Shown here piece by piece: positions 1 to 64,000 of a stretch of 64,000 nt of DNA; positions within the stretch are counted from its first letter, which is position 1, and each line of letters starts with the position of its first letter. Source of the stretch: Labrys sp. KNU-23 (GTDB lineage Bacteria > Pseudomonadota > Alphaproteobacteria > Rhizobiales > Labraceae); NCBI RefSeq assembly GCF_008330945.1, contig NZ_CP043488.1, positions 1,116,001 through 1,180,000 of the forward strand, written 5' to 3'. The notes under the pieces are model-generated. The model was not told the DNA's origin, did no database searches, and saw nothing but the letters and a program-made list of their open reading frames with translations. The position numbers and the translations under genes were made by a program.

Positions 1-1107
1 CGCAATGGCGGCCAGGCGCAGATCTCCTCGGGCCGGCTGAAGCGCTCGCAATGGATCGAGCGCTGGGGCGTCGATGTCGCCAGGAAGCTCCACGGCGAGA
101 TCGCCGATGCCTTCGAGCTGTTCCGCGCGTTGATCCGCGAGCCCGAGATCGACTGCGAGCCCCAGGATGGCGGCCATCTCTACATTGCTCATCGCGACAA
201 GATGCTGCCGGCCCTGGAGAAGGAGACTCGGCTCCTGAACGAGGTGTTCGGCTATCAGGCCCGCATGGTCGGCCGCGACGAGATCCACAGCGATTTCGTG
301 CGCGACGCCGAGGCCAAGGGCGCCATGTACGAGCCCGACGGCATCGGCATCCATGCCGCCAAGCTCGCCTTCGGCTATCTGAAGCTGGCACGCAAGCTCG
401 GCGCCAGGGTGCATGTGTCGAGCCCCGTCTTCGGTTGCGAGTTCAAGAACGGCGTCCATCATCTGCGGACGCCGGGCGGCACCGTGCGCGCCCGCGCCGT
501 CTGCATCGCCACGGCCGGCTACACTTCGCCCGGCCTGCACGCGCTGACACGGCACCGGCTGATGCCGATCCTGTCCAATTCAGTCGTCACCCGCCCCCTC
601 ACCGACGAGGAGCGCACGGCGCTGAACTTCAAGGCGCGCATCCCCCTGACCGACACACGCACCTTGCGCCACTACTACCGTATGCTGCCGGATGGCCGCG
701 TGCAGATCGGCAGCCGCAGCGCCATCACCGGCGGCGACGCGGCCAATCCCAAGCATCTCAACCTGCTGCTCGAAGGGCTCTACCGGAAGTTCCCGATCCT
801 GCGCGGCATCGAGATCGACTATTCCTGGTGGGGCTGGGTCGATGTCAGCCACGACATGATGCCGCGCATCTTCCGCCCCGACCCGGCCCAGCCGCTGTTC
901 TACGCCATGGGCTATGGCGGCAACGGCGTCATGTACTCGGCGCAGGCCGGCCGCCGCATGGCCCAGATGGTCGCCGGCAAGGGCGGCGGCCTCGATTTGC
1001 CGATCTTCACCTCACCGCTGCCGAGCCACGGGCTGCTGACGCCGTTCAGGCGCCTGGGACAGTGGGGCATGTACCGCTGGTACTACCTCAAGGATGAGAT
1101 CTTCTAG
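1..1107 (+). CDS. FAD-dependent amine oxidoreductase (DAO family), 5' end cut off
   Basis: The reading frame is open from base 1 to the TAG at 1105-1107, so the start and the N-terminal GxGxxG dinucleotide-binding fold lie outside the window. The first visible residues, RNGGQ, are the conserved motif that follows the FAD-binding region in DAO-fold amine oxidases. The C-terminal stretch GYGGNGVMYS closes the FAD site. The family includes TauY (taurine dehydrogenase large subunit), PuuB and FAD oxidases of N-methylated aminoethylphosphonate. Its place 111 bp upstream of xsc and in line with phnX suggests it makes sulfoacetaldehyde, phosphonoacetaldehyde or both from the corresponding amine; that is inference. 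The family call is firm and the substrate is open. Confidence 0.8.
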   Translation, partial: RNGGQAQISSGRLKRSQWIERWGVDVARKLHGEIADAFELFRALIREPEIDCEPQDGGHLYIAHRDKMLPALEKETRLLNEVFGYQARMVGRDEIHSDFVRDAEAKGAMYEPDGIGIHAAKLAFGYLKLARKLGARVHVSSPVFGCEFKNGVHHLRTPGGTVRARAVCIATAGYTSPGLHALTRHRLMPILSNSVVTRPLTDEERTALNFKARIPLTDTRTLRHYYRMLPDGRVQIGSRSAITGGDAANPKHLNLLLEGLYRKFPILRGIEIDYSWWGWVDVSHDMMPRIFRPDPAQPLFYAMGYGGNGVMYSAQAGRRMAQMVAGKGGGLDLPIFTSPLPSHGLLTPFRRLGQWGMYRWYYLKDEIF

Positions 1108-1123
1108 AGTGCCTACCGATCAA

Positions 1124-1142
1124 ATTGGTTTTGAAAACCAAT
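1124..1142. promoter_or_regulatory. Perfect 9-1-9 palindrome in the xsc leader
   Basis: ATTGGTTTT-G-AAAACCAAT is a perfect inverted repeat with 9-bp arms and one central base, 17 bp after the stop of the oxidoreductase and about 76 bp before the xsc start. There is no following T-run, so an operator is more likely than an intrinsic terminator. I saw no second copy in the window, and the binding protein is unknown. Confidence 0.45.
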
Positions 1143-1218
1143 ACATCTCTTTGAAATCACGATTGAATATCACTCCACTCTCTCAGCGCCGAATGGCCCC
1201 TTCGAAAGGAACCACACC

Positions 1219-2994
1219 ATGAAAATGACCACGGAAGAAGCCTTCGTCAAAGTCCTCCAGATGCATGGCATCGAGCATGCCTTCGGCATCATCGGCTCCG
1301 CGATGATGCCGGTTTCGGACCTGTTCCCCAAGGCGGGCGTGAAGTTCTGGGACTGCGCTCACGAGACCAATGCCGGCATGATGGCCGACGGCTTCAGCCG
1401 CGCCACCGGCACCATGGCCATGGCGATCGGCCAGAACGGACCGGGCGTCACCGGCTTCATCACCGCCATGAAGACGGCCTATTGGAACCATACCCCGCTC
1501 CTGATGGTCACCCCGCAGGCGGCCAACAAGACCATCGGCCAGGGCGGCTTCCAGGAAGTCGACCAGATGGCGATGTTCGAGGAGATGGTGTGCTATCAGG
1601 AAGAGGTGCGCGATCCCTCGCGCATTCCCGAAGTGCTGAACCGGGTGATCGAGAAGGCCTGGCGCGGCTGCGCCCCGGCACAGATCAACATTCCCCGCGA
1701 CTTCTGGACCCAGGTGATCGACGTCGATTTGCCGGCGATCGTCCGCTTCGAGCGCCCGGCCGGCGGGCCGCAGGCGATCACCCAGGCCGCCAAGCTCCTG
1801 TCCGAGGCCAAGTTCCCGGTGATCCTCAATGGCGCCGGCGTCGTCATCGGCAACGCCATCGGCGAATCCATGGCGCTGGCCGAACGGCTCGACGCGCCAG
1901 TGTGCTGCGGCTATCAGCACAATGACGCCTTCCCCGGCAGCCATCGCCTCGCCGTCGGGCCGCTCGGCTATAATGGCTCCAAGGCCGCGATGGAACTGAT
2001 CGCCAAGGCCGACGTGGTGCTGGCACTCGGCACCCGCCTCAATCCGTTCTCGACCCTGCCGGGCTACGGCATCGACTATTGGCCCAAGCAGGCTTCGATC
2101 ATCCAGGTCGACATCAACGCCGATCGCATCGGCCTCACCAAGAAGGTCTCGGTCGGCATTTGCGGCGACGCCAGGCAGGTGGCGGGCCAGATTCTGGCAC
2201 AATTGTCGCCGGCGGCCGGCGACACCGGCCGCCAGGAGCGCGTGGCGACCATTCACCAGACCCGTTCGGCCTGGCTGCAGCAGCTCTCCTCGATGGACCA
2301 CGAGGACGACGATCCCGGCACGGAGTGGAACGACGGTGCCCGCCGGCGGGAACCCAACCGCATGTCGCCCCGCCAAGCCTGGCGCGCCATCCAGGTCGCG
2401 CTGCCGAAAGAGGCGATCATCTCCACCGACATCGGCAACAATTGCGCGATCGGCAATGCCTATCCGAGCTTCGAGCAGGGCCGCAAATATCTGGCGCCCG
2501 GCATGTTCGGCCCCTGCGGCTATGGCTTCCCTTCCATCGTCGGCGCCAAGATCGGCTGCCCCGACACGCCGGTGGTGGGCTTTGCCGGCGACGGCGCCTT
2601 CGGCATCTCGATGAACGAGATGGGCGCAATCGGCCGCGAGGGCTGGCCGGCCATCACCATGGTGATCTTCCGCAACTACCAATGGGGCGCGGAAAAGCGC
2701 AACACCACGCTGTGGTACGCCAACAACTTCGTCGGCACCGAGCTCAACCCCAATCTCAGCTACGCCAAGGTGGCCGAGGGTTGCGGGCTCAAGGGCGTCA
2801 GCGTCGACACGCCGGCCGGCCTGACCGAGGCTCTCGCCAGGGCGCTCGACGATCAGGCCAGGGGCGTAACCACCTTCGTCGAGGTCGTGCTCAACCAGGA
2901 GCTGGGCGAACCCTTCCGGCGCGACGCCATGAAGAAGCCCGTGCCGGTCGCCGGCATCGACCGCGCCGACATGCGGCCTCAGCAGCGCGCCTGA
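1219..2994 (+). CDS. xsc: Sulfoacetaldehyde acetyltransferase
   Basis: This ThDP-dependent cytoplasmic enzyme converts sulfoacetaldehyde and phosphate into acetyl-phosphate and sulfite, the desulfonating step of taurine and related C2-sulfonate breakdown. The 591-residue protein has the usual family length and the acetolactate-synthase-like three-domain layout. The N-terminal catalytic Glu lies in the CAHETNAG region, the ThDP motif starts at GDGAFG and its Asn follows in VIFRNYQWG. SD AAAGGAA precedes ATG at 1219. Placement directly before an anion exporter and pta matches known xsc-tauZ-pta order, which separates it from ordinary acetolactate synthases. A 9-1-9 palindrome in the leader is a candidate control site. 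Confidence 0.95.
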   Translation: MKMTTEEAFVKVLQMHGIEHAFGIIGSAMMPVSDLFPKAGVKFWDCAHETNAGMMADGFSRATGTMAMAIGQNGPGVTGFITAMKTAYWNHTPLLMVTPQAANKTIGQGGFQEVDQMAMFEEMVCYQEEVRDPSRIPEVLNRVIEKAWRGCAPAQINIPRDFWTQVIDVDLPAIVRFERPAGGPQAITQAAKLLSEAKFPVILNGAGVVIGNAIGESMALAERLDAPVCCGYQHNDAFPGSHRLAVGPLGYNGSKAAMELIAKADVVLALGTRLNPFSTLPGYGIDYWPKQASIIQVDINADRIGLTKKVSVGICGDARQVAGQILAQLSPAAGDTGRQERVATIHQTRSAWLQQLSSMDHEDDDPGTEWNDGARRREPNRMSPRQAWRAIQVALPKEAIISTDIGNNCAIGNAYPSFEQGRKYLAPGMFGPCGYGFPSIVGAKIGCPDTPVVGFAGDGAFGISMNEMGAIGREGWPAITMVIFRNYQWGAEKRNTTLWYANNFVGTELNPNLSYAKVAEGCGLKGVSVDTPAGLTEALARALDDQARGVTTFVEVVLNQELGEPFRRDAMKKPVPVAGIDRADMRPQQRA

Positions 2995-3070
2995 CCGGCC
3001 GCGGCCTGCCCGAAGCCGGGCAGGTCTTTCGCGCCGCACGCCAGTTCCCGATCTCACAGGAAACGCGCCC

Positions 3071-4108
3071 ATGACGACCTCAGCCGTAACGCCGAGCCGG
3101 TTCGGAGGGTTTCCCTCGGCGGCAGCCCGCTATTGGCCGGGCGTGGCGGTGACCGGTGCCACCGCCATCGCCGCCCAATTCCTGTCCGACCATTACGGTG
3201 CACCCGCCATGCTGATGGCGCTGCTGCTTGGCATCGCCCTGCATTTCCTGTCGGAGGAAGGGCGCTGCGTTCCCGGCATCGACCTCTGCGCCAGGAAGGT
3301 GCTTCGCCTCGGCGTGGCCCTGCTCGGCATGCGCATCAGCGTCGACCTGCTGATCGGGCTCGGCGCCGGCACCATTCTCCTCCTGGTCGCGGCCATCGCG
3401 GCCACCATCGGTTTCGGCCTGCTGACCGCCAAGGTGCTCGGCCGGGGCTGGCGGCTGGCGCTGATCACCAGCGGCTCGGTCGCGATCTGCGGCGCCTCCG
3501 CCGCCATGGCGATTGCGGCCGTGCTGCCCAAAAACGAGTTCTCCGAGCGCAATCTGATCTTCACGGTGCTCTCGGTCACCGTGCTCAGCACCATCGCCAT
3601 GATCGTATACCCGATCCTCGCCCATGCGATCGGACTGGATGCGCGCGCCACGGGCATCTTCTTCGGCGGCACCATCCACGACGTCGCCCAGGTGGTCGGC
3701 GCCGGCTTTTCCGTCTCGCCCGAGGCCGGAGAGGCCGCCACGCTGGTCAAGCTCATCCGCGTCGCCATGCTGGCACCGGTGGTGCTGGTCTATTCGCTGG
3801 CGACCCGCAACATCTCCGGCCCGGACGATGCTGCCGGCCGCCCGCCCCTGCTGCCTGGCTTCGTCATCGCCTTCCTCATCCTGGCCGCGATCAATTCATT
3901 CGGCCTGATCCCGCAGGTGGTCGCTGACGCCGGCTCGGAAGTCTCGCGCTGGGCCTTGCTGGCCGGCATCGTCTCGGTCGGCATGAAGACGGCGCTACGC
4001 CGGGTGCTCGACGTCGGCGGCGACGCGGTCGCCCTCATCGTCGCCGAGACCGCCTTCCTCGCCCTCTTCATCCTCGCCGGCATGTATCTTCTGGGGCATG
4101 TGTCATGA
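3071..4108 (+). CDS. YeiH/UPF0324-family membrane protein, probable sulfite/sulfate exporter
   Basis: A 345-residue polytopic membrane protein with about ten hydrophobic segments belonging to the YeiH/YadS family (Cons_hypoth698). The glycine-rich GGTIHDVAQV segment near residue 200 is typical of that family. No enzymatic motif is present. In taurine-degradation operons the slot between xsc and pta is usually held by TauZ, a DUF81-type exporter that removes sulfite or sulfate; here an unrelated exporter family holds the same slot, so the job is inferred to be the same. SD AGGA precedes ATG 3071, and its TGA overlaps the pta start as ATGA. Confidence 0.8.
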   Translation: MTTSAVTPSRFGGFPSAAARYWPGVAVTGATAIAAQFLSDHYGAPAMLMALLLGIALHFLSEEGRCVPGIDLCARKVLRLGVALLGMRISVDLLIGLGAGTILLLVAAIAATIGFGLLTAKVLGRGWRLALITSGSVAICGASAAMAIAAVLPKNEFSERNLIFTVLSVTVLSTIAMIVYPILAHAIGLDARATGIFFGGTIHDVAQVVGAGFSVSPEAGEAATLVKLIRVAMLAPVVLVYSLATRNISGPDDAAGRPPLLPGFVIAFLILAAINSFGLIPQVVADAGSEVSRWALLAGIVSVGMKTALRRVLDVGGDAVALIVAETAFLALFILAGMYLLGHVS

Positions 4109-5109
4109 AACCGCTCGACCGCATCATCGCCGCGGCCAAGGCCGCACCCAGGCGTATCGTCCTTGCCGAGGGCGAGGACCCGCGCATCGTCGAGGCGGCT
4201 TTGCGGGCCAGCCGCGACGGCATTGCCCAGATCATCCTCGTCGGTAGCGATGCCGTCATCGGGGAGCGCCTGCGCGAGGCCGGTGCGACGACCGGTGCGA
4301 TCCGCATCGAGGACCCGGCCACCTCGCCGCTCGCCCCTCGCCTGGCCGCCGCCTATCACCGGCTGCGCCAGTCCAAGGGTGTCGACGCCCATGCCGCCGC
4401 CGAGGCGCTGCGCTCGCCCCTGACCTTCGCCGCCATGATGGTGCGCGAAGGCGAGGCGGACGGCACGGTGGGCGGCGCCGTGGCGACCACCGCCGATACG
4501 GTGCGCGCGGCGCTGCAATGCATCGGCCGGGCGCCCGGTGCCGCCCTGGTCTCCAGCTTCTTCCTGATGATGCTGTGCCAACCCCATCATGTGAAGAAGG
4601 GCGCCTTCCTGTTTGCTGATTGCGGCCTCGTCATCGATCCCGATGCCGCCGAGCTGGCCGACATAGCTCGCGTCTCCGCCCGCTCCTACCAGGCGCTGGC
4701 CGGCGTCTCGGCCAAGGTGGCGATGCTATCCTTCTCCACGGTCGGCAGCGCGGCGCATGAGCGGGTCTCCAAGGTGGTGGAGGCGACACGGCTTGCACAG
4801 GCCGCCGACCCCGATCTTGCCATCGACGGAGAGCTGCAGTTCGACAGTGCCTTCGTCGAGGCGGTGAGCGCCGCCAAGGCACCGAACTCGCCCCTGCATG
4901 GCGGCGCCAACGTCTTCATCTTCCCCAATCTCGACGCCTCCAACATCGGCTACAAGATCGCCCAGCGCATCGGCGGGGCAACGGCCATCGGGCCGATCCT
5001 GCAGGGGCTGGCCAGGCCCGCCAACGACCTCTCGCGCGGCTGCAGCGCCGAGGATGCCTACCACATGATCGCGGTCACCACGCTCCAGGCTGGCGCCGCC
5101 ACACACTGA
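4105..5109 (+). CDS. pta: Phosphate acetyltransferase
   Basis: A 334-residue single-domain PTA_PTB protein, the short class I form lacking the N-terminal DRTGG/regulatory region of enteric Pta. It interconverts acetyl-phosphate and acetyl-CoA in the cytoplasm. The conserved C-terminal stretch HGGANVFIFPNLDASNIGYK is present with the following GPILQGL. Its start overlaps the exporter stop (ATGA), so translation is coupled. In this operon it converts the acetyl-phosphate released by Xsc into acetyl-CoA without spending ATP. A phosphate butyryltransferase reading is unlikely given the context. Confidence 0.93.
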   Translation: MKPLDRIIAAAKAAPRRIVLAEGEDPRIVEAALRASRDGIAQIILVGSDAVIGERLREAGATTGAIRIEDPATSPLAPRLAAAYHRLRQSKGVDAHAAAEALRSPLTFAAMMVREGEADGTVGGAVATTADTVRAALQCIGRAPGAALVSSFFLMMLCQPHHVKKGAFLFADCGLVIDPDAAELADIARVSARSYQALAGVSAKVAMLSFSTVGSAAHERVSKVVEATRLAQAADPDLAIDGELQFDSAFVEAVSAAKAPNSPLHGGANVFIFPNLDASNIGYKIAQRIGGATAIGPILQGLARPANDLSRGCSAEDAYHMIAVTTLQAGAATH

Positions 5110-5136
5110 CAACGCCCTTTCCGGAGGAGGGAAGCC

Positions 5137-5952
5137 ATGGATCATCTCAAGGCCGTCGTCTTCGACTGGGCCGGCACGCTCGTCGATTTCGGCTCCTTCG
5201 CGCCGATGGGCGTGTTCGTGGAAGCCTTCGCCCGCTTCGGTGTCGAGGTGAGCATCGCCGAGGCTCGCGAGCCGATGGGCCGGCCGAAATGGGACCATGT
5301 CGAAGCCATGCTGGCACAGCCCAGGATCCGTTCGGCCTGGGCCGGCGTTCGCGGCCGCGACCCGACCCGGGAGGATATCCAGGCCGTCTACGACGTATTC
5401 GTGCCCCTCAACGAGGAGGTCGTCGTCAACTATGCCGATCTCGTGCCCGGCACCGCCGCAATGGCACGAGCCCTGCGCGATCGCGGCCTCAAGATCGGAT
5501 CGACCACCGGCTACACCCGCTCGATCATCGAGCGCGTGCTGCCGCTCGCCAAGGCCCAGGGCTTCGAGCCCGACAATCTCGTCTGCGCCGGCGACCTGCC
5601 GCAAGGCCGGCCGACGCCGATGAACATGTATAAGTGTTTCCTCGATCTCGATGTCTGGCCGGCCCATGCCGTGATCAAGGTCGACGATACCGGCGTCGGC
5701 ATCGACGAGGGGCGCGAAGCCGGCTGCTGGACGGTCGGCGTCTGCCTGAGCGGCAACGAGGCCGGCGTGCGCGTGGACGAACTCGCCAGGATGACCGGAC
5801 CCGACAGACAGGTCCTGCGCGACAAAGCCTCCAAGGTGCTACGGCGCCATCGCCCCGACTACATCATCGACACAGTCGCCGACCTGCCGCACCTTGTCGA
5901 TCTCATCGAGGGCCGCCTGGCGCGAGGCGAGCGCCCCGGAGCAAGGCCATAA
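5137..5952 (+). CDS. phnX: Phosphonoacetaldehyde hydrolase (phosphonatase)
   Basis: This 271-residue HAD-superfamily enzyme cleaves phosphonoacetaldehyde to acetaldehyde and phosphate. The nucleophile Asp is D10 in VVFDWAGT, and the Schiff-base Lys of the cap domain is K51 in MGRPKWDHV, which separates phosphonatases from other HAD hydrolases. The loop KVDDTGVGIDEG supplies the Mg-binding acidic pair. SD GGAGGAGGG precedes ATG 5137, 27 bp after pta. No phnW transaminase is visible, so phosphonoacetaldehyde must come from elsewhere, possibly from the FAD oxidoreductase at the left edge. Its position among sulfonate genes is unusual. Confidence 0.94.
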   Translation: MDHLKAVVFDWAGTLVDFGSFAPMGVFVEAFARFGVEVSIAEAREPMGRPKWDHVEAMLAQPRIRSAWAGVRGRDPTREDIQAVYDVFVPLNEEVVVNYADLVPGTAAMARALRDRGLKIGSTTGYTRSIIERVLPLAKAQGFEPDNLVCAGDLPQGRPTPMNMYKCFLDLDVWPAHAVIKVDDTGVGIDEGREAGCWTVGVCLSGNEAGVRVDELARMTGPDRQVLRDKASKVLRRHRPDYIIDTVADLPHLVDLIEGRLARGERPGARP

Positions 5953-6016
5953 GGCGGGATGACGGCGGCCTGCAGACGCAGGCCCACACAGCGCATGAAA
6001 TCCATGGGAGATGAGC

Positions 6017-7231
6017 ATGATCAGCCGACGCAACGTCCTGAAACTGGGCGGTACGACCGCCGCTGCCCTGGCTGGCGGGTTCGTCCTGCCATCCCTGCCC
6101 GCGCGAGCGGACGAGACCATCACGCTGCCCTTTGCCAATGGCGAACGACCCTTGGTGAAATATCCCGGCAAGCGGGCCCTGATCCGGCTGACCGAGCGCC
6201 CGCCACAGCTCGAAACGCCCTTCGGGGTCTTCAACGAAGGCATCCTCACGCCGAACGATGCCTTCTTCGTGCGCTACCATCTGTCCGACATCCCGCTCGA
6301 GATCGACCCGCAGGCCTATCGGATCGAGGTCAAGGGCCTGGTCAAGACGCCCTTGTCCCTGTCGCTGGGCGACCTGAGGAGCTATGAGCCCGTCGAACTG
6401 GTGGCCGCCCATCAATGCTCGGGCAACAGCCGCGGCTTCATCGAGCCGCGCGTCGCCGGCGGCCAGCTCGCCAACGGCGCCATGGGCAATGCCAAATGGA
6501 AGGGCGTTCCCCTCAGGGCCATCCTCGACAAGGCCGGCGTGCAGCCGGGCGCCGTGCAGGTGTCGTTCGGCGGACTGGACGGCCCGGCCGCGCCCGACAC
6601 GCCCGATTTCGTCAAGGCCCTCGACATCGACCATGCCCGCGATGGCGAGGTGATGGTGGCCTATGCCATGAACGGCGAAGACCTGCCCTGGCTGAACGGC
6701 TTTCCGGTGCGCCTGGTCGTACCGGGCTGGTACGGCACCTACTGGCTCAAGCACCTCAACGAAATCACCGTGCTCGACAAGCCGTTCGAGGGCTTCTGGA
6801 TGAAATCCGCCTATCGGATCCCCGACAATGACTGTGCCTGCACCGAGCCCGGCAAGGCGCCGGACAAGACGGTGCCCATCAACCGTTTCAACGTACGCTC
6901 CTTCATCACCAGCGTGCTCGATGGCGAGAAGGTGTCGGCCGGCGTCCCCATCAAGCTTCGCGGCTTTGCCTTCGACGGCGGCTCCGGGATCAAGCAGGTG
7001 TCCGTCTCCACCGACGGCGGCGCCACCTGGCTACCGACTCGCCTCGGCGAGGACCTCGGCAAATATTCGTTCCGGGAATGGACCGCCGACATCAAGCTCG
7101 ACAAGGGTAGCCATGTGCTCAAGGTGCGAGCCATCGGCAATGACGGCAAGGCCCAGCCCGACAAGCCCCTGTGGAACCCGGCCGGCTATATGCGCAATTG
7201 CGTCGAAGCCACCAAAGTCACCGCAGCATGA
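6017..7231 (+). CDS. sorA: Molybdopterin sulfite dehydrogenase, catalytic subunit
   Basis: A 404-residue Tat-exported molybdoenzyme of the sulfite oxidase family that oxidises sulfite to sulfate in the periplasm and passes electrons to SorB. The twin-arginine signal is SRRNVLKLGG at residues 3-12, cleaved near ARA. The Mo-ligating Cys is C134 in HQCSGNSRG. The C-terminal third is the dimerisation domain. I chose ATG 6017 over ATG 6011 because GGGAG ends at 6010: it abuts the first ATG but lies 6 nt from the second. It follows phnX by 64 bp and would detoxify the sulfite made by Xsc. SoxC is an alternative, but no sox genes are present. Confidence 0.92.
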   Translation: MISRRNVLKLGGTTAAALAGGFVLPSLPARADETITLPFANGERPLVKYPGKRALIRLTERPPQLETPFGVFNEGILTPNDAFFVRYHLSDIPLEIDPQAYRIEVKGLVKTPLSLSLGDLRSYEPVELVAAHQCSGNSRGFIEPRVAGGQLANGAMGNAKWKGVPLRAILDKAGVQPGAVQVSFGGLDGPAAPDTPDFVKALDIDHARDGEVMVAYAMNGEDLPWLNGFPVRLVVPGWYGTYWLKHLNEITVLDKPFEGFWMKSAYRIPDNDCACTEPGKAPDKTVPINRFNVRSFITSVLDGEKVSAGVPIKLRGFAFDGGSGIKQVSVSTDGGATWLPTRLGEDLGKYSFREWTADIKLDKGSHVLKVRAIGNDGKAQPDKPLWNPAGYMRNCVEATKVTAA

Positions 7232-7242
7232 GGAGAGCCCCG

Positions 7243-7551
7243 ATGAAGCGCATCGTCACCGCACCATTGGCAGTTGCCCTCGTCCTGCTGCCCGGCTCCC
7301 TGGCGCTCGCCCAGCCGCTGACCTACCAGCTCCCCGACGAGGCTTCCACATTCAAGGAGGGGCCGAACCTTGAAGTTGCCCAGAACAATTGCACGGCCTG
7401 TCATTCGGCGGACTATATCCGCACCCAACCGCCGAAGAAGGGACAGGTCTTCTGGGCTGCCGAAGTCAACAAGATGATCAAGACCTACAAGGCGCCGGTT
7501 GCCGACACCGACGTGAAAGCTATTATCGAATATCTTGATGCAACCTACTGA
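7243..7551 (+). CDS. sorB: Sulfite dehydrogenase cytochrome c subunit
   Basis: A 102-residue periplasmic monohaem cytochrome c. The signal peptide runs from MKRIVTAP to about ALAQ (residues 1-24), and the haem motif is C50-T-A-C-H54. It begins 11 bp after the sorA stop with SD AGGAGAG. The SorA-SorB pair is the standard heterodimer that delivers electrons from sulfite to the respiratory cytochrome pool. The short, Cys-poor remainder and the position leave little doubt. An upstream in-frame ATG at 7171 lies inside sorA and lacks a signal peptide, so it was rejected. Confidence 0.92.
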   Translation: MKRIVTAPLAVALVLLPGSLALAQPLTYQLPDEASTFKEGPNLEVAQNNCTACHSADYIRTQPPKKGQVFWAAEVNKMIKTYKAPVADTDVKAIIEYLDATY

Positions 7552-7624
7552 CTTAACGAACAAATAGGATTTGGAAGATCGATGGATGATTCCCGCTGAC
7601 ACACATTTGAGATTGGCGTCATTG

Positions 7625-8104
7625 TCAGCCTCGGCGGGCCGCCTCGATCGCCGCGACGTCGATCTTCCTCATCTCCATCATCGCCGCGAAGGCACGTTTG
7701 GCTTCGGCACCGCCAGCGGCCAGAGCGTCGGTCAGCACACGTGGCGTGATCTGCCAGGAGATGCCCCATTTGTCCTTGCACCAGCCACACGCACTTTCCT
7801 GGCCGCCATTGCCGACGATGGCATTCCAGTAACGATCGGTCTCCTCTTGATCATCCGTGGCGATCTGGAAGGAAAAAGCCTCGCTGTGCTTGAATACCGG
7901 CCCGCCATTGAGACCGAGGCAGGGAATGCCGGCAACGGTGAATTCGACCGTCAGCACATCGCCCTCCTTGCCCGACGGGTAGTCACCGGGCGCGCGACGG
8001 ACAGCATGCACCTCGCTGTCGGGAAAGGTCTCGGCATAGAAGCGGGCCGCAGCCTCGGCATCCTTGTCGTACCACACGCAGATCGTGTTCTTGGCAATCG
8101 CCAT
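7625..8104 (-). CDS. PhnB-like VOC-fold protein
   Basis: A 159-residue protein of the PhnB / 3-demethylubiquinone-methyltransferase-like VOC family (3-dmu-9_3-mt), starting MAIAKNTICVWYDKD. Typical family stretches are CLGLNGGPVFKHSEAFSFQI and WGISWQITP. The start at 8104 has SD AAAGGA; a longer frame upstream lacks family residues. Members have no agreed reaction; PhnB sits in some phosphonate operons but is not required for them. It is convergent with sorB and probably a separate unit. Confidence 0.8.
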   Translation of the reverse strand: MAIAKNTICVWYDKDAEAAARFYAETFPDSEVHAVRRAPGDYPSGKEGDVLTVEFTVAGIPCLGLNGGPVFKHSEAFSFQIATDDQEETDRYWNAIVGNGGQESACGWCKDKWGISWQITPRVLTDALAAGGAEAKRAFAAMMEMRKIDVAAIEAARRG

Positions 8105-8389
8105 TGCTTGTCCTTTCGCTTTCAAGGCCAATGGGCTTCCGCAGACAAGGCCCGGTGCTCCGTCGGCCTGAGCGCGCACCGTGATAACGGAATGCGTTCC
8201 CGTCGCTCAACGTTCCGACGGCAAAGCCCGAAAAGTCAATAAAGGTACCGGCACTGGTTGTTCGACCTGGCTGCTCACGGGGCAGAGCAACCTGAACAGG
8301 AGGGGGAGCAAGGGCGGCTCGATAAGGACGGCAGCCCGCTCCGGACCATTTTGCGTAGATGAGTAGAGGCCGAGGCTACCGGAATTCCC

Positions 8390-9340
8390 TCATATCGCGT
8401 GGCAGGCCACACGCACCTCGCCTTCGACCGTCCGCATCTCGGGCCGTTCTCGCTTGCACACCTCCATCACCAGCGGACAACGCGGATGGAAGGCGCAGCC
8501 CGGCGGAGGATTGAGCGGGCTCGGCAGGTCCCCGGCCAGTGGCGCGCGATCCCGGTTGGGATTTTCAATATCGGGGATCGTCTCGAGCAGCAGCCGGGTA
8601 TAGGGATGGCGCGGCGTCTCGAACACGGTGTGGCCCGGCCCCTCCTCCACCAGGCGGCCGAGATACATCACGCCGATGCGGTCGGTCAGGAAGCGCACCA
8701 CCGACAGATTGTGGCTGATGAACAGGTAGGTCAGGCCGAGGCGCTGCTGCAGGTCCTTGAGCAGGTTGAGCACCTGCGCCTGCACCGAGACGTCGAGAGC
8801 CGAGGTCGGCTCGTCCAGGAGCAGCAATTCGGCCTCGGCGGCAAGGGATCGGGCAATGGAGATGCGCTGGCGCTGGCCCCCGGAGAATTCATGTGGATAT
8901 TTGGTGCCGTCGCCTGGCGCCAGCCCGACGGTCGACAGCAGGGCGCCGACCCGGGCACGGCGCTCGGCACGCGGCAGATGCCGCATCGGCTCGGCGATGC
9001 TGCGCCCGATGCGCCAGCGCGGATTAAGGCTGCCGACCGGATCCTGGAACACCATCTGCAAGTGCACCGGCTTGCCGCCCTGGCCGACAAAGTCGATGCG
9101 GCCCGCACTCGGCGCCTCCAGCCCGGCGATCAGGCGGGTGATGGTGGATTTGCCGCAGCCGGACTCGCCCACGATCGAGAAGGTAGTGCCCCGCGGGATC
9201 GAAAAGCTCACGCCGTCGACGGCCCGCACCAGCTTGCGACCGGCGCGGGTGACGACGCGCTGCAGGAAGGGCACGGAGACGTCGAAGGTCTTGGAGAGAT
9301 CGGTGACCTCGACCAGCGCGGCGGCGTTGTCCTGCTTCAT
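8390..9340 (-). CDS. Dipeptide-type ABC importer ATPase, OppF/DppF class (system 1)
   Basis: A 316-residue ATP-binding subunit of a peptide/opine/nickel-type importer. Walker A is GESGCGKST, the signature is FSGGQRQRISIARSL, Walker B is LLLLDEP, and the H-loop is ISHNLS. The C-terminal oligopeptide-transporter extension with its Cys residues (CAFHPRCP, CKRERP) marks the OppF/DppF class. ATG 9340 overlaps the amidohydrolase stop as ATGA, so an upstream in-frame ATG at 9361 was rejected. It is the last gene of the minus-strand system 1 operon and pairs with the ATPase at 14646. Confidence 0.9.
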   Translation of the reverse strand: MKQDNAAALVEVTDLSKTFDVSVPFLQRVVTRAGRKLVRAVDGVSFSIPRGTTFSIVGESGCGKSTITRLIAGLEAPSAGRIDFVGQGGKPVHLQMVFQDPVGSLNPRWRIGRSIAEPMRHLPRAERRARVGALLSTVGLAPGDGTKYPHEFSGGQRQRISIARSLAAEAELLLLDEPTSALDVSVQAQVLNLLKDLQQRLGLTYLFISHNLSVVRFLTDRIGVMYLGRLVEEGPGHTVFETPRHPYTRLLLETIPDIENPNRDRAPLAGDLPSPLNPPPGCAFHPRCPLVMEVCKRERPEMRTVEGEVRVACHAI

Positions 9341-10536
9341 GGCACCTCGCCGTCGATCCATTGATTGTCAGCCGCCACGACGCGACCGCGCTTCACCACG
9401 AGTGCGCGCGCCGGACGATCCACCAGGATCTGCGCCAGGTTCTCGCCCGCGATCAGGACGAGGCTGCCCTCGCAGCCCACCTCGAGCCCATAGCCTTTCA
9501 GGCCGAGCAGGTCGGCGCCGCGACGCGTGCCCATGTCGAGGGCCCTGAGCAGCTCCGCATCGGTGCGGCAATGGGTGCGGTAGGCCAGGAGCCAGCAGCG
9601 GTCGAGCATGTCGCCGTCGCCGTGCGGGTTCCAGGTGTCACGCAGGGAATCCGAGGCGACGGCACAGCGCACGCCGCGCGCCGCGAGCTCGAACATCGGC
9701 GGAAAGCCGATCTCGCCCGGCACGGCGGAAATGATGCCGATCCCCGCTTCGGCCAGCACGTCGATCATGCGCTGCACCTTGTGCGCCGGGCCGTCGCCAA
9801 GACAGAAGGCATGGCTGACGACCACCCGCCCCTGCATGCCCAGCGCCCTCGTGCGCTCGGCGATCATGCCGAGCTCGAACAGGCCGAGCTCCCCCGGCTC
9901 GTGCAAATGGATGTCAATCTTGGCACCCTTCCGGCTGGCGATACCGAAGATGGTGTCGAGATGGCCCTTGGGATCGGCATCGATGGTGGCGGGGTCGATA
10001 CCGCCGATAACGGAAGCGCCTTCGTCCAGCGCCGCCTCCATCAGTTCCGCCGTGCCGGGGTCGATCATCAGGCCGGTCTGGGGAAAGGCGACGAGTTCGA
10101 GGCCGACGGCATGCTTCACCTTCTCCCAGGCTTCCAGGACGCCGTGGAGATTGTCGAGCTTGTAGCCGGTGGAAATATCGACATGGCTGCGGATATGGGT
10201 CGAGCCCATCTCGACACAGCGCCGCATCAGATTGCCGGCGCGCTCGGGAACGCCCCAGGGCAGGTCCTTGCGGATGGCGACCTCGTTGTCGATCATTGCC
10301 CGGAGCGACGGCGGCACGTTGATGGAGTGCCAGGGCAGGCCCCACAGGATCTTGTCGAGATGGACATGGGCCTCGACGAAGGGGGCGATGGCGATGGCCC
10401 CCTGGCCGTCGACAACCGGGACGCCCTCGGGCCGGTTGAGGTCGCGGCCAATGGCGGCGATCTTGCCGCCACGGATCAGGATGTCGGCGCTTTCCTTGGC
10501 GTCCGGGCGGACATTGGCGAGAAAAAGATCGGTCAT
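9337..10536 (-). CDS. CodA-like metal-dependent amidohydrolase/deaminase
   Basis: A 399-residue amidohydrolase-superfamily enzyme closest in motif pattern to cytosine deaminase CodA. The first metal site is EAHVHLDK, the second HLHEPGE, the third VVSHAF, and the final Asp lies in VASDSLRDTWNPHG, which mirrors the CodA HDDVFDPW pattern. Relatives deaminate or hydrolyse cytosine, isopropylammelide and other N-heterocycles. It sits inside a transporter operon between the permease and the ATPase genes, so its substrate is presumably what that importer brings in. Start ATG 10536 is 25 bp after the permease stop. The exact substrate is not assignable. Confidence 0.85.
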   Translation of the reverse strand: MTDLFLANVRPDAKESADILIRGGKIAAIGRDLNRPEGVPVVDGQGAIAIAPFVEAHVHLDKILWGLPWHSINVPPSLRAMIDNEVAIRKDLPWGVPERAGNLMRRCVEMGSTHIRSHVDISTGYKLDNLHGVLEAWEKVKHAVGLELVAFPQTGLMIDPGTAELMEAALDEGASVIGGIDPATIDADPKGHLDTIFGIASRKGAKIDIHLHEPGELGLFELGMIAERTRALGMQGRVVVSHAFCLGDGPAHKVQRMIDVLAEAGIGIISAVPGEIGFPPMFELAARGVRCAVASDSLRDTWNPHGDGDMLDRCWLLAYRTHCRTDAELLRALDMGTRRGADLLGLKGYGLEVGCEGSLVLIAGENLAQILVDRPARALVVKRGRVVAADNQWIDGEVP

Positions 10537-10561
10537 TTCAGGGCCCAGGATGAAACAGGGA

Positions 10562-11485
10562 TCAACGGAGACGGGGATTGAGGACATCGCGCAGCCAGTC
10601 GCCGACGATGTTGACGGAGAGAACGAGCAGGACGAGAGCCGTTCCCGGAAACAGGGAGATCCACCATTCGCCCGACAGCAGGAGATCATTGCCGGCACGG
10701 ATAAGCGTGCCGAGCGAGGGCTGGGACGGTGGCATGCCCAGGCCGAGGAAGGACAGGATCGCCTCGGTGAGGATGGCGACGCCGAGCCCGAGCGTGGCCA
10801 GCACCAGCACCGGCCCGATGGTGTTGGGCAGGATATGGAAGAGCACGATGCGCAGGCTGGAAACCTTGCTGATGCGCGCCGCAGCCACATAGTCCTTCTG
10901 GCGCTCGATCATGGTGGCGGCCCGCACCGTCCGCGCGAACTGCACCCAGTCGGCGACACCGATGGCGAGGATGACGACGTAGAAGCGCATGTCCTCGCGC
11001 AGCGCCGCCGGCATGACGATCTTGGCGACGCCATCGATGAAGAAGGCGATCATGATGGTGGGAAAAGAGAGCTGCACATCGGCGAGGCGCATGATGAGGG
11101 CATCGATCCAGCCCCCGAAATAACCGGCCAGCAAGCCGAGTGTCACCCCGATGGTGACCGAGAACAGCACGGCGGCAGCGCCCACCAGGATCGATATGCG
11201 CATGCCGTAGAAGATCGACGACAGGATGTCCCGGCCCTGCTCGTCGGTGCCGAGCAGATAGCGGGCGCTGCCGCCTTCCGACCAGACGGGAGGCAGGCGT
11301 GCATCCATGATGTCGAGCGTGGCCGGATCGAAGGGATCATGCGGCGCGATCAGGTTGGCGGCGACGGCGCAAATGACCAGCAACCCGAGAATGCAGGTGG
11401 CGATGACGACCGCGGGCGAGGTGCGAAAGCGCCAGGCGAGTTCGCTGGCGGCCATGCTTCTGACGATGGCGGCAAACTGACTCAT
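10562..11485 (-). CDS. Dipeptide-type ABC permease, DppC class (system 1)
   Basis: A 307-residue inner-membrane permease. The N-terminal OppC_N segment includes LIAPHDPFDP and the DEQGRDILS loop. The BPD_transp_1 core has the EAA-type loop around AAARISKVSSLRIVLFHILP. About six hydrophobic segments are visible. Its ATG overlaps the stop of the DppB-type gene (ATGA 11485-11482), so the two are translationally coupled. It forms the channel with the partner permease for system 1. Confidence 0.9.
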   Translation of the reverse strand: MSQFAAIVRSMAASELAWRFRTSPAVVIATCILGLLVICAVAANLIAPHDPFDPATLDIMDARLPPVWSEGGSARYLLGTDEQGRDILSSIFYGMRISILVGAAAVLFSVTIGVTLGLLAGYFGGWIDALIMRLADVQLSFPTIMIAFFIDGVAKIVMPAALREDMRFYVVILAIGVADWVQFARTVRAATMIERQKDYVAAARISKVSSLRIVLFHILPNTIGPVLVLATLGLGVAILTEAILSFLGLGMPPSQPSLGTLIRAGNDLLLSGEWWISLFPGTALVLLVLSVNIVGDWLRDVLNPRLR

Positions 11486-12447
11486 TTCACCCTCAATCTC
11501 GGATCGACCAGCAGATAGGTCAGGTCGACGATCAAATTGATCAGCACGAAGCTGAAGCCGACGAAGGCGAGATAGGCCGCCATCACCGGAAAGTCGGCGA
11601 ATTCGATCGCCTGCAGGATCAGCAGGCCCATGCCCGGCCATTGGAACACCGCCTCGACCACGATGGCGAAGGCGATCAGCGAACCGATCTGCAGGCCGAC
11701 GATGGTGATCACCGGCAACAGGCTGTTGCGCAGCGCATGGGTGAGGTGCACCGCCCGGTCCGACAGGCCACGGGCGCGGGCGAACTTGATGAAATCGGAG
11801 CGCAGCACCTCCAGCATCTCGCCGCGGATCAGGCGCATGATCATCGAGACCTGGAAGACGGCGAGCGTGATGGTTGGCATGATCAGGGCCTTGAGGCCGC
11901 TCACCGTGAGGAAGCCGGTGGTCCACCAGCCGATCCGCACCGTGTCGCCACGCCCGAAGGCCGATAGCCAGCGCAGCTCCACCGAAAAGACCAGGATGAG
12001 CAGCATGCCGATCAGGAATTGCGGCATGGAAATGCCGAGAAGCGAGCCCATCTGGAACAGGCGGCTCAACCAGCCGCGAGGCCTGAGCGCGGTATAGACC
12101 CCCATGGGAATGCCGACCAGCAAGGCGGTCAGGGTCGCCGCGAAGACCAGCTCCAGCGTCGCCGGCAAACGGGTGAGGATGAGATCGAGCACCGGCTGCC
12201 GGTTGCGGTACGAGACGCCGAAATCCCCGACCACCGCTCGTTCGACGAAACGCCAGAATTGCACGATGGTCGGCTGGTCGAGGCCGAGGGCCGCCCGCAA
12301 TTCCTCGCGTTGGGCCAGCGTCGCATTGACGCCGAGCACATTGTTCACGGGGTCGCCGAGGAAATTGAAGATGCAGAAGGACAACCCGGTGACGACCAGC
12401 ATGACCAGGATGACGCTGGTGAGGCGGGTTGCGAGCATGGAGATCAT
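11482..12447 (-). CDS. Dipeptide-type ABC permease, DppB class (system 1)
   Basis: A 321-residue permease with the N-terminal hydrophobic anchor, a long first periplasmic loop (PVNNVLGVNATLAQREELRA) and a C-terminal six-helix BPD_transp_1 core with the EAA loop near FIKFARARGLSDRAVHLTHA. I took ATG 12447 (MISMLATRL), preceded by GGGATCGAGAGA; an ATG 14 codons upstream adds only charged, non-family residues. A 343-bp palindrome-rich gap separates it from the binding-protein gene. Confidence 0.88.
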   Translation of the reverse strand: MISMLATRLTSVILVMLVVTGLSFCIFNFLGDPVNNVLGVNATLAQREELRAALGLDQPTIVQFWRFVERAVVGDFGVSYRNRQPVLDLILTRLPATLELVFAATLTALLVGIPMGVYTALRPRGWLSRLFQMGSLLGISMPQFLIGMLLILVFSVELRWLSAFGRGDTVRIGWWTTGFLTVSGLKALIMPTITLAVFQVSMIMRLIRGEMLEVLRSDFIKFARARGLSDRAVHLTHALRNSLLPVITIVGLQIGSLIAFAIVVEAVFQWPGMGLLILQAIEFADFPVMAAYLAFVGFSFVLINLIVDLTYLLVDPRLRVK

Positions 12448-12572
12448 GAGGGTCTCTCGATCCCTGGCGCATTTTCCGGAAGAACCCATCGGCTCTTCGA
12501 TGAGGAAGATGCATCAATGCGAAAAATTCGAGAAAGTCTGTGGTCCAACGGTAATGACTCGCGGATTGTGCT

Positions 12573-12626
12573 GCCCCTCGCTCCTACCCTCTCCCCGCAA
12601 GAGCCGGGCGAGGTAAGGTGAGGGGC
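12573..12626. repeat. Imperfect palindromic repeat of the Rhizobiales CCCTCTCCCCGCAAG type
   Basis: Outer arms GCCCCTC and GAGGGGC enclose CCCTCTCCCCGC-AAGA-GCCGGGCGAGG. The core resembles a degraded copy of a palindrome scattered widely between genes in Hyphomicrobiales. It is one of three inverted repeats filling the 12448-12790 gap between the binding-protein and permease genes of system 1. I see no coding potential in that gap. Confidence 0.65.
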
Positions 12627-12660
12627 GGCGCTACCTCGTCAGCACGGCCCCGGAACTTGC

Positions 12661-12689
12661 GGAGGGGCGGTGGGAGATACCGCCCCTCC
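12661..12689. repeat. Perfect 10-bp stem-loop in the system 1 operon gap
   Basis: GGAGGGGCGG pairs perfectly with CCGCCCCTCC across a 9-nt loop. It has no T-tract on either side. On the minus-strand mRNA it lies about 100 nt after the binding-protein stop, where such hairpins commonly protect the 3' end of the abundant binding-protein message. That role is inferred. Confidence 0.6.
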
Positions 12690-12695
12690 GTTTGC

Positions 12696-12740
12696 GCATG
12701 ATGCCGGACAGTTTCGGGGGACCCGGAAAAAACATCATGC
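12696..12740. repeat. GCATGATG...CATCATGC dispersed repeat
   Basis: Perfect 8-bp arms GCATGATG and CATCATGC flank a C/G-rich centre containing CCGGAC and CCCGG. The sequence resembles the GCATGATGCCGGA intergenic element found in many copies in rhizobial genomes. With the two preceding palindromes it makes this gap a cluster of mobile-type repeats or mRNA-stabilising structures. Confidence 0.5.
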
Positions 12741-12790
12741 GGCAAAGAGAAGGCCGAAGCAGATACGGCAGGCGCCCGCCCTCGCGCGCG

Positions 12791-14362
12791 TCAATTCATG
12801 GTGTAGTACCAGAAGCGCGTATACTCGTCGGCGGGCACCACGGCGTTGACCTTGTCGCTCATGCCCCAGGTCAGGAACTGCTGGTGCAACATGATCTTGC
12901 CGACCTCGTCGCGGTGGATCTTCACCACTTCCGAGATCATGGCCTGCCGCTTGGCCGGGTCATATTCGGTGCCGATCTGCTCGATCAGCTTGTCCACCTT
13001 GGGATTGGAATAGCCCTTGGGGTTCCAGGTGCCCAGATCGCCCGTGGGCGTGTGGATCGTCGCCGACATGATGTTGTAGGCGTCGATCGAGGGCAGGCCC
13101 GCCCACCCCAGCATATAGAAGGAATATTTGCCGGCCGGCAGTTCGGTGTCGGTCTGGACCGGCGTGTGCATGGTCAGCTGGACCTTGATGCCGATCTTGG
13201 CGAGCATACCGACGGTGGCCTGGCAGATCCGTTCGTCATTGATGAAGGAACCGGCCGGGCAATCCATCGGCAAGGTGAAGCCCTTGGCATAGCCCGCTTC
13301 CGCCAGCAGCGCCTTGGCGGCCGCGACATCATAGGGAAAGCGCACGTCGAGGCTGGCGTCGTAGAAAGGAAGCTGAGGGGCGAGCGGCACTGCGGTCGGA
13401 CGCGAATTGCCACGCATGATGCTGCGCTTGATGCCTTCAATGTCGATGGCCTGGTAGATGGCCTTGCGCACCCTGACATCGGCGAGCGGATTACCCTCGA
13501 CGCCGCTGCCCGGCAGCGTCTTGCTCTGCTGATCCATGCCGAAGAAGATCGAGCGCAGATGTGGCGCCCGCATGATCTTCATGCCGGGTGTGGACGCGAT
13601 GCGGTCGACGTCCTGTGACGGTGCGTTGCGGATGAAGTCGACCTCGCCCGACAAGAGGGCGGCGACGCGGGTGGCGGCATTGGTGATCGGCGTATAGACG
13701 ATCTCGTCGAGATTATGCTGGGGCTTGTCCCACCAATCCTCGTTCTTGACCAGCACGGTGCGGACGTCCGGCTGGCGCGAGGCCAGCTTGAACGGCCCGG
13801 TTCCGATGCCTTGGGTGGTCATGGCGCCACCGGTGTTGGAGGAAAGGTCGATCGGCTTGGTTGCGCCCACCGATTCCTGGAACTTCTTGTCCAGGATGTA
13901 CCAGCCGGCGAAATCGTTGAGCAGCAGCGCATATTTGCGCTTGAGCGTCACCTCGACGGTGTGATCATCGATCTTGGTGATCTTGGCGATGGGTTCGAGC
14001 AGGCCAGCAAAGGGGGAGCCGGGAGCCCCTGCCCGTTCGAAGGAGAAGATCACGTCATCGGCGGTGAAGGGGTCGCCATTGTGGAACTTGACGCCCTTGC
14101 GCAAATGGAACCGCCACTCGGTGTCCGAAACCGCCTCCCAGCTCTCGGCCAGGGCCGGCTCCAGCTTGAGGTCTTTATTCCAGCGCACCAAACCTTCATA
14201 GACATTGCTGAGCAGGCTGAGCGTGAAGTCGTCCCGCGCCGCATGCGGGTCCATGGAACTGATTTCCTGGGCTTCGGCGAAACGCAGCGTCTTGGCGCTT
14301 GCCGCTCCCGTGGCCAGCACGGCGCACGAGGCGATCAGCAGGATCTTCAAATAGGTCTTCAC
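12791..14362 (-). CDS. Dipeptide-type ABC substrate-binding protein (system 1)
   Basis: A 523-residue SBP_bac_5 protein with a Sec signal peptide (MKTYLKILLIASCAVLATGAA, cleaved after ASA). Family landmarks are LEPALAESWE, FHLRKGVKFHNGDP, GTGPFK and NEDWWD. I chose GTG 14362 rather than ATG 14368 because the SD GGGAG abuts that ATG but lies 6 nt before the GTG, which also gives a cleaner signal peptide. It determines the specificity of system 1; the ligand is unknown. The upstream region carries two palindromes that match the local operator pattern. Confidence 0.88.
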   Translation of the reverse strand: MKTYLKILLIASCAVLATGAASAKTLRFAEAQEISSMDPHAARDDFTLSLLSNVYEGLVRWNKDLKLEPALAESWEAVSDTEWRFHLRKGVKFHNGDPFTADDVIFSFERAGAPGSPFAGLLEPIAKITKIDDHTVEVTLKRKYALLLNDFAGWYILDKKFQESVGATKPIDLSSNTGGAMTTQGIGTGPFKLASRQPDVRTVLVKNEDWWDKPQHNLDEIVYTPITNAATRVAALLSGEVDFIRNAPSQDVDRIASTPGMKIMRAPHLRSIFFGMDQQSKTLPGSGVEGNPLADVRVRKAIYQAIDIEGIKRSIMRGNSRPTAVPLAPQLPFYDASLDVRFPYDVAAAKALLAEAGYAKGFTLPMDCPAGSFINDERICQATVGMLAKIGIKVQLTMHTPVQTDTELPAGKYSFYMLGWAGLPSIDAYNIMSATIHTPTGDLGTWNPKGYSNPKVDKLIEQIGTEYDPAKRQAMISEVVKIHRDEVGKIMLHQQFLTWGMSDKVNAVVPADEYTRFWYYTMN

Positions 14363-14553
14363 GGCCATCTCCCGGTTAAACGGTCCTTCGTCGGCGGTCA
14401 CGACGGCGCGGCTTTGTTTTTGTCTCGCGCTTCGTCACCAAGCGATCGGCTGCATCCCGAACGGCTGGTGACTCCGTTCTCTGCAGACGATCCATTCCCC
14501 TGCCCGTATCCAGTTCGGGCATTTTTATCATTCCATAAGCGGCACACGCCGTC

Positions 14554-14590
14554 TACAAATTTGTACCACAACGAGTATACAATATTGTAT
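14554..14590. promoter_or_regulatory. Two adjacent palindromes upstream of the system 1 binding-protein gene
   Basis: TACAAATTTGTA (14554-14565) and ATACAATATTGTAT (14577-14590) are both perfect palindromes with centres 24 bp apart. The second includes TATACAAT (14576-14583), shared with three other intergenic sites between 15.7 and 17.6 kb. On the minus strand TTGTAG (14558-14553) and TGGAAT (14535-14530) could serve as -35 and -10 with 17-bp spacing, so the first palindrome would overlap the -35. The FCD regulator at 15793 is the likely binder. Confidence 0.6.
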
Positions 14591-14645
14591 GGCGAAGCTG
14601 GAGACGAGTTTATCCGGCGCGGGAGTTGCTGCTCCCGCGCGATCG

Positions 14646-15665
14646 TCAGAGCGTTGTACCGCCTTGATGCAAGAAACAGGCCGCCGCGGTGGCGCCTGCA
14701 ACGGTGAGCCGGGGACTCTCGGCCTCGCAGCGCGGACCGCTTTGCCGGCAGCGCGGGTGGAAGGCACAGCCCCTGGGCCAATTGCCCAGGCGCGGCATCG
14801 CCCCGTCGATCTGGGCCAGACGTTCGACCTGGCGGCCCAGGGAGGGGATCGAGGCCATCAGGCCGGCCGCATACGGATGGTTGGGCCGGTGCACCACCGC
14901 CTCCACCGGGCCGATCTCGACCACGCGGCCTGCATACATCACCGCCACCCGGTCGGCGATCTCGGCGATGACCCCCATGTCGTGGGTGACCAGCATGATG
15001 GCGGTGTTCTTCTCCCGCGCCAGGCGCTTGAGAAGGGCCAGGATCTGGGCCTGGATCGAGACGTCGAGGGCCGTCGTCGGCTCGTCGGCGATGATCAACT
15101 CGGGCTCACCGGCCAGCGCCAGGGCGATGACGATGCGCTGGCGCATGCCGCCGGAGAATTGATGCGGATATTGCGCGAAGCGATTGACCGGGTCGGCGAT
15201 GCCGACTTCGGTGAGAAGACGAATTGCCCGCTGGCGCGCTTCCTCGCGATCCAGCTCGGGAAAATGCGCGCGGATGGTCTCGGTCAATTGCCGGCCGACG
15301 GTGAACAGCGGATCGAGGCTGGTCAGGGGATCTTGGAAGATTGCTCCGATCCGTCGGCCACGGATCAGGCGCTGGCGATGTGGAGGCAGATTGTCGATGC
15401 GCTCTCCGCTCAGGCGGATGCTGCCGGCGGCAATGCGGCCCGGTGCCTGCAGGAGGCCGATCAGCGCGCTGCCGGTCATCGACTTTCCTGCGCCCGATTC
15501 GCCGACCACACCGAGGATCTCGCCCTGGGCGATATCGAAGGAGACATTGTCGATGGCGACCAGCGTGCCGGTGCGTGTCGGGAACTCGATACGCAGATCC
15601 CGGACCTCCAGTACGGCCGATGGCGAGGTCGTCATCCCGCCTGTTTCACCGTGTGCGCTGGTCAT
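14646..15665 (-). CDS. Dipeptide-type ABC importer ATPase, OppD/DppD class (system 1)
   Basis: A 339-residue ATPase. Walker A is GESGAGKSM, with Met in place of the usual final Ser/Thr-containing pair, so the Mg-coordinating position is K-S-M. The signature is FSGGMRQRIVIALAL, Walker B is LIIADEP, and the H-loop is VTHDMG. The oligopeptide C-terminal domain (GCAFHPRC) is present. It lies upstream of the binding-protein gene rather than at the operon end, with 283 bp and an operator between them, so it may be a separate transcript divergent from the GntR gene. Start ATG 15665 has GAGG upstream; ATG 15635 is an alternative. Confidence 0.88.
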   Translation of the reverse strand: MTSAHGETGGMTTSPSAVLEVRDLRIEFPTRTGTLVAIDNVSFDIAQGEILGVVGESGAGKSMTGSALIGLLQAPGRIAAGSIRLSGERIDNLPPHRQRLIRGRRIGAIFQDPLTSLDPLFTVGRQLTETIRAHFPELDREEARQRAIRLLTEVGIADPVNRFAQYPHQFSGGMRQRIVIALALAGEPELIIADEPTTALDVSIQAQILALLKRLAREKNTAIMLVTHDMGVIAEIADRVAVMYAGRVVEIGPVEAVVHRPNHPYAAGLMASIPSLGRQVERLAQIDGAMPRLGNWPRGCAFHPRCRQSGPRCEAESPRLTVAGATAAACFLHQGGTTL

Positions 15666-15735
15666 GCCGCCTCACAATCCGGGTGCCACCGCCTGGTTGC
15701 GGCCACCATGACAGGGGTTGTTTTCAACTCGGCAA

Positions 15736-15750
15736 TATACAATGTAGAAT
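15736..15750. promoter_or_regulatory. Shared operator motif between the system 1 ATPase and the GntR regulator
   Basis: TATACAAT at 15736-15743 extends to ATACAATGTAGAAT, which matches 11 of 14 positions of the perfect palindrome at 14577. It lies in the 127-bp divergent gap, so it could control both the ATPase gene and autoregulate the regulator. Confidence 0.5.
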
Positions 15751-15792
15751 ACACTTGGTTTCCTCCGCTGAGTCAAATTGCAAGGTCGCATC

Positions 15793-16518
15793 ATGCCCCC
15801 ATCGTCCGGGCCTCAAACGAAGCAAGCGCCTGTCGCCCCCAAGCGTCGCGGACGGGCGGACGAACGGATCCATTCGGAGATCTATTCGGCCATCATCAAC
15901 CACCAGCTTCGCCCGGCCACGCCGCTTCAGGAGGATGCCCTGGCCACTGCCTTCGGCGTCAGCCGCACGCTGATCCGCAAGGTCCTGCAGCAGCTCTCCC
16001 ACGAAAAGCTGGTCGAGCTCATCCCCAACAAGGGGGCGATCGTCGCCCGGCCCTCGGTCGAGGAAGCCCGGCAGGTTTTCGAAGCCCGGCGCGAAATCGA
16101 GTGCATCCTGATCCGCCGTCTGGCCGCGACCATTACCGATGCGGAGATCACCAGGCTGCGGGCCGCGGTGGAAGCCGAGGCCCGGGCCCAGGAACAGGGC
16201 GACAAGCGCCGGCGGCTGCAGCTTTCGGGAGACTTTCATCGCGAACTCGCCTCCCTGGCCGGCAACGACGTTCTCAAGGATTTCGTGCATGAGCTCGTCT
16301 CGCGCTCCTCGCTGGTGATCGCGCTCTATGAATCCCCTGGCGCGGTTCCCTGCGCCTATGACGAGCACAAGCGCATCGTCGATGCGCTGGCCAAGCGCGA
16401 TGGCGAGGATGCTGCCCGCAACATGGAGCACCATCTGCGCCATGTCGAAGCCCAGGTCGACCTGTCAGACGTTCCGGCCCGCATCGACTTCAAATCGCTC
16501 TTCCGGCCGCTGGGCTGA
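15793..16518 (+). CDS. GntR-family transcriptional regulator, FCD (FadR) subfamily
   Basis: A 241-residue regulator with an N-terminal winged helix (LQEDALATAFGVSRTLIRKVLQQL) and an all-helical FCD ligand domain containing the metal-binding His set (RREIECILI, HRELASLAGN, EHKRIVDAL, HHLRHV). FCD regulators usually bind small carboxylates. ATG 15793 has AAGG 9 nt upstream; an earlier TTG at 15778 lacks an SD. It sits between two transporter operons and a racemase whose promoters all carry ATTGTATA, so it is the probable repressor of the whole block. Its 3' end overlaps the racemase 3' end by 54 bp. Confidence 0.88.
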   Translation: MPPSSGPQTKQAPVAPKRRGRADERIHSEIYSAIINHQLRPATPLQEDALATAFGVSRTLIRKVLQQLSHEKLVELIPNKGAIVARPSVEEARQVFEARREIECILIRRLAATITDAEITRLRAAVEAEARAQEQGDKRRRLQLSGDFHRELASLAGNDVLKDFVHELVSRSSLVIALYESPGAVPCAYDEHKRIVDALAKRDGEDAARNMEHHLRHVEAQVDLSDVPARIDFKSLFRPLG

Positions 16519-17256
16519 CCCCCGCCAGCCGGCGGGCGCATAGGCGGCCAGCTTGCCGGCATAGGGCTTGGCAAGCGGGTAAGCGAGATCACCATGCTTG
16601 GAGGTCTTGAGGCCCATGCCGACCAGGGCTTCGGCGAATTTGACCGCCGCGCAGACGCCGTCGATCACCGGGATCTGCAACCTGTCCTCGAGATAGTCGG
16701 CCAGGCCCGCCATGCCGGCGCAGCCGAGCACGATCGCCCCGGCCTTGTCCTCCTCCAGCGCCCTGAGGCATTCAGCCAGGATGACGTCGCGCGCGCGCGT
16801 GCCCGGCTGTTCGAGTTCGAGCACAGGCAGTTCGGTGGCCCGCACGCGCCGGCAATGATGCTGCATGCCGTAATTGCGCACCAGATGCTCGGCGATGATG
16901 CGGGTGCGCTCCAGCGTGGTGACTACCGAAAAGCCGGTGGCCACGAAGGCGGCCGCATGCATGGCCGCCTCGGCGATGCCGATCACAGGGGCATCGGTGA
17001 TCTCCCGCGCCGCCAGCAGGCCGGGGTCGCCGAAGCAGGCGATGACATAGGCATCGGCCGGTGGCCCGTCGCGGATCTCGTCGACGAGGCCGATCACGCT
17101 CATGGCTTCGTCGAAATGCCCCTCGATCGACGCCGCCCCCGAGCGCGAGGTCGCGGCGACGATCTCGGTGCCGGGCGCGGCCACGGCGCAGGCACTGACA
17201 CGCATCGCCTCGGTCATCGATGCCGTGGTGTTGGGATTGATCAGCTTGATACGCAT
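16465..17256 (-). CDS. Asp/Glu/hydantoin racemase family protein
   Basis: A 263-residue protein of the aspartate/glutamate/hydantoin racemase superfamily, starting MRIKLINPNTT, the characteristic first strand. The two expected catalytic cysteines are in VIACFGDPGL and VLGCAGMAG, so the two-base mechanism is intact. Relatives include hydantoin racemase, allantoin racemase and arylmalonate decarboxylase. Position between the regulator and the second importer suggests it interconverts enantiomers of an imported cyclic amide before an amidohydrolase acts; that is inference. Its promoter carries the shared operator at 17293-17311. Confidence 0.85.
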   Translation of the reverse strand: MRIKLINPNTTASMTEAMRVSACAVAAPGTEIVAATSRSGAASIEGHFDEAMSVIGLVDEIRDGPPADAYVIACFGDPGLLAAREITDAPVIGIAEAAMHAAAFVATGFSVVTTLERTRIIAEHLVRNYGMQHHCRRVRATELPVLELEQPGTRARDVILAECLRALEEDKAGAIVLGCAGMAGLADYLEDRLQIPVIDGVCAAVKFAEALVGMGLKTSKHGDLAYPLAKPYAGKLAAYAPAGWRGSAQRPEERFEVDAGRNV

Positions 17257-17292
17257 GGGCTTCCTCAGGCGGCGGAATATTTTGTTCTTAGT

Positions 17293-17311
17293 ATTGTATA
17301 CGATGTTGTAT
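17293..17311. promoter_or_regulatory. Shared operator motif upstream of the racemase gene
   Basis: ATTGTATACGAT (17293-17304) is within one base of the palindrome ATTGTATACAAT, and the overlapping ATACGATGTTGTAT (17298-17311) matches 12 of 14 bases of the site at 14577. It lies 37 bp upstream of the racemase start. The wider 17257-17588 gap (332 bp) also holds the palindrome GATGCA-A-TGCATC at 17487-17499. Confidence 0.6.
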
Positions 17312-17518
17312 CTTTATGTGATTTCCAACGAGCGTCAATGGCGTTGATACGCATCGATGGTTCCGCGCCGTGCGGCGCATGCGTCCGAACAGCCGGGCCT
17401 CTAGCACCGGATCGGATCAGGGATCTCCACTTGGCGGGAAGAAGCGCAGCGCGAAAGTCCGTGAATTCGGCGCGCTTGGCCCTTCGGATGCAATGCATCT
17501 ATAGATTGAATTTCATTG

Positions 17519-17537
17519 TTGACACATAATTGTATAC
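17519..17537 (+). promoter_or_regulatory. Consensus -35 overlapped by the shared operator, upstream of importer system 2
   Basis: TTGACA at 17519-17524 is a consensus -35 box. ATTGTATAC at 17529-17537 repeats the local operator, and ACACATAATTGTAT (17522-17535) matches 11 of 14 positions of the 14577 palindrome. No good -10 lies 17 bp downstream of this -35, so the promoter call is weaker than the operator call. The site is 52 bp before the first gene of system 2. Confidence 0.5.
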
Positions 17538-17588
17538 ATGTGAGGCTTTGAATCGTATCCGACAGAACCGCCTGCAAGGGAGATGTCG

Positions 17589-18584
17589 ATGGATGGCGAT
17601 AACCACCCCGTCCTCAGGGTGCGCAATCTCAAGACCGGGTTTGCCACGCCGGCAGGCATGGTGGTGGCGGTCGACGGCGTCGACTTCGACCTCCACCACA
17701 ATGAAATTCTGGCGATCATCGGCGAATCCGGCTCGGGCAAGACCGTGACGGCGCTCTCGCTGATCCGGCTGATCACCTCGCCGCCCGGACGCTACCTCGG
17801 CGGCTCGATCGAGATCGGCGGACGCGACCTCCTCAGCCTCGACGAGACGGCGATGGAGACGGTTCGCGGCAAGACGATCGGCATGATCTTCCAGAATCCC
17901 CGCGCCTCGCTCGATCCCTCCTTCACCATCGAATTCCAACTCGTTGAAACGCTGATGCGGCATGATCCGGCCCTCGGCCGCAAGGGTGCCCGCGCCGCCG
18001 CCGCCAAGGCGCTGCAGGAAGTCGGCTTTCCCGACATCGCGCGTGTGCTGGCGAGCTACCCCCACCAGCTCAGCGGCGGCATGTGCCAGCGCATCGGCCT
18101 GGCCATGGTGCTGGCCTGCAAACCCGAGCTTCTCATCGCCGACGAACCCACCACGGCCCTCGATGTCGGGGTCCAGGCCAAGATCCTGCTGCTGCTGAAG
18201 AAGCGCAGCCGCGAGACCGGCCTGCCCATCGTCATCATCACCCACGATATCGGCGTGGTGCGTGCCATCGCCACCCACGTCCTCGTGATGTATGGCGGCC
18301 ATGTCCAGGAGGCCGGCGAGATCGACGAGCTCCTCGCCGAGCCGCTGCATCCCTATACCAAGGCCCTCATCCGTTCCATTCCCGATCCGGATGCTCCTGC
18401 CGACACCATGACCTTTATCAAAGGCGAGCCGCCCAATTTGCTGGCACCGCCGCCCGGATGCCGCTTCGCGCCGCGCTGCGACCAGGCGATCGGGCTGTGC
18501 CACCAGAAGCTGCCGGAGTGGCGTGCGGCCGGCCCGGGCCGGATGGTGCGCTGCCACCTCGCCGCCACGGGAGGCGCGCAATGA
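17589..18584 (+). CDS. Dipeptide-type ABC importer ATPase, DppD class (system 2)
   Basis: A 331-residue ATPase: Walker A GESGSGKTV, signature LSGGMCQRIGLAM, Walker B LLIADEP, H-loop ITHDIG, and the C-terminal oligopeptide extension with GCRFAPRC. The Cys in the signature (GGMCQR instead of GGMRQR) is unusual. I chose ATG 17589 over ATG 17583 because AGGGAG ends at 17582, abutting the first and 6 nt from the second. It starts the plus-strand system 2 operon and its TGA overlaps the next ATG. Confidence 0.9.
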   Translation: MDGDNHPVLRVRNLKTGFATPAGMVVAVDGVDFDLHHNEILAIIGESGSGKTVTALSLIRLITSPPGRYLGGSIEIGGRDLLSLDETAMETVRGKTIGMIFQNPRASLDPSFTIEFQLVETLMRHDPALGRKGARAAAAKALQEVGFPDIARVLASYPHQLSGGMCQRIGLAMVLACKPELLIADEPTTALDVGVQAKILLLLKKRSRETGLPIVIITHDIGVVRAIATHVLVMYGGHVQEAGEIDELLAEPLHPYTKALIRSIPDPDAPADTMTFIKGEPPNLLAPPPGCRFAPRCDQAIGLCHQKLPEWRAAGPGRMVRCHLAATGGAQ

Positions 18585-19564
18585 CCCGCCCTGCCCTGAT
18601 CGAGGTGCGCTCCGTCAACAAGACCTTCAGCGTCAGCAAGGGCGGCTTGTTTCGCCGGCCCGCCGCCAGCACCAAGGCGGTCAACGATGTCAGCCTGACC
18701 ATCGCCAGGGGCGAGATCCTGGGCTGCGTCGGCGGCTCCGGCTCAGGCAAGTCGACGCTCGGGCGCATCATCCTGCGTCTCATCGAGCCCGACAGCGGCG
18801 AAGTGCGCTATGGCGGCACCGACCTGCGCGCCCTCTCGCGCGAGCAGATGCGGCAATATCGCCGCCGGCTGCAGATCGTCTTCCAGGATCCGCTGCAGTC
18901 GCTCAATCCGCGGCGCACGGTGGCCGAAAACATCGCCCGCCCCCTGCTCAATTTCGGCGTCGCGACCTCAGCCGCCAACCGGCGCGTCGACGAACTGCTC
19001 GAACTCGTCGGCCTCGATCCGCGCCAGTCCTATCGCTATCCGCATGAATATAGCGGCGGCCAGTGCCAGCGCATCGCCATCGCACGTGCCCTGGCGCTCG
19101 AGCCGGAATTCCTGTTCCTGGACGAGCCGGTCTCGGCTCTCGACGTCTCGATCCAGGCCCAGATCCTCAACCTCCTGGCGGAGCTGAGAAAGAAGCTCGA
19201 TCTCACCTTCCTGTTCGTTTCCCACGATTTGAAGATCGTCAAGCAGTTCTGCGACCGCACCATGGTGATGTATCGCGGCTGCGTGCTCGAAGAGGGCAGC
19301 AGCCAGCAGGTCTATGCCGAGCCGCTTCATCCCTTCACCCGCGACTTCCTCGGCACCGTGCTGCATCTGCGCAAGGACTCGCGCTGGGAACAGGCGGCCG
19401 AGCGGGCCGAGGATCTGGAAGGCACGGTCGGGCTCACGGGATCGGGCTGCATCTATGCCGGCAACTGCGCTGAACGCTTCGAGCCCTGCACCCGATCGGC
19501 ACCGGCACTGACGGCCCTCGCCGACGAAAGGAGGGTTGCCTGCTTCCGCCATAGCGGGCCCTGA
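18581..19564 (+). CDS. Dipeptide-type ABC importer ATPase, DppF class (system 2)
   Basis: A 327-residue ATPase. Walker A reads GGSGSGKST (Gly where Glu is usual), the signature is YSGGQCQRIAIARAL, Walker B is FLFLDEP, and the H-loop is VSHDLK. Its signature also has Cys (GGQCQR), like its partner, a shared oddity of system 2. The C-terminus carries paired Cys residues of the oligopeptide domain. Translation is coupled to the upstream ATPase through ATGA at 18581. A longer frame upstream of this ATG is only a shadow of the preceding gene. Confidence 0.9.
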   Translation: MTRPALIEVRSVNKTFSVSKGGLFRRPAASTKAVNDVSLTIARGEILGCVGGSGSGKSTLGRIILRLIEPDSGEVRYGGTDLRALSREQMRQYRRRLQIVFQDPLQSLNPRRTVAENIARPLLNFGVATSAANRRVDELLELVGLDPRQSYRYPHEYSGGQCQRIAIARALALEPEFLFLDEPVSALDVSIQAQILNLLAELRKKLDLTFLFVSHDLKIVKQFCDRTMVMYRGCVLEEGSSQQVYAEPLHPFTRDFLGTVLHLRKDSRWEQAAERAEDLEGTVGLTGSGCIYAGNCAERFEPCTRSAPALTALADERRVACFRHSGP

Positions 19565-19614
19565 ACGTCCAGACACCATCCCAACGACAATCAAAAATCA
19601 CGAGGGGAACCATC

Positions 19615-21258
19615 ATGACGATAGAGTATCGAAAAGATCGAACGCACCCGCGCGTATCCTGGGCCCGCCTGCTGCGCGCCGGTGTGACGGCGGCGGCGCT
19701 GGCTGTCGGCAGCCTCGCCGCCTTCGGGACGCCGCAGGCCTTCGCGGCCGGCAACACCATCACCTTCGCGGTGGAATCGGATTTCAGCCGCCTCGACCCG
19801 CACGCCTCACGCACCTGGAACACCTTCAAGGTCGTGCGCCATCTGTTCGAGACCTTCGTCGAGGAGGACCTTACCAAGGGCCCCGACGTCGCGCCCAAGA
19901 TCGTGCCGGCGCTGGCCGAGAGCTGGGATATCTCGCCCGACGGCAAGAGCTATACCTTCCATCTGCGCAAGGGCGTCCAGTTCCATGACGGCACGCCCTG
20001 GAATGCCCAGGCGGCCAAGTTCAATCTCGACCGCATGACGGACAAGAATTTCAAATATTTCCAGCCCGTCTCCCCTGGCCTGATGGGCTGGATGTGGCAG
20101 GACCTCGCCAGCTATGAGGTGGTCGACGACACTACCTTCAAGATCAATCTCAAGCAGCCGAACGCCGAGTTCCTGCGCCGCATGGCCGCCGGCGGTTCCG
20201 GTGCGCCGCGCATGATCAGTCCCACCGCTGTCGAAACCTATGGCAACGACAAGATCGAGCAGCATCCCATCGGCACTGGCCCCTTCAAATTCGTGGAGCG
20301 AGTGGTGGGCGAGAAACTCGTCATCGCCCGTAACGACAATTACTGGGATCCGGCGCGCAAGCCCAAGGCCGACCAGATCATCTTCAGGGGTATTCCCGAG
20401 GTCTCCACACGCGAATTGGCGCTGGCCGGCGGCGAAGTGGACGTGATCGGCACGCCTTCCCCCGATTCCCTCGATTTCCTCAAGCAGCAGGGCATCCAGA
20501 TCATCTCGGGCCAGAGCCCGATGATCTATGTGCTGTGGCTCAACCACAAGGACGAGCATTTCAAGGATGTGCGCGTGCGCAAGGCCGCCTGCATGGCGAT
20601 CAACCGCGACGACATGGCCAAATATCAGCGCAAGGGCCTGGCACGTCCGGCCTATGGCGTGCTCAATCCAGGCGGTCCGGGCTTCGATCCGGCCTACAAG
20701 GACTGCAACTACGATCCCGAAGGCGCCAAGAAGCTCCTGGCCGAGGCCGGCTATCCCAACGGCTTCACCACACGGATGGACTGGACCTTCGGCGCCGGCG
20801 CCGACGTCAACACCAAGGGCGACGCCGAATGGCTGCAGCGCGATTTCGAGAAGATCGGCATCAAGGCCAGCATCGAGATGTTCGACAACAACACCTTCTG
20901 GGAGATGATGTCGAAGGGCATGCGCGAGGGCACCGGCCTGACCTCGGCCTCCTGGGGCGAAAGCACCTTTGCCTGGCTCGACCAGATGGTGACGACCACG
21001 GCCTTGCCGCCGAACTGCTGCAATTCGGGCTATTACAACAACCCCAAGATCGACACGCTGCTGTCGCAAGCCCGCGGTTCCGCCTCGGCCGAGGCCATGG
21101 ACAAGAAGCTGCATGAGGTGCGCGACGCCATCGCCACCGACATGGCCTTCACCTCCTATTACACGGCCGACTCCGTCTATGCAGCCAGGCCCGAAGTGAA
21201 GGGCTTCGTGCTGGCGCCGCAGCACTGGTTCGACCTCACCGGCATCACCAAGCAATAG
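19615..21258 (+). CDS. Dipeptide-type ABC substrate-binding protein (system 2)
   Basis: A 547-residue SBP_bac_5 lipid-free binding protein with an extended signal: a basic N-region with an RK-rich start, then a hydrophobic core ending AFA-AG near residue 45. Landmarks include LAESWDISPDGKSYTFHLRK, GTGPFK and NDNYWDP. A Cys pair sits in LPPNCCNSGYYNNP. AGGGGAACC precedes ATG 19615. It sets the specificity of system 2 and is clearly diverged from the system 1 binding protein, so the two importers probably take different ligands. Confidence 0.88.
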   Translation: MTIEYRKDRTHPRVSWARLLRAGVTAAALAVGSLAAFGTPQAFAAGNTITFAVESDFSRLDPHASRTWNTFKVVRHLFETFVEEDLTKGPDVAPKIVPALAESWDISPDGKSYTFHLRKGVQFHDGTPWNAQAAKFNLDRMTDKNFKYFQPVSPGLMGWMWQDLASYEVVDDTTFKINLKQPNAEFLRRMAAGGSGAPRMISPTAVETYGNDKIEQHPIGTGPFKFVERVVGEKLVIARNDNYWDPARKPKADQIIFRGIPEVSTRELALAGGEVDVIGTPSPDSLDFLKQQGIQIISGQSPMIYVLWLNHKDEHFKDVRVRKAACMAINRDDMAKYQRKGLARPAYGVLNPGGPGFDPAYKDCNYDPEGAKKLLAEAGYPNGFTTRMDWTFGAGADVNTKGDAEWLQRDFEKIGIKASIEMFDNNTFWEMMSKGMREGTGLTSASWGESTFAWLDQMVTTTALPPNCCNSGYYNNPKIDTLLSQARGSASAEAMDKKLHEVRDAIATDMAFTSYYTADSVYAARPEVKGFVLAPQHWFDLTGITKQ

Positions 21259-21446
21259 CAGCAACCTTCGTCCAGTCGCCGCCGCCGAGATTTCGGTGTT
21301 CGCGCATCGACGCGGAGACGAGCAAAGCACAACGATCCCTCCCTGATTTTGGGGAAGGATCTCAGCGCTCCATCCGTCCGGGGTCGAGATGCGTAAATCC
21401 GAAGGCTCGGTGGGGGCGGCCGGATGCGCCAATGAAGGGCTTTGCC

Positions 21447-22397
21447 ATGTCCATCTTCGCCTTTGCCGGCAACCGGCTGCTCTATGCTATCCCGGTGCTG
21501 CTCGGCGTGACGCTGGTGGTGTTCCTGTCGCTCCAGCTCATTCCCGGCGACATCGCCCTGACGCTGCTCGGGCGCATGGCCACCGAAGCGCAGCTCGAAG
21601 CCCTGCGCCAGCGCCTCGGCCTCGACCAGCCGCTGATCCTGCAATATCTGCGCTGGCTGTGGCACCTCCTGCATGGCGACATCGGCGATTCCGTCTCGCA
21701 GCAATTGCCGGTCGTGCAGATCCTCATCCCCAAGATCGCCAATTCGCTCATCCTGATGGCCGGCAGCCTCGTGATCGTGCTGGCCTGCGGTTTCGGGCTC
21801 AGTGTGATCTCGGCCCCGCGCTTCCGCAGCCCGACGGACAAGTCCGTAGTGGCCCTCACTCTGGTGCTGGCCTCGCTGCCGGTGTTCTGGCTCGGCATCG
21901 TGCTGCTCTATTTCTTCGGCTTCAAATGGAAGCTCTTCCCGATCTCCGGCATGTACAACATGATCGATCCCGGCGGCCTCATGCAACTGCTCCATCATAT
22001 GGTGCTGCCGGCAATCGCTACCGCGGCCTCCTCCATCGCCGTCGTCACCCGCGTCACCCGTTCGCGCATGCTCGACGTCCTCGGCCAGCCCTATATCCTG
22101 GCCGCCCGCGCCCGCGGCCTCAGCCGCCGGCAGATCGTGCTGCGCCACGGCGTGCGCAACACGTTGCCGACCTTCGCCAGCATCGGCGGCCTGCAGATCG
22201 GCTATCTATTCGGCGGCGTCATCTTCACCGAGATCATCTTCAACTGGCCTGGCATCGGCCAACTCCTGTTCGACGCCATCATGCAGCGCGACGTGCCGGT
22301 GATCCAGGGCTGCGTGCTCGCCGTCGCCATCGTCTTCGTCCTCGGCAATCTGGTCTCGGACGTCGTCGTCCACGCCCTCGATCCCAAGCAACGGTGA
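21447..22397 (+). CDS. Dipeptide-type ABC permease, DppB class (system 2)
   Basis: A 316-residue permease starting MSIFAFAGNRLLYAIPVLLGV with the family's first-loop pattern (RLGLDQPLILQYLRWL) and the EAA loop ILAARARGLSRRQIVLRHGVRN. ATG 21447 has AAGGGC 6-8 nt upstream; ATG 21432 is five codons earlier with a poor SD. The 188-bp gap after the binding-protein gene is the only sizeable spacing in the operon and holds no gene. Confidence 0.9.
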   Translation: MSIFAFAGNRLLYAIPVLLGVTLVVFLSLQLIPGDIALTLLGRMATEAQLEALRQRLGLDQPLILQYLRWLWHLLHGDIGDSVSQQLPVVQILIPKIANSLILMAGSLVIVLACGFGLSVISAPRFRSPTDKSVVALTLVLASLPVFWLGIVLLYFFGFKWKLFPISGMYNMIDPGGLMQLLHHMVLPAIATAASSIAVVTRVTRSRMLDVLGQPYILAARARGLSRRQIVLRHGVRNTLPTFASIGGLQIGYLFGGVIFTEIIFNWPGIGQLLFDAIMQRDVPVIQGCVLAVAIVFVLGNLVSDVVVHALDPKQR

Positions 22398-22404
22398 GGC
22401 TGCC

Positions 22405-23337
22405 ATGACCGCGGTTCCTTCCCTGGCGCCGGCCAGCAAGCTCTCGCCGCAGCGCCGCGGCAATCTCTATTTCGTCTGGCGCGGCGTGCTCGGCGATCCC
22501 GTCGCCCGTATCGCCGCCGGCATCATCATCCTGCTGGTGCTCCTGGCGATCTTCGCGCCTCTTCTCGCGCCCTTCCCGCCCAACGAGGCCAATCCGGCCC
22601 TGCGGCTGAAGCCCCCTGGCACGCCGGGCCATCTGCTGGGGCTCGACCAGCAGGGCCGGGACATCCTCTCGCGCCTGATCTACGGCGCGCGCCTCACCTT
22701 GATCTCGGGCGTCATCCCGGTGTTCCTGGGGGCTGTCATCTCGATCCCGCTCGGCCTGATCGGCGCCTGGTATCCCCGGCTCGGCGAGGTGATCATGCGC
22801 CTGATGGACGTGCTGTTCGCCTTCCCGATGGCGCTGCTCGCCATCATGCTGGCAGCGCTGATGGGCCCGGGCCTCATCAACATGATGATCGCCCTGGTGG
22901 TGACGCTGGTGCCCTACAACACCCGCGTCGTCTATGCGGCGGCCCGCCAGGAGCGGGACCTTGCCTATGTCGAGGCTTCGCGTGCCATGGCGACACCCGA
23001 TCTCAAGATCCTGTTCGTGGAAATGCTGCCGAACGTGGTGGCCGCTTCCGTCGTCTATAGCTGCACCATCGTCGGCGCCGTGGTGATCACCGCCGCCGGC
23101 CTGAGCTTCCTCGGTCTCGGCGTGCAGCCCCCGATCGCCGAATGGGGCATCATGACCAGCGAAGGCCGCAGCTTCGTGTTCGTGGCGCCGCATATCGCCG
23201 CCATCCCGGGCCTCGCCATCACCATCCTGGTGATGGCCTTCAACCTGCTCGGCGACTCCCTGCGCGACTCGCTCGATCCCAAGACGCGCCTGCAACTGGT
23301 CAAGCACCGGGCCGATCCGGCCGACAAGGAGCACTGA
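22405..23337 (+). CDS. Dipeptide-type ABC permease, DppC class (system 2)
   Basis: A 310-residue permease with the OppC_N anchor (RIAAGIIILLVLLAIFAPLL), the LGLDQQGRDILSRLIYGAR loop and the EAA loop VEASRAMATPDLKILFVEML. It begins 7 bp after the DppB stop, so it is cotranscribed. It completes importer system 2, whose five canonical subunits are in the order ATPase, ATPase, binding protein, permease, permease. Confidence 0.9.
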   Translation: MTAVPSLAPASKLSPQRRGNLYFVWRGVLGDPVARIAAGIIILLVLLAIFAPLLAPFPPNEANPALRLKPPGTPGHLLGLDQQGRDILSRLIYGARLTLISGVIPVFLGAVISIPLGLIGAWYPRLGEVIMRLMDVLFAFPMALLAIMLAALMGPGLINMMIALVVTLVPYNTRVVYAAARQERDLAYVEASRAMATPDLKILFVEMLPNVVAASVVYSCTIVGAVVITAAGLSFLGLGVQPPIAEWGIMTSEGRSFVFVAPHIAAIPGLAITILVMAFNLLGDSLRDSLDPKTRLQLVKHRADPADKEH

Positions 23338-23341
23338 GGCC

Positions 23342-24859
23342 ATGCTGACCCTGATCAAGGATGCCCGCGTCCTCACGCTCGACGAAGCCGATGGCGAGCA
23401 TTTGAGGGCCGACATCCTCATCCGCGGCGACACCATCGAGGCGATCGCCCCGGATCTCGCGGCTGAGGTCACCACCGACGGGGTGCAGGTGATCGAGGCC
23501 GCCGGCAAGCTCGCCATGCCGGGCCTGGTCAACGGCCATTTCCATTCGCCCGCCAACTTCATGAAGGGCGCGCTCGACAATTGGCCGCTCGAGCTGTTCA
23601 TGCTCTACGAAGTGCCGCCCTTGATGCGCGAGGTCGTCTCCGCACGCTTTGCCTATGTGCGCACCATGCTGGGCGCCATGGAGATGCTGCGCCAGGGCGT
23701 CACCGCCGTGCATGACGACTGCTTCTTCGTGCCCGTGGTCACGCAGACGGAAGTCGACAATGTCATGCAGGCCTATGAGGATGCCGGCATCAGGGCCACG
23801 GTGACGCTCGACCAGCCCAACGTGATCGAGCACACCAAATACCCCTTCCTCAAGGATCTGCTGCCGTCCCACCTGCGCGAACGCATGGAAGCGGTGCCCC
23901 TGATGTCGGACGCCGAGCTGCTCGCGCATTACGAGGGCTTCCTCGAGCGCTGGCATGAGCGCGCCGGGGGGCGGCTGCGCTGTGCGGTCTCGTGCTCGGC
24001 GCCCCAGCGCGTCACGCCTTCCTATTTCAAGGCGCTCGGCGCTCTCGCCCGCGAACGCGACCTGCCCTACAACATGCACATCCTGGAAACACGCCTGCAG
24101 CGCGTGCTCGGCGAGATCAATTACGGCAAGTCGCTGATCCGCCATGCCCATGAGAGCGGCGTGCTCAACGAGCAGGCCATGGTCATCCATGCCATCTGGA
24201 TCGACGAGGACGACCTGGCGCTCCTGGCCGATTCCGGCTGCTCGATCGCCCATAATCCCGTGTCGAACCTCAAGATCGGCAGTGGCATCATGCCGTTCAG
24301 GCGGCTGCGCGAGCGCGGCATCAATGTCTGCCTCGGCAATGACGAGGCGGCCACCGATGACGGCATCAATCTGTGGACCGTCGGCAAGGTCGCCGGCCTC
24401 GTCCACAATGTCGCCGATCCCGATTTCGACCGTTGGCCCCTGCCCCTGGAGATCCTGACGGCGCTGACCTCGGCCGGCGCCAGGGCCATGCGCCTGCCCC
24501 GCCCGACCGGGCGGCTGGCCCCGGGCTGGCAGGCCGACATCATCCTGCTCGACCTCGACAGCTTCGCCTTCACACCCCTCAACGACCTCAAGCGCCAGCT
24601 CGTCTATTGCGAGAACGGCTCCTCGGTCACCACGGTGATGGTGGGCGGGCGGATCGTCGTCGAGAACCGCCGCCTGCTCACCGTCGACGAGGACGCCCTC
24701 AAGCAGGAAGCCCGACTTCTGGCCGGCGAATTCGCCGGCTACATGGCTCGCTGCAAATCCGCCGCCGACGAACTCGACCCCCATTACCGGCGCATGTACC
24801 GGCAGGCGCTCGCCACGCCGATCGGCCTCAATCGCTGGGCCGGGCCGATGACGCCCTGA
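23342..24859 (+). CDS. TrzA/AtzA-like amidohydrolase
   Basis: A 505-residue amidohydrolase of the chlorohydrolase/deaminase group (TrzA, AtzA, SsnA, MtaD-like). Metal-site residues are intact: HxH in LVNGHFHSP, His in NMHILETR, His in MVIHAIWID, and Asp in LGNDEAATDDG. It starts 4 bp after the permease stop, so the product is tied to importer system 2. Family members deaminate or dechlorinate N-heterocycles and nucleosides; this substrate is unknown. It is followed 37 bp later by a second, atypical amidohydrolase. Confidence 0.87.
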   Translation: MLTLIKDARVLTLDEADGEHLRADILIRGDTIEAIAPDLAAEVTTDGVQVIEAAGKLAMPGLVNGHFHSPANFMKGALDNWPLELFMLYEVPPLMREVVSARFAYVRTMLGAMEMLRQGVTAVHDDCFFVPVVTQTEVDNVMQAYEDAGIRATVTLDQPNVIEHTKYPFLKDLLPSHLRERMEAVPLMSDAELLAHYEGFLERWHERAGGRLRCAVSCSAPQRVTPSYFKALGALARERDLPYNMHILETRLQRVLGEINYGKSLIRHAHESGVLNEQAMVIHAIWIDEDDLALLADSGCSIAHNPVSNLKIGSGIMPFRRLRERGINVCLGNDEAATDDGINLWTVGKVAGLVHNVADPDFDRWPLPLEILTALTSAGARAMRLPRPTGRLAPGWQADIILLDLDSFAFTPLNDLKRQLVYCENGSSVTTVMVGGRIVVENRRLLTVDEDALKQEARLLAGEFAGYMARCKSAADELDPHYRRMYRQALATPIGLNRWAGPMTP

Positions 24860-24896
24860 CTCTCCTTCGCATCTCATCCCGAACGGACCGGAAACC

Positions 24897-26357
24897 ATGA
24901 CCACCACCAGAGTGAAAGCGCACTATGTGATCGGCTTCGACGGCGAGCAGCATCGCACGCTCGTCGATGCCGAAGTCGTCTATCGCGGTGATACCATTGT
25001 CTTCATCGGGCGCGGCTATCAGGGCGAGATCGACGAGGAAATCGACGGGGGCAATGCCATTCTCGGCCCGGGCTTCATCGACCTCAACGCCCTGGGCGAT
25101 CTCGACACCACCATCCTCGCCTTCGACAACCAGCCCGACTGGGCGAAGGGGCGCGTCTGGCCGGAGGACTATCTCGCCGCCGGGCCGATCGAGATGTATT
25201 CGGCCGAGGAACAGACCTTCAAGATGAAATATGCCTTCGCGCAGCTGGTGCGCAACGGCATCACCACCGCCCTGCCGATCACCTCAATGTTCTACCGGCA
25301 ATGGGCCGAGACCTATGACGAGTTCGCCCGCTCGGCCGACAGCGCGGCCGAGATCGGCATCCGGGCCTATCTCGGCCCCTGCTACATGACCGGCGTCACC
25401 ATCATCCGTGAGGACGGCAGTTTCGACACTTTCTGGGACGAGGAACGCGGCCTCAAGGGGCTGGAGACGGCCAGGGACTATGTCCGCACCTATGACGGCG
25501 CGCATGGCGGACTGATCCGAGGCATGCTGGCGCCCGACCGTATCGAGAATTGCACCCCCGAATTGCTGTTGCGCTCGGCCCGCATCCGCGACGAGCTCGA
25601 CTGCCCGATCCGCCTGCATTGCTGCCAGGGGATGGACGAGTTCGAGACGATCGTCGAGCGCCACGACAAGACGCCGGTGGAATGGCTGGCCTCGCTCGGC
25701 TTCCTTTCCAGGCGCTCGCTGCTGCCCCATGGCGTCTACCTGACCGGGCATAGCAAGGTGGCGAGAACCGGCGACGATGTCGGGTTGCTGGCGCAATCCG
25801 GTGCCGCCCTGATCCATTGCCCGCTGGTGCTCTCGCGCTATGGCGGCGCGATGGAATCCTTCGCACGCCTCAAGCGCCAGGGCATTCCGATCGGCCTGGG
25901 CACCGACACCTTCCCGCCCGACATGGTGGAGAACATGCGCATCGGCATCAACCTGTGCCGGGTCGCCGACGCCGATGTCGCCGCCTGTTCCTCGGCCGAT
26001 TTCTACAATGCCGCCACCCTCGTGGCCGCCGATGCCCTCGGGCGCCCCGATCTCGGCCGGCTTGCCGCCGGCGCCAAGGCCGACATGACATTGTTCGATC
26101 TCGAGGCCTTCGAGCTCGGCACGGTCATCGATCCCATCCAAACCATGATGCTCAGCGGCACGGGGCGGGATTTCAAGACCACCATCATCAACGGCCGGGT
26201 GGTGATGCGCGACCGGCAATTGCCGGGCATCGACCTGGAAGACTATCGCCTCAAGGCCCAGGCCCAGTTCGAGCGGCTGATCGGCAAATATCCGCTGCGC
26301 ACCTGGCGCCACCCCCCCGTCGAGGAGATCTTCCGGCCGAGCTTCAAATTCGCATGA
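24897..26357 (+). CDS. Atypical amidohydrolase lacking the HxH metal motif
   Basis: A 486-residue amidohydrolase-fold protein. Where the family has GxxDxHxH it reads GFIDLNALGDLDTT (about residues 61-74), with no histidine. Later ligand positions persist: His in IRLHCCQG, His in YLTGHSK, Asp in GLGTDTFPP. The loss suggests a mononuclear site, other ligands (Asp/Asn), or a non-hydrolytic role. The frame is intact and well conserved in layout, so it is not decayed. It ends system 2 and may work with the canonical enzyme just upstream. SD GGA lies before ATG 24897. Confidence 0.82.
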   Translation: MTTTRVKAHYVIGFDGEQHRTLVDAEVVYRGDTIVFIGRGYQGEIDEEIDGGNAILGPGFIDLNALGDLDTTILAFDNQPDWAKGRVWPEDYLAAGPIEMYSAEEQTFKMKYAFAQLVRNGITTALPITSMFYRQWAETYDEFARSADSAAEIGIRAYLGPCYMTGVTIIREDGSFDTFWDEERGLKGLETARDYVRTYDGAHGGLIRGMLAPDRIENCTPELLLRSARIRDELDCPIRLHCCQGMDEFETIVERHDKTPVEWLASLGFLSRRSLLPHGVYLTGHSKVARTGDDVGLLAQSGAALIHCPLVLSRYGGAMESFARLKRQGIPIGLGTDTFPPDMVENMRIGINLCRVADADVAACSSADFYNAATLVAADALGRPDLGRLAAGAKADMTLFDLEAFELGTVIDPIQTMMLSGTGRDFKTTIINGRVVMRDRQLPGIDLEDYRLKAQAQFERLIGKYPLRTWRHPPVEEIFRPSFKFA

Positions 26358-26379
26358 GCTGATTGTGCCGGCCTGGGCG

Positions 26380-27294
26380 TTACGGCTCGGGAAGGCTGGC
26401 CTCCCGCTTGAGCCATTCTATGAAAAGGTCAACCGCCTTCTTACGGGCCCTGCGCCGGGGCGCGATGAAGAAATAGGCGTTTTGGGTGACGATGGCTTCA
26501 TTCGTGAGCCTGACCAGCCGGTTCTGGGTGAGCAGGTCCTCGACGAGCCGGCGCCATCCGAGTGCGATGCCGTGACCGTTCAACGCGGCATAGATCGCCT
26601 CGGTATAGAAGCTGCAATGCATGCCCGAGCCTTTGCCGGGGATCGTGACGGAGAACGCCGCAAGCCACTGGTTCCAATTGGTCCAGGTGGGATCGGCGGT
26701 ATCATTGGTGATCAGGGGATAGCGCGTGAGCTGGGCGAGATCCCTGATCTGCCCGATCTCCTGCGCATAATCGGCGCTGCAGATGGGGAAGATCTCGTCG
26801 TGAAAGAGAAACTCGGCATCCCCATCAGGCCACAAGCCGCTTCCGAAGCGGATGGCGAGGTCCACATCCTCGCCGTCGACCTTGATGGCATTGTCCTGCG
26901 TGATGATGCGTAGCCTGATATTGGGATGGGCCTTCGAAAAAGAGGCAATGCGGGGGAGAAGCCAGAAATGGGAGAAGGCTATCGTCGCCGCGATGGCAAG
27001 ATCGTCCCCCGCCTCTTCCTTTGACCAGTCCGAGATCGTCTCCGCGATGAGGTTGAAGGCCGTCGAGGTCGTGGACGAAAGCTGCTTGCCCTTCTCGGTC
27101 AATTCGACGCGCCTGTGCAGGCGCCGGAACAGGGGAAAGCCGAACATATCCTCCAGGAGATGGATCTGGCGGCTGATCGCTGCCTGAGTGACCCCCAGTT
27201 CCGCAGCCGCCCTGGTGAAACCGCCCAAGCGTGCAACCGCCTCGAAGGCGGTGAGAGCAGTAAGCGGAGGAAGTTTTCGCCGCAAATTGGCCAT
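26380..27294 (-). CDS. LysR-family regulator, GcvA-like
   Basis: A 304-residue LysR-type regulator. The winged HTH spans about residues 8-65 (FEAVARLGGFTRAAAELGVTQAAISRQIHLLE), with the GcvA-type FPLFRRLHRR wing. The effector domain shows VDLAIRFGSG, GIALGWRRLVEDLL and a basic tail. It is divergent from the Rieske oxygenase gene across a 159-bp gap, the classic arrangement for control of the neighbour. Its 3' end is 22 bp from the amidohydrolase stop, convergent. Confidence 0.88.
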   Translation of the reverse strand: MANLRRKLPPLTALTAFEAVARLGGFTRAAAELGVTQAAISRQIHLLEDMFGFPLFRRLHRRVELTEKGKQLSSTTSTAFNLIAETISDWSKEEAGDDLAIAATIAFSHFWLLPRIASFSKAHPNIRLRIITQDNAIKVDGEDVDLAIRFGSGLWPDGDAEFLFHDEIFPICSADYAQEIGQIRDLAQLTRYPLITNDTADPTWTNWNQWLAAFSVTIPGKGSGMHCSFYTEAIYAALNGHGIALGWRRLVEDLLTQNRLVRLTNEAIVTQNAYFFIAPRRRARKKAVDLFIEWLKREASLPEP

Positions 27295-27413
27295 GGCCCA
27301 CAGCCCTCGCGAATTCTGGCGCGGAAGATACCGCGATGACGGCGTGGCCGCTCAAGACGCATTACATTGAGTTATGGCAAACGTAAACATTTATGCCGTT
27401 GAGAGGGCGGTTT

Positions 27414-27425
27414 CATGCGCGCATG
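27414..27425. promoter_or_regulatory. Perfect 12-bp palindrome in the LysR/oxygenase divergent gap
   Basis: CATGCGCGCATG lies 28 bp upstream of the oxygenase start. The same gap holds GGCA-N14-TGCC (27376-27397) just upstream. Either could be the LysR site, and neither has a recognised consensus. Confidence 0.3.
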
Positions 27426-27453
27426 ATGGGGCCAAATCTGGTGATGAAAACTC

Positions 27454-28706
27454 ATGCTCAACACATTCTCGTCTGCGATCTCGCCCCTCCTGGACCAGCG
27501 CATGCCGGGCCATGCCCTCCCTGCCGGTCTCTACACGCGCGAGGATGTCTTCAAGGCAGATCTCGACGTGTTCTTTCGCCGGCACTGGATCTATGTCGGC
27601 CTGGAATGCGACGTTCCCGAGCCGGGCGACGCCCATGTGATCGATCTCGGCAGCTCCAGCATCATCCTGCTGCGCGACGACGACAGCCAGATCCGGGTGC
27701 TTCACAATGTCTGCCGCCATCGCGGCGCCCGCCTGCTGGGCAGCGGCACATCCATCGTCTCCAAGCTCGTCTGCCCCTATCATCAGTGGACCTATGAGCT
27801 CGATGGCGAACTTGCCTTTGCGCCGCATATGGGCACGGGCTTCGACAAGACCTGCAAGAGCCTCAAGCCGGTCCATTTCCGGTCGATCGGCGGCCTGATC
27901 TATGTCTGCCTCTCGGACAATCCCCCGAAGACATCGGCACGCTCGAGACCGTGATGCGAGAGCGCCTGGCACCCTACGATATCGCCAACAGCAAGGTCGC
28001 CTTCCAGAGCGAGATCATCGAGAAGGGCAATTGGAAGCTCACCATCGAGAACAACCGGGAATGCTATCACTGCTCGTCCAATCATCCCGAGCTCTGCGTC
28101 TCCTTCATCGATCTCGATTTCGGCTTCGATCCGGCCAGCCTGAGCCCCGAGGACCGGGAAGAGGCCGAGCAGCACCAGGCCCTCTACGAGGCACGTACCA
28201 AGGCCTGGGAGGCCGAGGGCTATCCCTCGGCAGCCGTCGAGCAACTCGTCGACTGCGCCACCAATTTCCGTACGCAGCGCCTCATCATCGCGGGCGCCGG
28301 CGAATCCCAGACGCCGGACGCCACTGCCGCCTCGTCCAAGCTCCTTGGCTCGATGACACGCAAGGATCTCGGCGACGTTCATCTGTGGGGCCATAATTGC
28401 TGGCATCATTTCATGGGCGACCATGCCGTGTGCACGATGATCATTCCCCTCAGCGCCGACGAGACGCTCGTCCGCACGAAGTGGCTGGTGCACAAGGACG
28501 CCGTCGAAGGCCGCGACTACGATCTCGACAAGCTGACCAGCGTGTGGGTCGCCACCAACGAACAGGACGCGCAACTGGTCGCCCGTTCCTATTCGGGCGT
28601 CGTCGATCCCGCCTATGAACCCGGTCCCTACTCTCCCTTCACCGAGGGCCAGCTCGACAATTTCGTCACCTGGTACATCGATCGGATGCGCGCCAATGGC
28701 TACTGA
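27454..28706 (+). pseudogene. Rieske non-haem iron oxygenase, betaine demethylase type, with a -1 frameshift
   Basis: Two frames together give one 416-residue-equivalent oxygenase like GbcA or stachydrine demethylase Stc2. The first (27454-27954) carries the Rieske cluster CRHRG...CPYHQW; the second (from about 27927) carries the mononuclear iron site ENNRECYHCSSNHPE. At the C-run 27922-27926 one base is missing: adding one base joins DNPP directly to EDIGTLETVMRERL and restores family sequence. Without it translation ends 27 nt later and no catalytic domain is made. This is either a real inactivating deletion, phase variation at the C-run or a sequencing error. The reductase gene overlaps its end by 11 bp. 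Confidence 0.85.
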
Positions 28707-29778
28707 CAGCTCGTTGCAGACTGGCGCTGGTATGGCCGTTGCCCCGCACGCCGAAGCATTCGACCAGCTCCTGTGCGTCGATGTCCATGACGAAACGCAT
28801 GACGTGAAGAGCTTCACCTTCCTGTCATCCGACGGCAAGGCCTTCGATTTCGAGGCAGGCCAGCATCTGTCGCTCGAACTGGAGATCGACGGCCTACCTG
28901 AAAGCCGCTGCTACAGCATGTCGTCCTCGCCGGCGAGGCGGAAGGCCATCACCGTCACCGTGAAGCGCACCGAGGGCGGCCGCGTCTCGAACTGGCTGCA
29001 CGACAATCTGGTTGCCGGCATGACGGTCAAGGCCATGGGGCCGCTTGGCGCCTTCGTGCGGCCGGCGACCGCACCGGCGAAGCTTGCCTTGCTGTCGGGC
29101 GGCTCAGGCATCACCCCGCTGATGTCGATCGTCAGGGACATTGCCGACTCCGCGCAGCAAGCCGCGGACGTGGTCTTCGTCCATGCGGCCAGGACGCCCC
29201 GCGATCTCGTCTTCCGTGACGAGCTCGGCGTGCTGGCGAACCGGTTGAAGGGGCTGCGGCTCATCCTGTTACCCGAGCAGGTCACCGGCGAACCATCCTG
29301 GCCGGGATTGACCGGGCGGTTATCCAAGGCGTTCCTGTCGCTGGCCATTCCGGATCTCGCGGAGCGGGTCATCATGTGTTGCGGCCCGGCGCCCTTCATG
29401 CAGGCTGTCCGCTCCTTCAGCGCCGAATTGGGAAGCCCCGCCCAAAACTATTACGAGGAGAGCTTCGACGGTGCCGGCGTCGAGGAGCCGCCAGCCGAAG
29501 TCCTGCCACAGGCGAGAGCCTTCAAGGTCGAGTTCGCCAAGCAGTCGCGCACCATCGAGGTGGCCGACGGGCAGACGGTGCTGTCGTCGGCCAAGAAGGC
29601 CGGCATCCGCCTGCCCTCCTCCTGTGCCAACGGCCTGTGCGGCACCTGCAAATCCAAGCTCGTCAGCGGCAGCGTCGACATGCAGCACAATGGCGGCATT
29701 CGCCAGCGCGAAGTCGAGGCAGGCTTCTTCCTACCCTGCTGCTCGAAGCCGCTGAGCGACCTGGTGATCGACAGATAG
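28696..29778 (+). CDS. Rieske oxygenase reductase with C-terminal 2Fe-2S ferredoxin
   Basis: A 360-residue electron-transfer partner resembling GbcB. In order: FAD domain with RCYSMSSSP (about residue 73), NAD domain with LLSGGSGITPLMS (about 133) and CCGPAPFM (about 230), then a plant-type 2Fe-2S domain with CANGLCGTCKS and the final Cys in LPCCSKP. It would pass NADH electrons to the Rieske oxygenase. ATG 28696 overlaps the oxygenase end; ATG 28732 is an alternative with an equally weak SD. The gene is intact although its partner is frameshifted. Confidence 0.87.
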   Translation: MATDSSLQTGAGMAVAPHAEAFDQLLCVDVHDETHDVKSFTFLSSDGKAFDFEAGQHLSLELEIDGLPESRCYSMSSSPARRKAITVTVKRTEGGRVSNWLHDNLVAGMTVKAMGPLGAFVRPATAPAKLALLSGGSGITPLMSIVRDIADSAQQAADVVFVHAARTPRDLVFRDELGVLANRLKGLRLILLPEQVTGEPSWPGLTGRLSKAFLSLAIPDLAERVIMCCGPAPFMQAVRSFSAELGSPAQNYYEESFDGAGVEEPPAEVLPQARAFKVEFAKQSRTIEVADGQTVLSSAKKAGIRLPSSCANGLCGTCKSKLVSGSVDMQHNGGIRQREVEAGFFLPCCSKPLSDLVIDR

Positions 29779-29870
29779 CCCCCGGTGCGGACTTCTACCA
29801 ACCGCAATTGCAGGGCCAATCGCAGACATCCTTACCCATAAGTGCTGCCTTTACGAGGTTGCCGCAGGAT

Positions 29871-29964
29871 TGGAGTGTCGATCTCCAGATCGACAGTCTT
29901 GGAAATGGCGCACTTGCTGAAAGACCTCTGGAAGAAAGATGTCGATTCGGAGATCGACGCTCCA
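29871..29964. repeat. Long imperfect inverted repeat (arms of about 28-30 nt)
   Basis: Left arm 29871-29900 and right arm 29936-29964 are complementary except for three mismatches and one indel, around a 35-nt loop. Each arm contains its own smaller dyad: GTCGATCT-CC-AGATCGAC on the left, GTCGAT-N6-ATCGAC on the right. As RNA it would form a very stable hairpin about 95 nt after the reductase stop; as DNA it resembles a small MITE. No T-tract follows. Confidence 0.6.
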
Positions 29965-30031
29965 GCGCCCATGGCCAATGTGCTGCGATTCCAGGAAGAG
30001 GCGATTTCGATCCAGGATGCTACAATGGCTT

Positions 30032-30065
30032 GAATGCCTTCCCACCCAGGAGCGGGAGGGCATTC
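30032..30065. repeat. 12-bp stem-loop
   Basis: GAATGCCTTCCC pairs with GGGAGGGCATTC (one G-T pair) over a 10-nt loop. It may end or stabilise the oxygenase-reductase message or precede the TetR transcript. No T-run follows on either strand. Confidence 0.45.
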
Positions 30066-30151
30066 ACGCGTGTCTGCGTCCATGGTTTACCGTGCCCCCA
30101 ATACTGGGACAGCATCCAGGCCAAGGAAGATCGGAAACGCAGATCAGCACC

Positions 30152-30167
30152 TGTACATTTATGTCTA
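30152..30167. promoter_or_regulatory. Operator TGTACA-N4-TGTCTA upstream of the TetR gene
   Basis: TGTACATTTATGTCTA matches, with one base different in the second half-site, the TGTACA-N4-TGTCAA motif found twice in the divergent promoter region at 33.6 kb. It lies 83 bp before the TetR start, consistent with autoregulation. Confidence 0.55.
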
Positions 30168-30250
30168 CTAAATCGACACAATTGACGCTATGCTCGACAT
30201 CTATGTGCATTTCGCCTGATCGCCGATTTGCCGTTTGATGGGGGCGTTTC

Positions 30251-30877
30251 ATGGAGCAGGTTTTGGGCGAAACGGGCTGGCGGGGCTCGGCAGAAGTCTG
30301 GCTGGAGGCGGCCTATGAACTCCTGCTCGAATCCGGGGTCAGTACGGTCAAGATTCTGCCTCTGGCCAAGAAACTTGGCCTGTCGCGCACCAGCTTCTAT
30401 TGGTTCTTCAAGGATCGCGAGGAACTCCTCGGCGCCCTCATCGCGCGCTGGCGCGACAAGAACACCGGCAACCTCGTCAAGCAGGCGCAGGCCTATGCCG
30501 AATCGATCGCCGAGGCGATGCTCAATGTCAATGATTGCTGGATCGACAAGACCCTGTTCGACGCCCAGTTCGAATTCGCCGTACGCAGCTGGGCTCTCGA
30601 ATCCTCGGACATCCTCGCTGAAGTGAGGACTGCCGACCAGATCCGCCTCGAAGCGCTTGCGCAGATGTTCACACGGTTCGGCTACACCGCCATCACGGCC
30701 GACGTGCGGGCCCGGACGACCTATCTCACCCAGATCGGCTATATCTCGATGCAGACGCGGGAAGATGTCGGCGTTCGCATGAAGCGCATTCCCGAATATG
30801 TCGAGATCTTCACCGGTGTCCGGCCCGAACAGCGCGAACTCGATCGCTTCCACGCCAGGCATGACTTCAGGGCGTAA
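30251..30877 (+). CDS. TetR-family transcriptional regulator
   Basis: A 208-residue TetR-type repressor with an N-terminal HTH (VKILPLAKKLGLSRTSFYWFFKDREELL, about residues 33-60) and a variable helical ligand domain. ATG 30251 follows GGGGGCG. It is convergent with the cupin/flavoenzyme operon whose promoter, like its own, carries the 6-4-6 motif, so it probably controls that operon and the divergent flavoenzyme. The ligand is unknown; a methylated amine or betaine fits the context. Confidence 0.87.
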   Translation: MEQVLGETGWRGSAEVWLEAAYELLLESGVSTVKILPLAKKLGLSRTSFYWFFKDREELLGALIARWRDKNTGNLVKQAQAYAESIAEAMLNVNDCWIDKTLFDAQFEFAVRSWALESSDILAEVRTADQIRLEALAQMFTRFGYTAITADVRARTTYLTQIGYISMQTREDVGVRMKRIPEYVEIFTGVRPEQRELDRFHARHDFRA

Positions 30878-30910
30878 CTTGTTTCGGGGCCCGATCAGCC
30901 CAGGGCTCCC

Positions 30911-31513
30911 TCAGGGCCGGTTGCCCGCCTGCAAGGCCCAGAAGGCGAACAGCGGCGTGTCGAGCGAGCGCATCGCATGCCTGATACCGGGCCTGTTGTA
31001 GAACGAGCCGCCAATCCCTGGCGAGAACCAGTCTCCCTCCCCCTGCCGGAACTCGCCGTCCGACATTACCAGATAGACCTCCTCGGGGGCATGGTCATGG
31101 TCGGGATAGCGTACCTTCGGCGCCATCAGCGACACGCCGAGCCAGACGTCCCCGCGTTCCTCAAGGCCACCGGGGCCCAGAAGCATCGCATTGGCGTGCC
31201 CGTCCTCGAAATTGGTGCTGGCCGTGCTGTCATTGTTCGGACGTCGGCGCCATTGGAGGTTGGGCTCGACCGCGCTGAAGCATTCCAGCAGCCTGACAAG
31301 CGTCGTGTGGCCTGTTTCGAGCCCAAGAGCCTGATCGAGATGCTCGCAAGCCGGAAGGCGAGCGCCAGCGCCTGCTCTTGCTTCCCTTGGCTCTTCCAGC
31401 GCCCTGAAGATCTCGGCGATGGACCGGCGTGCCTCAGGGTCCTGCGCGAATTGACCGAAAGCCTCCCGGGCTGCATCGACGAAATTCTGAAGGACCATGC
31501 TTCGCTGCGTCAT
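30911..31513 (-). CDS. DMSP-lyase-like cupin (cupin-DLL family)
   Basis: A 200-residue protein whose C-terminal half matches the DddL/DddQ-type single-domain cupin: first metal motif YPDHDHAPEEVYLVMS (His, His, Glu, Tyr in order), second motif PGIRHAM. Bona fide members cleave dimethylsulfoniopropionate (DMSP); many soil relatives have an undetermined role. ATG 31513 has SD GAGGG and begins 15 nt after the flavoenzyme stop, so the two are cotranscribed. An ATG at 31531 overlaps that stop and lacks an SD. The operon partner suggests a substrate in the onium or N-methyl class. DMSP activity is not claimed. Confidence 0.8.
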   Translation of the reverse strand: MTQRSMVLQNFVDAAREAFGQFAQDPEARRSIAEIFRALEEPREARAGAGARLPACEHLDQALGLETGHTTLVRLLECFSAVEPNLQWRRRPNNDSTASTNFEDGHANAMLLGPGGLEERGDVWLGVSLMAPKVRYPDHDHAPEEVYLVMSDGEFRQGEGDWFSPGIGGSFYNRPGIRHAMRSLDTPLFAFWALQAGNRP

Positions 31514-31527
31514 CGAAACCCTCGCGA

Positions 31528-33564
31528 TCAAATATCCTTGGCCAGCCTGAGGCCATCATAGATGGCCGCATGGGTATTGCGAGCAGCAACCGCATCACCG
31601 ATGCGGAAGAGCTGGAACTGGCCCTCCCCGTTGCGAACCACGGATTGGGGCTGGCCAGCGATCAATTGCTCGTAGGACATCTCGCCGAGATTGCTCGAGG
31701 ACGGCTTCAATTCGAAATAGAGGTCGTCGAGCGGGATCGTGCCGTGATTGACGACGATCTGGTCGAAGCTGCGCTGCCTGACAATGCCGCCGTAGTCGCT
31801 GCCGATCTGGGCGACCAGCTGGTTTCCCGCCTTTTCGACGGCAAGAAGGCGGTAGGTGACGGTGAAGGTGACATCCAGCTTCTGCAGGGAACGCATATAG
31901 GGCACGAGATTCATCCCCATGACCTCGGGCGCGAAAGAGCGGTCCGGCGTCATGATCTCCACTTTCGCCCCGGCCTGCGCCAGGATCTCGGCCGCCTGCA
32001 AGCCGGCATGGTCGCCGGCATCGTCGAAGATGAGCACGTTGGAACCGGGTTTGATATCGCCGGAGATGATATCCCAGGCGGAGACGACGAGCTCGTTGCC
32101 CTTGGAGAGCACTTCCGTATGCGGCAGCCCGCCCGTGGCGACGATCACCACGTCCGGCTTCTCGGCCTCGATGCTGTCGGCATCCGCCCAGCTGTTGAAA
32201 TGGAAGGTCACGCCCAGCTTCTCGCACTGGCTCATGCGCCAATCGATGATGCTGATCATTTCCTTGCGCCGCGGGCTCTGGGCAGTAAGCCTGACCTGTC
32301 CGCCCGGCTTGCCGGCGGCCTCGAAGACAACGACCCGGTGCCCCCGCTCGGCGGCGACCCGTGCCGCCTCCAGACCCGCCGGGCCGGCACCGATGACGAC
32401 GACGGTCTTGCGGACTTCGGCCGGCTGCAGAGCATGCGGCATGGTCAGCTCGCGACCGGTGGCCGGATTGTGGATGCAATAGGCGGCCCCGCCCTGATAG
32501 ATGCGGTCGAGACAGTAATTGGCGCCGACGCAGGGCCGGATGTCATCCTCGCGTTTTTCGATGATCTTGCGGACCAGATGCGGATCCGTCATGTGGGCAC
32601 GCGTCATCCCGATCATGTCGACCTTGCCGGCGGCGATGGCGTGACGTGCCGTAGCGACATCCGGAATCTTGGCGGCGTGGAAGGTCGGAAACTGCGTAGC
32701 AGCGCGGATCTCACCCGCGAAATCGAGATGCGGCGAGTTCGCCATGCCCTGGATCGGGATGACGTCGGTCAGCCCGGCATCGGTATCGATATGGCCGCGG
32801 ATGACGTTGAGAAAATCGATCAGGCCGCTTTCCTTGAGGCGGCGTGAAACCTCCAGGCCTTCTTCCTTCGTCGTGCCGCCTTCGAGTTGCTCGTCCGCGG
32901 TATAGCGCACGCCGACGATGAAGTCGGGTCCGACGCGCTCGCGGATGGCCTTCAATACGTCGAAGCCGAAGCGCAGGCGGTTTTCGAGCGATCCGCCATA
33001 GGGACCGTCCAGCTCATTGGTGAGCGGCGACCAGAACTGGTCGATCAGATGGCCATAGGCTTCCAGCTCGATGCCGTCCATACCGCCGGCCTTCATGCGC
33101 TCGGCCGCGTCGGCGAAATCCTTGATGATGCGCGCGATGTCCCAGTCTTCCAGTTTCTTGGGAAAGGCGCGATGCGAGGCTTCTCTCTGGTGGGACGGTG
33201 CCACGACAGGCAGCCAATCGCCCTTGTCCCAGCGCGTGCGGCGGCCAAGATGCGTGAGCTGGATCATCACCGCTGCGCCATGCTCATGAACGGCGTCGGT
33301 CAGGTCCTTGAGCCAGGGGATGATCTCGTCCCGGTAGGCGAGCAGATTGTTGAAGACCGGCGGACTGTCCTTCGAAATGGCGGCGGATCCCGCCGTCATG
33401 GTCATAGCGACGCCGCCCTTCGCCCGCTCCACATGATAGGCCCGATAGCGCTCCTTCGGCATGCCGTCTTCGGGATAGGCCGGCTCATGCGAGGTCACGA
33501 TGATGCGGTTGCGGAGCTTGAGATGCTTGAGCTGAAAGGGCTGCAGGAGGGGATCGTTCGACAT
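31528..33564 (-). CDS. TMADH/StcD/DgcA-like FMN-FeS-FAD N-demethylase
   Basis: A 678-residue modular flavoenzyme: an N-terminal old-yellow-enzyme TIM barrel binding FMN (residues 1 to about 340), an iron-sulfur segment, then an FAD/NAD domain with VVVIGAGPAGLEAARVAAERG (shared fold with 2,4-dienoyl-CoA reductase). The iron-sulfur segment reads CVGANYC...YCIHNP, so the second Cys of the TMADH pattern CxxCxxC is Ala here; I believe StcD/DgcA relatives share this. Such enzymes demethylate N-methylproline or dimethylglycine. A TTGACA-17-TAGCAT promoter under a TetR operator precedes it. The exact substrate is open. Confidence 0.85.
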   Translation of the reverse strand: MSNDPLLQPFQLKHLKLRNRIIVTSHEPAYPEDGMPKERYRAYHVERAKGGVAMTMTAGSAAISKDSPPVFNNLLAYRDEIIPWLKDLTDAVHEHGAAVMIQLTHLGRRTRWDKGDWLPVVAPSHQREASHRAFPKKLEDWDIARIIKDFADAAERMKAGGMDGIELEAYGHLIDQFWSPLTNELDGPYGGSLENRLRFGFDVLKAIRERVGPDFIVGVRYTADEQLEGGTTKEEGLEVSRRLKESGLIDFLNVIRGHIDTDAGLTDVIPIQGMANSPHLDFAGEIRAATQFPTFHAAKIPDVATARHAIAAGKVDMIGMTRAHMTDPHLVRKIIEKREDDIRPCVGANYCLDRIYQGGAAYCIHNPATGRELTMPHALQPAEVRKTVVVIGAGPAGLEAARVAAERGHRVVVFEAAGKPGGQVRLTAQSPRRKEMISIIDWRMSQCEKLGVTFHFNSWADADSIEAEKPDVVIVATGGLPHTEVLSKGNELVVSAWDIISGDIKPGSNVLIFDDAGDHAGLQAAEILAQAGAKVEIMTPDRSFAPEVMGMNLVPYMRSLQKLDVTFTVTYRLLAVEKAGNQLVAQIGSDYGGIVRQRSFDQIVVNHGTIPLDDLYFELKPSSSNLGEMSYEQLIAGQPQSVVRNGEGQFQLFRIGDAVAARNTHAAIYDGLRLAKDI

Positions 33565-33597
33565 GGCTCGGTGTCCAGCGTTGCATATGCGTCGAAA

Positions 33598-33626
33598 ATG
33601 CTAGGCAGAATGTACACCGGTGTCAA
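33598..33626 (-). promoter_or_regulatory. Promoter of the N-demethylase gene with overlapping TetR operator
   Basis: On the minus strand TTGACA (33626-33621) and TAGCAT (33603-33598) are spaced 17 bp, a good sigma-70-type promoter 34 bp from the start codon. The -35 is the left half of TTGACA-CCGG-TGTACA (33626-33611), the operator repeated at 33655. A repressor bound here would block the -35. This lies in the 348-bp gap 33565-33912, in which I see no gene. Confidence 0.65.
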
Positions 33627-33654
33627 TGATGAGCTGACGAATTAGTCATGTTTT

Positions 33655-33670
33655 TTGACAATAGTGTACA
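33655..33670. promoter_or_regulatory. Second TTGACA-N4-TGTACA operator in the divergent gap
   Basis: TTGACA-ATAG-TGTACA has both half-sites identical to the site at 33611-33626 with a different spacer, 44 bp away and in the opposite orientation. It faces the plus-strand flavoenzyme gene. Between the two copies is a further weak dyad, TGAC-N6-GTCA. Confidence 0.65.
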
Positions 33671-33912
33671 TTTTTATTGCTTCTAAACGAGTGTCTATGG
33701 CAGCATCGCTCAGGTCCATGGGCAGCACCGCCTCCAACTGGTGAAATCGCAGCCGTTTCATCGCCACTCCCGGCTTTCGGCTGGTCGCAGGAGGAATTCA
33801 CGATGAGGAAACACCTGACGATCGGACATGCCTCTTCCCGCTACTCGGCCCCGGGAGGCTGAATCCGCGCCCTATCTCCGCCATCTCCCTTCCAACCAGC
33901 CGGATAGTAACG

Positions 33913-35898
33913 GTGTCCAAGCAGTTCCCCCGCCTGTTTTCACCCCTCACGATCGGCACGCGCACGCTGAGGAACAGGATCGTTTTCGGCGCCCACACCG
34001 CAAACATGGCCGTGAACGGGCTGCCGACGGAACGGCATGCAGCCTATTATGCCGAACGCGCCAAGGGCGGCGCCGGCATGATCGTGGTCGAGCCGATGCC
34101 GGTGCACCCCGCGGCCATTCTCACCCGCGGCAATTTTCGGGTTTGCGACGACAGCGTCATTCCCGCCTTCAGGAAAGTCGTCAGCGCCATCAAGGACAAC
34201 GGCGCCGTCGCCATCCAGCAGCTCTATCATATCGGCGCCCATGGCGATTCCGACAATTCCTTCCATCCCCATTGGTCCCCCTCGGGCCTGCCGAGCTACC
34301 ACGACAGCGATGGCTCGCATGCGATGAGCGAGGCCGAGATCCAGGAGACGATCGACGGCTTCGTGGAGGCGGCACGCCGGTGCCGGGCCGCCGGCTTCGA
34401 CGGCGTGGAGGTCTGGGCCGCCTATCTCGGCCTGGTCGACCAGTTCTGGACGCCCTGGACCAATCGCCGCCAGGACCAATGGGGCGGCACGCTGGAGAAC
34501 CGCACCCGCCTGTCGAGGGAAATCCTCACCCGCATCCGCAAGACCTGCGGCAAGGACTTCATCATCGGCCTGGCCATCAGCGACGAGCCTGACTACAGCG
34601 TTGCGCTCAGCCGCGACGAACTGGCCGAAATCGTGGGTCTTCACGACCGGCAGGGCCTGATCGACTATGTCACCTGCGGCTCCGGCGGCTATCTCGACTT
34701 TCACAAGCTGATGCCGACCTTTCTCTATCCGGAAAAGCTCGGCGCGGATCTGGCTGCCAGGATCAAGGCCGCCGTTACACATGCGGTCGTCATTGCCGAA
34801 AGCCATATCCGCACGCCTGAAAATGCCGAGACGGTCCTGGGTGAAGGCTCTGCCGACCTGGTTTCCATCGTGCGCGGCCAGATCGCCGACCCGCATCTGG
34901 CCAGAAAGGCCAGCGAAGACCGGGCCGACGACATCAGAGGCTGCATCTCCTGTAACCAGATGTGCTGGGGGCGTCGCTCGCGCGACTATTGGATCAGTTG
35001 CCTGATCAACCCGTCCGTCGGACGCGAGTTCATGTGGGGCGGCGATCGTTTCGAGCCGGCGGCCGTGGCTAGGCACGTTCTCGTGGTGGGTGGCGGGCCT
35101 GCAGGCCTGGAGGCAGCCCGCGTCGCCGCCGAACGCGGCCACAGGGTAACGCTGGCCGAAGCCTCCAGCCGGCTGGGCGGCAATTTCCTGCTCGCCGGCC
35201 TGCAGCCCCGCCGCGCCCAGATCCTCGATCTCCTCGCCTGGTATGAGCGCCAGCTGTCCAAGCTCGGCGTCGATGTCCGCCTGAACTGCTACATGGAGGC
35301 CGACGACGTGACGGCGATGGCACCGGACACCGTCATCCTCGCCACCGGCTCCCTGCCGCCCGACACCGGCTTCCAGAAAGCCCTCCCGGCGATAGAGACC
35401 TTGCCCGGCATCGAAAAGGGCGGCGTCTTCTCGATCGAGGCGGTCATGAGCCGCCAGGCCCGCCTCGGCAAGCGCGTGCTGCTGCTCGACGAAGGCGGCG
35501 GCTGGCGCGGCGGCGGAACGGCCTGGAAGCTGGCGGAGGAAGGCCACGAAGTCACCATCCTCACGCCGGACGCCTTTGTCGGCAAGGAATTGCAGCGCAC
35601 CACCGCCGACGTTCCCCTGCGACGGACACTCAAGAAGCTTGGCGTCACCTGGCAGGTCGAGGTCAGCATTGCCGAATGGCATGGCCAGGGCGCCACGATC
35701 ATCGACCACAACAGTGGCGAAAGGTCGTTCGTCGCAGCCGACAGCCTGGTGCTGGCCATGACAAACATCCCGGCAAACTGGCTCGCGACGGACCTTGCGG
35801 CCCAGGGGGTGCCCCTTGTCGAGATCGGCGATTGTGCCGCCCCCCGCCAGGCCCCCTATGCCTTTTTCGACGGCCGAAAAGTCGCCCTCGGCCTCTGA
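33913..35898 (+). CDS. TMADH-like FMN-FeS-FAD oxidoreductase (second paralogue)
   Basis: A 661-residue enzyme with the same three-part architecture as its divergent neighbour: OYE barrel, iron-sulfur segment, FAD domain (HVLVVGGGPAGLEAARVAAERG). Unlike the neighbour it has the full dienoyl-CoA-reductase-type Cys set, CISCNQMC then Cys 11 residues later in WISCLINP. The two therefore differ in cluster ligation and probably in substrate. The start is GTG 33913 with a weak SD; it is the first in-frame start giving the family N-terminus FPRLFSPLTIG. Likely role: oxidative demethylation of an N-methyl compound. Confidence 0.82.
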   Translation: MSKQFPRLFSPLTIGTRTLRNRIVFGAHTANMAVNGLPTERHAAYYAERAKGGAGMIVVEPMPVHPAAILTRGNFRVCDDSVIPAFRKVVSAIKDNGAVAIQQLYHIGAHGDSDNSFHPHWSPSGLPSYHDSDGSHAMSEAEIQETIDGFVEAARRCRAAGFDGVEVWAAYLGLVDQFWTPWTNRRQDQWGGTLENRTRLSREILTRIRKTCGKDFIIGLAISDEPDYSVALSRDELAEIVGLHDRQGLIDYVTCGSGGYLDFHKLMPTFLYPEKLGADLAARIKAAVTHAVVIAESHIRTPENAETVLGEGSADLVSIVRGQIADPHLARKASEDRADDIRGCISCNQMCWGRRSRDYWISCLINPSVGREFMWGGDRFEPAAVARHVLVVGGGPAGLEAARVAAERGHRVTLAEASSRLGGNFLLAGLQPRRAQILDLLAWYERQLSKLGVDVRLNCYMEADDVTAMAPDTVILATGSLPPDTGFQKALPAIETLPGIEKGGVFSIEAVMSRQARLGKRVLLLDEGGGWRGGGTAWKLAEEGHEVTILTPDAFVGKELQRTTADVPLRRTLKKLGVTWQVEVSIAEWHGQGATIIDHNSGERSFVAADSLVLAMTNIPANWLATDLAAQGVPLVEIGDCAAPRQAPYAFFDGRKVALGL

Positions 35899-35960
35899 TC
35901 AGGCGCCGACTTGGATGGCACCGATGCAGCCGTGATCCATCGAGCGGTGACCTGCCTGCG

Positions 35961-37085
35961 TCACGCCGCCTGCGCAAATCGCCTCTCGCCATCCCCGACC
36001 AGGCTCCTGTCGAGCTCGAAACCAAGGCCCGGCCCCTGGAAAGCCTCGATCCAGCCCTGCTTCGGATCGAGGTCGGGCGAGACGACGATGTCCTTTTGCA
36101 CCAGCTGCCACATGATCTGATTGCCATCGTCGAGATTGGGGATGGCCAGCGCGATATGGTGCTCGGCACAGGTGGTGATGCCTGTGGTGAAGGAACTGTG
36201 GATGCAGATCTTCAGCCCCGCCGCCTCGGCGACAGCCGCCGCCTTCAGCATGGGCTGGATGCCGCCGATTTCGCGCGGCCCGATGCAGATCATGTCGGCG
36301 GCGCGCTGGCGGCAGATCTCGTGGACGTCGTAGAGCGTGAAGGCCGCCTGGTCGGCGACGATCGGGATGCCGACGGATTCCCGCACATGCGCCATGGCCG
36401 GAATACTCCAGCTCGATGTCGGCTGCTCGATGAACTCGATCTCGAATTTCTCGAGCTTGCGGCACATGTTGATTGCCTCGTGCACGCCCCAGCCTTCATT
36501 GGCATCGAGCCGCAGGCGCGCATCGCCGATCTCGCGGCGGACCGCCGCGGTAATTTCCAGGTCGAGCTTCTCGCCCCGGCCGACCTTCAGGTAAAAGACG
36601 CGCTCCCCACGCGCCCGGCCCGCGGCAGCGTCACGTGCCAGTTCTTCGGCCGTTTCCCCCTGCAGGAAATAGAAATAGCCGACGGCCTTGCGATGGGCTC
36701 CGCCGAGAAGACGATGGACCGGCAAGCCGGCAAGCTTGCCCTGCAGGTCCCACATCGCCATGTCTACGCCCGAGAACATCTGGTTGGCCGCGCGCATGAT
36801 ATTGGCGCCATGGCCGAGATATTCCTGGTGGAAGATGCGCGCGATCAGCGGCGCGACGTCATAGGGCGACTGGCCGACCAGATGGCCCGTCAGGCGCCTG
36901 AGAATCGCCGCCGTCCCGGCCTGGTCCGGCGCCACGGTGCATTCGCCGATGCCGACCATGCCGTTGTCGGCCTCGATCTCGATCAGATTGACGGCGAAAC
37001 TCTCCCTGATGCCGTAGGACCAGTGATAGGGCTGCTTAAGGGGCAGCACCAGCGGCCGGACGCGCACCTGCGAGATCTTGACCAT
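35961..37085 (-). CDS. Enolase-superfamily enzyme (mandelate racemase/muconate lactonizing group)
   Basis: A 374-residue protein with the N-terminal capping domain and the C-terminal barrel. Metal ligands are D194 (LRLDANEGW), E220 (FIEQP) and D245 (PIVADQ). At the KxK position it has Tyr-Leu-K167, so only the second Lys remains. The second catalytic Lys of the MLE group is absent at IGPREIGG (268-275), while H296 in CIHSSFTTG could be the partner base. Betaine epimerases such as HpbD belong to this superfamily and fit the neighbourhood, but the altered residues argue for another reaction. SD GGAAGGAA precedes ATG 37085. Confidence 0.83.
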   Translation of the reverse strand: MVKISQVRVRPLVLPLKQPYHWSYGIRESFAVNLIEIEADNGMVGIGECTVAPDQAGTAAILRRLTGHLVGQSPYDVAPLIARIFHQEYLGHGANIMRAANQMFSGVDMAMWDLQGKLAGLPVHRLLGGAHRKAVGYFYFLQGETAEELARDAAAGRARGERVFYLKVGRGEKLDLEITAAVRREIGDARLRLDANEGWGVHEAINMCRKLEKFEIEFIEQPTSSWSIPAMAHVRESVGIPIVADQAAFTLYDVHEICRQRAADMICIGPREIGGIQPMLKAAAVAEAAGLKICIHSSFTTGITTCAEHHIALAIPNLDDGNQIMWQLVQKDIVVSPDLDPKQGWIEAFQGPGLGFELDRSLVGDGERRFAQAA

Positions 37086-37135
37086 ATTGCTCGTTCCTTC
37101 CTGATATCGATGCGGGTGGCGTGCCGATGCGGAGT

Positions 37136-38077
37136 CTATGCTTGTCCGTCTGCGGCAAGCGCGGAGAGGGCCTGGGTGATGCGTTCCATCGCCGCCCTGG
37201 CCCGCGATGACATTCCGCGGGCCCTCAGAAAACTGTGCGGCAGGCCCATTTCCTCATGCCAGGATGCCTGGACGCCCTCCGCGCCCAACCGGTTGCAATA
37301 GACCTCGCCATCGGAAGAAAGCGGGTCGCATTGGGCCGTGAAGACGACGGTCGGCGGCAGATGGCGGAAGCTCGAGCTCGCGAGTGGCGTGAAGCGCGGA
37401 TCGTTGCTGCAATCGATGCCGCCGCTGCGCACATCGCGATAATAAAGGACGTCGCGGGTCGTCAGCAGGGGCGCTTCGGCATGGGTCAGATAGGAGCCCT
37501 TGTCGATATCGGCTCCCAGCAGGGGATAGACCAGCACCTGCCCGATCGGTCCCCGCCCCTCTCTGCCCACATGATCTGCCAGGCTGGCGGCGAGATTGCC
37601 GCCGGCTGAATCGCCCGCCAGCACCACCGGACGTTCGAGGCCGGCCGTTACCCAGTCATAGGCGGCGATGGCATCTTCCAGCGCTGCCGTTCCCCCATGT
37701 TCGGGAGCCAGGCGATAATCGACCGAGACGACCGTCAGTCCTGTTGCCGCGCAGAACTCGGCACAGACGTCGTCATGGCTGTCGAGGCCGCCCAGCACGA
37801 AGCCGCCGCCGTGGAAATAGAGGATCGTCGCACGATCATTGCCGTGCCCTGCCGAATAGATCCGGATCGGGATGGCGTGGCTCGGCGTCTCCACGACCAT
37901 GGTCTCGACCGCAATTCCGGGCGGCCGGCCGGCATGAAAGGCCTGGGCCATCCGGTCATAGACTTCTCGGTTGCGCTCGATCGGCCAGTCGACGGCTTCA
38001 GGCGGATAGAAGGCATTCGTCCGGTTGATGAAATCCCAGGTTTCGGCGTCTATCAGTCGAGTGTAGTCCGGCGTCAT
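37136..38077 (-). CDS. Alpha/beta hydrolase, hormone-sensitive-lipase-type esterase
   Basis: A 313-residue cytoplasmic esterase. The oxyanion motif is YFHGGGFVLGG, the nucleophile Ser is in GDSAGGN, the acid Asp is in AQCDPL, and the His is in LPHSFL; the triad is complete. It precedes the enolase-superfamily gene by 50 bp in the same direction, so both probably share a transcript and act on one compound. Natural substrates of this family are rarely known. Confidence 0.87.
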   Translation of the reverse strand: MTPDYTRLIDAETWDFINRTNAFYPPEAVDWPIERNREVYDRMAQAFHAGRPPGIAVETMVVETPSHAIPIRIYSAGHGNDRATILYFHGGGFVLGGLDSHDDVCAEFCAATGLTVVSVDYRLAPEHGGTAALEDAIAAYDWVTAGLERPVVLAGDSAGGNLAASLADHVGREGRGPIGQVLVYPLLGADIDKGSYLTHAEAPLLTTRDVLYYRDVRSGGIDCSNDPRFTPLASSSFRHLPPTVVFTAQCDPLSSDGEVYCNRLGAEGVQASWHEEMGLPHSFLRARGMSSRARAAMERITQALSALAADGQA

Positions 38078-38127
38078 TATCGGGTACCGCAGGCAGGCAT
38101 GAGGTGAGGTCTCGTCGGCAATTCAGT

Positions 38128-38213
38128 CGTCATTGCGAGCGCAGCGAAGCAATCCAGAGGTTACCAACACTGCGTCCGAAGCCCTGGATTAGTTCGCTGC
38201 GCTCACAATGACG
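38128..38213. repeat. Dispersed inverted repeat (CGTCATTGCGAGC type)
   Basis: Two 30-nt arms (38128-38157 and 38184-38213) are complementary at 27 positions and flank a 26-nt spacer. The outer end, CGTCATTGCGAGCGCAGCGA, is an intergenic element I recognise from many Rhizobiales genomes. It lies between the esterase gene and the ABC binding-protein gene and may act as a bidirectional transcript end. Confidence 0.75.
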
Positions 38214-38248
38214 GTAATGCATCGTTCAAATCCAGGTGCCAGCCAAAA

Positions 38249-39145
38249 TCAAAGCAATCCCGCCTGTTTGAGATAGGCCTTGGCGACCTCCTCGATCGCC
38301 TTCTTGTGGACATCGACCTCGCCATTCAGCGCCTGCATGGTGGCGTCGTCCAGCTTGGCCGAGAGCGCATCGAGCGTGGCTTTCAGGTCCGGATGGGCAT
38401 CGAGCGTAGCCTGGCGGACGACCGGGACGAGTGCGTAGTTCGGGAAGAAGCCCTTGTCGTCCTTGAGCAGGGTCAGCTTCATGGCAGCGATGCGCCCATC
38501 GGTGGCGCCCACCGTGGCCACGTCGATGTCGCCGCTGGCGAGGGCATTATAGACGAGCCCGATCTCCATCGGCCGGAGATTGGCACGCCCCGCCTTGAAG
38601 CCGTATTTCTTCTCCAGGCCGATCAGGCCGTCCTCGCGCTTGGGAAACTCCGCCGTGGCCCCGAGCAGGACCGGCTTGCCATCCTTGTAGGCGGCGGCGA
38701 GATCGGAAAAGGTCTTGAGGCCGTCCGTCTTGGCATTATCAGGCCGGATCGCCAGCGCATAGGTGTTGTTGGCCTTGGAGGGGGCGAGCCAGACCAGCCC
38801 CTTGGCGCCATCCAGTTCCTTGACCCTGGCATAGGTTGCCTCGGGCGAGAGCGGCTCCGTCACCTTGTTGAAGGTCACCAGCGAGGTGCCCGTATATTCC
38901 CAGTAGAGGTCTACCTGTCCGTTCTCCAGGGCGGCACGCACGATATTGGTGCCCATGCCGTCCTTCTTGTTGATGGTGTAGCCCTTGCTCTCCAGGAGCT
39001 GCCTGGTCATCTCGGCCAGCAGGAACTGTTCGGTGAAGTCCTTGCCGCCAACGGTGAGTGTGGCGGCAAAGACCGCCGTCGACACCACGAAGGAGGCTGC
39101 GACGCACAAGGCGGCGAGCGCGCGCTTCGGCAGAATGCTGATCAT
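38249..39145 (-). CDS. OpuC/OsmF-type quaternary-amine binding protein, copy 1
   Basis: A 298-residue periplasmic binding protein of the glycine-betaine/carnitine/choline OpuAC family. The signal peptide ends near VFAA (residue 28); mature landmarks are VGGKDFTEQ, DLYWEYTGTSLVTFNKVT and APSKANNTYA. It is a tandem paralogue of the next upstream gene, separated by 90 bp, with long identical blocks. AGGGGGA precedes ATG 39145. It ends the minus-strand transporter operon. Confidence 0.9.
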   Translation of the reverse strand: MISILPKRALAALCVAASFVVSTAVFAATLTVGGKDFTEQFLLAEMTRQLLESKGYTINKKDGMGTNIVRAALENGQVDLYWEYTGTSLVTFNKVTEPLSPEATYARVKELDGAKGLVWLAPSKANNTYALAIRPDNAKTDGLKTFSDLAAAYKDGKPVLLGATAEFPKREDGLIGLEKKYGFKAGRANLRPMEIGLVYNALASGDIDVATVGATDGRIAAMKLTLLKDDKGFFPNYALVPVVRQATLDAHPDLKATLDALSAKLDDATMQALNGEVDVHKKAIEEVAKAYLKQAGLL

Positions 39146-39235
39146 GGTCTGTCCCCCTGCCGGCCGTCCCCGGACGACACTGGCGCGAAAATTTGGGAAG
39201 AACGGGTCAGCCCTGTCAGGGCCGACCCATCGGGC

Positions 39236-40141
39236 TCACTTCAAGCCGTTCTGCTTGAGGAAATCGGCCGCGACGACTTCGACCGTTTTCTTGTCGACAT
39301 CGACCTCGCCGTTCAGCTTCTGCATGGTGGCGTCATCGAGCTTGGCCGAGAGTGCCTCAAGAGTGGGCTTCAGATCGGGATGGGCGTCGAGCACGGTCTT
39401 GCGCACTACGGGCGTGAGGGCATAGTTGGGAAAGAAACCCTTGTCGTCGGCGAGCACGCGCAGCCCCAGCGCCGCAATCTGGCCGTCGGTCGCCTGGGCG
39501 GAGATGACGTCGAGATCCTTGTTGGCCAGGGCCCGATAGGCGAGGCCAAGATCCATCGGCTTGACGTTGGCCCGGCCAGCCTCGAAATCATAGGTTTTCT
39601 GCAGGCCGAGCAGGCCGTCCTGGCGCTTGGGGAATTCGGCCGTGGTGCCCATCATCAGCGCCGTTCCCGCCTTGTAGGCAGCGGCCATATCGGACACCGT
39701 CTTCAACCCGTCGGTCTTCGGATTGTCCTTGCGCACCACCATGGCATAGGTGTTGTTGGCCTTCGACGGCGCCAACCAGACCAGCCCCTTCTCGCCGTCG
39801 AGCTGCTTGACCCGATCATAGGTCGCCTGCGGCGTGAGCTTGTCCGTCACCTTGTTGAAGGTCACGAGGGAGGTGCCGGTATATTCCCAGTAGAGATCGA
39901 CTTCGCCATTCTCCAGGGCGGCGCGGACGATCTTGGTGCCCATGCCGTTCTTCTTGTCGATCGAGTAGCCCCTGCTGGTCAAAAGCTGCGTCGTCATCTC
40001 GGCGATGATCTGCTGCTCGGTGAAATCCTTGCCGCCGACCGTCAGATTGGCCGCCGGGGCCGCGCTGCCGGTCGTGGCCAGCACGATCGCCGAAAACACC
40101 CCCGAAAACACGCACTTGCCCAGTTTCGTCAGCATCGTCAT
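39236..40141 (-). CDS. OpuC/OsmF-type quaternary-amine binding protein, copy 2
   Basis: A 301-residue paralogue of the downstream gene, with signal peptide ending at APA-AN near residue 31. It shares VGGKDFTEQ, DLYWEYTGTSLVTFNKVT and APSKANNTYA but differs in the central lobe (PMDLGLAYRALANKDLDVIS here versus PMEIGLVYNALASGDIDVAT), where ligand discrimination would be expected. SD AGGGA lies before ATG 40141. Two binding proteins feeding one membrane complex would widen its ligand range. Confidence 0.9.
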   Translation of the reverse strand: MTMLTKLGKCVFSGVFSAIVLATTGSAAPAANLTVGGKDFTEQQIIAEMTTQLLTSRGYSIDKKNGMGTKIVRAALENGEVDLYWEYTGTSLVTFNKVTDKLTPQATYDRVKQLDGEKGLVWLAPSKANNTYAMVVRKDNPKTDGLKTVSDMAAAYKAGTALMMGTTAEFPKRQDGLLGLQKTYDFEAGRANVKPMDLGLAYRALANKDLDVISAQATDGQIAALGLRVLADDKGFFPNYALTPVVRKTVLDAHPDLKPTLEALSAKLDDATMQKLNGEVDVDKKTVEVVAADFLKQNGLK

Positions 40142-40172
40142 CGTCTTTCCCTCTGTTGCTTGTTGCCGCTGT

Positions 40173-40934
40173 TCAGCGCAGCGGATTGATGCCTCGCGGA
40201 ACGAGGTAGTATTGGAGCCGGCCGACCAGGAAATCGGTGAGCACGGCCAGGATCGCGGTGGGGATGGCGCCGGCGAGCATCATCGGCAATTCGTCGAGGG
40301 CGATACCGGTGAAGATCAGTTCGCCCAGGCTCCCAGCCCCGATCAGGAAGGCGAGCGGGGCCGAGCCCACACAGATCGCCAAAGCGGTGCGGATGCCACC
40401 GAAGATGACGAACAGTGCATTGGGCAATTCCACCCGCCACAGGGTCTGCAGCGGCGTCATGCCCATGCCGCGCGCCGCTTCCAGGAGATGGGGCTGAACC
40501 GCGCGCAATCCCGCATAGGTGTTGCGTACGATCGGCAGCAAGGTCGCCGCCCACAATCCGAACACGGATGGCAGCGTGCCGATGCCGAGCCAGGTCATCG
40601 ACAAAGCAAGAATGGCGAGCGTCGGGATGGTGCTGCCCAGATTGAAGACCTGCATCACGAATTCGGAAAAGCGCCGAAGGGCCGGCCGCGACAGCAGGAT
40701 GCCCATGGGAACGGCGGTGAGGATGGCAAGGCCGCCCGCCCAGGCCACCAGCTCGATATGCTGCACGCTCAGATAGGTGATGTCGTCCCAATAGGCGAGA
40801 ATCTCGCCTGCCATGCCGCTGAGCCACAGCCACAAGCAGATGGCGAGCAGCACCGCCCACATCCCAAGCGGTACCCAGAGGTGGGAACGCCCTCTGCCCT
40901 CGGTGGTCGCGATGGCTGCCGCAGGCCCGCTCAT
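40173..40934 (-). CDS. OpuC-type ABC permease 1
   Basis: A 253-residue inner-membrane permease with about six hydrophobic segments, a BPD_transp_1 domain and the EAA loop LLEAARGMGMTPLQTLWRVELP. The family marker AICVGSAPLAFLIGAGSLGE is present. Its ATG overlaps the ATPase stop (ATGA at 40934-40931), so synthesis is coupled. It pairs with the permease at 42046. Confidence 0.9.
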   Translation of the reverse strand: MSGPAAAIATTEGRGRSHLWVPLGMWAVLLAICLWLWLSGMAGEILAYWDDITYLSVQHIELVAWAGGLAILTAVPMGILLSRPALRRFSEFVMQVFNLGSTIPTLAILALSMTWLGIGTLPSVFGLWAATLLPIVRNTYAGLRAVQPHLLEAARGMGMTPLQTLWRVELPNALFVIFGGIRTALAICVGSAPLAFLIGAGSLGELIFTGIALDELPMMLAGAIPTAILAVLTDFLVGRLQYYLVPRGINPLR

Positions 40935-42049
40935 CCCATTTCTCCGGCATGGCTGAGGCTGGCGACGATCGAGCGATAGGTCAGGACGCCCTTGAGCTGC
41001 CCGGCCTCGTCAACGCAGGGCAGCACCGGCATGTCCTGGGCGAACATCGAGGCCACCGCATTGCGCAGGTCCGAATGGAGCGCCGCCGTGGTTTCGACCG
41101 GGCGCGCATGGTCACCGACAGTCCCGGTCGCAGTCCTGGCGCGGTCGAGCGCGAGCAGGCCTTCGGGCCTGCCGTCTGTCGCAACCACGATGATGGCGTG
41201 CTGGCCAGAGGCCTGCATCTTCTCGAGGGCCAGCGCGATCGGATCTTCAGCCCGCACCGCATCGAACTGGGCAGCCATCGCCTCCCCGGCGGTGACGAGC
41301 CGCAGGCGCTTGAGGGCCCGGTCGGAACCGAGAAAATTCTCGATGAAGGCATTGGCCGGCCTGGCCAGCAACGCGTCGGGGCTGGCATATTGTTCCAGGC
41401 GCCCGCTGCGGAAAATGGCGATCTTGTCCGCCATCTTCACTGCCTCATCGAGATCGTGCGAGACGAAGATGATGGTCTTGCGGATCGCCTGCTGCATCTT
41501 CAGGAACTCGTCCTGGATCACCTCGCGATTGATCGGGTCGATCGCGCCGAAGGGCTCGTCCATCAGCATGACCGGTGGATCGGCGGCGAGCGCACGCAGC
41601 ACGCCGACGCGCTGCTGCTGGCCGCCGGACAGTTCACGCGGATAGCGGCTGAGGAAGAGGTCGGGCTGCATGCCCACCAGTTCGAGCAGTTCGCCCGCCC
41701 GGGCGCGCGATTTCCGGCGGTCCCACCCGAGGAGATCGGGCACCACGCAGATGTTCTCACAGATGGTCTTGTTGGGAAACAGGCCGATCTGCTGGATGAC
41801 GTAGCCGATCGAGCGACGCAGCTGGATCGGATCGGTGGCGCTGGTATCCTTGCCGTCGATATAGACCTTGCCGCCGGTGGGCTGGATCAGGCGGTTGATC
41901 ATCTTCATGGTCGTGGTCTTGCCGCAGCCCGACGGCCCCAGCAGCACGCAGATCTCTCCCGCCGGCAAATCGAGATTGATGTCGTCGACGGCGACGAAAG
42001 GCTTGCCTGCGGTTTCGAAGGTCTTTGTCAGATGTTCGAGACGGATCAT
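40931..42049 (-). CDS. OpuC-type ABC ATPase with C-terminal CBS-like region
   Basis: A 372-residue ATPase of the betaine-importer class (ProV/OpuCA). Walker A GPSGCGKTT, Q-loop QQIGLFPN, signature ELSGGQQQRVGVLRAL, Walker B VMLMDEP, H-loop VSHDLDEA. The C-terminal 120 residues form a tandem CBS-like pair (HAIIVVATDGRPEG, VLPCVDEAGQLKG) that in relatives senses ionic strength. Start ATG 42049 has GGAG 7 nt upstream and overlaps the upstream permease stop; a longer frame to 42091 was rejected. Confidence 0.9.
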   Translation of the reverse strand: MIRLEHLTKTFETAGKPFVAVDDINLDLPAGEICVLLGPSGCGKTTTMKMINRLIQPTGGKVYIDGKDTSATDPIQLRRSIGYVIQQIGLFPNKTICENICVVPDLLGWDRRKSRARAGELLELVGMQPDLFLSRYPRELSGGQQQRVGVLRALAADPPVMLMDEPFGAIDPINREVIQDEFLKMQQAIRKTIIFVSHDLDEAVKMADKIAIFRSGRLEQYASPDALLARPANAFIENFLGSDRALKRLRLVTAGEAMAAQFDAVRAEDPIALALEKMQASGQHAIIVVATDGRPEGLLALDRARTATGTVGDHARPVETTAALHSDLRNAVASMFAQDMPVLPCVDEAGQLKGVLTYRSIVASLSHAGEMG

Positions 42050-42711
42050 CGGCTCGCTCCGCCCTTGATGCCCTTGGAAGTCAGCAGCCACTGCACCAGA
42101 GCCAGGAACAGGTCTGCGGCGATCGCCAGGAGAGACACGGCCAAGGCTCCCGTGATCAGTTGCCGGGGATCGGATTGACTGATGCCGCGCGAGATGAAGG
42201 TGCCGAGCCCGCCCGCGCCGATATAGGCGGCGATGGCGGTTACCCCGATATTCATCACCACGGCGGTGCGCACCCCTGCCATGATCACCGGCACGGCCAG
42301 GGGAATCTCGACCTGGCGCAGCCGCTGGCCCGTGCTCATGCCCATGCCGGTCGCCGCCTCGCGCAGGGCCGGATCGACATTGGCGATGGCGGTATAGGTG
42401 TTACGGATGATCGGAAGCTGCGAATAGAGGATCACGGCGATCACCGCCGGCACATAGCCGATGCCATGGCCGAGGGGTGAAAGCAGCGGGATCATCAGCC
42501 CGAACAGGGCGATGGACGGCACGGTGATCATGATCGAGGCGAGATAGAGGACGGCGTCGGCGGCGGTTTTTGACTGAGTGATCGCAATACCGATCGGCAC
42601 CGCCGTGGCGATGGCGATACCAACCGCCACGAAGACGATGGAAATGTGTTCGAGTGCCCTGGCACCGATCACATGGAGATTGTCGGAGATGAAGGTCAGG
42701 ATTTCCATCAT
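42046..42711 (-). CDS. OpuC-type ABC permease 2
   Basis: A 221-residue permease with about five to six membrane segments, EAA loop LREAATGMGMSTGQRLRQVEIP and the marker NIGVTAIAAYIGAGGLG. Two adjacent ATGs (42711, 42708) are possible; no strong SD distinguishes them. Its TGA overlaps the ATPase ATG. The gene order permease, ATPase, permease, two binding proteins matches OpuC/Osm systems. Confidence 0.88.
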   Translation of the reverse strand: MMEILTFISDNLHVIGARALEHISIVFVAVGIAIATAVPIGIAITQSKTAADAVLYLASIMITVPSIALFGLMIPLLSPLGHGIGYVPAVIAVILYSQLPIIRNTYTAIANVDPALREAATGMGMSTGQRLRQVEIPLAVPVIMAGVRTAVVMNIGVTAIAAYIGAGGLGTFISRGISQSDPRQLITGALAVSLLAIAADLFLALVQWLLTSKGIKGGASR

Positions 42712-42767
42712 GCCGTTGTGCCGCAATCCTCTTTTTGTTGCCGCCGTTCGTAGCTGCAAATCACTCC

Positions 42768-43448
42768 TCAAAGTTCCGCGTAGAGACCGGTGGCGTTCTC
42801 GTAGGTAAAGCGCAGGGGTACCGAGCCCCGGACCTGCCAGGCTTCGATCGGCTCGCCCGCGATCAGGCGGCAGGCGTCGTCGGTCGCCACCACCGCCCCG
42901 CCATAGAGCCGGTTTGCCAGGTTGAGGATGGCTGTCTGGTGCATGGCCGTGCTGGCCGTGCCGCAGGCATCCTTGACCAGGAGCACGTGGAAGCCGAGGG
43001 CCACCGCATCCTTGACCGTCGCATCGACGCAGGCCTCGGTCCACACCCCCGCGATGACCAGCCATTCGATGCCCTTGCGCCGCAATTCTTCCGCCGGCGA
43101 GGCAGCGCCGAACAGGCTCGGCTCGGATTTGAAGATGACCGCCTCCCCTGGTGCCGGTGCCACTTCGGTGCAGATGGCGATGCGCGGATCGTCCTTGTCG
43201 CTGAAGGCCGAGCGTCCGTCGGCCTGCAATGGATGGAACGGGCGGCCAGGTGCAGCCGGATCTACGACATAGGCGGCGTGATAGAGCGGCACGCCATGCC
43301 GGCGAGCCGCATCCTGCAGGCGGCGTGCGTGCGCCAGAACGCTGGCATAGCCTTCGACCAGATAGCGCGGGTCGGCCCGATGCTCCTCCTGGAGATCGAT
43401 GAAGATGGCGGCCATCCGGTTGCGGTCGATATGCAGCGTCCGTTTCAC
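42768..43448 (-). CDS. Isochorismatase-like cysteine hydrolase
   Basis: A 226-residue cysteine hydrolase. The Asp-Lys-Cys triad is visible: Asp in AAIFIDLQEEH, Lys in AVIFKSEPS, Cys in AGVWTEACVDAT, with the cis-peptide segment GVWTEAC. Relatives hydrolyse carbamoyl or amide bonds (N-carbamoylsarcosine, nicotinamide, ureidoacrylate). The start is GTG 43448, directly abutting the TAA of the M24 gene, so it is probably translated by re-initiation. It may release ammonia or an amine from the imported compound. Confidence 0.86.
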   Translation of the reverse strand: MKRTLHIDRNRMAAIFIDLQEEHRADPRYLVEGYASVLAHARRLQDAARRHGVPLYHAAYVVDPAAPGRPFHPLQADGRSAFSDKDDPRIAICTEVAPAPGEAVIFKSEPSLFGAASPAEELRRKGIEWLVIAGVWTEACVDATVKDAVALGFHVLLVKDACGTASTAMHQTAILNLANRLYGGAVVATDDACRLIAGEPIEAWQVRGSVPLRFTYENATGLYAEL

Positions 43449-44753
43449 TTAAATCTGCCCTTCCAGGAATTCGTCTTCATAGGGAAAGCGTGACAGGAGT
43501 TCCGTCCCGGTTTCGGTGATCAGAACCTCGTCCTCGAGCTTGACGCCCTCGCGCCCGCCCTTTTCGCCGATATAGCTTTCCACCGAGACGACCATGCCGG
43601 GCACAAGGTGCCCGTCGCGTCCATAGGTCTCGTAGTCCATCGAATGGGCGATGAAGGGCGTTTCCCCATGCATGCCCACGCCATGCATCACCGAAGTGTA
43701 GCGCTGGTCGACGAAGCGCTCGGGAATCTTCCAGGCCTTCTCGGCGATCTCGCGGAAGGCCATGCCCGGTTTCACGATGCCGATATTGTGCTGCACCTGG
43801 TCGTAGGACATGCGGTACAGCGTCTTCTGATAGGCCGTCGGCTTGCCCGGACCGCAGCGGAAGGTGCGGGAGAAATCGGAATAATAGCCATAGCAGCCGA
43901 TGGTGTCGGTATCGAGGGCCACCAGTTCACCCGGGCGGATCTTGCGTCCGCTCGCCTCGTTGAACCAGGGATTGGTGCGCTGACCCGAACTCAGCAGACG
44001 CGTTTCGATGAATTCGCCGCCCTGCCGGATCACCTCGTGATACATGATGGCGAAGAGGTCGTTTTCCGAAACGCCGGGCTTGATCGCCTCCCGCACCGCG
44101 GCGACGGCGGCTTCGGCACCGGCCATCGAAACCTGGAGGCATTTGACCTCCTCCGGTGTCTTGACGGCACGTACCGCCAGGATCTCGCCCTGGCAATCCC
44201 TGACGTCGCAGCCGCGCTTTTGCAGCGCCAACGCCTGCAGATGGCTGCAGCGATCGAGGCCGAGCTTCATCGACCCGCCGCCATGAGTCTTGAGGAGTTC
44301 GGTGATCTCGTCGGCGAAGGGGCCGGCTGTCTCGTCGTCCCGGCCCGACACCGACGACCAGACGAGCTTGGAAGGCCGTGCCTCGTCGACCGTGTCGAGC
44401 ACCATCGAGACATGGTAGCTCTGCGGATATTCGAACAGGACGATCGGCCCCTCGGTGGGGATGAAGAAATAGCGCGTGGAATTGCGCAGGAAATAGCCGA
44501 ACATGTTGCGCGAGCCGGTGGCGTAGCGCTGGTTGTAGGGGTCGAACAGCACGACAGCGCCATAGCCCGCCTCGGCCATCCATCGCCGCAGCCGGGCAAG
44601 GCGCCCCTTGCGCAGGGCATCGGCATCGATGAAGGAAGGCTCGGTGTCGGAAAGCCACATGCCGCCGGCCGGATCCGCGGCCGCCGGATGGCGCATGCGA
44701 TCCTTGAAGTCGACATCCTCGACGCGATCCGGATCGAAAACCACAATGCTCAT
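43449..44753 (-). CDS. M24-fold metallohydrolase resembling DMSP lyase DddP
   Basis: A 434-residue creatinase/aminopeptidase-P-fold protein. Dinuclear-metal ligands are all present: Asp and Asp in VALDTDTIG, Asp in SDFSRTF, His in MHGVG, Glu in VESYIGE and Glu in KLEDEV. The stretches GGEFIETRLLSSGQRTNPWF and VLITETGTELLSRFP resemble DddP strongly. The residue three after HGVG, an Asp reported to be catalytic in characterised DddP, is Gly here, which argues against simple DMSP lyase activity. AGGAG precedes ATG 44753. Creatinase, ectoine hydrolase or proline dipeptidase are alternatives. Confidence 0.82.
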   Translation of the reverse strand: MSIVVFDPDRVEDVDFKDRMRHPAAADPAGGMWLSDTEPSFIDADALRKGRLARLRRWMAEAGYGAVVLFDPYNQRYATGSRNMFGYFLRNSTRYFFIPTEGPIVLFEYPQSYHVSMVLDTVDEARPSKLVWSSVSGRDDETAGPFADEITELLKTHGGGSMKLGLDRCSHLQALALQKRGCDVRDCQGEILAVRAVKTPEEVKCLQVSMAGAEAAVAAVREAIKPGVSENDLFAIMYHEVIRQGGEFIETRLLSSGQRTNPWFNEASGRKIRPGELVALDTDTIGCYGYYSDFSRTFRCGPGKPTAYQKTLYRMSYDQVQHNIGIVKPGMAFREIAEKAWKIPERFVDQRYTSVMHGVGMHGETPFIAHSMDYETYGRDGHLVPGMVVSVESYIGEKGGREGVKLEDEVLITETGTELLSRFPYEDEFLEGQI

Positions 44754-44789
44754 GAACGTTCTCCTGTCCATGAACAGTGACCAACCCGC

Positions 44790-44808
44790 GCGCGCATTGT
44801 TTGCGCGC
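44790..44808. promoter_or_regulatory. GC-rich 7-bp palindrome upstream of the M24 gene
   Basis: GCGCGCA-TTGTT-TGCGCGC is a perfect inverted repeat in the 109-bp gap between the AraC-type regulator stop and the M24 start, 36 bp before that start. It may be an operator or a weak hairpin. Confidence 0.35.
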
Positions 44809-44862
44809 TTTCCGCGAAAACTATGCGCAATTCCGCCAGACGGCCATTTGTGCCCCCTCTCG

Positions 44863-45864
44863 TCATATCCGGGGCGCCTCTCCCGAGATCGACTTGCGCT
44901 GGCGCACGCCCCGGGGCGCATAGCCGAAGCTGTCACGGAAGGCCCTGGAGAAATTGGCCGCATTGTTGAAGCCGCAGGCCAAGGCCACTTCGCCAACCCG
45001 CAGGCTCGAATGGGTGAGCAGGTCGGCCGCCCGCCTCAGGCGCAGGCTGCGGTAGTAATGGTTCGGCGTGACGCCGAGCTCGGCTCGAAAGGAGCGCTCG
45101 AGCTTGTCGGCCGACACGCCGAGACGCCGCGCCAGCGCATCCATGCGCAGGAGGTCCTCGACGCAGTCCTCCATGATCGCCACCGCAGCCAGCACGAGTT
45201 CGTCGCCGATCCCGGTACGCAGGCGCAGCGGCATCAGCCGCCGGTCCACGCTCGACCGCAGCGGGCTGTGCACGAACCATTCGGCAACACCGGAAGACAA
45301 CTCGCTGCCATGGTCACGGCCGATCATGTCCAGCATCATGTCGAGGCTGCCCACCCCGCCCGCCGCCGTGAAGCGCCGCCGGTCGATGACATAGAGATCC
45401 CGCTGCATGTCGAGGCCCGGAAAAGCCTCGCGAAAAGCCGGCTGGCTGGTCCAATGCAGGGTGCAGGCATGGCCGTCGAGCAGGCCGGCACGGGCGAGCA
45501 GGAAAGCCGCGTCGGCGACCGATCCGAGATGGGCGCCGGCCCGGAGGTTGCGGCGGATCCAGGCCATGGCATTCTCGGCAACCAGGTGATCGGCATCGCC
45601 GCCCGAACACACCACGATGCGATCGACGGACGGTGCGTTCCGAACGCCGAAATCGGGCTCGATGTCGATGCCGTTGGAGGCCCGCACCTTGGCGCCATCT
45701 GGCCCGACCGTGATCCAGGAATAGCAGCGCCTGCCCGACAGCGTGTTGGCGGCGCGCAGCGGCTCGATCACCGAACTGAATGCCATCAGGGGAAAACCCG
45801 GGAACATCAGCACGGCAAAGCGGATAGCCTCGCCCGCCTGCCTTTCGCTCGGCCTGGTCTCCAT
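44863..45864 (-). CDS. GlxA/GbdR-type AraC-family regulator with DJ-1/PfpI domain
   Basis: A 333-residue regulator with an N-terminal DJ-1/PfpI-like ligand domain (FAVLMFPGFPLMAFSSVIEP; elbow region VVCSGGD) and a C-terminal AraC DNA-binding domain with two HTHs (RRLGVSADKLERSFRAELG; VGEVALACGFNNAANFSRAF). This architecture is that of GbdR, CdhR and ArgR-type activators of glycine betaine and carnitine genes. Its place between the MttB homologue and the betaine importer fits. ATG 45864 has AAGGG upstream and follows the MttB stop by 13 nt. Confidence 0.88.
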   Translation of the reverse strand: METRPSERQAGEAIRFAVLMFPGFPLMAFSSVIEPLRAANTLSGRRCYSWITVGPDGAKVRASNGIDIEPDFGVRNAPSVDRIVVCSGGDADHLVAENAMAWIRRNLRAGAHLGSVADAAFLLARAGLLDGHACTLHWTSQPAFREAFPGLDMQRDLYVIDRRRFTAAGGVGSLDMMLDMIGRDHGSELSSGVAEWFVHSPLRSSVDRRLMPLRLRTGIGDELVLAAVAIMEDCVEDLLRMDALARRLGVSADKLERSFRAELGVTPNHYYRSLRLRRAADLLTHSSLRVGEVALACGFNNAANFSRAFRDSFGYAPRGVRQRKSISGEAPRI

Positions 45865-45877
45865 GGCATCGATCCCT

Positions 45878-47413
45878 TCAGGGTTCCCCGGCGCCGATCT
45901 CCGTGCGCCGGCGCGTGATATAGGCCTCGAGCTCCTCGCGAACGGCCTCGTCCAAAGCGGGCTCCTGATATTCCCGCAAGGCGTGCTGCCAGAGGCCCGT
46001 CGCCCGGTCGAGTGCGTCATGGGCACCCGCTTCCTGCCAGCTGCCGTAGTTCTGCCAGTTGGAGAGCATCGGCTGATAGAAGGCGGTTTCGTAGCGCGAC
46101 ATCGTGTGTTCGCTGCCGAAGAAATGCCCGCCGGCCGGCACGGCTTTGATCGCCTCGAAACCCAGATCGTCCTCCTCGAACGGCATGGGACGCAGGAACT
46201 CCATCATGTTCTGGAGGATCTCGACGTCGAGGACGAGCTTTTCATAGGACGCCGTGAGGCCGCCCTCCAGCCAGCCGGCGGCGTGATAGATCAGGTTGGC
46301 GCCGCCAAGGACGGCGCCCCAGGTCGCCATCTCCGTCTCATAGGCAGCCTGCAGATCGACCGCATTGGAGGCGTTGGCATTGGAGGTGCGATAGGGCAGG
46401 CCGTAACGCCGCGCAAGCTGGCCGGCGATGATGTTGGCTTTGGTGTTCTCAGGCGTGCCGAAGGCCGGCGCGCCCGAGCGCATGTCGACATTGGAGGTGA
46501 AGGCCCCGTACATCACCGGCGTGCCAGGATTGACGAGCTGCGTCAGCACCACGCCGAACAGGGCCTCGGCATTCTGCTGGCACAGGGCGGCCGCCAAAGT
46601 CACCGGCGTCATCGCGCCCATCAGCGTGAAGGGGGTGACCGTCACCGGCTGGCCATGCTCGGCCATGGCCATGAGGCCGTCCGCCATGGCGTCGTCGAAC
46701 AGCCGCGGCGAGTTGACGGAGATGATGGTGATGACGCCGGGCGAAGCGCGCATCTCCTCCAGTGTGATGCCCCGCGCGATTGCCATCATGGCGATCGCGT
46801 CCATGGCCCGGCCACGCCCGATGGCGCTGCAGTGGAAGCTCAGATCGCTGAGAGAGAGGTTGGCCTTGTAGGTGTCGAGATGGCGCGAATTGGCCGGCAG
46901 TTCGATCGGGGCGCAGACCTGGTTGCCCAGGATATGGATGGCGTTGAAATAATGTGCCAGGCGGGTGAAATTCTCGTAGTCGGCGAGATTGCCGGCTCGC
47001 CGGCCATTGATGCGGTCATGCACGTTGGGCGGCCCTGCCACCAGGCCGAAGACCAGCGCATTGCCGCCGATCTCGAGCTGCTTGTCGGGATTGCGGCCGG
47101 TCAGGGTGAAGCGACGTGGAGCGGTGCGGAGCGCTTCCTTCACCAGCGTCTCGTCGATACGGATGGTCTGGCTTTCGCGATCGACCAGCGCGCCGGCCTT
47201 CTCGAACAGGTCCATCGCCCGTGTGCTCATCACCCGGATGCCGAGTTCGGAGAGGATGCGCATCGAGCTGCGATGCAGCACCTCCATGCGCTCGTCATCC
47301 AGCATCTGCATGGGTGAATAGGGATTCGACACGCGCTGCCAGGGCAGCTGGGGAATGCCCCCGCCCCGCATGCTTCTCGATCGGCGCCCCCCGCCACGCC
47401 TGTCCTGTGTCAT
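45878..47413 (-). CDS. MttB-superfamily methyltransferase, non-pyrrolysine type
   Basis: A 511-residue trimethylamine-methyltransferase-family (COG5598) protein. The frame is uninterrupted by any amber codon, so it is not a pyrrolysine enzyme; such members demethylate glycine betaine, proline betaine or carnitine in studied bacteria, transferring the methyl to a corrinoid protein. No corrinoid protein or reactivase is visible nearby, so the acceptor is unclear. Characteristic stretches include LGGANLIYHAAGWLEGGLTAS. The start is uncertain: ATG 47413 lacks a strong SD, and 47440 and 47455 are possible. It begins the regulator-M24-importer run. Confidence 0.85.
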   Translation of the reverse strand: MTQDRRGGGRRSRSMRGGGIPQLPWQRVSNPYSPMQMLDDERMEVLHRSSMRILSELGIRVMSTRAMDLFEKAGALVDRESQTIRIDETLVKEALRTAPRRFTLTGRNPDKQLEIGGNALVFGLVAGPPNVHDRINGRRAGNLADYENFTRLAHYFNAIHILGNQVCAPIELPANSRHLDTYKANLSLSDLSFHCSAIGRGRAMDAIAMMAIARGITLEEMRASPGVITIISVNSPRLFDDAMADGLMAMAEHGQPVTVTPFTLMGAMTPVTLAAALCQQNAEALFGVVLTQLVNPGTPVMYGAFTSNVDMRSGAPAFGTPENTKANIIAGQLARRYGLPYRTSNANASNAVDLQAAYETEMATWGAVLGGANLIYHAAGWLEGGLTASYEKLVLDVEILQNMMEFLRPMPFEEDDLGFEAIKAVPAGGHFFGSEHTMSRYETAFYQPMLSNWQNYGSWQEAGAHDALDRATGLWQHALREYQEPALDEAVREELEAYITRRRTEIGAGEP

Positions 47414-47590
47414 GCCCGCTACGCCCACCCTGTTATTCATCCGACAACTCGGCATGATAGGTGCGGGGGGACAGGCCTTTCACGTGATTAGTTTGGCGGC
47501 ATTGCCCAAAAAAAATGATGTCATCGCGAAAAGCGGCATTGAACCGGCGACGTGGATCGGACTAGCCTCCGGCAAACATCAAGAGCCGCC

Positions 47591-48478
47591 ATGAAGCCCC
47601 CTCCTCCGCTCAACTACATCCGCTCTTTCGAATGCTCGGCTCGCCATCTGAGCTTTACCGAGGCGGCCAAGGAACTGGGCTATACCCAGGCCGCCATCAG
47701 CACCCATGTGCGGGCGCTCGAGCATTACATCGGCAGGCAATTGTTCGTGCGCTACCCGCGCAGCCTGAAGCTGACGGAGATGGGCGAGGCCTTCCTGCCG
47801 ACTCTCAGGCAGGCGCTCGACCAGATCGACCACGCCACCGAGGCGATCCTTGCCTCTGTCAGGAACCGGACGGTGGTGATTTCCTGCCCGGCGACGCTGG
47901 CCACCAACTGGCTCACCGGCTGCATCGCCGCCTTCCATGTCCGGTATCCCGACATCGAGGTGGTGCTGCATGGCACGATCTGGGAGGATCCCAGCGAGCC
48001 GGCCGCCGACCTCACCATCGCGGCAAGGCGTTTCGACAACAAGCCGCCGGCCGCGACGGCCCTGTGGGACGAGAGCCTCGCTCTGCTCTGCGCACCGCAG
48101 TTCCTGTCGGGGCCGAATGCGATCCGTTCCCCCGCCGATATCCTCAGGCAAGGCTGGATCTTCGTGCACAGCCGGCAGGAATACTGGCAATGCATGGGCA
48201 CGGCCCTCGGCATCGAGACCTCGGACCACGAGAAATATCTCAGCACCAACTCCTCCAACATCGCCCTGGAGCTGGCGGCAGCCGGCGCGGGCTGCGTTGC
48301 CGTGCAGCTTTCGCTCGCCCGCCCCTTTCTGAAGAGAGGGCTCCTGGCCGAACCCTTCGCCGTGCGCCCGCCCAGCCCCTGGGGCTATTATCTTTCCGAC
48401 AATGCCTCATCCAAGGGCAGCGTGGTGAAGATCGTGAAGGAATGGATCCTGGCCCGCGCCAGGGCCGACATGGCCTGA
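47591..48478 (+). CDS. LysR-family regulator
   Basis: A 295-residue LysR-type regulator starting MKPPPPLNYIRSFECSARHLS; HTH around residues 18-50 (LSFTEAAKELGYTQAAISTHVRALE). The substrate domain contains TLATNWLTGCIAAF and the GcvA-like SSNIALELAAAGAGCVAVQ. It is divergent from the MttB homologue (177-bp gap) and 251 bp upstream of the dimethylglycine-dehydrogenase-like gene, where a LysR-style dyad lies. It could control either or both. Confidence 0.87.
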   Translation: MKPPPPLNYIRSFECSARHLSFTEAAKELGYTQAAISTHVRALEHYIGRQLFVRYPRSLKLTEMGEAFLPTLRQALDQIDHATEAILASVRNRTVVISCPATLATNWLTGCIAAFHVRYPDIEVVLHGTIWEDPSEPAADLTIAARRFDNKPPAATALWDESLALLCAPQFLSGPNAIRSPADILRQGWIFVHSRQEYWQCMGTALGIETSDHEKYLSTNSSNIALELAAAGAGCVAVQLSLARPFLKRGLLAEPFAVRPPSPWGYYLSDNASSKGSVVKIVKEWILARARADMA

Positions 48479-48553
48479 GATGATCCTGCAATAGACTTCC
48501 CCGAGCTGATCCTAGGTCTGACGGGTTCGGCAACAAGCGAAGATCGCGAGGCC

Positions 48554-48578
48554 AATGACCTCGTTTTATTTGGTCATT
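48554..48578. promoter_or_regulatory. AATGACC-N11-GGTCATT dyad, LysR-type site
   Basis: A perfect 7-bp inverted repeat with an 11-bp A/T-rich spacer (TCGTTTTATTT) lies 151 bp upstream of the dehydrogenase start and just after the LysR gene. LysR proteins typically bind interrupted dyads built on T-N11-A. No other clear signal was seen in 48479-48729. Confidence 0.5.
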
Positions 48579-48729
48579 CTTCGCCGAACATTGTGCTTTT
48601 ACCCGGAAGGCCGCCTACCCGCCCCGGCCACCGCTGCCTAGACTTGTGCGGTCAGGCGATCGCCCTGCCGCGGATCTTCCAAGGGCAGCCGGTCTTCGCC
48701 ACATGAGTCTTCATCGGGAAGTTCGTTCC

Positions 48730-51150
48730 ATGCGTAGCCATGCCCAGGCCGTCGTCATCGGCGGCGGTTTGATCGGTTGCTCGATCCTCTATCACCTCGC
48801 CAAGCTCGGCTGGACCGACATCGTCCTGCTGGAGCGGGACGAACTCACTTCGGGATCGACCTGGCATGCGGCCGCCAACATTCACGGCCTGCACGATTCC
48901 ACCAATATCAGCCGCCTGCAGCATTACACCATGGCGCTCTACAAGGAGCTCGAGGCCGAGACCGGCCAGGGCTGCGGCATCTTCCAGCCCGGTTCGCTCT
49001 ATCTGGCCCAGACCGTCGAGCGTGAGCACCAGCTGCGGCTGCAGGAGGCAAAGGCGCGCCGCTATGGCATGAACTTCTATGAAGTCTCGCGCAACGAAGC
49101 CGAAAAACTGCATCCGCTCGTGGATTTCTCGGGCATACGCTGCATCATGTTCGAGCCCGAAGGTGGCAATGTCGACCCATCCGGGGTGACGGCCGCCTAT
49201 GCCACCGGGGCTCGCCAGCGCGGCGCCGAGATCCATCGTTTCACGCCGGTGACGGGCACCGAGGCCCAGCCCGACGGAAGCTGGATCGTGTGCACGCCGA
49301 AGGGCGATATCCGCACCCAATGGGTCGTCAACGCCGCCGGCCTGTGGGCGCGCGAAGTGGCCGCCATGGCCGGGCTGACCCTGCCGCTGATGCCGACCGA
49401 GCACCAGTATTTCGTCACCCAGACCATCTCCGAGATCGCCGCGCTCGATCGGCGCCTGCCCTCGGTCGCCGATCGAGACGGCGAATATTATCTGCGCCAG
49501 GAAGGCTTGGGCTTGCTGGTCGGCGCCTATGAGCGCGACATGCGGTTCTGGGCCGAGGATGAGACACCCGCCAATTTCGGCCATGAGCTGTTTCCCGACG
49601 ACCTCTCCCGCATCGAGGACAATATGATGCGGGCGATCGAGCGCGTGCCGGTGCTCGGCTCGACCGGCATCCGGCGCGTGATCAATGGTCCGATGATCTG
49701 GTCGCCCGACAGCGCTGTGCTGTTCGGCCCCGTGCCGGAAATGAAGAACTATTTCTGCTGCAACGGCATCATCCCGGGCTTCTCCCAGTCGGGCGGCATG
49801 GGCAAGCTCGCGGCCGAATGGATGATCGAGGGCGAACCCTCCCTCGACATGTTCGCCTGGGACCTCGCGCGCTTCGGTTCCTGGGCCGACAAGGCCTTCA
49901 CCAAGGCCCGGGTGCGCGATCAATACGGCCATCGCTTCAAGATCCACTTTCCCAATGAGGAGCGCAGCGCCGGCCGGCCTGTGCGCACGCGCCCTGCCTA
50001 TGCGCTGCAGCAGGAAATGGGCGCGGTATTCGGCTTCAACTTCGGCTGGGAACATCCGCTCTGGTTCGCCGCCGAAGGTGAGCCCCGGGAGGAGACGGCC
50101 GGTTTCGCGCGCCAAAACTGGTGGAATCCGGTGAGGCGGGAAGCGCGCATGCTGCGCGAGCATGCGGGCATCATCGATATCTCCAACTTTGCCAAATATG
50201 AGGTCACCGGCCCGGGTGCACAGGCCTGGCTCGATGCGCTGTTCGCCAATCGCATGCCGGTGCGGACAGGGCAGATCTGCCTCACCCCCCTGATCGGCCG
50301 GCGGGGCGGCGTTGCCGGCGACTTCACGGTGACCAGGCTTGCCGATGATCGCTACATGATCTTCGGCTCCGGCATGGCGGAGCGCTATCATCAGCGTTTC
50401 TTCAACGCCGTGCCCCTGCCGGAAGGAACGCTGTTTCGCTCGATGACGGAAGCCATGTGCGGTTTCAGCGTCGCCGGCCCCAAGGCGCGCGCGCTCCTGC
50501 AGGGCCTGACGTCCGAGGACCTTTCCAGCGTCTCCTTTCCCTTCATGCGTTCCCGCCTCCTCAAGCTGGCCGGCATCGAGGTAGTGGCCCTGCGGGTATC
50601 CTTCACGGGTGATCTCGGCTGGGAGCTTCATTGCCAGACCGGCGACCAGAAGGCACTCTATCGCGCCCTCCTCGCTGCCGGGCAGGAGTTCGGTGCCGGT
50701 CCTGTCGGCGCGAGGGCGATGACGTCGCTGCGCATCGAAAAGGGCTATGGCAGCTGGGGGCGCGAATATTCGCCGGAATACTGGCCACAGGAATCCGGCC
50801 TGGCACGCCTGATCAAGCTGGACAAAGGCGCTTTCCTCAACCGTGATGCTTATGCGGCCGTCGCCGACAATCCGGCGCGGGATCGGCTCGTCACGCTGGC
50901 CATCGAGACCGAGGATGCCGATGCGACCGGAGGCGAACCGATCTTCCTGCCGGACGGCACCCCGCTCGGACAGGTTTCCTCCGGCAGCTATGGCTATTGG
51001 GTCGGCCAGTCATTGGCCCTTGCCTATGTCAAGGCCGATCTGGCCCAGCCCGGCGATGTCGTGACGGTGGCCATATTGGGCACCTCGCGCAAGGCGCGCA
51101 TCCTCGCCGAGCCTGCCTTCGACCCAGGGGGCGAGCGCTTGAGAAGCTGA
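48730..51150 (+). CDS. Dimethylglycine/sarcosine dehydrogenase-like FAD protein with GcvT domain
   Basis: An 806-residue two-part enzyme. The N-terminal DAO-type FAD domain has VVIGGGLIGCSILYHLAKLG; the His in GSTWHAAAN aligns with the residue that binds FAD covalently in dimethylglycine dehydrogenase. The middle FAO_M and C-terminal GcvT folate domain (MCGFSVAGPKARALL, TGDLGWELH, AMTSLRIEKGYGSWG) would capture formaldehyde on tetrahydrofolate. Substrates in the family are dimethylglycine, sarcosine and related N-methyl amino acids. ATG 48730 has GGGAAG upstream; ATG 48703 is the alternative. It completes the theme of stepwise betaine demethylation. Confidence 0.88.
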   Translation: MRSHAQAVVIGGGLIGCSILYHLAKLGWTDIVLLERDELTSGSTWHAAANIHGLHDSTNISRLQHYTMALYKELEAETGQGCGIFQPGSLYLAQTVEREHQLRLQEAKARRYGMNFYEVSRNEAEKLHPLVDFSGIRCIMFEPEGGNVDPSGVTAAYATGARQRGAEIHRFTPVTGTEAQPDGSWIVCTPKGDIRTQWVVNAAGLWAREVAAMAGLTLPLMPTEHQYFVTQTISEIAALDRRLPSVADRDGEYYLRQEGLGLLVGAYERDMRFWAEDETPANFGHELFPDDLSRIEDNMMRAIERVPVLGSTGIRRVINGPMIWSPDSAVLFGPVPEMKNYFCCNGIIPGFSQSGGMGKLAAEWMIEGEPSLDMFAWDLARFGSWADKAFTKARVRDQYGHRFKIHFPNEERSAGRPVRTRPAYALQQEMGAVFGFNFGWEHPLWFAAEGEPREETAGFARQNWWNPVRREARMLREHAGIIDISNFAKYEVTGPGAQAWLDALFANRMPVRTGQICLTPLIGRRGGVAGDFTVTRLADDRYMIFGSGMAERYHQRFFNAVPLPEGTLFRSMTEAMCGFSVAGPKARALLQGLTSEDLSSVSFPFMRSRLLKLAGIEVVALRVSFTGDLGWELHCQTGDQKALYRALLAAGQEFGAGPVGARAMTSLRIEKGYGSWGREYSPEYWPQESGLARLIKLDKGAFLNRDAYAAVADNPARDRLVTLAIETEDADATGGEPIFLPDGTPLGQVSSGSYGYWVGQSLALAYVKADLAQPGDVVTVAILGTSRKARILAEPAFDPGGERLRS

Positions 51151-51191
51151 AGCCCCGTCCGGTATGGAGCGCGCCTTCTGCCGACGCCATG

Positions 51192-51998
51192 CTATTTCTT
51201 GGCGGGCAGGAGGGCGACGGCGGCTTCCGTCGTCAGCAGGCGGAAAGTCAGGCTTTCCTGGAAATAGAGCTGGACCGATGTCGTCGAATGGCTGGCATAG
51301 CCGATGGAGATGTCCTGGCCCACGGAGAGTTCGAAATCCCCGCCCCGCGTCGTCAGCACCAGCCCGCCCTCGATCGCCGGCGCCCAGATCACCGGCCCAT
51401 CCACAAGGCGCTCGATATGGTGGAACACCGGATAGCCGTCATCGCTGCCGCCGGCCGCCGCCGTATAGGCATCGGCCCCCAGCACCAGCGCATAGGGACC
51501 GTCGACGCCCGCCAGCCGCAACTGGCTCACCGCCTGCGCCACCACATCCGGATAGGCCTTCACCTGGGCCGGAAGCGTCAGGGCCGGATTGGACAGCCCC
51601 TGGCGAATGCCGGCGATGCCGGCCGCGGCAAAGCCGTCGAAAACCGAGCGATCCTCGGCAAAGGCCAGCTTGCGCGCCGCTTCCTTCACCGGCGACCAGT
51701 CCGAGTCGGCCGCACCACGCTCGACGTCATCGATGGCCTGGCGTGCCAGTTCGAAGGGAACACGCAGTTCCACCAAGGCCTTCACCTCCCGCTGGGCGGC
51801 CTGAACCCCCTCGCCCGGCCCGGCAAGCGGCAGGATATGACCCGTTCCCACCGCCGATGCCGCCAGGCCCTGCGGGCCCGCGACGTCCACCACGCGCCGC
51901 GCCGCCAGATGACGCTTGAGGGTGCGCGTCGCCTCCTCCTCGATCTGCGCCCAGGCAGCCTCGGAGATCGGTGCCAGCTCCCGATGAAGATTATTCAT
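51192..51998 (-). CDS. Encapsulin shell protein (family 1)
   Basis: A 268-residue HK97-fold shell protein of the linocin/CFP29 type, beginning MNNLHRELAPISEAAWAQIEEEA, the typical encapsulin N-terminus, and ending with the conserved QDISIGYASHSTTSVQLYFQE strand region. It self-assembles into an icosahedral protein compartment. Its ATG overlaps the DyP peroxidase stop by 8 bp, so cargo and shell are translated in tandem. A longer frame reaching upstream into the peroxidase was rejected because family sequence starts at 51998. Confidence 0.95.
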   Translation of the reverse strand: MNNLHRELAPISEAAWAQIEEEATRTLKRHLAARRVVDVAGPQGLAASAVGTGHILPLAGPGEGVQAAQREVKALVELRVPFELARQAIDDVERGAADSDWSPVKEAARKLAFAEDRSVFDGFAAAGIAGIRQGLSNPALTLPAQVKAYPDVVAQAVSQLRLAGVDGPYALVLGADAYTAAAGGSDDGYPVFHHIERLVDGPVIWAPAIEGGLVLTTRGGDFELSVGQDISIGYASHSTTSVQLYFQESLTFRLLTTEAAVALLPAKK

Positions 51999-53064
51999 GG
52001 CCTGCTTCCTTCTTGAGCGATCCAATACCGAGCGAGCCGTCACCGCCGGCCGGCCGCGAACCGGGGCCTTGCGCCGGCTCGGCATCGGCCGGAACCGGTC
52101 CGGCCGTCGCCGGCACCGCAGCATCGGCCGCCACATCGTCCAGGAACGTCGCCGACGGCACGAAAAACAACGAGCCCGTCACCGCACGGCTGAAATCGAG
52201 CAGCCGGTCGTAATTGCCCGGCGGGCGGCCGACGAACATGTTCTCCAACATCTGCTCGATCCGGCGCGGCGAGCGGGCATAGCCGATGAAATAGGTGCCG
52301 AACTCGCTTTTGCCCGCATCGCCGAACGGCATGTTGTCGCGCAGGATCTCCAGCGCCTCGCCATTCTCCTCGATCGAGGTCAGGACATTGTGGGCATAGG
52401 GCGCCTTGAGCGCATCCTCCTGCTCGATGTCCGACAGCTTGGCCCGCCCGATGATCCTCTCCTGCATCTCGACCGGCAGCCGGTTCCAGCCCGCCAGGTC
52501 ATGCAGGTATTTCTGCACGATCACATAGCTGCCGCCGGCGAAGGCGCCGTCCTCCTCGCCGATGAGGGTGGCATCCGCCGCCGCCTGGTCGACCGGGTTC
52601 TCGGTGCCGTCGACGAAGCCGATCAGATCGCGGTCGTCGAAATATTTGAAGCCATGCACCTCGTCAGCACTGGCGACGGCGCCGCCGATCCGCGACATGA
52701 TCTGCGTCGCCAGCTCGAAGCACAGATCCATGCGCCGGGCGCGGATGTGGAACAGGATGTCCCCCGGCGTCGAGACCGCATGATGGACACCATGGATCTC
52801 GCGGAAGGGATGCAGTTCCTTCGGCCGGGGCGCTCCGAACAGCCGGTCCCATAGATCCGAGCCCAAGCCCATCACGCAGGACAGCCGCCCCTCCAGGTCC
52901 CGGAACCCCACCGCCCGCAAAAGCCCAGACAGATCCGCGCACAAGGCCCGGATCGCCGCCTCCGGCTCCGAGCCGGGCTTGACCGTCACAACCAGGAAAA
53001 GGGCTGAACGCGTGAGAGAAGCAACCACCGGCTGCGAAACGATAGAGGGCAAACTCGACTCCAT
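51991..53064 (-). CDS. DyP-type haem peroxidase, encapsulin cargo
   Basis: A 357-residue dye-decolorising peroxidase. The GxxDG motif with its catalytic Asp is GFVDGTENP, and the haem-pocket region includes NMPFGD and FGTYFIGYARSP. After a Pro/Ala/Gly-rich linker (about residues 310-340) the C-terminus reads GDGSLGIGSLKKEA, a textbook encapsulin targeting peptide. It should therefore be packaged into the shell encoded just downstream. ATG 53064 has AGGG 7 nt upstream; a TTG two codons earlier was rejected. The role is oxidative-stress or lignin-type oxidation inside a compartment, with physiological substrate unknown. Confidence 0.95.
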   Translation of the reverse strand: MESSLPSIVSQPVVASLTRSALFLVVTVKPGSEPEAAIRALCADLSGLLRAVGFRDLEGRLSCVMGLGSDLWDRLFGAPRPKELHPFREIHGVHHAVSTPGDILFHIRARRMDLCFELATQIMSRIGGAVASADEVHGFKYFDDRDLIGFVDGTENPVDQAAADATLIGEEDGAFAGGSYVIVQKYLHDLAGWNRLPVEMQERIIGRAKLSDIEQEDALKAPYAHNVLTSIEENGEALEILRDNMPFGDAGKSEFGTYFIGYARSPRRIEQMLENMFVGRPPGNYDRLLDFSRAVTGSLFFVPSATFLDDVAADAAVPATAGPVPADAEPAQGPGSRPAGGDGSLGIGSLKKEAGHE

Positions 53065-53457
53065 CTTCAATCCCTCATGCGGCCATCATGCGAGCAGGCC
53101 CTCAAAGACTCACGCCGACAACTCACCATATCCCGAGCCTTGTTCACAAGCCTCTAGAACGTTTTGCGACTTGACGGAGTTGGCAAGAAAGGAGTGCGCC
53201 ACCCTCGCCAGACTTGATCTCGGCAAGAAACGGAGCGCAAAAGGGCAACCTTCAAGGCCGCCCAGGCGGTGCACGAGCATGCTCATAAAACCGTGAATGC
53301 AGGCGGATCACGGCGAAAACCGACAGGGCGGCTATCGTCCTGCCCTATCGCCGGCGCAGCTTCACCGCTATCATCACGCTCATGCTACGTCGGCTGGAAT
53401 CACGGCGGATAGTGCCGCCGCCTGGTATCGTGATCTGTTTTCGGTAAGACCCTGGAT
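53065..53457. other. 393-bp divergent intergenic region
   Basis: This is the gap between the peroxidase and the PqqD-like gene. It holds CTTGT-TC-ACAAG (53139-53150), a small dyad about 75 bp upstream of the peroxidase start, and GGCGG-N6-CCGCC near 53405. I found no precursor-peptide-like ORF with a credible SD and no RNA gene. Confidence 0.5.
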
Positions 53458-53748
53458 ATGAGTGACGACACAAAACTGCTTTTCAAGCAAAGTATCGACG
53501 TTGAGAGCAACGAACTTCCCGACGGTTATGTCGTCCACGACCGGGCGCGCGACAAGGTCCATTTCCTCAATCTTACGGCGGCCATCCTGTTCGAACTGTG
53601 CAACGGGAGAAACACCGTCACAGCGATGGAAGAGTTCCTGCAGAAGCATTTCGATTTGCCGCATGCCCCGACGACGGAAGTCGAAAGCTGCCTGGCGGAC
53701 TTACAGTCCCAAGGGCTCATAGAACGCATCCAGGCTGAAGCCGTATAG
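53458..53748 (+). CDS. PqqD-like (RiPP recognition element) small protein
   Basis: A 96-residue single-domain PqqD-fold protein: three N-terminal strands (GYVVHDRARDKVHFLNLTAA) and three helices (LFELCNGRNTVTAMEEFL, TTEVESCLADLQSQGLIERI). PqqD proteins bind peptide precursors and deliver them to radical-SAM or other modifying enzymes. Neither pqq genes, a radical-SAM enzyme nor a precursor peptide is visible; the next gene is a glycosyltransferase. Start ATG 53458 has a weak SD. The fold call is good and the role is open. Confidence 0.78.
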   Translation: MSDDTKLLFKQSIDVESNELPDGYVVHDRARDKVHFLNLTAAILFELCNGRNTVTAMEEFLQKHFDLPHAPTTEVESCLADLQSQGLIERIQAEAV

Positions 53749-53842
53749 CGCAAAATGCGCTTCCTCCGAATCTCTAACTCTTTGTTTTGACGCGCTTTCT
53801 GAACTGAGAAGTCCGTCAACTTTTCCGGAAGACGCTCTAGAG
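53747..53842. repeat. RIME-like intergenic element
   Basis: The stretch begins with the hairpin AGCGCA-AAA-TGCGCT on the PqqD stop codon, continues through CCGAATCTCTAACTCTTTG and ends in GACGCTCTAGA. This combination matches a family of intergenic elements repeated across Rhizobiales genomes. It separates the PqqD-like and glycosyltransferase genes without a clear terminator T-run. Confidence 0.6.
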
Positions 53843-53852
53843 GAGCTTTGAA

Positions 53853-54647
53853 GTGGCAGTCCGACCCAAAGGCGCGACCTCGGCGCGAAGTGCCTGTCCG
53901 TCCGTGCTTGTTCTTACGCCGGTTAAGGACGCCGCCCCGCACCTGGACCGTTACCTGGACCTGCTCGACAGGCTGGATTGGCCAAAATCGCGTTTGAGCA
54001 TCGGTCTGCTCGAAGGAGACAGCGTAGACGGCACCTGGGACAAACTGCAGGAACTCAAGCCAGGGTTGTCGGCACGCGCAAGACGCCTGTCGCTGTTCAA
54101 GCGCGACTATGGCTTCAAGATTCCAGCGGGCGTGCATCGCTGGACGCCCCAAATTCAGCTCCTGCGCCGCCAGATCCTGGCGCGAGCCCGCAATCAGCTG
54201 CTGTTCCGGTCCCTGCGCGACGAGGAATGGGTTCTTTGGCTCGACGTCGACCTCGTCGACTATCCGCCCGATGTCCTGCGGCGCCTGATGGCGACGGGAT
54301 TCGAGATCGTGCACCCCCACTGCGTGACCAGGCCGGGCGGGCCGACCTTCGACCAGAATGGCTGGCGGGAGCATGGCAGCAAGATGCTGTGCGACCTGCG
54401 GGAGAGCGACGCCGTTCGCCTGGACGCTGTCGGTGGCACGATGCTGCTGGTCAAGGCAGACCTGCATCGCGACGGCCTGATCTTTCCGCCTTTTCTCTAC
54501 GGCCGCAGCAATCCGCGGATCCGTCCCCAGCATCCGCTCTGGGGACAGGGAGAGATCGAAACCGAAGGCCTCGGTATCATGGCCCAGGATATGAACGCCC
54601 AGTGCTGGGGGCTGCCGAACCTGGAAATCCTGCACGCGAATAGCTGA
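53853..54647 (+). CDS. Anp1/GT62-like glycosyltransferase
   Basis: A 264-residue GT-A-fold protein of the Anp1 (GT62) type. It opens with PSVLVLTPVKDAAPHLDRYL, followed by SIGLLEGDSVDGTWD and the likely metal-binding DxD in VLWLDVDLVDYPPDVL. Fungal relatives build mannan; bacterial ones are uncharacterised. The start is GTG 53853 with SD AGGAG 7 nt upstream. No signal or membrane segment is seen, so it is cytoplasmic. With the PqqD-like gene directly upstream it could modify a peptide, but the repeat between them leaves cotranscription uncertain. Confidence 0.8.
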   Translation: MAVRPKGATSARSACPSVLVLTPVKDAAPHLDRYLDLLDRLDWPKSRLSIGLLEGDSVDGTWDKLQELKPGLSARARRLSLFKRDYGFKIPAGVHRWTPQIQLLRRQILARARNQLLFRSLRDEEWVLWLDVDLVDYPPDVLRRLMATGFEIVHPHCVTRPGGPTFDQNGWREHGSKMLCDLRESDAVRLDAVGGTMLLVKADLHRDGLIFPPFLYGRSNPRIRPQHPLWGQGEIETEGLGIMAQDMNAQCWGLPNLEILHANS

Positions 54648-54699
54648 ACGCCCGCTGCCTCTCGCTGTTTGCTTTCGCCTGTCCCGCCGTTCTTGCCGG

Positions 54700-54840
54700 T
54701 CATCGCGGCGGATCGGGGGTCGGTACTCCTGTAAGGGCCAGCAGCCCGGCAAGAGGCGACGGTTCCCTGGAAGCGGGCTCATAGACGCAGGAAGCCGCCA
54801 GGATCGCCAGGCCCAGAATGCAAATCGTGATCCGTTTCAT
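54700..54840 (-). CDS. Small lipoprotein of 46 residues
   Basis: This short frame encodes MKRITICILGLAILAASC followed by a Pro-rich tail. Basic residues, a hydrophobic core and the lipobox LAASC (Cys18) make a clear type II signal peptide. SD GAGG lies 6 nt before ATG 54840. The mature part is only 29 residues, like entericidin-type peptides, though I see no sequence kinship. It lies 80 bp downstream of ohr in the same direction, behind a strong hairpin. Confidence 0.65.
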   Translation of the reverse strand: MKRITICILGLAILAASCVYEPASREPSPLAGLLALTGVPTPDPPR

Positions 54841-54853
54841 CGGAAGCCTCGCG

Positions 54854-54874
54854 GGGCGCGGCGATGCCGCGCCC
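54854..54874. promoter_or_regulatory. Strong 9-bp hairpin upstream of the small lipoprotein gene
   Basis: GGGCGCGGC-GAT-GCCGCGCCC is a perfect stem with a 3-nt loop ending 14 nt before the lipoprotein start. With no T-run it is more likely a processing or stability element, or a translation-modulating structure, than a terminator. Confidence 0.45.
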
Positions 54875-54909
54875 TCTCTGTTGGGTGTGGGAGACGAAAC
54901 GAGACGCAA

Positions 54910-54937
54910 AGCTCGCTTTCTCAGACGAGAGCGAGCT
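54910..54937 (-). terminator. Hairpin spanning the ohr stop codon
   Basis: On the minus strand AGCTCGC-TCTC-GTCT-GAGA-AA-GCGAGCT forms an 11-bp stem with a 2-nt bulge, with the ohr TGA beside the loop. Only a short T-run follows, so termination would be partial and would let some transcripts continue into the lipoprotein gene. Confidence 0.4.
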
Positions 54938-55337
54938 CCACATCGATGTTGCCACGCGTCGCCTTCGAATAGGGGCAGGTCTGGTGAGCTTCCTCGACGA
55001 GCGCCTGTGCGAGCTCGCGATCGAGGCCGGGCAGGCTGACCTTCAGACGTGCCTGCAGGAAATAGGCACCCTCGGTGGTGCCGAGATCGACTTCGGCATC
55101 GACAGCCGTATCGGTCGGCAGCTTCAGCTTGCGCTTGCCGGCCGCAAGGCCCATGGCGCCGATGAAGCAGGCCGACCAGCCCGCCGCGAACAGCTGCTCG
55201 GGATTGGTGCCCGGCTGGCTGCTGCCGGGAGGCGACAGCTTGATGTCGAGCCGGGCATCCTCGCTGCGCGCAGCCCCGTCGCGGCCGCCGGTGGTGTGGG
55301 TCCGGCCGGTATAGAGAACCTTGTCGATCTTGGTCAT
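54921..55337 (-). CDS. ohr: Organic hydroperoxide resistance protein, OsmC/Ohr family
   Basis: A 138-residue thiol peroxidase that reduces organic hydroperoxides. The two redox cysteines are in GWSACFIGAM and HQTCPYSKAT, and the Arg/Glu network residues (GRDG, EEAH) are present; length and N-terminus (VLYTGRTHTTGGRDG) are typical of Ohr rather than OsmC. SD AGGAG precedes ATG 55337. No ohrR is adjacent. TTCCG-N6-CGGAA lies in the upstream gap near 55425. Confidence 0.92.
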   Translation of the reverse strand: MTKIDKVLYTGRTHTTGGRDGAARSEDARLDIKLSPPGSSQPGTNPEQLFAAGWSACFIGAMGLAAGKRKLKLPTDTAVDAEVDLGTTEGAYFLQARLKVSLPGLDRELAQALVEEAHQTCPYSKATRGNIDVELALV

Positions 55338-55527
55338 GATACACTCCTGTCCGTATGGGGTCGTCGATGCCGCCATCTGCGGCATCCGAAAGACCGGAGT
55401 GTCTTGAAGGCGGCGTTTGTCCGCCATGTTTCCGAAAACCCCGGAAGTGTAACAGACCGTAGCTTCCGGTGAGATCGACATGTTGGCATACCGCAATGCC
55501 GGAAAGCCTTGGAGAATGCTCCGGCAG

Positions 55528-56847
55528 TCAGCGGATGACGACTTCCGCCGCCAGCCCCCCGCCGTCGCGATTGTAGAGCCGGACCGCACCGCCGATGGTG
55601 CCCGCCAGTTGCTGGGCGATGGCAAGGCCGAGGCCGGTGCCGCCGGTCTCGCGATTGCGGGATTGTTCCAGCCGGAAGAAGGGCTGCATGGCAGCCTTCA
55701 GCATGTCTTCCGGGATACCAGGCCCGCGATCCATCACCGTGATGACGATATTGCCCTCGGACCCGCGCTCCACGCCGATTTCGGCGGCACCGGCAAATTT
55801 CAACGCATTGTCGATGAAGTTCGAGAGGATGCGCCGCAGCGCATGCGGCTTGGTCGATGCGACGCCGTCGACGGAGCCGACGACGGTCACGGCCTTGCCG
55901 GTATCCTGATAGTCGTAAGCGATGCTGTCAATGAAGGAGACAAGGTCGATGCGGGCTGCCTTCTCGCCGCTGCTGTGCGAGCTGCGCGCATAGGCGATGC
56001 CGTCTTGGACCAGACGTTCGATTTCGCGCAGGTCCCGCACCAGCTTGTCCTTCTCCACTGACTCATCGGCCATGTCGGCCCTGAGCCGCATGCGGGTGAT
56101 CGGCGTTTGCAGGTCATGGGAGATCGCGGCGAGAATCTGGACGCGTTCCTCCAGATAATGGGCGATGCGTTCGCGCATCGCATTGAAGGCGCGGGCCGCA
56201 TGGGCGACCTCGCTCGGCCCGGTTTCGCTGAGCGGGACGCTTTTCGCGTTGGGATCGAGGGCGTCAGCCGCGGCCGCGAGCTCACCGAGCGGCCGGATGG
56301 CCTGCCTGACGGCAAACCACGTGCAGAACAGCAGGAGCGCCATCTGCAGCACCAGCACGTAAGGAAGCCAATCTGCGATCGGCATGACGCCGCGCGGTGT
56401 GATCTCGATGGTCAGGGGGCTGCCATCGCTCAAGGTCAGGTGGGCCTGCAGGCGGTTGCCCTCGCCCGGTATGGCTTCGATGCGCAGGGGGAAACGGGAT
56501 CCGGCCGCGCTTTCCAGTTTCGCCGCGATCTCCTGGCCATGGCTGGAGATGTTGGGCACGCCGGCGAGACCCGGTCCCAGCGTGAGGTTGTAGTTGCCGC
56601 GGCTCAGCCAATCCAGCAACTCCGGCCTCTCGCTCGCCGGCGTGCGATCGAGAACCGCGATCGAGGTCGCGACATCGTTTTCCAGCGTGCGCAGCATCAG
56701 CGCCTTCGCCGACATATAGCGTTCCGCATAGAGGATGCCGAAGGACAGGCCGTAGGCGATTGCGAGACCGGCCAGCAGGATCAGGAACAATCGGGCGCGA
56801 AGGCTCTTGGGCCACCACAGCGGGCGGAACGCGCCATCGACCATCAT
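55528..56847 (-). CDS. Two-component sensor histidine kinase
   Basis: A 439-residue membrane kinase: TM1 about residues 20-42, a periplasmic sensor loop to about 160, TM2 about 161-182, HAMP, the dimerisation box with phospho-acceptor H244 in AAISHDLQTPITR, and an HATPase_c domain with NFIDNALKFA, DRGPGIP and GGTGLGLAIAQQLAG. It partners with the response regulator whose stop overlaps its start (ATGA 56847-56844). The architecture is EnvZ-like. Signal and targets are unknown; the divergent DipZ-like redox gene is an obvious candidate target. Confidence 0.9.
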   Translation of the reverse strand: MMVDGAFRPLWWPKSLRARLFLILLAGLAIAYGLSFGILYAERYMSAKALMLRTLENDVATSIAVLDRTPASERPELLDWLSRGNYNLTLGPGLAGVPNISSHGQEIAAKLESAAGSRFPLRIEAIPGEGNRLQAHLTLSDGSPLTIEITPRGVMPIADWLPYVLVLQMALLLFCTWFAVRQAIRPLGELAAAADALDPNAKSVPLSETGPSEVAHAARAFNAMRERIAHYLEERVQILAAISHDLQTPITRMRLRADMADESVEKDKLVRDLREIERLVQDGIAYARSSHSSGEKAARIDLVSFIDSIAYDYQDTGKAVTVVGSVDGVASTKPHALRRILSNFIDNALKFAGAAEIGVERGSEGNIVITVMDRGPGIPEDMLKAAMQPFFRLEQSRNRETGGTGLGLAIAQQLAGTIGGAVRLYNRDGGGLAAEVVIR

Positions 56848-57584
56848 GATCGGGGCTCCGAGATCTCGACGGGAACGGAGAGAACATAGCCTTCGCTGCG
56901 CACGGTCTTGATGTAGGTCGGCTCGCGCGCGTCATCGCCAAGCCGCTGGCGTAGGCGGCTGACCAGCAGGTCGATGGAGCGGTCGAACAGGTCGGCATCG
57001 CGGCCCTGGGTGAGGTTCAGGAGCTGGTCACGGTTGAGGACACGCTGGGGGTGGTCGATGAAAACCCGTAGCAGCCGATACTCGGCGCCGCTCAGCGCGA
57101 TTTCCGTTCCCTGCCTGTCGAGGAGATGGCGGCCGACGGTGTCGAGCCGCCACTCGCCGAAAGTCAGAAGCTGGCCGGCCTCGCTGATCTGCAGATTGGG
57201 CGGCAGCATCCGGGTCCGCCGCAGGACGGCGTTGATGCGTGCCAGCAATTCTCGGGCGGCGAAGGGCTTGGGCAGATAGTCGTCGGCGCCCATTTCCAGA
57301 CCGATGATGCGGTCCATCTCGTCGCTGCGGGCCGTCAGCATCAGGATCGGTGTCGCCTTGTGCTTTCCGGCCCGCAATTCGCGGCACAGCACGAGGCCAT
57401 CCTGGCCCGGCATCATCACGTCGAGCACGATCAGATCGACCGTATTGGCGTCGAGGAAACTGCGCATCTGGCGTCCATCGGCGGCGACCGACGCACGCAG
57501 GCCGTTCTTCTTCAGATAGCTCGACACCAGATCGCGGATTTCACTGTCGTCATCGACGATCAAGATGTGGTCGACATGTTCCAT
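56844..57584 (-). CDS. OmpR-family response regulator
   Basis: A 246-residue regulator with a receiver domain (acidic pocket DDD at 11-13, phospho-acceptor D55 in LIVLDVMMPGQDG, Lys in YLPKPF) and a C-terminal winged helix (SGAEYRLLRVFIDHPQRVLNRDQLL ... DRSIDLLVSRLRQRLGDD). ATG 57584 fits the family N-terminus; ATG 57632 is a longer alternative with SD-like GAAGAAG. It is coupled to the kinase gene. Confidence 0.9.
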   Translation of the reverse strand: MEHVDHILIVDDDSEIRDLVSSYLKKNGLRASVAADGRQMRSFLDANTVDLIVLDVMMPGQDGLVLCRELRAGKHKATPILMLTARSDEMDRIIGLEMGADDYLPKPFAARELLARINAVLRRTRMLPPNLQISEAGQLLTFGEWRLDTVGRHLLDRQGTEIALSGAEYRLLRVFIDHPQRVLNRDQLLNLTQGRDADLFDRSIDLLVSRLRQRLGDDAREPTYIKTVRSEGYVLSVPVEISEPRS

Positions 57585-58002
57585 GCCTGAACTTTCCGTT
57601 TTTCGTGCGGTAAGATTACATCGCTGCACCATTACTTCTTCGTTGGCGAGAAAGCTCGCACGAAACGCAGAAATACCCTGCCCTGTCCTCTCCCTTTCGC
57701 ACCAGACAGAAGAGACGTCGCGATGTATCCCCGATATGTCCCCTGCCCGGGGTGATTGCATACGCATGTAGGATCGGCAGCTGCGGATACGTTGCGATAC
57801 AATCGGGACATCGAGGCGACCATGACCGCGGCCTCCAAGGCCTTTGTGTCGTTGTGTGGCAAGGCAGGCCTCCTTCTACAATCGGGTACAAGAAGCCGCC
57901 GCCATCGACACATCCGAGATACCTCGTCCCTGCCAGATCGGGGCCTTCCTGCCAGCGACCTACACGACTGGGCACGGCAATCCGATTGCACAGGAGACGA
58001 TT
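57585..58002. other. 418-bp divergent region between the two-component system and dipZ
   Basis: No gene is apparent. Features are CCCC-N5-GGGG at about 57741-57753 and two related stretches with GGACAT and GATACA(A)TCG in opposite orientation (about 57720-57742 and 57790-57815) that could be response-regulator sites. A frame open through this region into dipZ has no SD or family similarity before 58003. Confidence 0.35.
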
Positions 58003-59775
58003 ATGGCACTGCTTGCCATTGCCTATCTCGGGGGCGTTCTGACCATTCTCAGCCCCTGCATCCTCCCCATCCTTCCTTTCGTGTTTGCCCGGACCGGGCA
58101 ACCCTTCCTGCGCGGGACGCTGCCCATGCTCATCGGCATGGCCTGCACCTTCGCGCTGGTGGCGACCCTGGCGGCCGTCGGCGGGAGCTGGGCCATCCAG
58201 GCCAACGAGTTCGGGCGCCTCGCCGCCATCGCGCTTCTTGCCATATTCGGCTTGAGCCTGCTCTCGCCGCGCCTCGCCAGTGCGATCACCTTGCCGATCG
58301 TCGACTTCGGCAATCGCCTGCACAGCGCGTCCACGACCTCAGGCAGGTCAACGGCCGCCCGTTCGCTCGTTCTCGGCGTGGCAACGGGCCTGCTCTGGGC
58401 GCCCTGTGCCGGCCCGATCCTCGGCCTGGTGCTGACGGGCGCGGCGCTTCAGGGGGCCAATGCCGAGACGACGCTGCTGCTGCTTGCCTATGCCGGCGGC
58501 GCCGCCACCTCGCTGGCCGGTGCCCTCCTGGTCGGCGGCAGGCTGCTTGCCGGCATGAAGCGTTCGCTCGGCATCAGCGCGCGCATCCGGCAGGGCCTGG
58601 GCATCGCGGTCCTGGCCGGCGTCGGCGTGATCGCCCTCGGCCTCGACACCGGCCTGCTGGCGCGCCTCTCCTATGCCGGTACCGTGAGCATCGAGCAGGC
58701 CATCCTCGACAGGCTGCATGTGGATCCGCGGACCGCCATGGCATCCGGTCTCGCCGGCAGCGGCATGCTGATCGCGAGCGCCAAGGCGCAGACGCCCTTC
58801 CGCAGCGCGCTTCCCATCGAGAGCCAGGCCCCGTCGCTCGACGGCGCCGTGGCCTGGCTGAACTCACCGGCCCTCGACACGGAGCAATTGCGCGGCAAGG
58901 TAGTGCTCGTCGATTTCTGGACCTATTCCTGCATCAACTGCATCCGTACCACGCCCTATGTCCGCGCCTGGGCTGAGAGATACAAGGACCAGGGACTGGT
59001 GGTCGTTGGCGTGCACGCGCCCGAATTCGCCTTCGAGAAGAAGCTCGACAATGTCAGGCAGGCGGTCAAGGATTTCGGCATCGCCTATCCGGTAGCCGTC
59101 GACAACGACTACCGCATCTGGCGCGCCTTCCAGAACAGCTATTGGCCGGCCTTCTATCTGATCGATGCGCGCGGCCAGATCCGCTACCACCATTTCGGCG
59201 AGGGCAATTACCGCCAGACCGAGCAGGCGATCCAGGATCTGCTGCGCGAAGCCGGCAGCGACAAGCTGGCAAAAGAGGCGGTCGCACCCGCGGCGAAGGG
59301 CGCCGAGGCCAGTCCCGATCTGAGCAATCTCGGTTCGCAGGAAACCTATCTCGGCTATGGCCGCGCCGACAATTTCGCCTCGGCGGAACGGGTGTCGCCC
59401 GACGCGGCCCGCGACTATTCAGTGGCCGATCCCGGGCTCAACCAATGGGGCCTGTCAGGTACCTGGACCGTCGGTCCGGAACGGACGGTTCTCGACAAGG
59501 CAGGCGGCGGCATCACCTATCGCTTCAGCGCCCGTGACCTGCACCTCGTGCTCGGTCCCGGCGCCGCCGGCAAGCCCGTGCGTTTCCAGGTCAGCGTCGA
59601 CGGCAAGGCGCCCGGTCCCGACCATGGGGCCGATATCGATGCGCAAGGAAACGGCCTGGTCACCGAAACGCGGCTCTACCAGCTCGTGCGCCAGTCCGGC
59701 GGGGTGGCGGCCCGGACTTTCGAGGTCCGCTTTCTCGACCCCGGCGTCGAAGCCTATGCCTTCACCTTCGGATGA
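58003..59775 (+). CDS. DipZ-like CcdA-thioredoxin fusion with C-terminal carbohydrate-binding-like domain
   Basis: A 590-residue membrane protein that should carry reducing power across the inner membrane. Residues 1 to about 230 are a CcdA/DsbD-type helical domain (LTILSPCILPILPF; second Cys in LLWAPCAGPILG). Residues about 270-420 are a TlpA-like thioredoxin with C310-I-N-C313. The last 150 residues form a beta-rich DipZ C-terminal domain (ETYLGYGRADNF ... VRFLDPGVEAYAFTFG). SD CAGGAG precedes ATG 58003. Similar fusions are known from mycobacteria and scattered Proteobacteria. Confidence 0.88.
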   Translation: MALLAIAYLGGVLTILSPCILPILPFVFARTGQPFLRGTLPMLIGMACTFALVATLAAVGGSWAIQANEFGRLAAIALLAIFGLSLLSPRLASAITLPIVDFGNRLHSASTTSGRSTAARSLVLGVATGLLWAPCAGPILGLVLTGAALQGANAETTLLLLAYAGGAATSLAGALLVGGRLLAGMKRSLGISARIRQGLGIAVLAGVGVIALGLDTGLLARLSYAGTVSIEQAILDRLHVDPRTAMASGLAGSGMLIASAKAQTPFRSALPIESQAPSLDGAVAWLNSPALDTEQLRGKVVLVDFWTYSCINCIRTTPYVRAWAERYKDQGLVVVGVHAPEFAFEKKLDNVRQAVKDFGIAYPVAVDNDYRIWRAFQNSYWPAFYLIDARGQIRYHHFGEGNYRQTEQAIQDLLREAGSDKLAKEAVAPAAKGAEASPDLSNLGSQETYLGYGRADNFASAERVSPDAARDYSVADPGLNQWGLSGTWTVGPERTVLDKAGGGITYRFSARDLHLVLGPGAAGKPVRFQVSVDGKAPGPDHGADIDAQGNGLVTETRLYQLVRQSGGVAARTFEVRFLDPGVEAYAFTFG

Positions 59776-59863
59776 CGGCTTTCTGGAGCGCACCGTTCCA
59801 TGTCTCGATATGGAATGATTTCGATGCAATGGGCGAAAGCAGCGTTCCCTTTCAAAATTTTTC

Positions 59864-59882
59864 TTGAACACTCGTTCCCGAA
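59864..59882. promoter_or_regulatory. TetR operator, copy 1
   Basis: TTGAACACTCGTTCCCGAA, read on the minus strand, matches 16 of 19 bases of the site at 60479-60497. It lies 7 bp before the TetR start and would give autorepression. Confidence 0.6.
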
Positions 59883-59889
59883 TATCTAG

Positions 59890-60465
59890 ATGGTCGACAT
59901 GGCAAGATTACGGGAATTCGATACCGACGCCGCGCTCGATGCCGCGATCGGCGTGTTCAGGGAACATGGCTTCGAAGGCAGTTCGGCCCAGATGCTCGTC
60001 GATGCCATGGGGATCGGCCGGCAAAGCCTCTATGCCGCCTTCGGCGACAAATGGCAGCTCTATTGCGCCGCAGTGCGCCGCTATGGGCTGGGCGAATGCT
60101 CCGCCCATTTCGAGGCCCTGCGAAGCGGTGCGCGCGGCATGGACGGCATCAAGGCGATGCTGCGCCGGGTGGTCGACACGGCCAATCAGCCTTGCCTCGG
60201 CACCGGTTCGGTCTACGAATTCGGTGCGTCTCGTGCCGATCTCGCCGAGATCAATGCGTCATTGGCCAGAAGCCTGGGCGGTGTCCTCGCCGGCCGGGTC
60301 CGGGACGCGCAGCGCGAAGGCGACGTCGCCGCCGATCTCGATCCGGAAAGGATGGCCGAATTTCTGATGGCCAGCATCGCCGGCATCCGCATTGCCGGGC
60401 GCAGCGGCGCCGACCGCCGGATGCTTACCAGCCTGGCCGACATGGCCTTGAGGGCCCTGCGCTAG
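59890..60465 (+). CDS. TetR-family regulator
   Basis: A 191-residue TetR/AcrR repressor with HTH about residues 27-54 (SSAQMLVDAMGIGRQSLYAAFGDKWQLY) and a TetR_C domain with a Cys (NQPCLGTGSVYEF) of the type seen in regulators of oxidoreductase genes. ATG 59890 and ATG 59899 are both possible. It lies 48 bp upstream of a quinone-oxidoreductase gene, and both promoters carry the same 19-bp motif. Confidence 0.88.
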   Translation: MVDMARLREFDTDAALDAAIGVFREHGFEGSSAQMLVDAMGIGRQSLYAAFGDKWQLYCAAVRRYGLGECSAHFEALRSGARGMDGIKAMLRRVVDTANQPCLGTGSVYEFGASRADLAEINASLARSLGGVLAGRVRDAQREGDVAADLDPERMAEFLMASIAGIRIAGRSGADRRMLTSLADMALRALR

Positions 60466-60478
60466 TTTTTTTGCATAA

Positions 60479-60497
60479 TTCAGGAACGAACGTTCAA
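60479..60497. promoter_or_regulatory. TetR operator, copy 2
   Basis: TTCAGGAACGAACGTTCAA contains the perfect palindrome GAACGTTC and matches the upstream copy as TTCRGGAACGARYGTTCAA. It ends 16 bp before the quinone oxidoreductase ATG, overlapping the expected promoter/SD region. Confidence 0.6.
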
Positions 60498-60513
60498 TAT
60501 TGGAGTCAAATCA

Positions 60514-61482
60514 ATGAAAGCCATCGTGATGAATGGAATCGGCGGAAGCGACAGGCTGAGCTATGCCGAGCGCGCCGAACCGGTGCCTGGCCCCGGCGAA
60601 GTACTGGTCGAGATCGCCTTTGCCGGCGTCAACTTCATGGATATCGGCGTCAGGCAGGGCATGGCCTGGACCGAAATGCCCAATCCCAAGATCCTCGGCG
60701 TGGAAGGCGCAGGTCGCGTCCTGGCACGAGGCGATGGCGTCGCGGACTTCGAGCCGGGCCAGCGCGTCGCCTGGGTCTATGCGCCAGGCAGCTATGCGGA
60801 ACGGATCGCAATGCCGACCACCGCGCTGGTGCCCGTGCCCGACGCGATCGACGACCGGACTGCCGCTTCGATCATGATGCAGGGGCTCACGGCCAGTCAC
60901 TTCGCCACCGATTTCTATCCCGTCCAGCCCGGCGACATCGCCTTCGTCCATGCGGCAGCCGGTGGCGTAGGGCTGCTGCTGACGCAGATCATCAAGCTGC
61001 GGGGCGGCCAGATCATCGGGCGGGTTTCGACGCCGGACAAGGTGGCCATGGCCGAGGCAGCCGGCGCCGACCATGTGATCGTCGACACCGAGGGGCGATT
61101 TGCCGAGGGTGTCCTGCGCCTGACCAAAGGGGAAGGCGTCCACGTCGTCTATGATGGTTCGGGCCCCACCACGTTCCAGGGCTCGCTCGACATCTTGCGC
61201 CGGTCCGGCACGTTCTGCTGGTATGGCCCGGTCCTTGGCGGCCCCGGCCCGCTCGACATCATGAGCCTGCCGCGGAGCATCAAGATCGGCTACGCAACCT
61301 TTTTCGATCACATCCACACGCCCGAACTGCTGCGCGGGCGCTCGGCCCAATTGTTCGACTGGCTGGCGGAGGGCAAGCTCGAGGTTCGGATCGGCGGCGA
61401 ATATCGATTGGCCGACGCGGCCAAGGCCCATGCGGACATGGAAAGCCGCAAGACCACCGGCAAGCTGCTGCTCGTCCCGTGA
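60514..61482 (+). CDS. NADPH:quinone oxidoreductase, zinc-free MDR family
   Basis: A 322-residue medium-chain reductase of the quinone oxidoreductase (QOR) branch. The N-terminal GroES-like domain has GVNFMDIGVRQG and the Rossmann domain has VHAAAGGVGLLLTQIIK (AxxGxxG). The Cys/His zinc ligands of alcohol dehydrogenases are missing, as expected for QOR. It is likely repressed by the adjacent TetR and induced by quinones or reactive carbonyls. Confidence 0.9.
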   Translation: MKAIVMNGIGGSDRLSYAERAEPVPGPGEVLVEIAFAGVNFMDIGVRQGMAWTEMPNPKILGVEGAGRVLARGDGVADFEPGQRVAWVYAPGSYAERIAMPTTALVPVPDAIDDRTAASIMMQGLTASHFATDFYPVQPGDIAFVHAAAGGVGLLLTQIIKLRGGQIIGRVSTPDKVAMAEAAGADHVIVDTEGRFAEGVLRLTKGEGVHVVYDGSGPTTFQGSLDILRRSGTFCWYGPVLGGPGPLDIMSLPRSIKIGYATFFDHIHTPELLRGRSAQLFDWLAEGKLEVRIGGEYRLADAAKAHADMESRKTTGKLLLVP

Positions 61483-61620
61483 CGGTCGAGGTCTCCCCCT
61501 TGCCGAAGCCCGGATTGGGCCGGCCCTGGCGGTGCCGGCCCAATGGGCGTTCCCATCTTGGTCTTCCCTTGTCGGGGCCTGCCATGCTTTGCTTGGCCGA
61601 ATCCGATGAGGGAGACCGGC

Positions 61621-63033
61621 GTGGGCGCAGACGATATTTCCGCATTCGCAACAGTTGCCGAGCTCGGCCGCCTGCTGGCGGAGGGACGCACCACCTCCGA
61701 AGCCATCACAGGCCGTGCCCTGGAGCGCGTCGCCGCCCATGACGGCGCCCTCCATGCCTTTGTCGGCGTCTTTGCGGAACAAGCGCTCCAGGCGGCCATC
61801 GCCTCCGACCAGCGCCGCGACCGCGGCGAGGCGCGGGGCTTTCTCGATGGCGTCCCCTATGCGGCCAAGGATCTGTTCCATGTCAGGGGCTGGCCGACCA
61901 GGGCCGGCTCCCAGGCGCTCGGTTCCGAGCCACAGGCCGTGACGGCCAATGCCGTAACGCGCCTGACCGAAGCCGGCATGGTGCTCCTCGGCAAGGTCCA
62001 GACCGTCGAGTTCGCCTTCGGCGGTTGGGGCACCAATCATGTCACCGGCACGCCACTCAATCCGCGGGACCCGGATGTGCCCCGGGCACCCGGCGGCTCC
62101 TCCAGCGGATCGGGCGTGGCGGTTGCCGCCGGCCTGGTCCCGGCGGCGCTCGGCACCGACACCGGCGGCTCCATCCGCAACCCGGCCGCGATGTGCGGCA
62201 TCGTCGGCCTGAAGACCACCGTCGGCCGGATCGGACGCGGGGGCCTGCTGACCCTCGCCACCTCCTTCGACAGCGTCGGTCCTCTCACGCGTTCGGTCGA
62301 GGATGCCGCCCTTCTCTTCGCCGCCATGGCCGGGCGGGATCCGCTCGATCCGGCGACATTCGGCGTGCCGCCGGTCGCGCTGTCGAGCGCGCCGGAGCAT
62401 GACCTTGCCGGCCTCCGCCTCACCATCCCTGCCCCACGCGACCTTGCCGGGGTCGAGCCCCACGTGCTCGAGCGGTTCCGCGCAGCGCTCGCCGACCTCG
62501 AGGCGCTCGGCGCAGACATCCGGGAAAAGGCGATGCCACGCGCGCCGGAAGCCTATATGGCGCTGACCGGCGAATTGATGTCGGCCGAATCCTGGCACCA
62601 TCTCGGCCGCTATGCCGGGCCTGACGATAGCCCGGTGCATCCGGACGTACGGTCGCGCATCCTCAAGGGCAGGGAGATCGACGGTGCCCGCTACCAGGAC
62701 CTCCTGGAGCAACGGCGTGCCGCGCAGATCGAGTTCGCCGCTTATCTGGAGGGTGCGGATGCGCTGCTGACGCCCACGGCTCCGATCCTGCCGCCGCCGC
62801 TCGCCGAGATCGATGAGACGAAGACGCCGCTCGGCACCTTCACGCGCTTCGTCAACCTGATGGACATGGCCGCGCTCAGCGTCCCCACCGGCCTCGTCGG
62901 GACCGGCCTGCCGACCGCCCTGCAGATCGCGGTACCACGCTTCGAGGAAGCCCTGGCCCTGCGCATCGGCCGCGCCCTGGAAATCCGCCGCGGCGGGCTG
63001 TTCGAGCCGCCGCCTGCCTATGAGACGCCCTGA
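61621..63033 (+). CDS. Amidase-signature-family amidohydrolase
   Basis: A 470-residue amidase. The Ser-cisSer-Lys triad is complete: Lys in PYAAKDLF, cis-Ser in GGSSSGSG and nucleophile Ser in TDTGGSIRNPA. I favour GTG 61621 because AGGGAGA lies 5 nt upstream, whereas ATG 61606 (five codons earlier) lacks an SD; either gives the family N-terminus. Substrates range from simple amides to malonamate and allophanate. It is convergent with Liv-type transporter genes; amide uptake through that transporter is possible but not shown. Confidence 0.87.
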   Translation: MGADDISAFATVAELGRLLAEGRTTSEAITGRALERVAAHDGALHAFVGVFAEQALQAAIASDQRRDRGEARGFLDGVPYAAKDLFHVRGWPTRAGSQALGSEPQAVTANAVTRLTEAGMVLLGKVQTVEFAFGGWGTNHVTGTPLNPRDPDVPRAPGGSSSGSGVAVAAGLVPAALGTDTGGSIRNPAAMCGIVGLKTTVGRIGRGGLLTLATSFDSVGPLTRSVEDAALLFAAMAGRDPLDPATFGVPPVALSSAPEHDLAGLRLTIPAPRDLAGVEPHVLERFRAALADLEALGADIREKAMPRAPEAYMALTGELMSAESWHHLGRYAGPDDSPVHPDVRSRILKGREIDGARYQDLLEQRRAAQIEFAAYLEGADALLTPTAPILPPPLAEIDETKTPLGTFTRFVNLMDMAALSVPTGLVGTGLPTALQIAVPRFEEALALRIGRALEIRRGGLFEPPPAYETP

Positions 63034-63065
63034 GCCATGCCGTTCCGGCGACGTAGCGCGGGTTC

Positions 63066-63842
63066 CTATTCCCCGCTTGCATAAAGCCAGCGCGCCACCA
63101 GTGCATCGGTGTCCGTGCCGAAATCGTCGCGTTCGCCTTCCGAGAAGACGGTGCCGTTCTGCACCACATAGACGTAATCGGTGATGGCCAGTGCGGCGCG
63201 GATGTCCTGGTCGACCAGCAGCACCGCCTTCGACAGATCGCGCGCCAGGCCCTGCACGATGTCGTAGATGGTCTCGCTGGTCTGCGGGTCCACCCCCGCG
63301 GTCGGCTCGTCGATCAGGTAGACGGAGGGGTCGGCCATCAGGCTGCGGGCGATCTCGACCTGCCTCTGCTGGCCACCGGAAAGCTGGCCTGCCGGCTGGC
63401 TGCGTTTCTCCCGGATGACGGGAAAGCGCTGATAGGCGCTATCGAGACGCTCGGCCAGCACCGGCTTCTTCGGCCTCGCATGCCACAGGCCGAGCTTGAG
63501 ATTGGCCTCCACCGACAGATGGGGAAACAGGCTCGGCCGCTGCGGCAGATAGGCGACGCCGAGGCCCAGCATCCGGAACGGCGGGCTGCCGGTAATGTCA
63601 TCCGTACCCAGCAGCACGCGGCCGGCACTGGGGCGCAGGAATCCGAACAGGGATTTCAGGAGGGTCGACTTGCCGGTACCGTTCGGCCCGACCACGCAGG
63701 AGATGCGGCCGGGCCAGGCCTTCACGGACAGGCCGCGCAGAATGTCGATGTCGCCGGTATAGCCGGCGACGAGATCTTCGCAGGCCAGCAAGCCGGGCAA
63801 ATCGCTCCAGCGGGGCTCGGCGGGGGCCGTGGCCGGACTCAT
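63066..63842 (-). CDS. livF: Branched-chain-amino-acid-type ABC ATPase LivF
   Basis: A 258-residue ATPase of the HAAT importer family. Walker A GPNGTGKST, signature QLSGGQQRQVEIARSL, Walker B VYLIDEP and D-loop AGVDP are intact. The LivF-type TDDITGSPPFRMLGLGVAYLPQ segment separates it from LivG. SD GGAGGG lies 7 nt before ATG 63842, one base after the upstream livG stop. HAAT systems also import urea, amides and aromatic acids, so the ligand is not implied by the name. Confidence 0.88.
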   Translation of the reverse strand: MSPATAPAEPRWSDLPGLLACEDLVAGYTGDIDILRGLSVKAWPGRISCVVGPNGTGKSTLLKSLFGFLRPSAGRVLLGTDDITGSPPFRMLGLGVAYLPQRPSLFPHLSVEANLKLGLWHARPKKPVLAERLDSAYQRFPVIREKRSQPAGQLSGGQQRQVEIARSLMADPSVYLIDEPTAGVDPQTSETIYDIVQGLARDLSKAVLLVDQDIRAALAITDYVYVVQNGTVFSEGERDDFGTDTDALVARWLYASGE

Positions 63843-63843
63843 C

Positions 63844-64000
63844 TCAAGGCCCTCCCATGCGCGTGCCGGTATAGGCGCGCACCACGTCGGGATTGCGGAG
63901 CACATTCGACACGGCACCATCGGCGATCTTGCGACCCCGCGCCATCACCAGCACACGGGTGACGACCGAGCGCACCGCATCGAGATTGTGGTCGACCAGC
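63844..64000 (-). CDS. livG: Branched-chain-amino-acid-type ABC ATPase LivG, 3' end only
   Basis: Only the last 52 codons are in the window. They read LVDHNLDAVRSVVTRVLVMARG through GRKIADGAVSNVLRNPDVVRAYTG, the H-loop and C-terminal tail of LivG-type ATPases. The TGA is one base before the livF ATG, so the two genes are coupled. The rest of the operon (permeases, binding protein) should lie to the right. Confidence 0.82.
   Translation of the reverse strand, partial: LVDHNLDAVRSVVTRVLVMARGRKIADGAVSNVLRNPDVVRAYTGTRMGGP

Follow-up and report, generated by a model that had tools for sequence, protein, structure and literature searches.

A conserved pair of putative operators for a TetR-family regulator at predicted proline betaine demethylation genes of Labrys and other Rhizobiales

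TetR-family regulators are mostly repressors. In autoregulated repressors of the TetR/tetA type the regulator gene is divergent from its target and dyads lie over the promoters, and QacR (PDB 1jt0) has an operator to which two dimers bind cooperatively. The proline betaine clusters of Zhao 2013 and Kumar 2014 (both cited in PMC4113996) reportedly combine a Rieske-type demethylase, a flavoenzyme-type demethylase and betaine transport. Proline betaine (stachydrine) is exuded by the host and promotes root colonisation and nodulation, and stcD on pSymB of S. meliloti is an N-methylproline demethylase gene (PMC12239276). A search of the literature, partial in its coverage, turned up no TetR regulator named for the breakdown of proline betaine; it does not establish the novelty of a regulator.

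The window analysed here, i.e. a 64-kb stretch of the genome of Labrys sp. KNU-23, resembles the rhizobial stachydrine locus of pSymB (PMC12239276) in that it contains an OYE1-type gene with a conserved pair of putative operators. In pSymB the TetR gene is divergent from OYE1, whereas in Labrys the two genes are separated and there are two copies of the pair; P5CR and the ABC transporter genes have been lost from the window. The relatives of this locus also share with the TetR/tetA type the divergent position of regulator and target and the dyads over the promoters, but here two strong sites lie 42 bp apart with a weak dyad in the middle, and the regulator and its target have become separated in the window. 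As in QacR, several dimers are proposed on one region; here the dyads are about 21 bp, i.e. two helical turns, apart, and their cooperativity is a proposal. The gene types of the Zhao 2013/Kumar 2014 clusters are found as well, with the difference that the enolase-superfamily gene of the window (35961-37085) has PDB 2pgw, a 'muconate cycloisomerase', as its nearest solved relative; an assignment of this gene as HpbD was rejected on that ground.

The genes of the locus and the sites discussed below are collected in Table 1. The regulator exceeds the cut-off of TetR_N (PF00440; 36.2 bits against 24), and its structure model is all-helical with ten helices (pLDDT 88.4). The structures that match the model belong to the TetR family, QacR chains among them, with weak scores (TM about 0.4-0.7). 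With a gene on pSymB of S. meliloti 1021 (1108030-1110063) OYE1 shares 86% identity; the TetR orthologue there is 73% identical. This pSymB gene is probably stcD, and OYE1 is, by orthology and position, probably a StcD-type N-methylproline demethylase. The cupin is a conserved neighbour of OYE1 in many relatives, and OYE2 is found there downstream of TetR-P5CR(-ABC). A Rieske oxygenase and a reductase of the GbcA/GbcB/Stc2 kind are encoded near the locus; their best NCBIfam models are GbcA/GbcB, at scores below the curated cut-offs, and the C-terminal part of the Rieske protein matches 3vca/3vcp and 4qup. The Rieske gene copy in the window is frameshifted.

Table 1. Coordinates of genes, predicted operators and related features in the window
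Feature	Position	Strand	Remarks
P1 operator O1 (predicted)	30152..30167	-	TAGACATAAATGTACA, one mismatch; matrix 15.1
P1 putative degenerate middle dyad	30173..30188	.	TCGACACAATTGACGC, left half-site intact; offset 21 from O1
P1 operator O3 (predicted)	30194..30209	+	TCGACATCTATGTGCA; 42 bp after O1; matrix 21.9
TetR-family regulator, 208 aa	30251..30877	+	Pfam TetR_N 5e-9; 80 named orthologues
Cupin, DMSP_lyase family (PF16867)	30911..31531	-	4e-59; overlaps OYE1 gene end
OYE1, FMN/FAD flavoenzyme	31528..33564	-	PF00724 and pyridine nucleotide domains
OYE1 promoter	33598..33626	-	-35 TTGACA within O1, 17-nt spacer, -10 TAGCAT
P2 operator O1 (predicted)	33611..33626	-	TTGACACCGGTGTACA; matrix 27.8
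P2 putative degenerate middle dyad	33634..33649	.	CTGACGAATTAGTCAT, 21 bp before O3
P2 operator O3 (predicted)	33655..33670	+	TTGACAATAGTGTACA; matrix 27.6
OYE2 leader with deletion scar	33671..33912	+	Begins like L. okinawensis P2-P5CR junction; P5CR-start vestige about 33804-33827
OYE2, second flavoenzyme, same fold family	33913..35898	+	About 33% identical to OYE1

An earlier note on this DNA had listed three copies of a TTGACA-N4-TGTACA motif, namely the two P2 sites and O1 of P1, and all three were found in place when the sequence was re-read. It had overlooked a fourth site, O3 of P1, with which the TetR region, like the OYE1/OYE2 region, has an inverted (-)/(+) pair. The starts of the two sites are 42 bp apart in P1, upstream of the TetR gene, and 44 bp apart in P2, between OYE1 and OYE2. 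With up to two mismatches allowed, the motif occurs five times in the 64-kb window, where 0.87 matches would be expected; not one of 100 shuffles had as many as five. A matrix trained on 156 sites of 78 non-Labrys orthologues recovered exactly the four P1/P2 sites from the window, all else scoring 6 or less; the maximum in simulated windows was 7.5 on average, and the top value was 16.6. Both P1 sites score lower than the P2 sites, and O1 of P1, taken singly, is within chance since simulated windows reach 16.6.

The conservation of the sites was followed in 80 named TetR orthologues of Rhizobiales (71-98% identity), 78 of them non-Labrys. The two sites are found with no more than one mismatch in 76 of the 80 promoters, and 59 promoters have them free of mismatches. 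In the 78 non-Labrys orthologues the distance between O1 and O3 is 42 bp in 67 cases and 43 bp in 11. With three exceptions, namely the loci of two Labrys and of Ensifer sp. LCM 4579, an OYE1 orthologue of 82-87% identity is the divergent neighbour of TetR in the 80, mostly at a distance of about 146 bp. The alignment gives TNGACA-N4-TGTACATT as the conserved core, in which the inner ACA-N4-TGT is symmetric and the outer bases are asymmetric; full symmetry, as TCGACA-N4-TGTCGA, is seen in a more distant relative. In the distant orthologues of Pseudochrobactrum (57%) and genome G110 (54%) related dyads are spaced at 21 bp.

Because the pair recurs at the same spacing before the corresponding gene of about 80 related bacteria, we consider the four TNGACA-N4-TGTRCA sites to be operators of the TetR protein, which would repress OYE1-cupin, OYE2 and its own gene until released by a ligand (probability roughly 0.87). 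A local repressor circuit over TetR and two divergent flavoenzymes had been proposed in the earlier note, and it is still the best reading; the "direct evidence" claimed for it there is too strong a term, as the evidence is comparative. The circuit is supported far more strongly by the conservation across genera than by the single window.

The specificity of the motif points in the same direction. The earlier note had named a spread of the motif over unrelated promoters as an argument against the circuit; in the genome itself (7.55 Mb, two contigs) exact TTGACA-N4-TGTACA occurs twice, both times in P2, and nowhere else. The looser TNGACA-N4-TGTRCA has eight copies, four at P1/P2 and four of the weak TCGACA..TGTGCA form. 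Across about 150 genomes there are 16 exact copies, eight of them at the TetR/OYE locus. It could be argued that the motif is simply a promoter-like word that arose by chance, TTGACA being common at promoters, but this is hardly credible in view of the conservation, the shuffles, the genome-wide rarity and the matrix scan.

A wider regulon was considered and rejected. The genome has 40 sites with one mismatch (the four of P1/P2 included) against 27 for a reversed-pattern control, which is a modest excess, and the best among the sites scored elsewhere (C1:4197047, matrix 20.6) has no partner and lies near an unrelated gene. In another genome (G147) an unrelated high-scoring site is found at histidine-utilisation-type genes. 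Within the 64-kb window the motif and matrix scans found no TetR-type site upstream of the Rieske genes, which means that the predicted circuit spans only a part of the pathway; the matrix scan likewise gave none for the ABC genes of OsmF type (38-42 kb).

The loci of the orthologues, 916 kb in all, contain 151 strong sites in TetR promoters and eight at other places. All eight form four further pairs, upstream of genes that belong to the same set and have been relocated. Two of these pairs are the P2 regions of other Labrys genomes; in Ensifer sp. LCM 4579, where TetR is also split from OYE1, a second pair lies between P5CR and OYE1; and in Ectorhizobium quercum an extra pair precedes a betaine-type ABC transporter gene. 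Since all exceptional sites are paired and stand at relocated genes, the operator pair accompanies the gene set whenever the set is split. The sites could instead serve some other protein that regulates the pathway. This might be the GcvA-like LysR protein (26380-27294), whose gene is found beside the Rieske gene both here and in several relatives, or an unlinked factor. We regard such a regulator as very improbable: the sites follow the TetR gene on relocation, their dyad form suits a TetR-type dimer, the Rieske gene has no upstream site, and the LysR gene is not beside the TetR locus in every site-bearing relative, e.g. Pseudochrobactrum.

The TTGACA-17-TAGCAT promoter that the earlier note had placed over O1 of P2 is real, with 10 of 12 matches, while shuffles of the region average 0.3 promoter-like sites. 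Read from the alignment columns, TTGACA at O1, followed after 17 or 18 nt by a -10 resembling TANNNT, is conserved in the 78 orthologues. The motif could thus be taken for a pair of divergent sigma-70 promoters without a regulator, TTGACA being the -35 element, and O1 does provide a good -35. However, the TGTACATT half, which falls in the spacer, is as well conserved as TTGACA, and at O3 the second base is variable and often C (TCGACA) with TGTACATT fixed, so that O3 resembles an operator rather than a -35. Moreover, both sites are kept in P1 of Labrys though no minus-strand gene faces O1, which argues that the pair matters for the control of TetR itself. Promoters alone are therefore an improbable explanation, if marginally less so than the LysR alternative.

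The other arms are less well defined. In the relatives the alignment columns show a possible TetR promoter 3' of O3 (TTGTNN, 17 nt, TANGA), very near the ATG. Promoter scans found no promoter-like match in P1 and no recognisable -10 on the OYE2-facing side of P2. TetR might therefore bind and activate one arm, with O3 acting upstream of the TetR or OYE2 promoter; O3 indeed lies upstream of, and not over, the possible TetR promoter of the relatives, and the OYE2 side has no good core promoter. Against this, the position of O1, which extends over the -35 element and spacer of OYE1's promoter, is a repressing one, and most characterised TetR-family regulators repress. We hold activation to be unlikely, though less so than the promoter-only explanation.

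Between the strong sites of 67 orthologues there is a weak dyad, AAAACA-N4-NGTC, exactly 21 bp from either. Within the interval the mean matrix score is highest at offset 21 and second highest at offset 9, which overlaps O1. The spacing suggests that dimers stack at intervals of two helical turns; the sequences are related, and their support is not independent. We tentatively propose, at slightly less than even odds, a portable unit of three dyads (strong-weak-strong) at a pitch of 21 bp, which stacked TetR dimers would occupy and which was copied whole when the proline betaine genes were separated in Labrys, an Ensifer and Ectorhizobium. If so, regulon members would retain all three dyads and not just one site.

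The gene orders indicate how the Labrys arrangement arose. Rhizobiaceae have the order cupin-OYE1 <- P -> TetR-P5CR-SBP-permease-ATPase, followed by OYE2 in some of the relatives. L. okinawensis has P1-TetR and then cupin-OYE1 <- P2 -> P5CR-SBP-permease-ATPase-OYE2, and the P5CR-to-ATPase block is absent from the window and from Labrys sp. WJW. By blastn, window positions 33564-33825 correspond to 9586-9847 of the L. okinawensis locus (P2 to P5CR start) and 33891-33958 to 13767-13834 of that locus (OYE2 start); a search of the window's genome found no close P5CR or SBP orthologue left. In the three Labrys the P1 block is near-identical from the TGTACA of O1 onward, and the preceding sequence has diverged, strongly in L. 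okinawensis. O1 of P1 itself is identical in the three Labrys with the locus, except for one base of the N4 spacer in L. okinawensis. The ancestor had a single divergent promoter, cupin-OYE1 <- P -> TetR-P5CR-ABC-OYE2; the TetR gene of Labrys then moved beyond the cupin, taking its own copy of P, i.e. P1, and in the lineage of the window P5CR and the ABC transporter were deleted, as a result of which P2 faces OYE2 directly. We infer the control of OYE2 by the P2 operators from this ancestral operon, in which OYE2 was downstream of the same pair.

In the proposed repressor circuit, TetR dimers would bind O1 and O3, and perhaps the weak middle dyad too, on one face of the DNA. Bound at O1 of P2, TetR would cover the OYE1 promoter at its -35 and spacer, and the bound protein would keep OYE1-cupin, OYE2 and its own gene switched off. 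The neighbours in relatives include a Rieske oxygenase and reductase, a P5CR-like enzyme and a proline/glycine-betaine ABC transporter, as well as formaldehyde-detoxification genes in R. etli and R. bangladeshense and a proline racemase in Pseudosulfitobacter. These genes point to N-demethylation of proline betaine or N-methylproline to proline. Judged from the neighbour genes, the ligand that releases TetR would be an intermediate in the degradation of proline betaine, with N-methylproline and proline betaine itself as the probable candidates.

The present comparison thus provides a candidate regulator and defined putative operators for the betaine-demethylation genes of Rhizobiales. As S. 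meliloti has an orthologue, the model can be tested in a laboratory strain. Labrys may in turn be viewed as a natural experiment, in which a divergent promoter was split and the regulation was, by this reading, retained.

At the TetR gene start of relatives (loci L043, L046 and L166), a TGNTANGA-like block is conserved upstream, no more than about 16 bases from the ATG, and a clear Shine-Dalgarno sequence is sometimes absent. The TetR transcript of these relatives may be nearly leaderless.

The cupin encoded beside OYE1, the probable N-methylproline demethylase, owes the name DMSP lyase to Pfam; it is found again and again as the OYE1 partner in rhizobial betaine loci, and the DMSP label may be wrong for its role here. 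The enolase-superfamily protein matched PDB 2pgw ('muconate cycloisomerase') very strongly and almost over its full length (E 4.7e-227).

Compared with two Labrys relatives, the Rieske oxygenase reading frame is one base short and thereby interrupted, either by a sequencing error or by a recent frameshift. Repeats similar to those 3' of the reductase gene occur in other Labrys.

Coordinates of the features (window positions unless a locus is named)
Feature	Position	Remark
Rieske oxygenase frame	27454-28706	interrupted
Missing base	near 27940	within or beside C-run
TGTCGATCTCCAGATCGACA and TGTCGATTCGGAGATCGACG	29870-29960	two palindrome-like repeats
Cupin	30911-31531	
Enolase-superfamily gene	35961-37085	
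Dyad TGGACATTAGTGTCCA	L171 7699-7714	Shinella sp. HZN7

The Shinella dyad is a related one and lies between the gene of a more distant TetR paralogue and sarcosine oxidase genes; a sister circuit may exist.

Follow-up and report, generated by a model that had tools for sequence, protein, structure and literature searches.

The closest described relatives of the cupin analysed here are the DddQ lyases of dimethylsulfoniopropionate (DMSP; PDB 4la2, 5cu1 and 4b29), which share with it the family PF16867, the fold over the whole length, and an H-x-H-x3-E-x-Y motif with a distal histidine. The two differ in sequence, with about 20% identity and with His and Asn at positions 106 and 108 of our cupin, which are aromatic or Cys in DddQ, and also in context, DddQ being associated with DMSP and the present gene with a betaine-demethylase operon. 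For DddK, an excerpt of the literature gives the equivalent tyrosine as the proposed base, with the substrate carboxylate bound to the metal (PMC12582016).

Two further systems are relevant for the chemistry of the neighbouring genes. HpbD, a hydroxyproline-betaine 2-epimerase that shares some loci with the cupin, acts at the C-alpha of (hydroxy)proline betaines, activities that PMC5144071 mentions. It has an enolase fold as opposed to the cupin fold, and since both occur together there is no simple swap of one for the other. The trans-3-hydroxyproline dehydratases (t3HypD), which are PRS proteins, perform the chemistry expected of the cupin, but have another fold and act on free 3-hydroxyproline. 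A section of PMC4113996 reports a Ser/Thr pair in a t3HypD and a Ser/Cys pair in a 4-hydroxyproline epimerase (4HypE), and states that t3HypD requires a base for the alpha proton; in the same excerpt, DAAO, DHDPS and ALDH neighbours are used to predict 4HypE (4HypE pathway), and OCD or MLD2 (Ldh_2) neighbours to predict t3HypD (t3Hyp pathway).

Finally, stcD, the N-methylproline demethylase gene of stachydrine catabolism, is placed in region B307 of Sinorhizobium meliloti pSymB, a region missing from a pSymB derivative without nt 122,109-1,129,757 (both statements from excerpts of PMC12239276). The likeness to StcD concerns the partner flavoenzyme of the present locus and not the cupin. A role for a cupin next to stcD did not turn up in the literature searched, and the open-licence literature, outside which most subscription papers lie, yielded no text tying a DMSP-lyase-like cupin to stachydrine or hydroxyproline.

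The probable stcD-cupin locus of Labrys sp. KNU-23

The window, a stretch of 64,000 nt from the 7.55-Mb genome (two contigs) of Labrys sp. KNU-23, carries on its minus strand a gene for a DMSP-lyase-like cupin of 200 amino acids (30911..31513), which we call DLL1, with a DddQ-type fold and a predicted metal/Tyr site. The gene starts with ATG at 31513 and stops at 30911, and a TTG located six codons earlier, at 31531, would give 206 amino acids. PF16867 (DMSP_lyase) was the sole Pfam match (E 4.3e-59; 199 bits against a cut-off of 27), so that DLL1 contains neither an enolase-superfamily (HpbD-type) sequence nor PF05544 (t3HypD type, with Thr replacing the second Cys). Upstream on the same strand lies a gene for an FMN/FAD flavoenzyme of 678 amino acids (31528..33564), composed of an Oxidored_FMN domain and a FAD/NAD (pyridine-nucleotide) domain. 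The distance from its stop to the DLL1 start is 14 nt, as in two other Labrys loci, and not 15 nt as given in the first-pass annotation, which was right in placing a DMSP-lyase-like cupin and a demethylase of the StcD type in one operon.

A single full-length homologue of the flavoenzyme, 86% identical, is present on pSymB of S. meliloti 1021 (1108030-1110063). As it is the sole one on pSymB and stcD is reported in B307, this homologue is very probably stcD. We take StcD to be a 678-aa protein of the same family, and the window flavoenzyme is very probably its orthologue, with a predicted role as N-methylproline demethylase; on this identity, the initial call of a StcD/DgcA-like demethylase can be upgraded to that of a probable StcD orthologue. 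A motif with three cysteines, C-x-G-A-x2-C-x11-C (C-x5-C-x11-C), was found in each of 107 StcD-like proteins examined, which share 61-100% identity with the one of Rhizobium leguminosarum; FadH, a relative, has one Cys more in its Fe-S motif. The full Cys motif is present in OYE2, a second OYE-type flavoenzyme of the window (33913..35898, plus strand), and CxxCxxxC is kept in 21 of 21 OYE2 proteins.

On the other side of the pair, a TetR-family regulator (30251..30877, plus strand) is convergent with the cupin. It is preceded by a GbcB-type reductase (28732..29778, plus strand; listed as ORF 28615-29778), the partner of a GbcA-type Rieske demethylase (27454..28706, plus strand), from which a LysR-family regulator (26380..27294, minus strand) is divergent. 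Compared with Labrys sp. WJW (93% DNA identity), the Rieske gene shows a gap of one base next to a C run near 27926, and the resulting frameshift divides it into the ORFs 27454-27954 and 27951-28706. An intact Rieske gene of 417 aa is present in the two other Labrys loci (L053/L054) and in G121 and G150, which represent the same two sampled species. Thus, the cupin, earlier described as next to a Rieske demethylase, does have one nearby, at 2.2 kb, but not adjacent, since the reductase and TetR genes lie in between, and the Rieske gene itself is frameshifted.

Downstream of OYE2, the window contains an enolase-superfamily gene (35961..37085, minus strand) and betaine-type ABC transporter genes (38249..42711, minus strand), the latter comprising two OpuAC-type solute-binding proteins (SBP), permeases and a ProV-type ATPase. 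The enolase-superfamily protein was considered as a candidate HpbD and rejected by sequence, its nearest solved structure being the near-identical PDB 2pgw, with 4e8g, which together with 2pmq and 4h2h we take to be HpbD, far down the list (E 3.5e-22).

Recurrence and gene neighbourhood of the pair

Cupin loci were analysed as the best 80 of 136 confirmed matches of one pattern scan, 40 of the 80 being from Rhizobium, so that the loci are not independent. Genes were called with a simple ORF caller and labelled by best BLAST match to a query set, for which reason some of the genes labelled ProV, ALDH or DapA may be paralogues. A tandem of stcD and cupin was found in 63 of these 80 loci, the two genes lying -1 to 164 nt apart, in Labrys, Rhizobium, Sinorhizobium, Ensifer, Phyllobacterium, Mesorhizobium, Shinella, Pararhizobium, Rubellimicrobium and the gammaproteobacterium Litchfieldella, that is, in at least ten genera of two classes, plus three further Rhizobiales. 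The pair is also carried by rhizobial megaplasmids, including S. meliloti pSymB. Given this recurrence, the pairing is not due to chance, and the search for it in other soil bacteria, advised in the first-pass annotation, gave a positive answer.

Since contig ends truncate many loci, the numbers of neighbours are minimum values. In a span of about 10 kb, or less where a contig stops, at least 67 of the 80 loci have StcD, 66 the TetR regulator, 65 a P5CR-like protein, 63 a ProV-like protein, 56 an SBP, 29 EtfB, 23 OYE2, 21 ALDH, 20 Ldh_2, 19 DHDPS, 16 DAO, 16 a Rieske protein, seven Pro_racemase and three an HpbD-like protein, one of the last (L118) with only 29% identity. Viewed from StcD, a cupin lies behind seven of ten sampled genes with at least 82% identity (G000, G121, G150, G280, G023, G187 and G648; no cupin behind G041, G216 and G561). 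In 38 more StcD neighbourhoods, which include four of these ten and derive from 40 StcD regions minus two lacking a StcD gene call (L157 and L177), the gene directly downstream is a cupin once, a Pro_racemase-family gene three times and a Rieske gene four times. The cupin is thus an addition in one clade and not a constant need of StcD. Some cupin relatives are found in other contexts (L103, L108 and L122).

Both the 4HypE-type and the t3HypD-type neighbour signals occur around the cupin. DHDPS, ALDH, DAO, a betaine transporter, P5CR and the cupin follow one another in this sequence in Phyllobacterium (L088), Amaricoccus (L114) and 'Mycobacterium sp. KBS0706' (L112), and L115 has the order DHDPS, ALDH, DAO, P5CR, cupin, with no transporter; in L112, L114 and L115 the P5CR and cupin genes abut or overlap. 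With 171.5 bits, the P5CR-like protein stays below the proC cut-off of 196.75, and it may be a plain P5C reductase. In Marinobacterium (L094), Pro_racemase and an OCD protein stand beside the cupin, the top NCBIfam model of the latter being pyrroline-2-carboxylate reductase, under its cut-off (240 against 322 bits). The slot after StcD is occupied by a PRS protein with a Ser/Thr pair (t3HypD type) in L115 and L162, with NCBIfam support for L115 only, and directly after StcD by one with a Ser/Cys pair (epimerase type) in L160 and L161. We read this slot as a place for enzymes acting on the C-alpha proton of prolines.

In R. leguminosarum bv. viciae 248 and R. johnstonii 3841, stcD and the cupin are followed by EtfB, EtfA, a second cupin, and genes for glutathione-dependent formaldehyde dehydrogenase, S-formylglutathione hydrolase and Gfa, which fits oxidative N-demethylation with ETF and removal of formaldehyde. 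The second cupin, DLL2, lacks the equivalents of H141, E145, Y147 and H179 (Q, R, F and F instead) in all 12 copies (11 of the 80 loci plus L051), and also has Phe for Y136. Its site residues suggest a catalytically dead protein and, as its place in the operon is kept despite the loss of the site, a structural or regulatory role. Judged from its map position and from the order of the genes, the transporter next to the operon of 3841 is very probably Qat3 (pRL120514-6). Excerpts of PMC6421345 attribute residual glycine-betaine uptake to Qat3, and report an SBP 96% identical to pRL120516 as up in bean and pea bacteroids (about 7- to 30-fold for this SBP and GbcX jointly).

Fold and predicted active site of the cupin

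An AlphaFold2 model of DLL1, built from a 49-row alignment, has a pLDDT of 93.9. In a fold search with this model, DddQ entries came first in both lists (Z 19.7-20.3, rmsd 2.6-2.9), the match spanning 180-185 residues, about the whole length, at 19-21% identity; DddY came next, and then single-domain cupins including DddK. H139, H141, E145, Y147 and H179 are unchanged in 49 of 49 DLL1 rows and align with DddQ residues, by which H139, H141, E145 and H179 are the predicted metal ligands and Y147, aligned with DddQ Tyr131 (PDB 4la3 is the Y131A variant), the predicted base. His106 and Asn108 are likewise present in 49 of 49 rows, whereas each of the three DddQ chains used for comparison has an aromatic residue or Cys there; in a tree, these chains form a long, well-supported separate branch away from DLL1.

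Possible reaction of the cupin and alternative explanations

The operon with StcD and TetR, and the betaine transporters, reductases, Rieske, ETF/formaldehyde and DAO/DHDPS/ALDH genes, lead us to assign the cupin with good confidence to the catabolism of stachydrine and hydroxystachydrine (proline betaines). Its reaction probably starts with deprotonation at C-alpha, and on balance we lean slightly towards a DMSP-lyase fold recruited for N-methylated (hydroxy)prolines, as a hydroxyproline-betaine hydro-lyase or 2-epimerase. Our best explanation, held at a little under even confidence and with a reaction that we infer throughout, is a metal-dependent enzyme of proline-betaine catabolism, other than a DMSP lyase, that would dehydrate an N-methylated 3-hydroxyproline. 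The substrate carboxylate would bind the cupin metal and Tyr147 would take the C-alpha proton, with departure of the hydroxyl on C-beta (ring C3), converting N-methylated 3-hydroxyproline or its betaine to an imine or enamine at the level of pyrroline-2-carboxylate. A neighbouring reductase (P5CR-like, Ldh_2/MLD2 or OCD type) could bring the imine to the level of proline, and the methyl groups may be stripped off as formaldehyde by the Rieske protein and StcD/ETF.

That the outcome is a dehydration is itself only tentatively proposed, being favoured by the frequency of P5CR-like, Ldh_2 and OCD reductases near the cupin. We also count on its side the t3HypD-type PRS in the slot after StcD, the DddQ fold (Z 20) and His106/Asn108, next to the P5CR-like and Ldh_2 genes in at least 65 and 20 of the 80 loci. 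On the other side stand several observations. This genome yielded no orthologue of the partner P5CR (best match 31% identity), and in S. meliloti no P5CR gene lies beside the cupin; a t3HypD-kind PRS shares the locus with the cupin in L114, L115 and L131; some cupins have other contexts; and this genome has its own HpbD orthologue, in a separate betaine locus (L185), as well as a pair of PRS genes (L181 and L182), of the Cys/Cys and Thr types, which are candidates for a 4-Hyp epimerase and a t3Hyp dehydratase. The HpbD locus and PRS pair argue against a cupin that merely duplicates these reactions with identical substrates, and we would guess that an N-methylated or cis-configured substrate explains the redundancy.

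The same genes bear on the possibility that the cupin is a C-alpha epimerase or racemase of hydroxyproline betaine or N-methylproline, standing in for HpbD or a 4-Hyp epimerase, in which Tyr147 would remove the alpha proton and a proton would be returned from the opposite face. This is a close rival of the dehydration, if rather unlikely in our view, although 4-hydroxyproline-kind DAO, DHDPS and ALDH genes, in an excerpt of PMC4113996 tied to the 4HypE pathway, are found in at least 16, 19 and 21 of the 80 loci, Ser/Cys PRS genes occupy the position directly after StcD in L160 and L161, and no Pro_racemase is annotated in the two Rhizobium clusters examined. The HpbD orthologues that accompany the cupin at loci L104 and L114, and the one in this genome, weaken a simple replacement of HpbD, and the PRS pair weakens a simple replacement of PRS enzymes; moreover, the predominant neighbour resembles an imine reductase, for which an epimerase has no use. 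An ordinary DMSP or DMSOP lyase, riding with a betaine uptake system, appears improbable. The family, fold and catalytic residues do match DddQ, ProU-type transporters could import DMSP, and 3841 has an acuI-type gene elsewhere; however, the three DddQ chains are far from DLL1 in the tree. In the annotated neighbourhoods of L050, L051 and L133, neither DMSP nor acrylate genes were found. R. leguminosarum J391 presumably derives from 3841. In a passage of PMC10686828, J391 is a library host that 'cannot catabolize DMSOP', which is no proof since the operon may have been uninduced there. A role outside DMSP metabolism, as foreseen in the first-pass annotation, is likely. Many of these cupin genes carry the automatic name 'dimethylsulfoniopropionate lyase'.

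The specific reaction first put forward, the expulsion of an amine or sulfonium group, is considerably harder to accept. Part of PMC12582016 reports that DddK adds amines to acrylate in an aza-Michael reaction, a C-N beta-elimination run backwards, which would speak for substrates such as beta-alanine betaine, with trimethylamine as product. In stachydrine-type compounds, however, the nitrogen is bonded to C-alpha, and DddQ and DddK expel a group from C-beta, so an amine should not be able to leave proline betaine or hydroxyproline betaine by DddQ-type chemistry, and we set this elimination aside on chemical grounds; the absence of acrylate genes from the annotated loci L050, L051 and L133 likewise argues against amine elimination. 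Equally slim is the chance of a non-catalytic sensor or a helper of StcD: the conserved dead paralogue DLL2 indicates that helper roles are possible in the family, and in most relatives StcD works without a cupin (directly downstream in one of the 38 extra neighbourhoods), but the metal ligands and the tyrosine of DLL1 are invariant in 49 of 49 rows. Dehydration of an N-methylated 3-hydroxyproline is our preferred, if tentative, reading.

Implications

The cupin that follows stcD is a conserved and apparently unstudied gene in S. meliloti and R. leguminosarum, and part of PMC12239276 reports that stachydrine helps S. meliloti to colonise roots and to nodulate. If our reading is true, many 'DMSP lyase' annotations in rhizobia would be in error, and readings of 'DMSP lyase' genes in soil would need correcting. 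The chemistry of the DMSP-lyase fold would be widened, with a cupin answer to a chemistry otherwise carried out by enolase, proline-racemase and aconitase-X folds, and plant-betaine catabolism would gain an enzyme, from a gene labelled as a marine sulfur enzyme yet testable in model rhizobia with existing genetics.

Cupins and flavoenzymes of the stcD operons

The second cupin of the Rhizobium stcD operons, DLL2 (positions 14367-15062 of locus L051), is found there and in the stcD operon at 11 further Rhizobium loci, and in all 12 copies the metal ligands and the catalytic tyrosine have been lost. Judged by its sequence, DLL2 is a conserved pseudoenzyme. The first, DMSP-lyase-like cupin (DLL1) and its surroundings in a record named Mycobacterium sp. 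KBS0706 (NZ_VCCH02000109.1) are similar to alphaproteobacterial loci, and the organism name looks doubtful.

The FadH/TMADH family has four Fe–S cysteines, all retained in OYE2, the second OYE-type flavoenzyme beside StcD, whereas one is absent from the StcD-like proteins (31528-33564 in the window, and a set of 107).

Gene content of the betaine loci

Three Labrys genomes carry the enolase-superfamily protein of the window (35961-37085, minus strand) within the same betaine cluster. Its sequence very closely resembles that of PDB 2pgw, which bears only the name "muconate cycloisomerase". The betaine island may extend further, to a putative MttB-type protein (45878-47371, minus strand) and a large dimethylglycine-dehydrogenase-like protein (48730-51150, plus strand), both labelled by eye. 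A separate hydroxyproline-betaine locus of the window's own genome (L185, C2:1382000-1401900, positions 9497-17066) contains DAO, ALDH, and DHDPS genes; there the epimerase HpbD adjoins an MttB-like protein, a pairing that hints at methyl transfer rather than oxidation.

The GbcA-type Rieske gene of the window (27454-28706, plus strand) is broken by a one-base frameshift adjoining a C run, whereas in Labrys relatives it is unbroken. If this is a real pseudogene, the strain would lack the first demethylase at this betaine locus.
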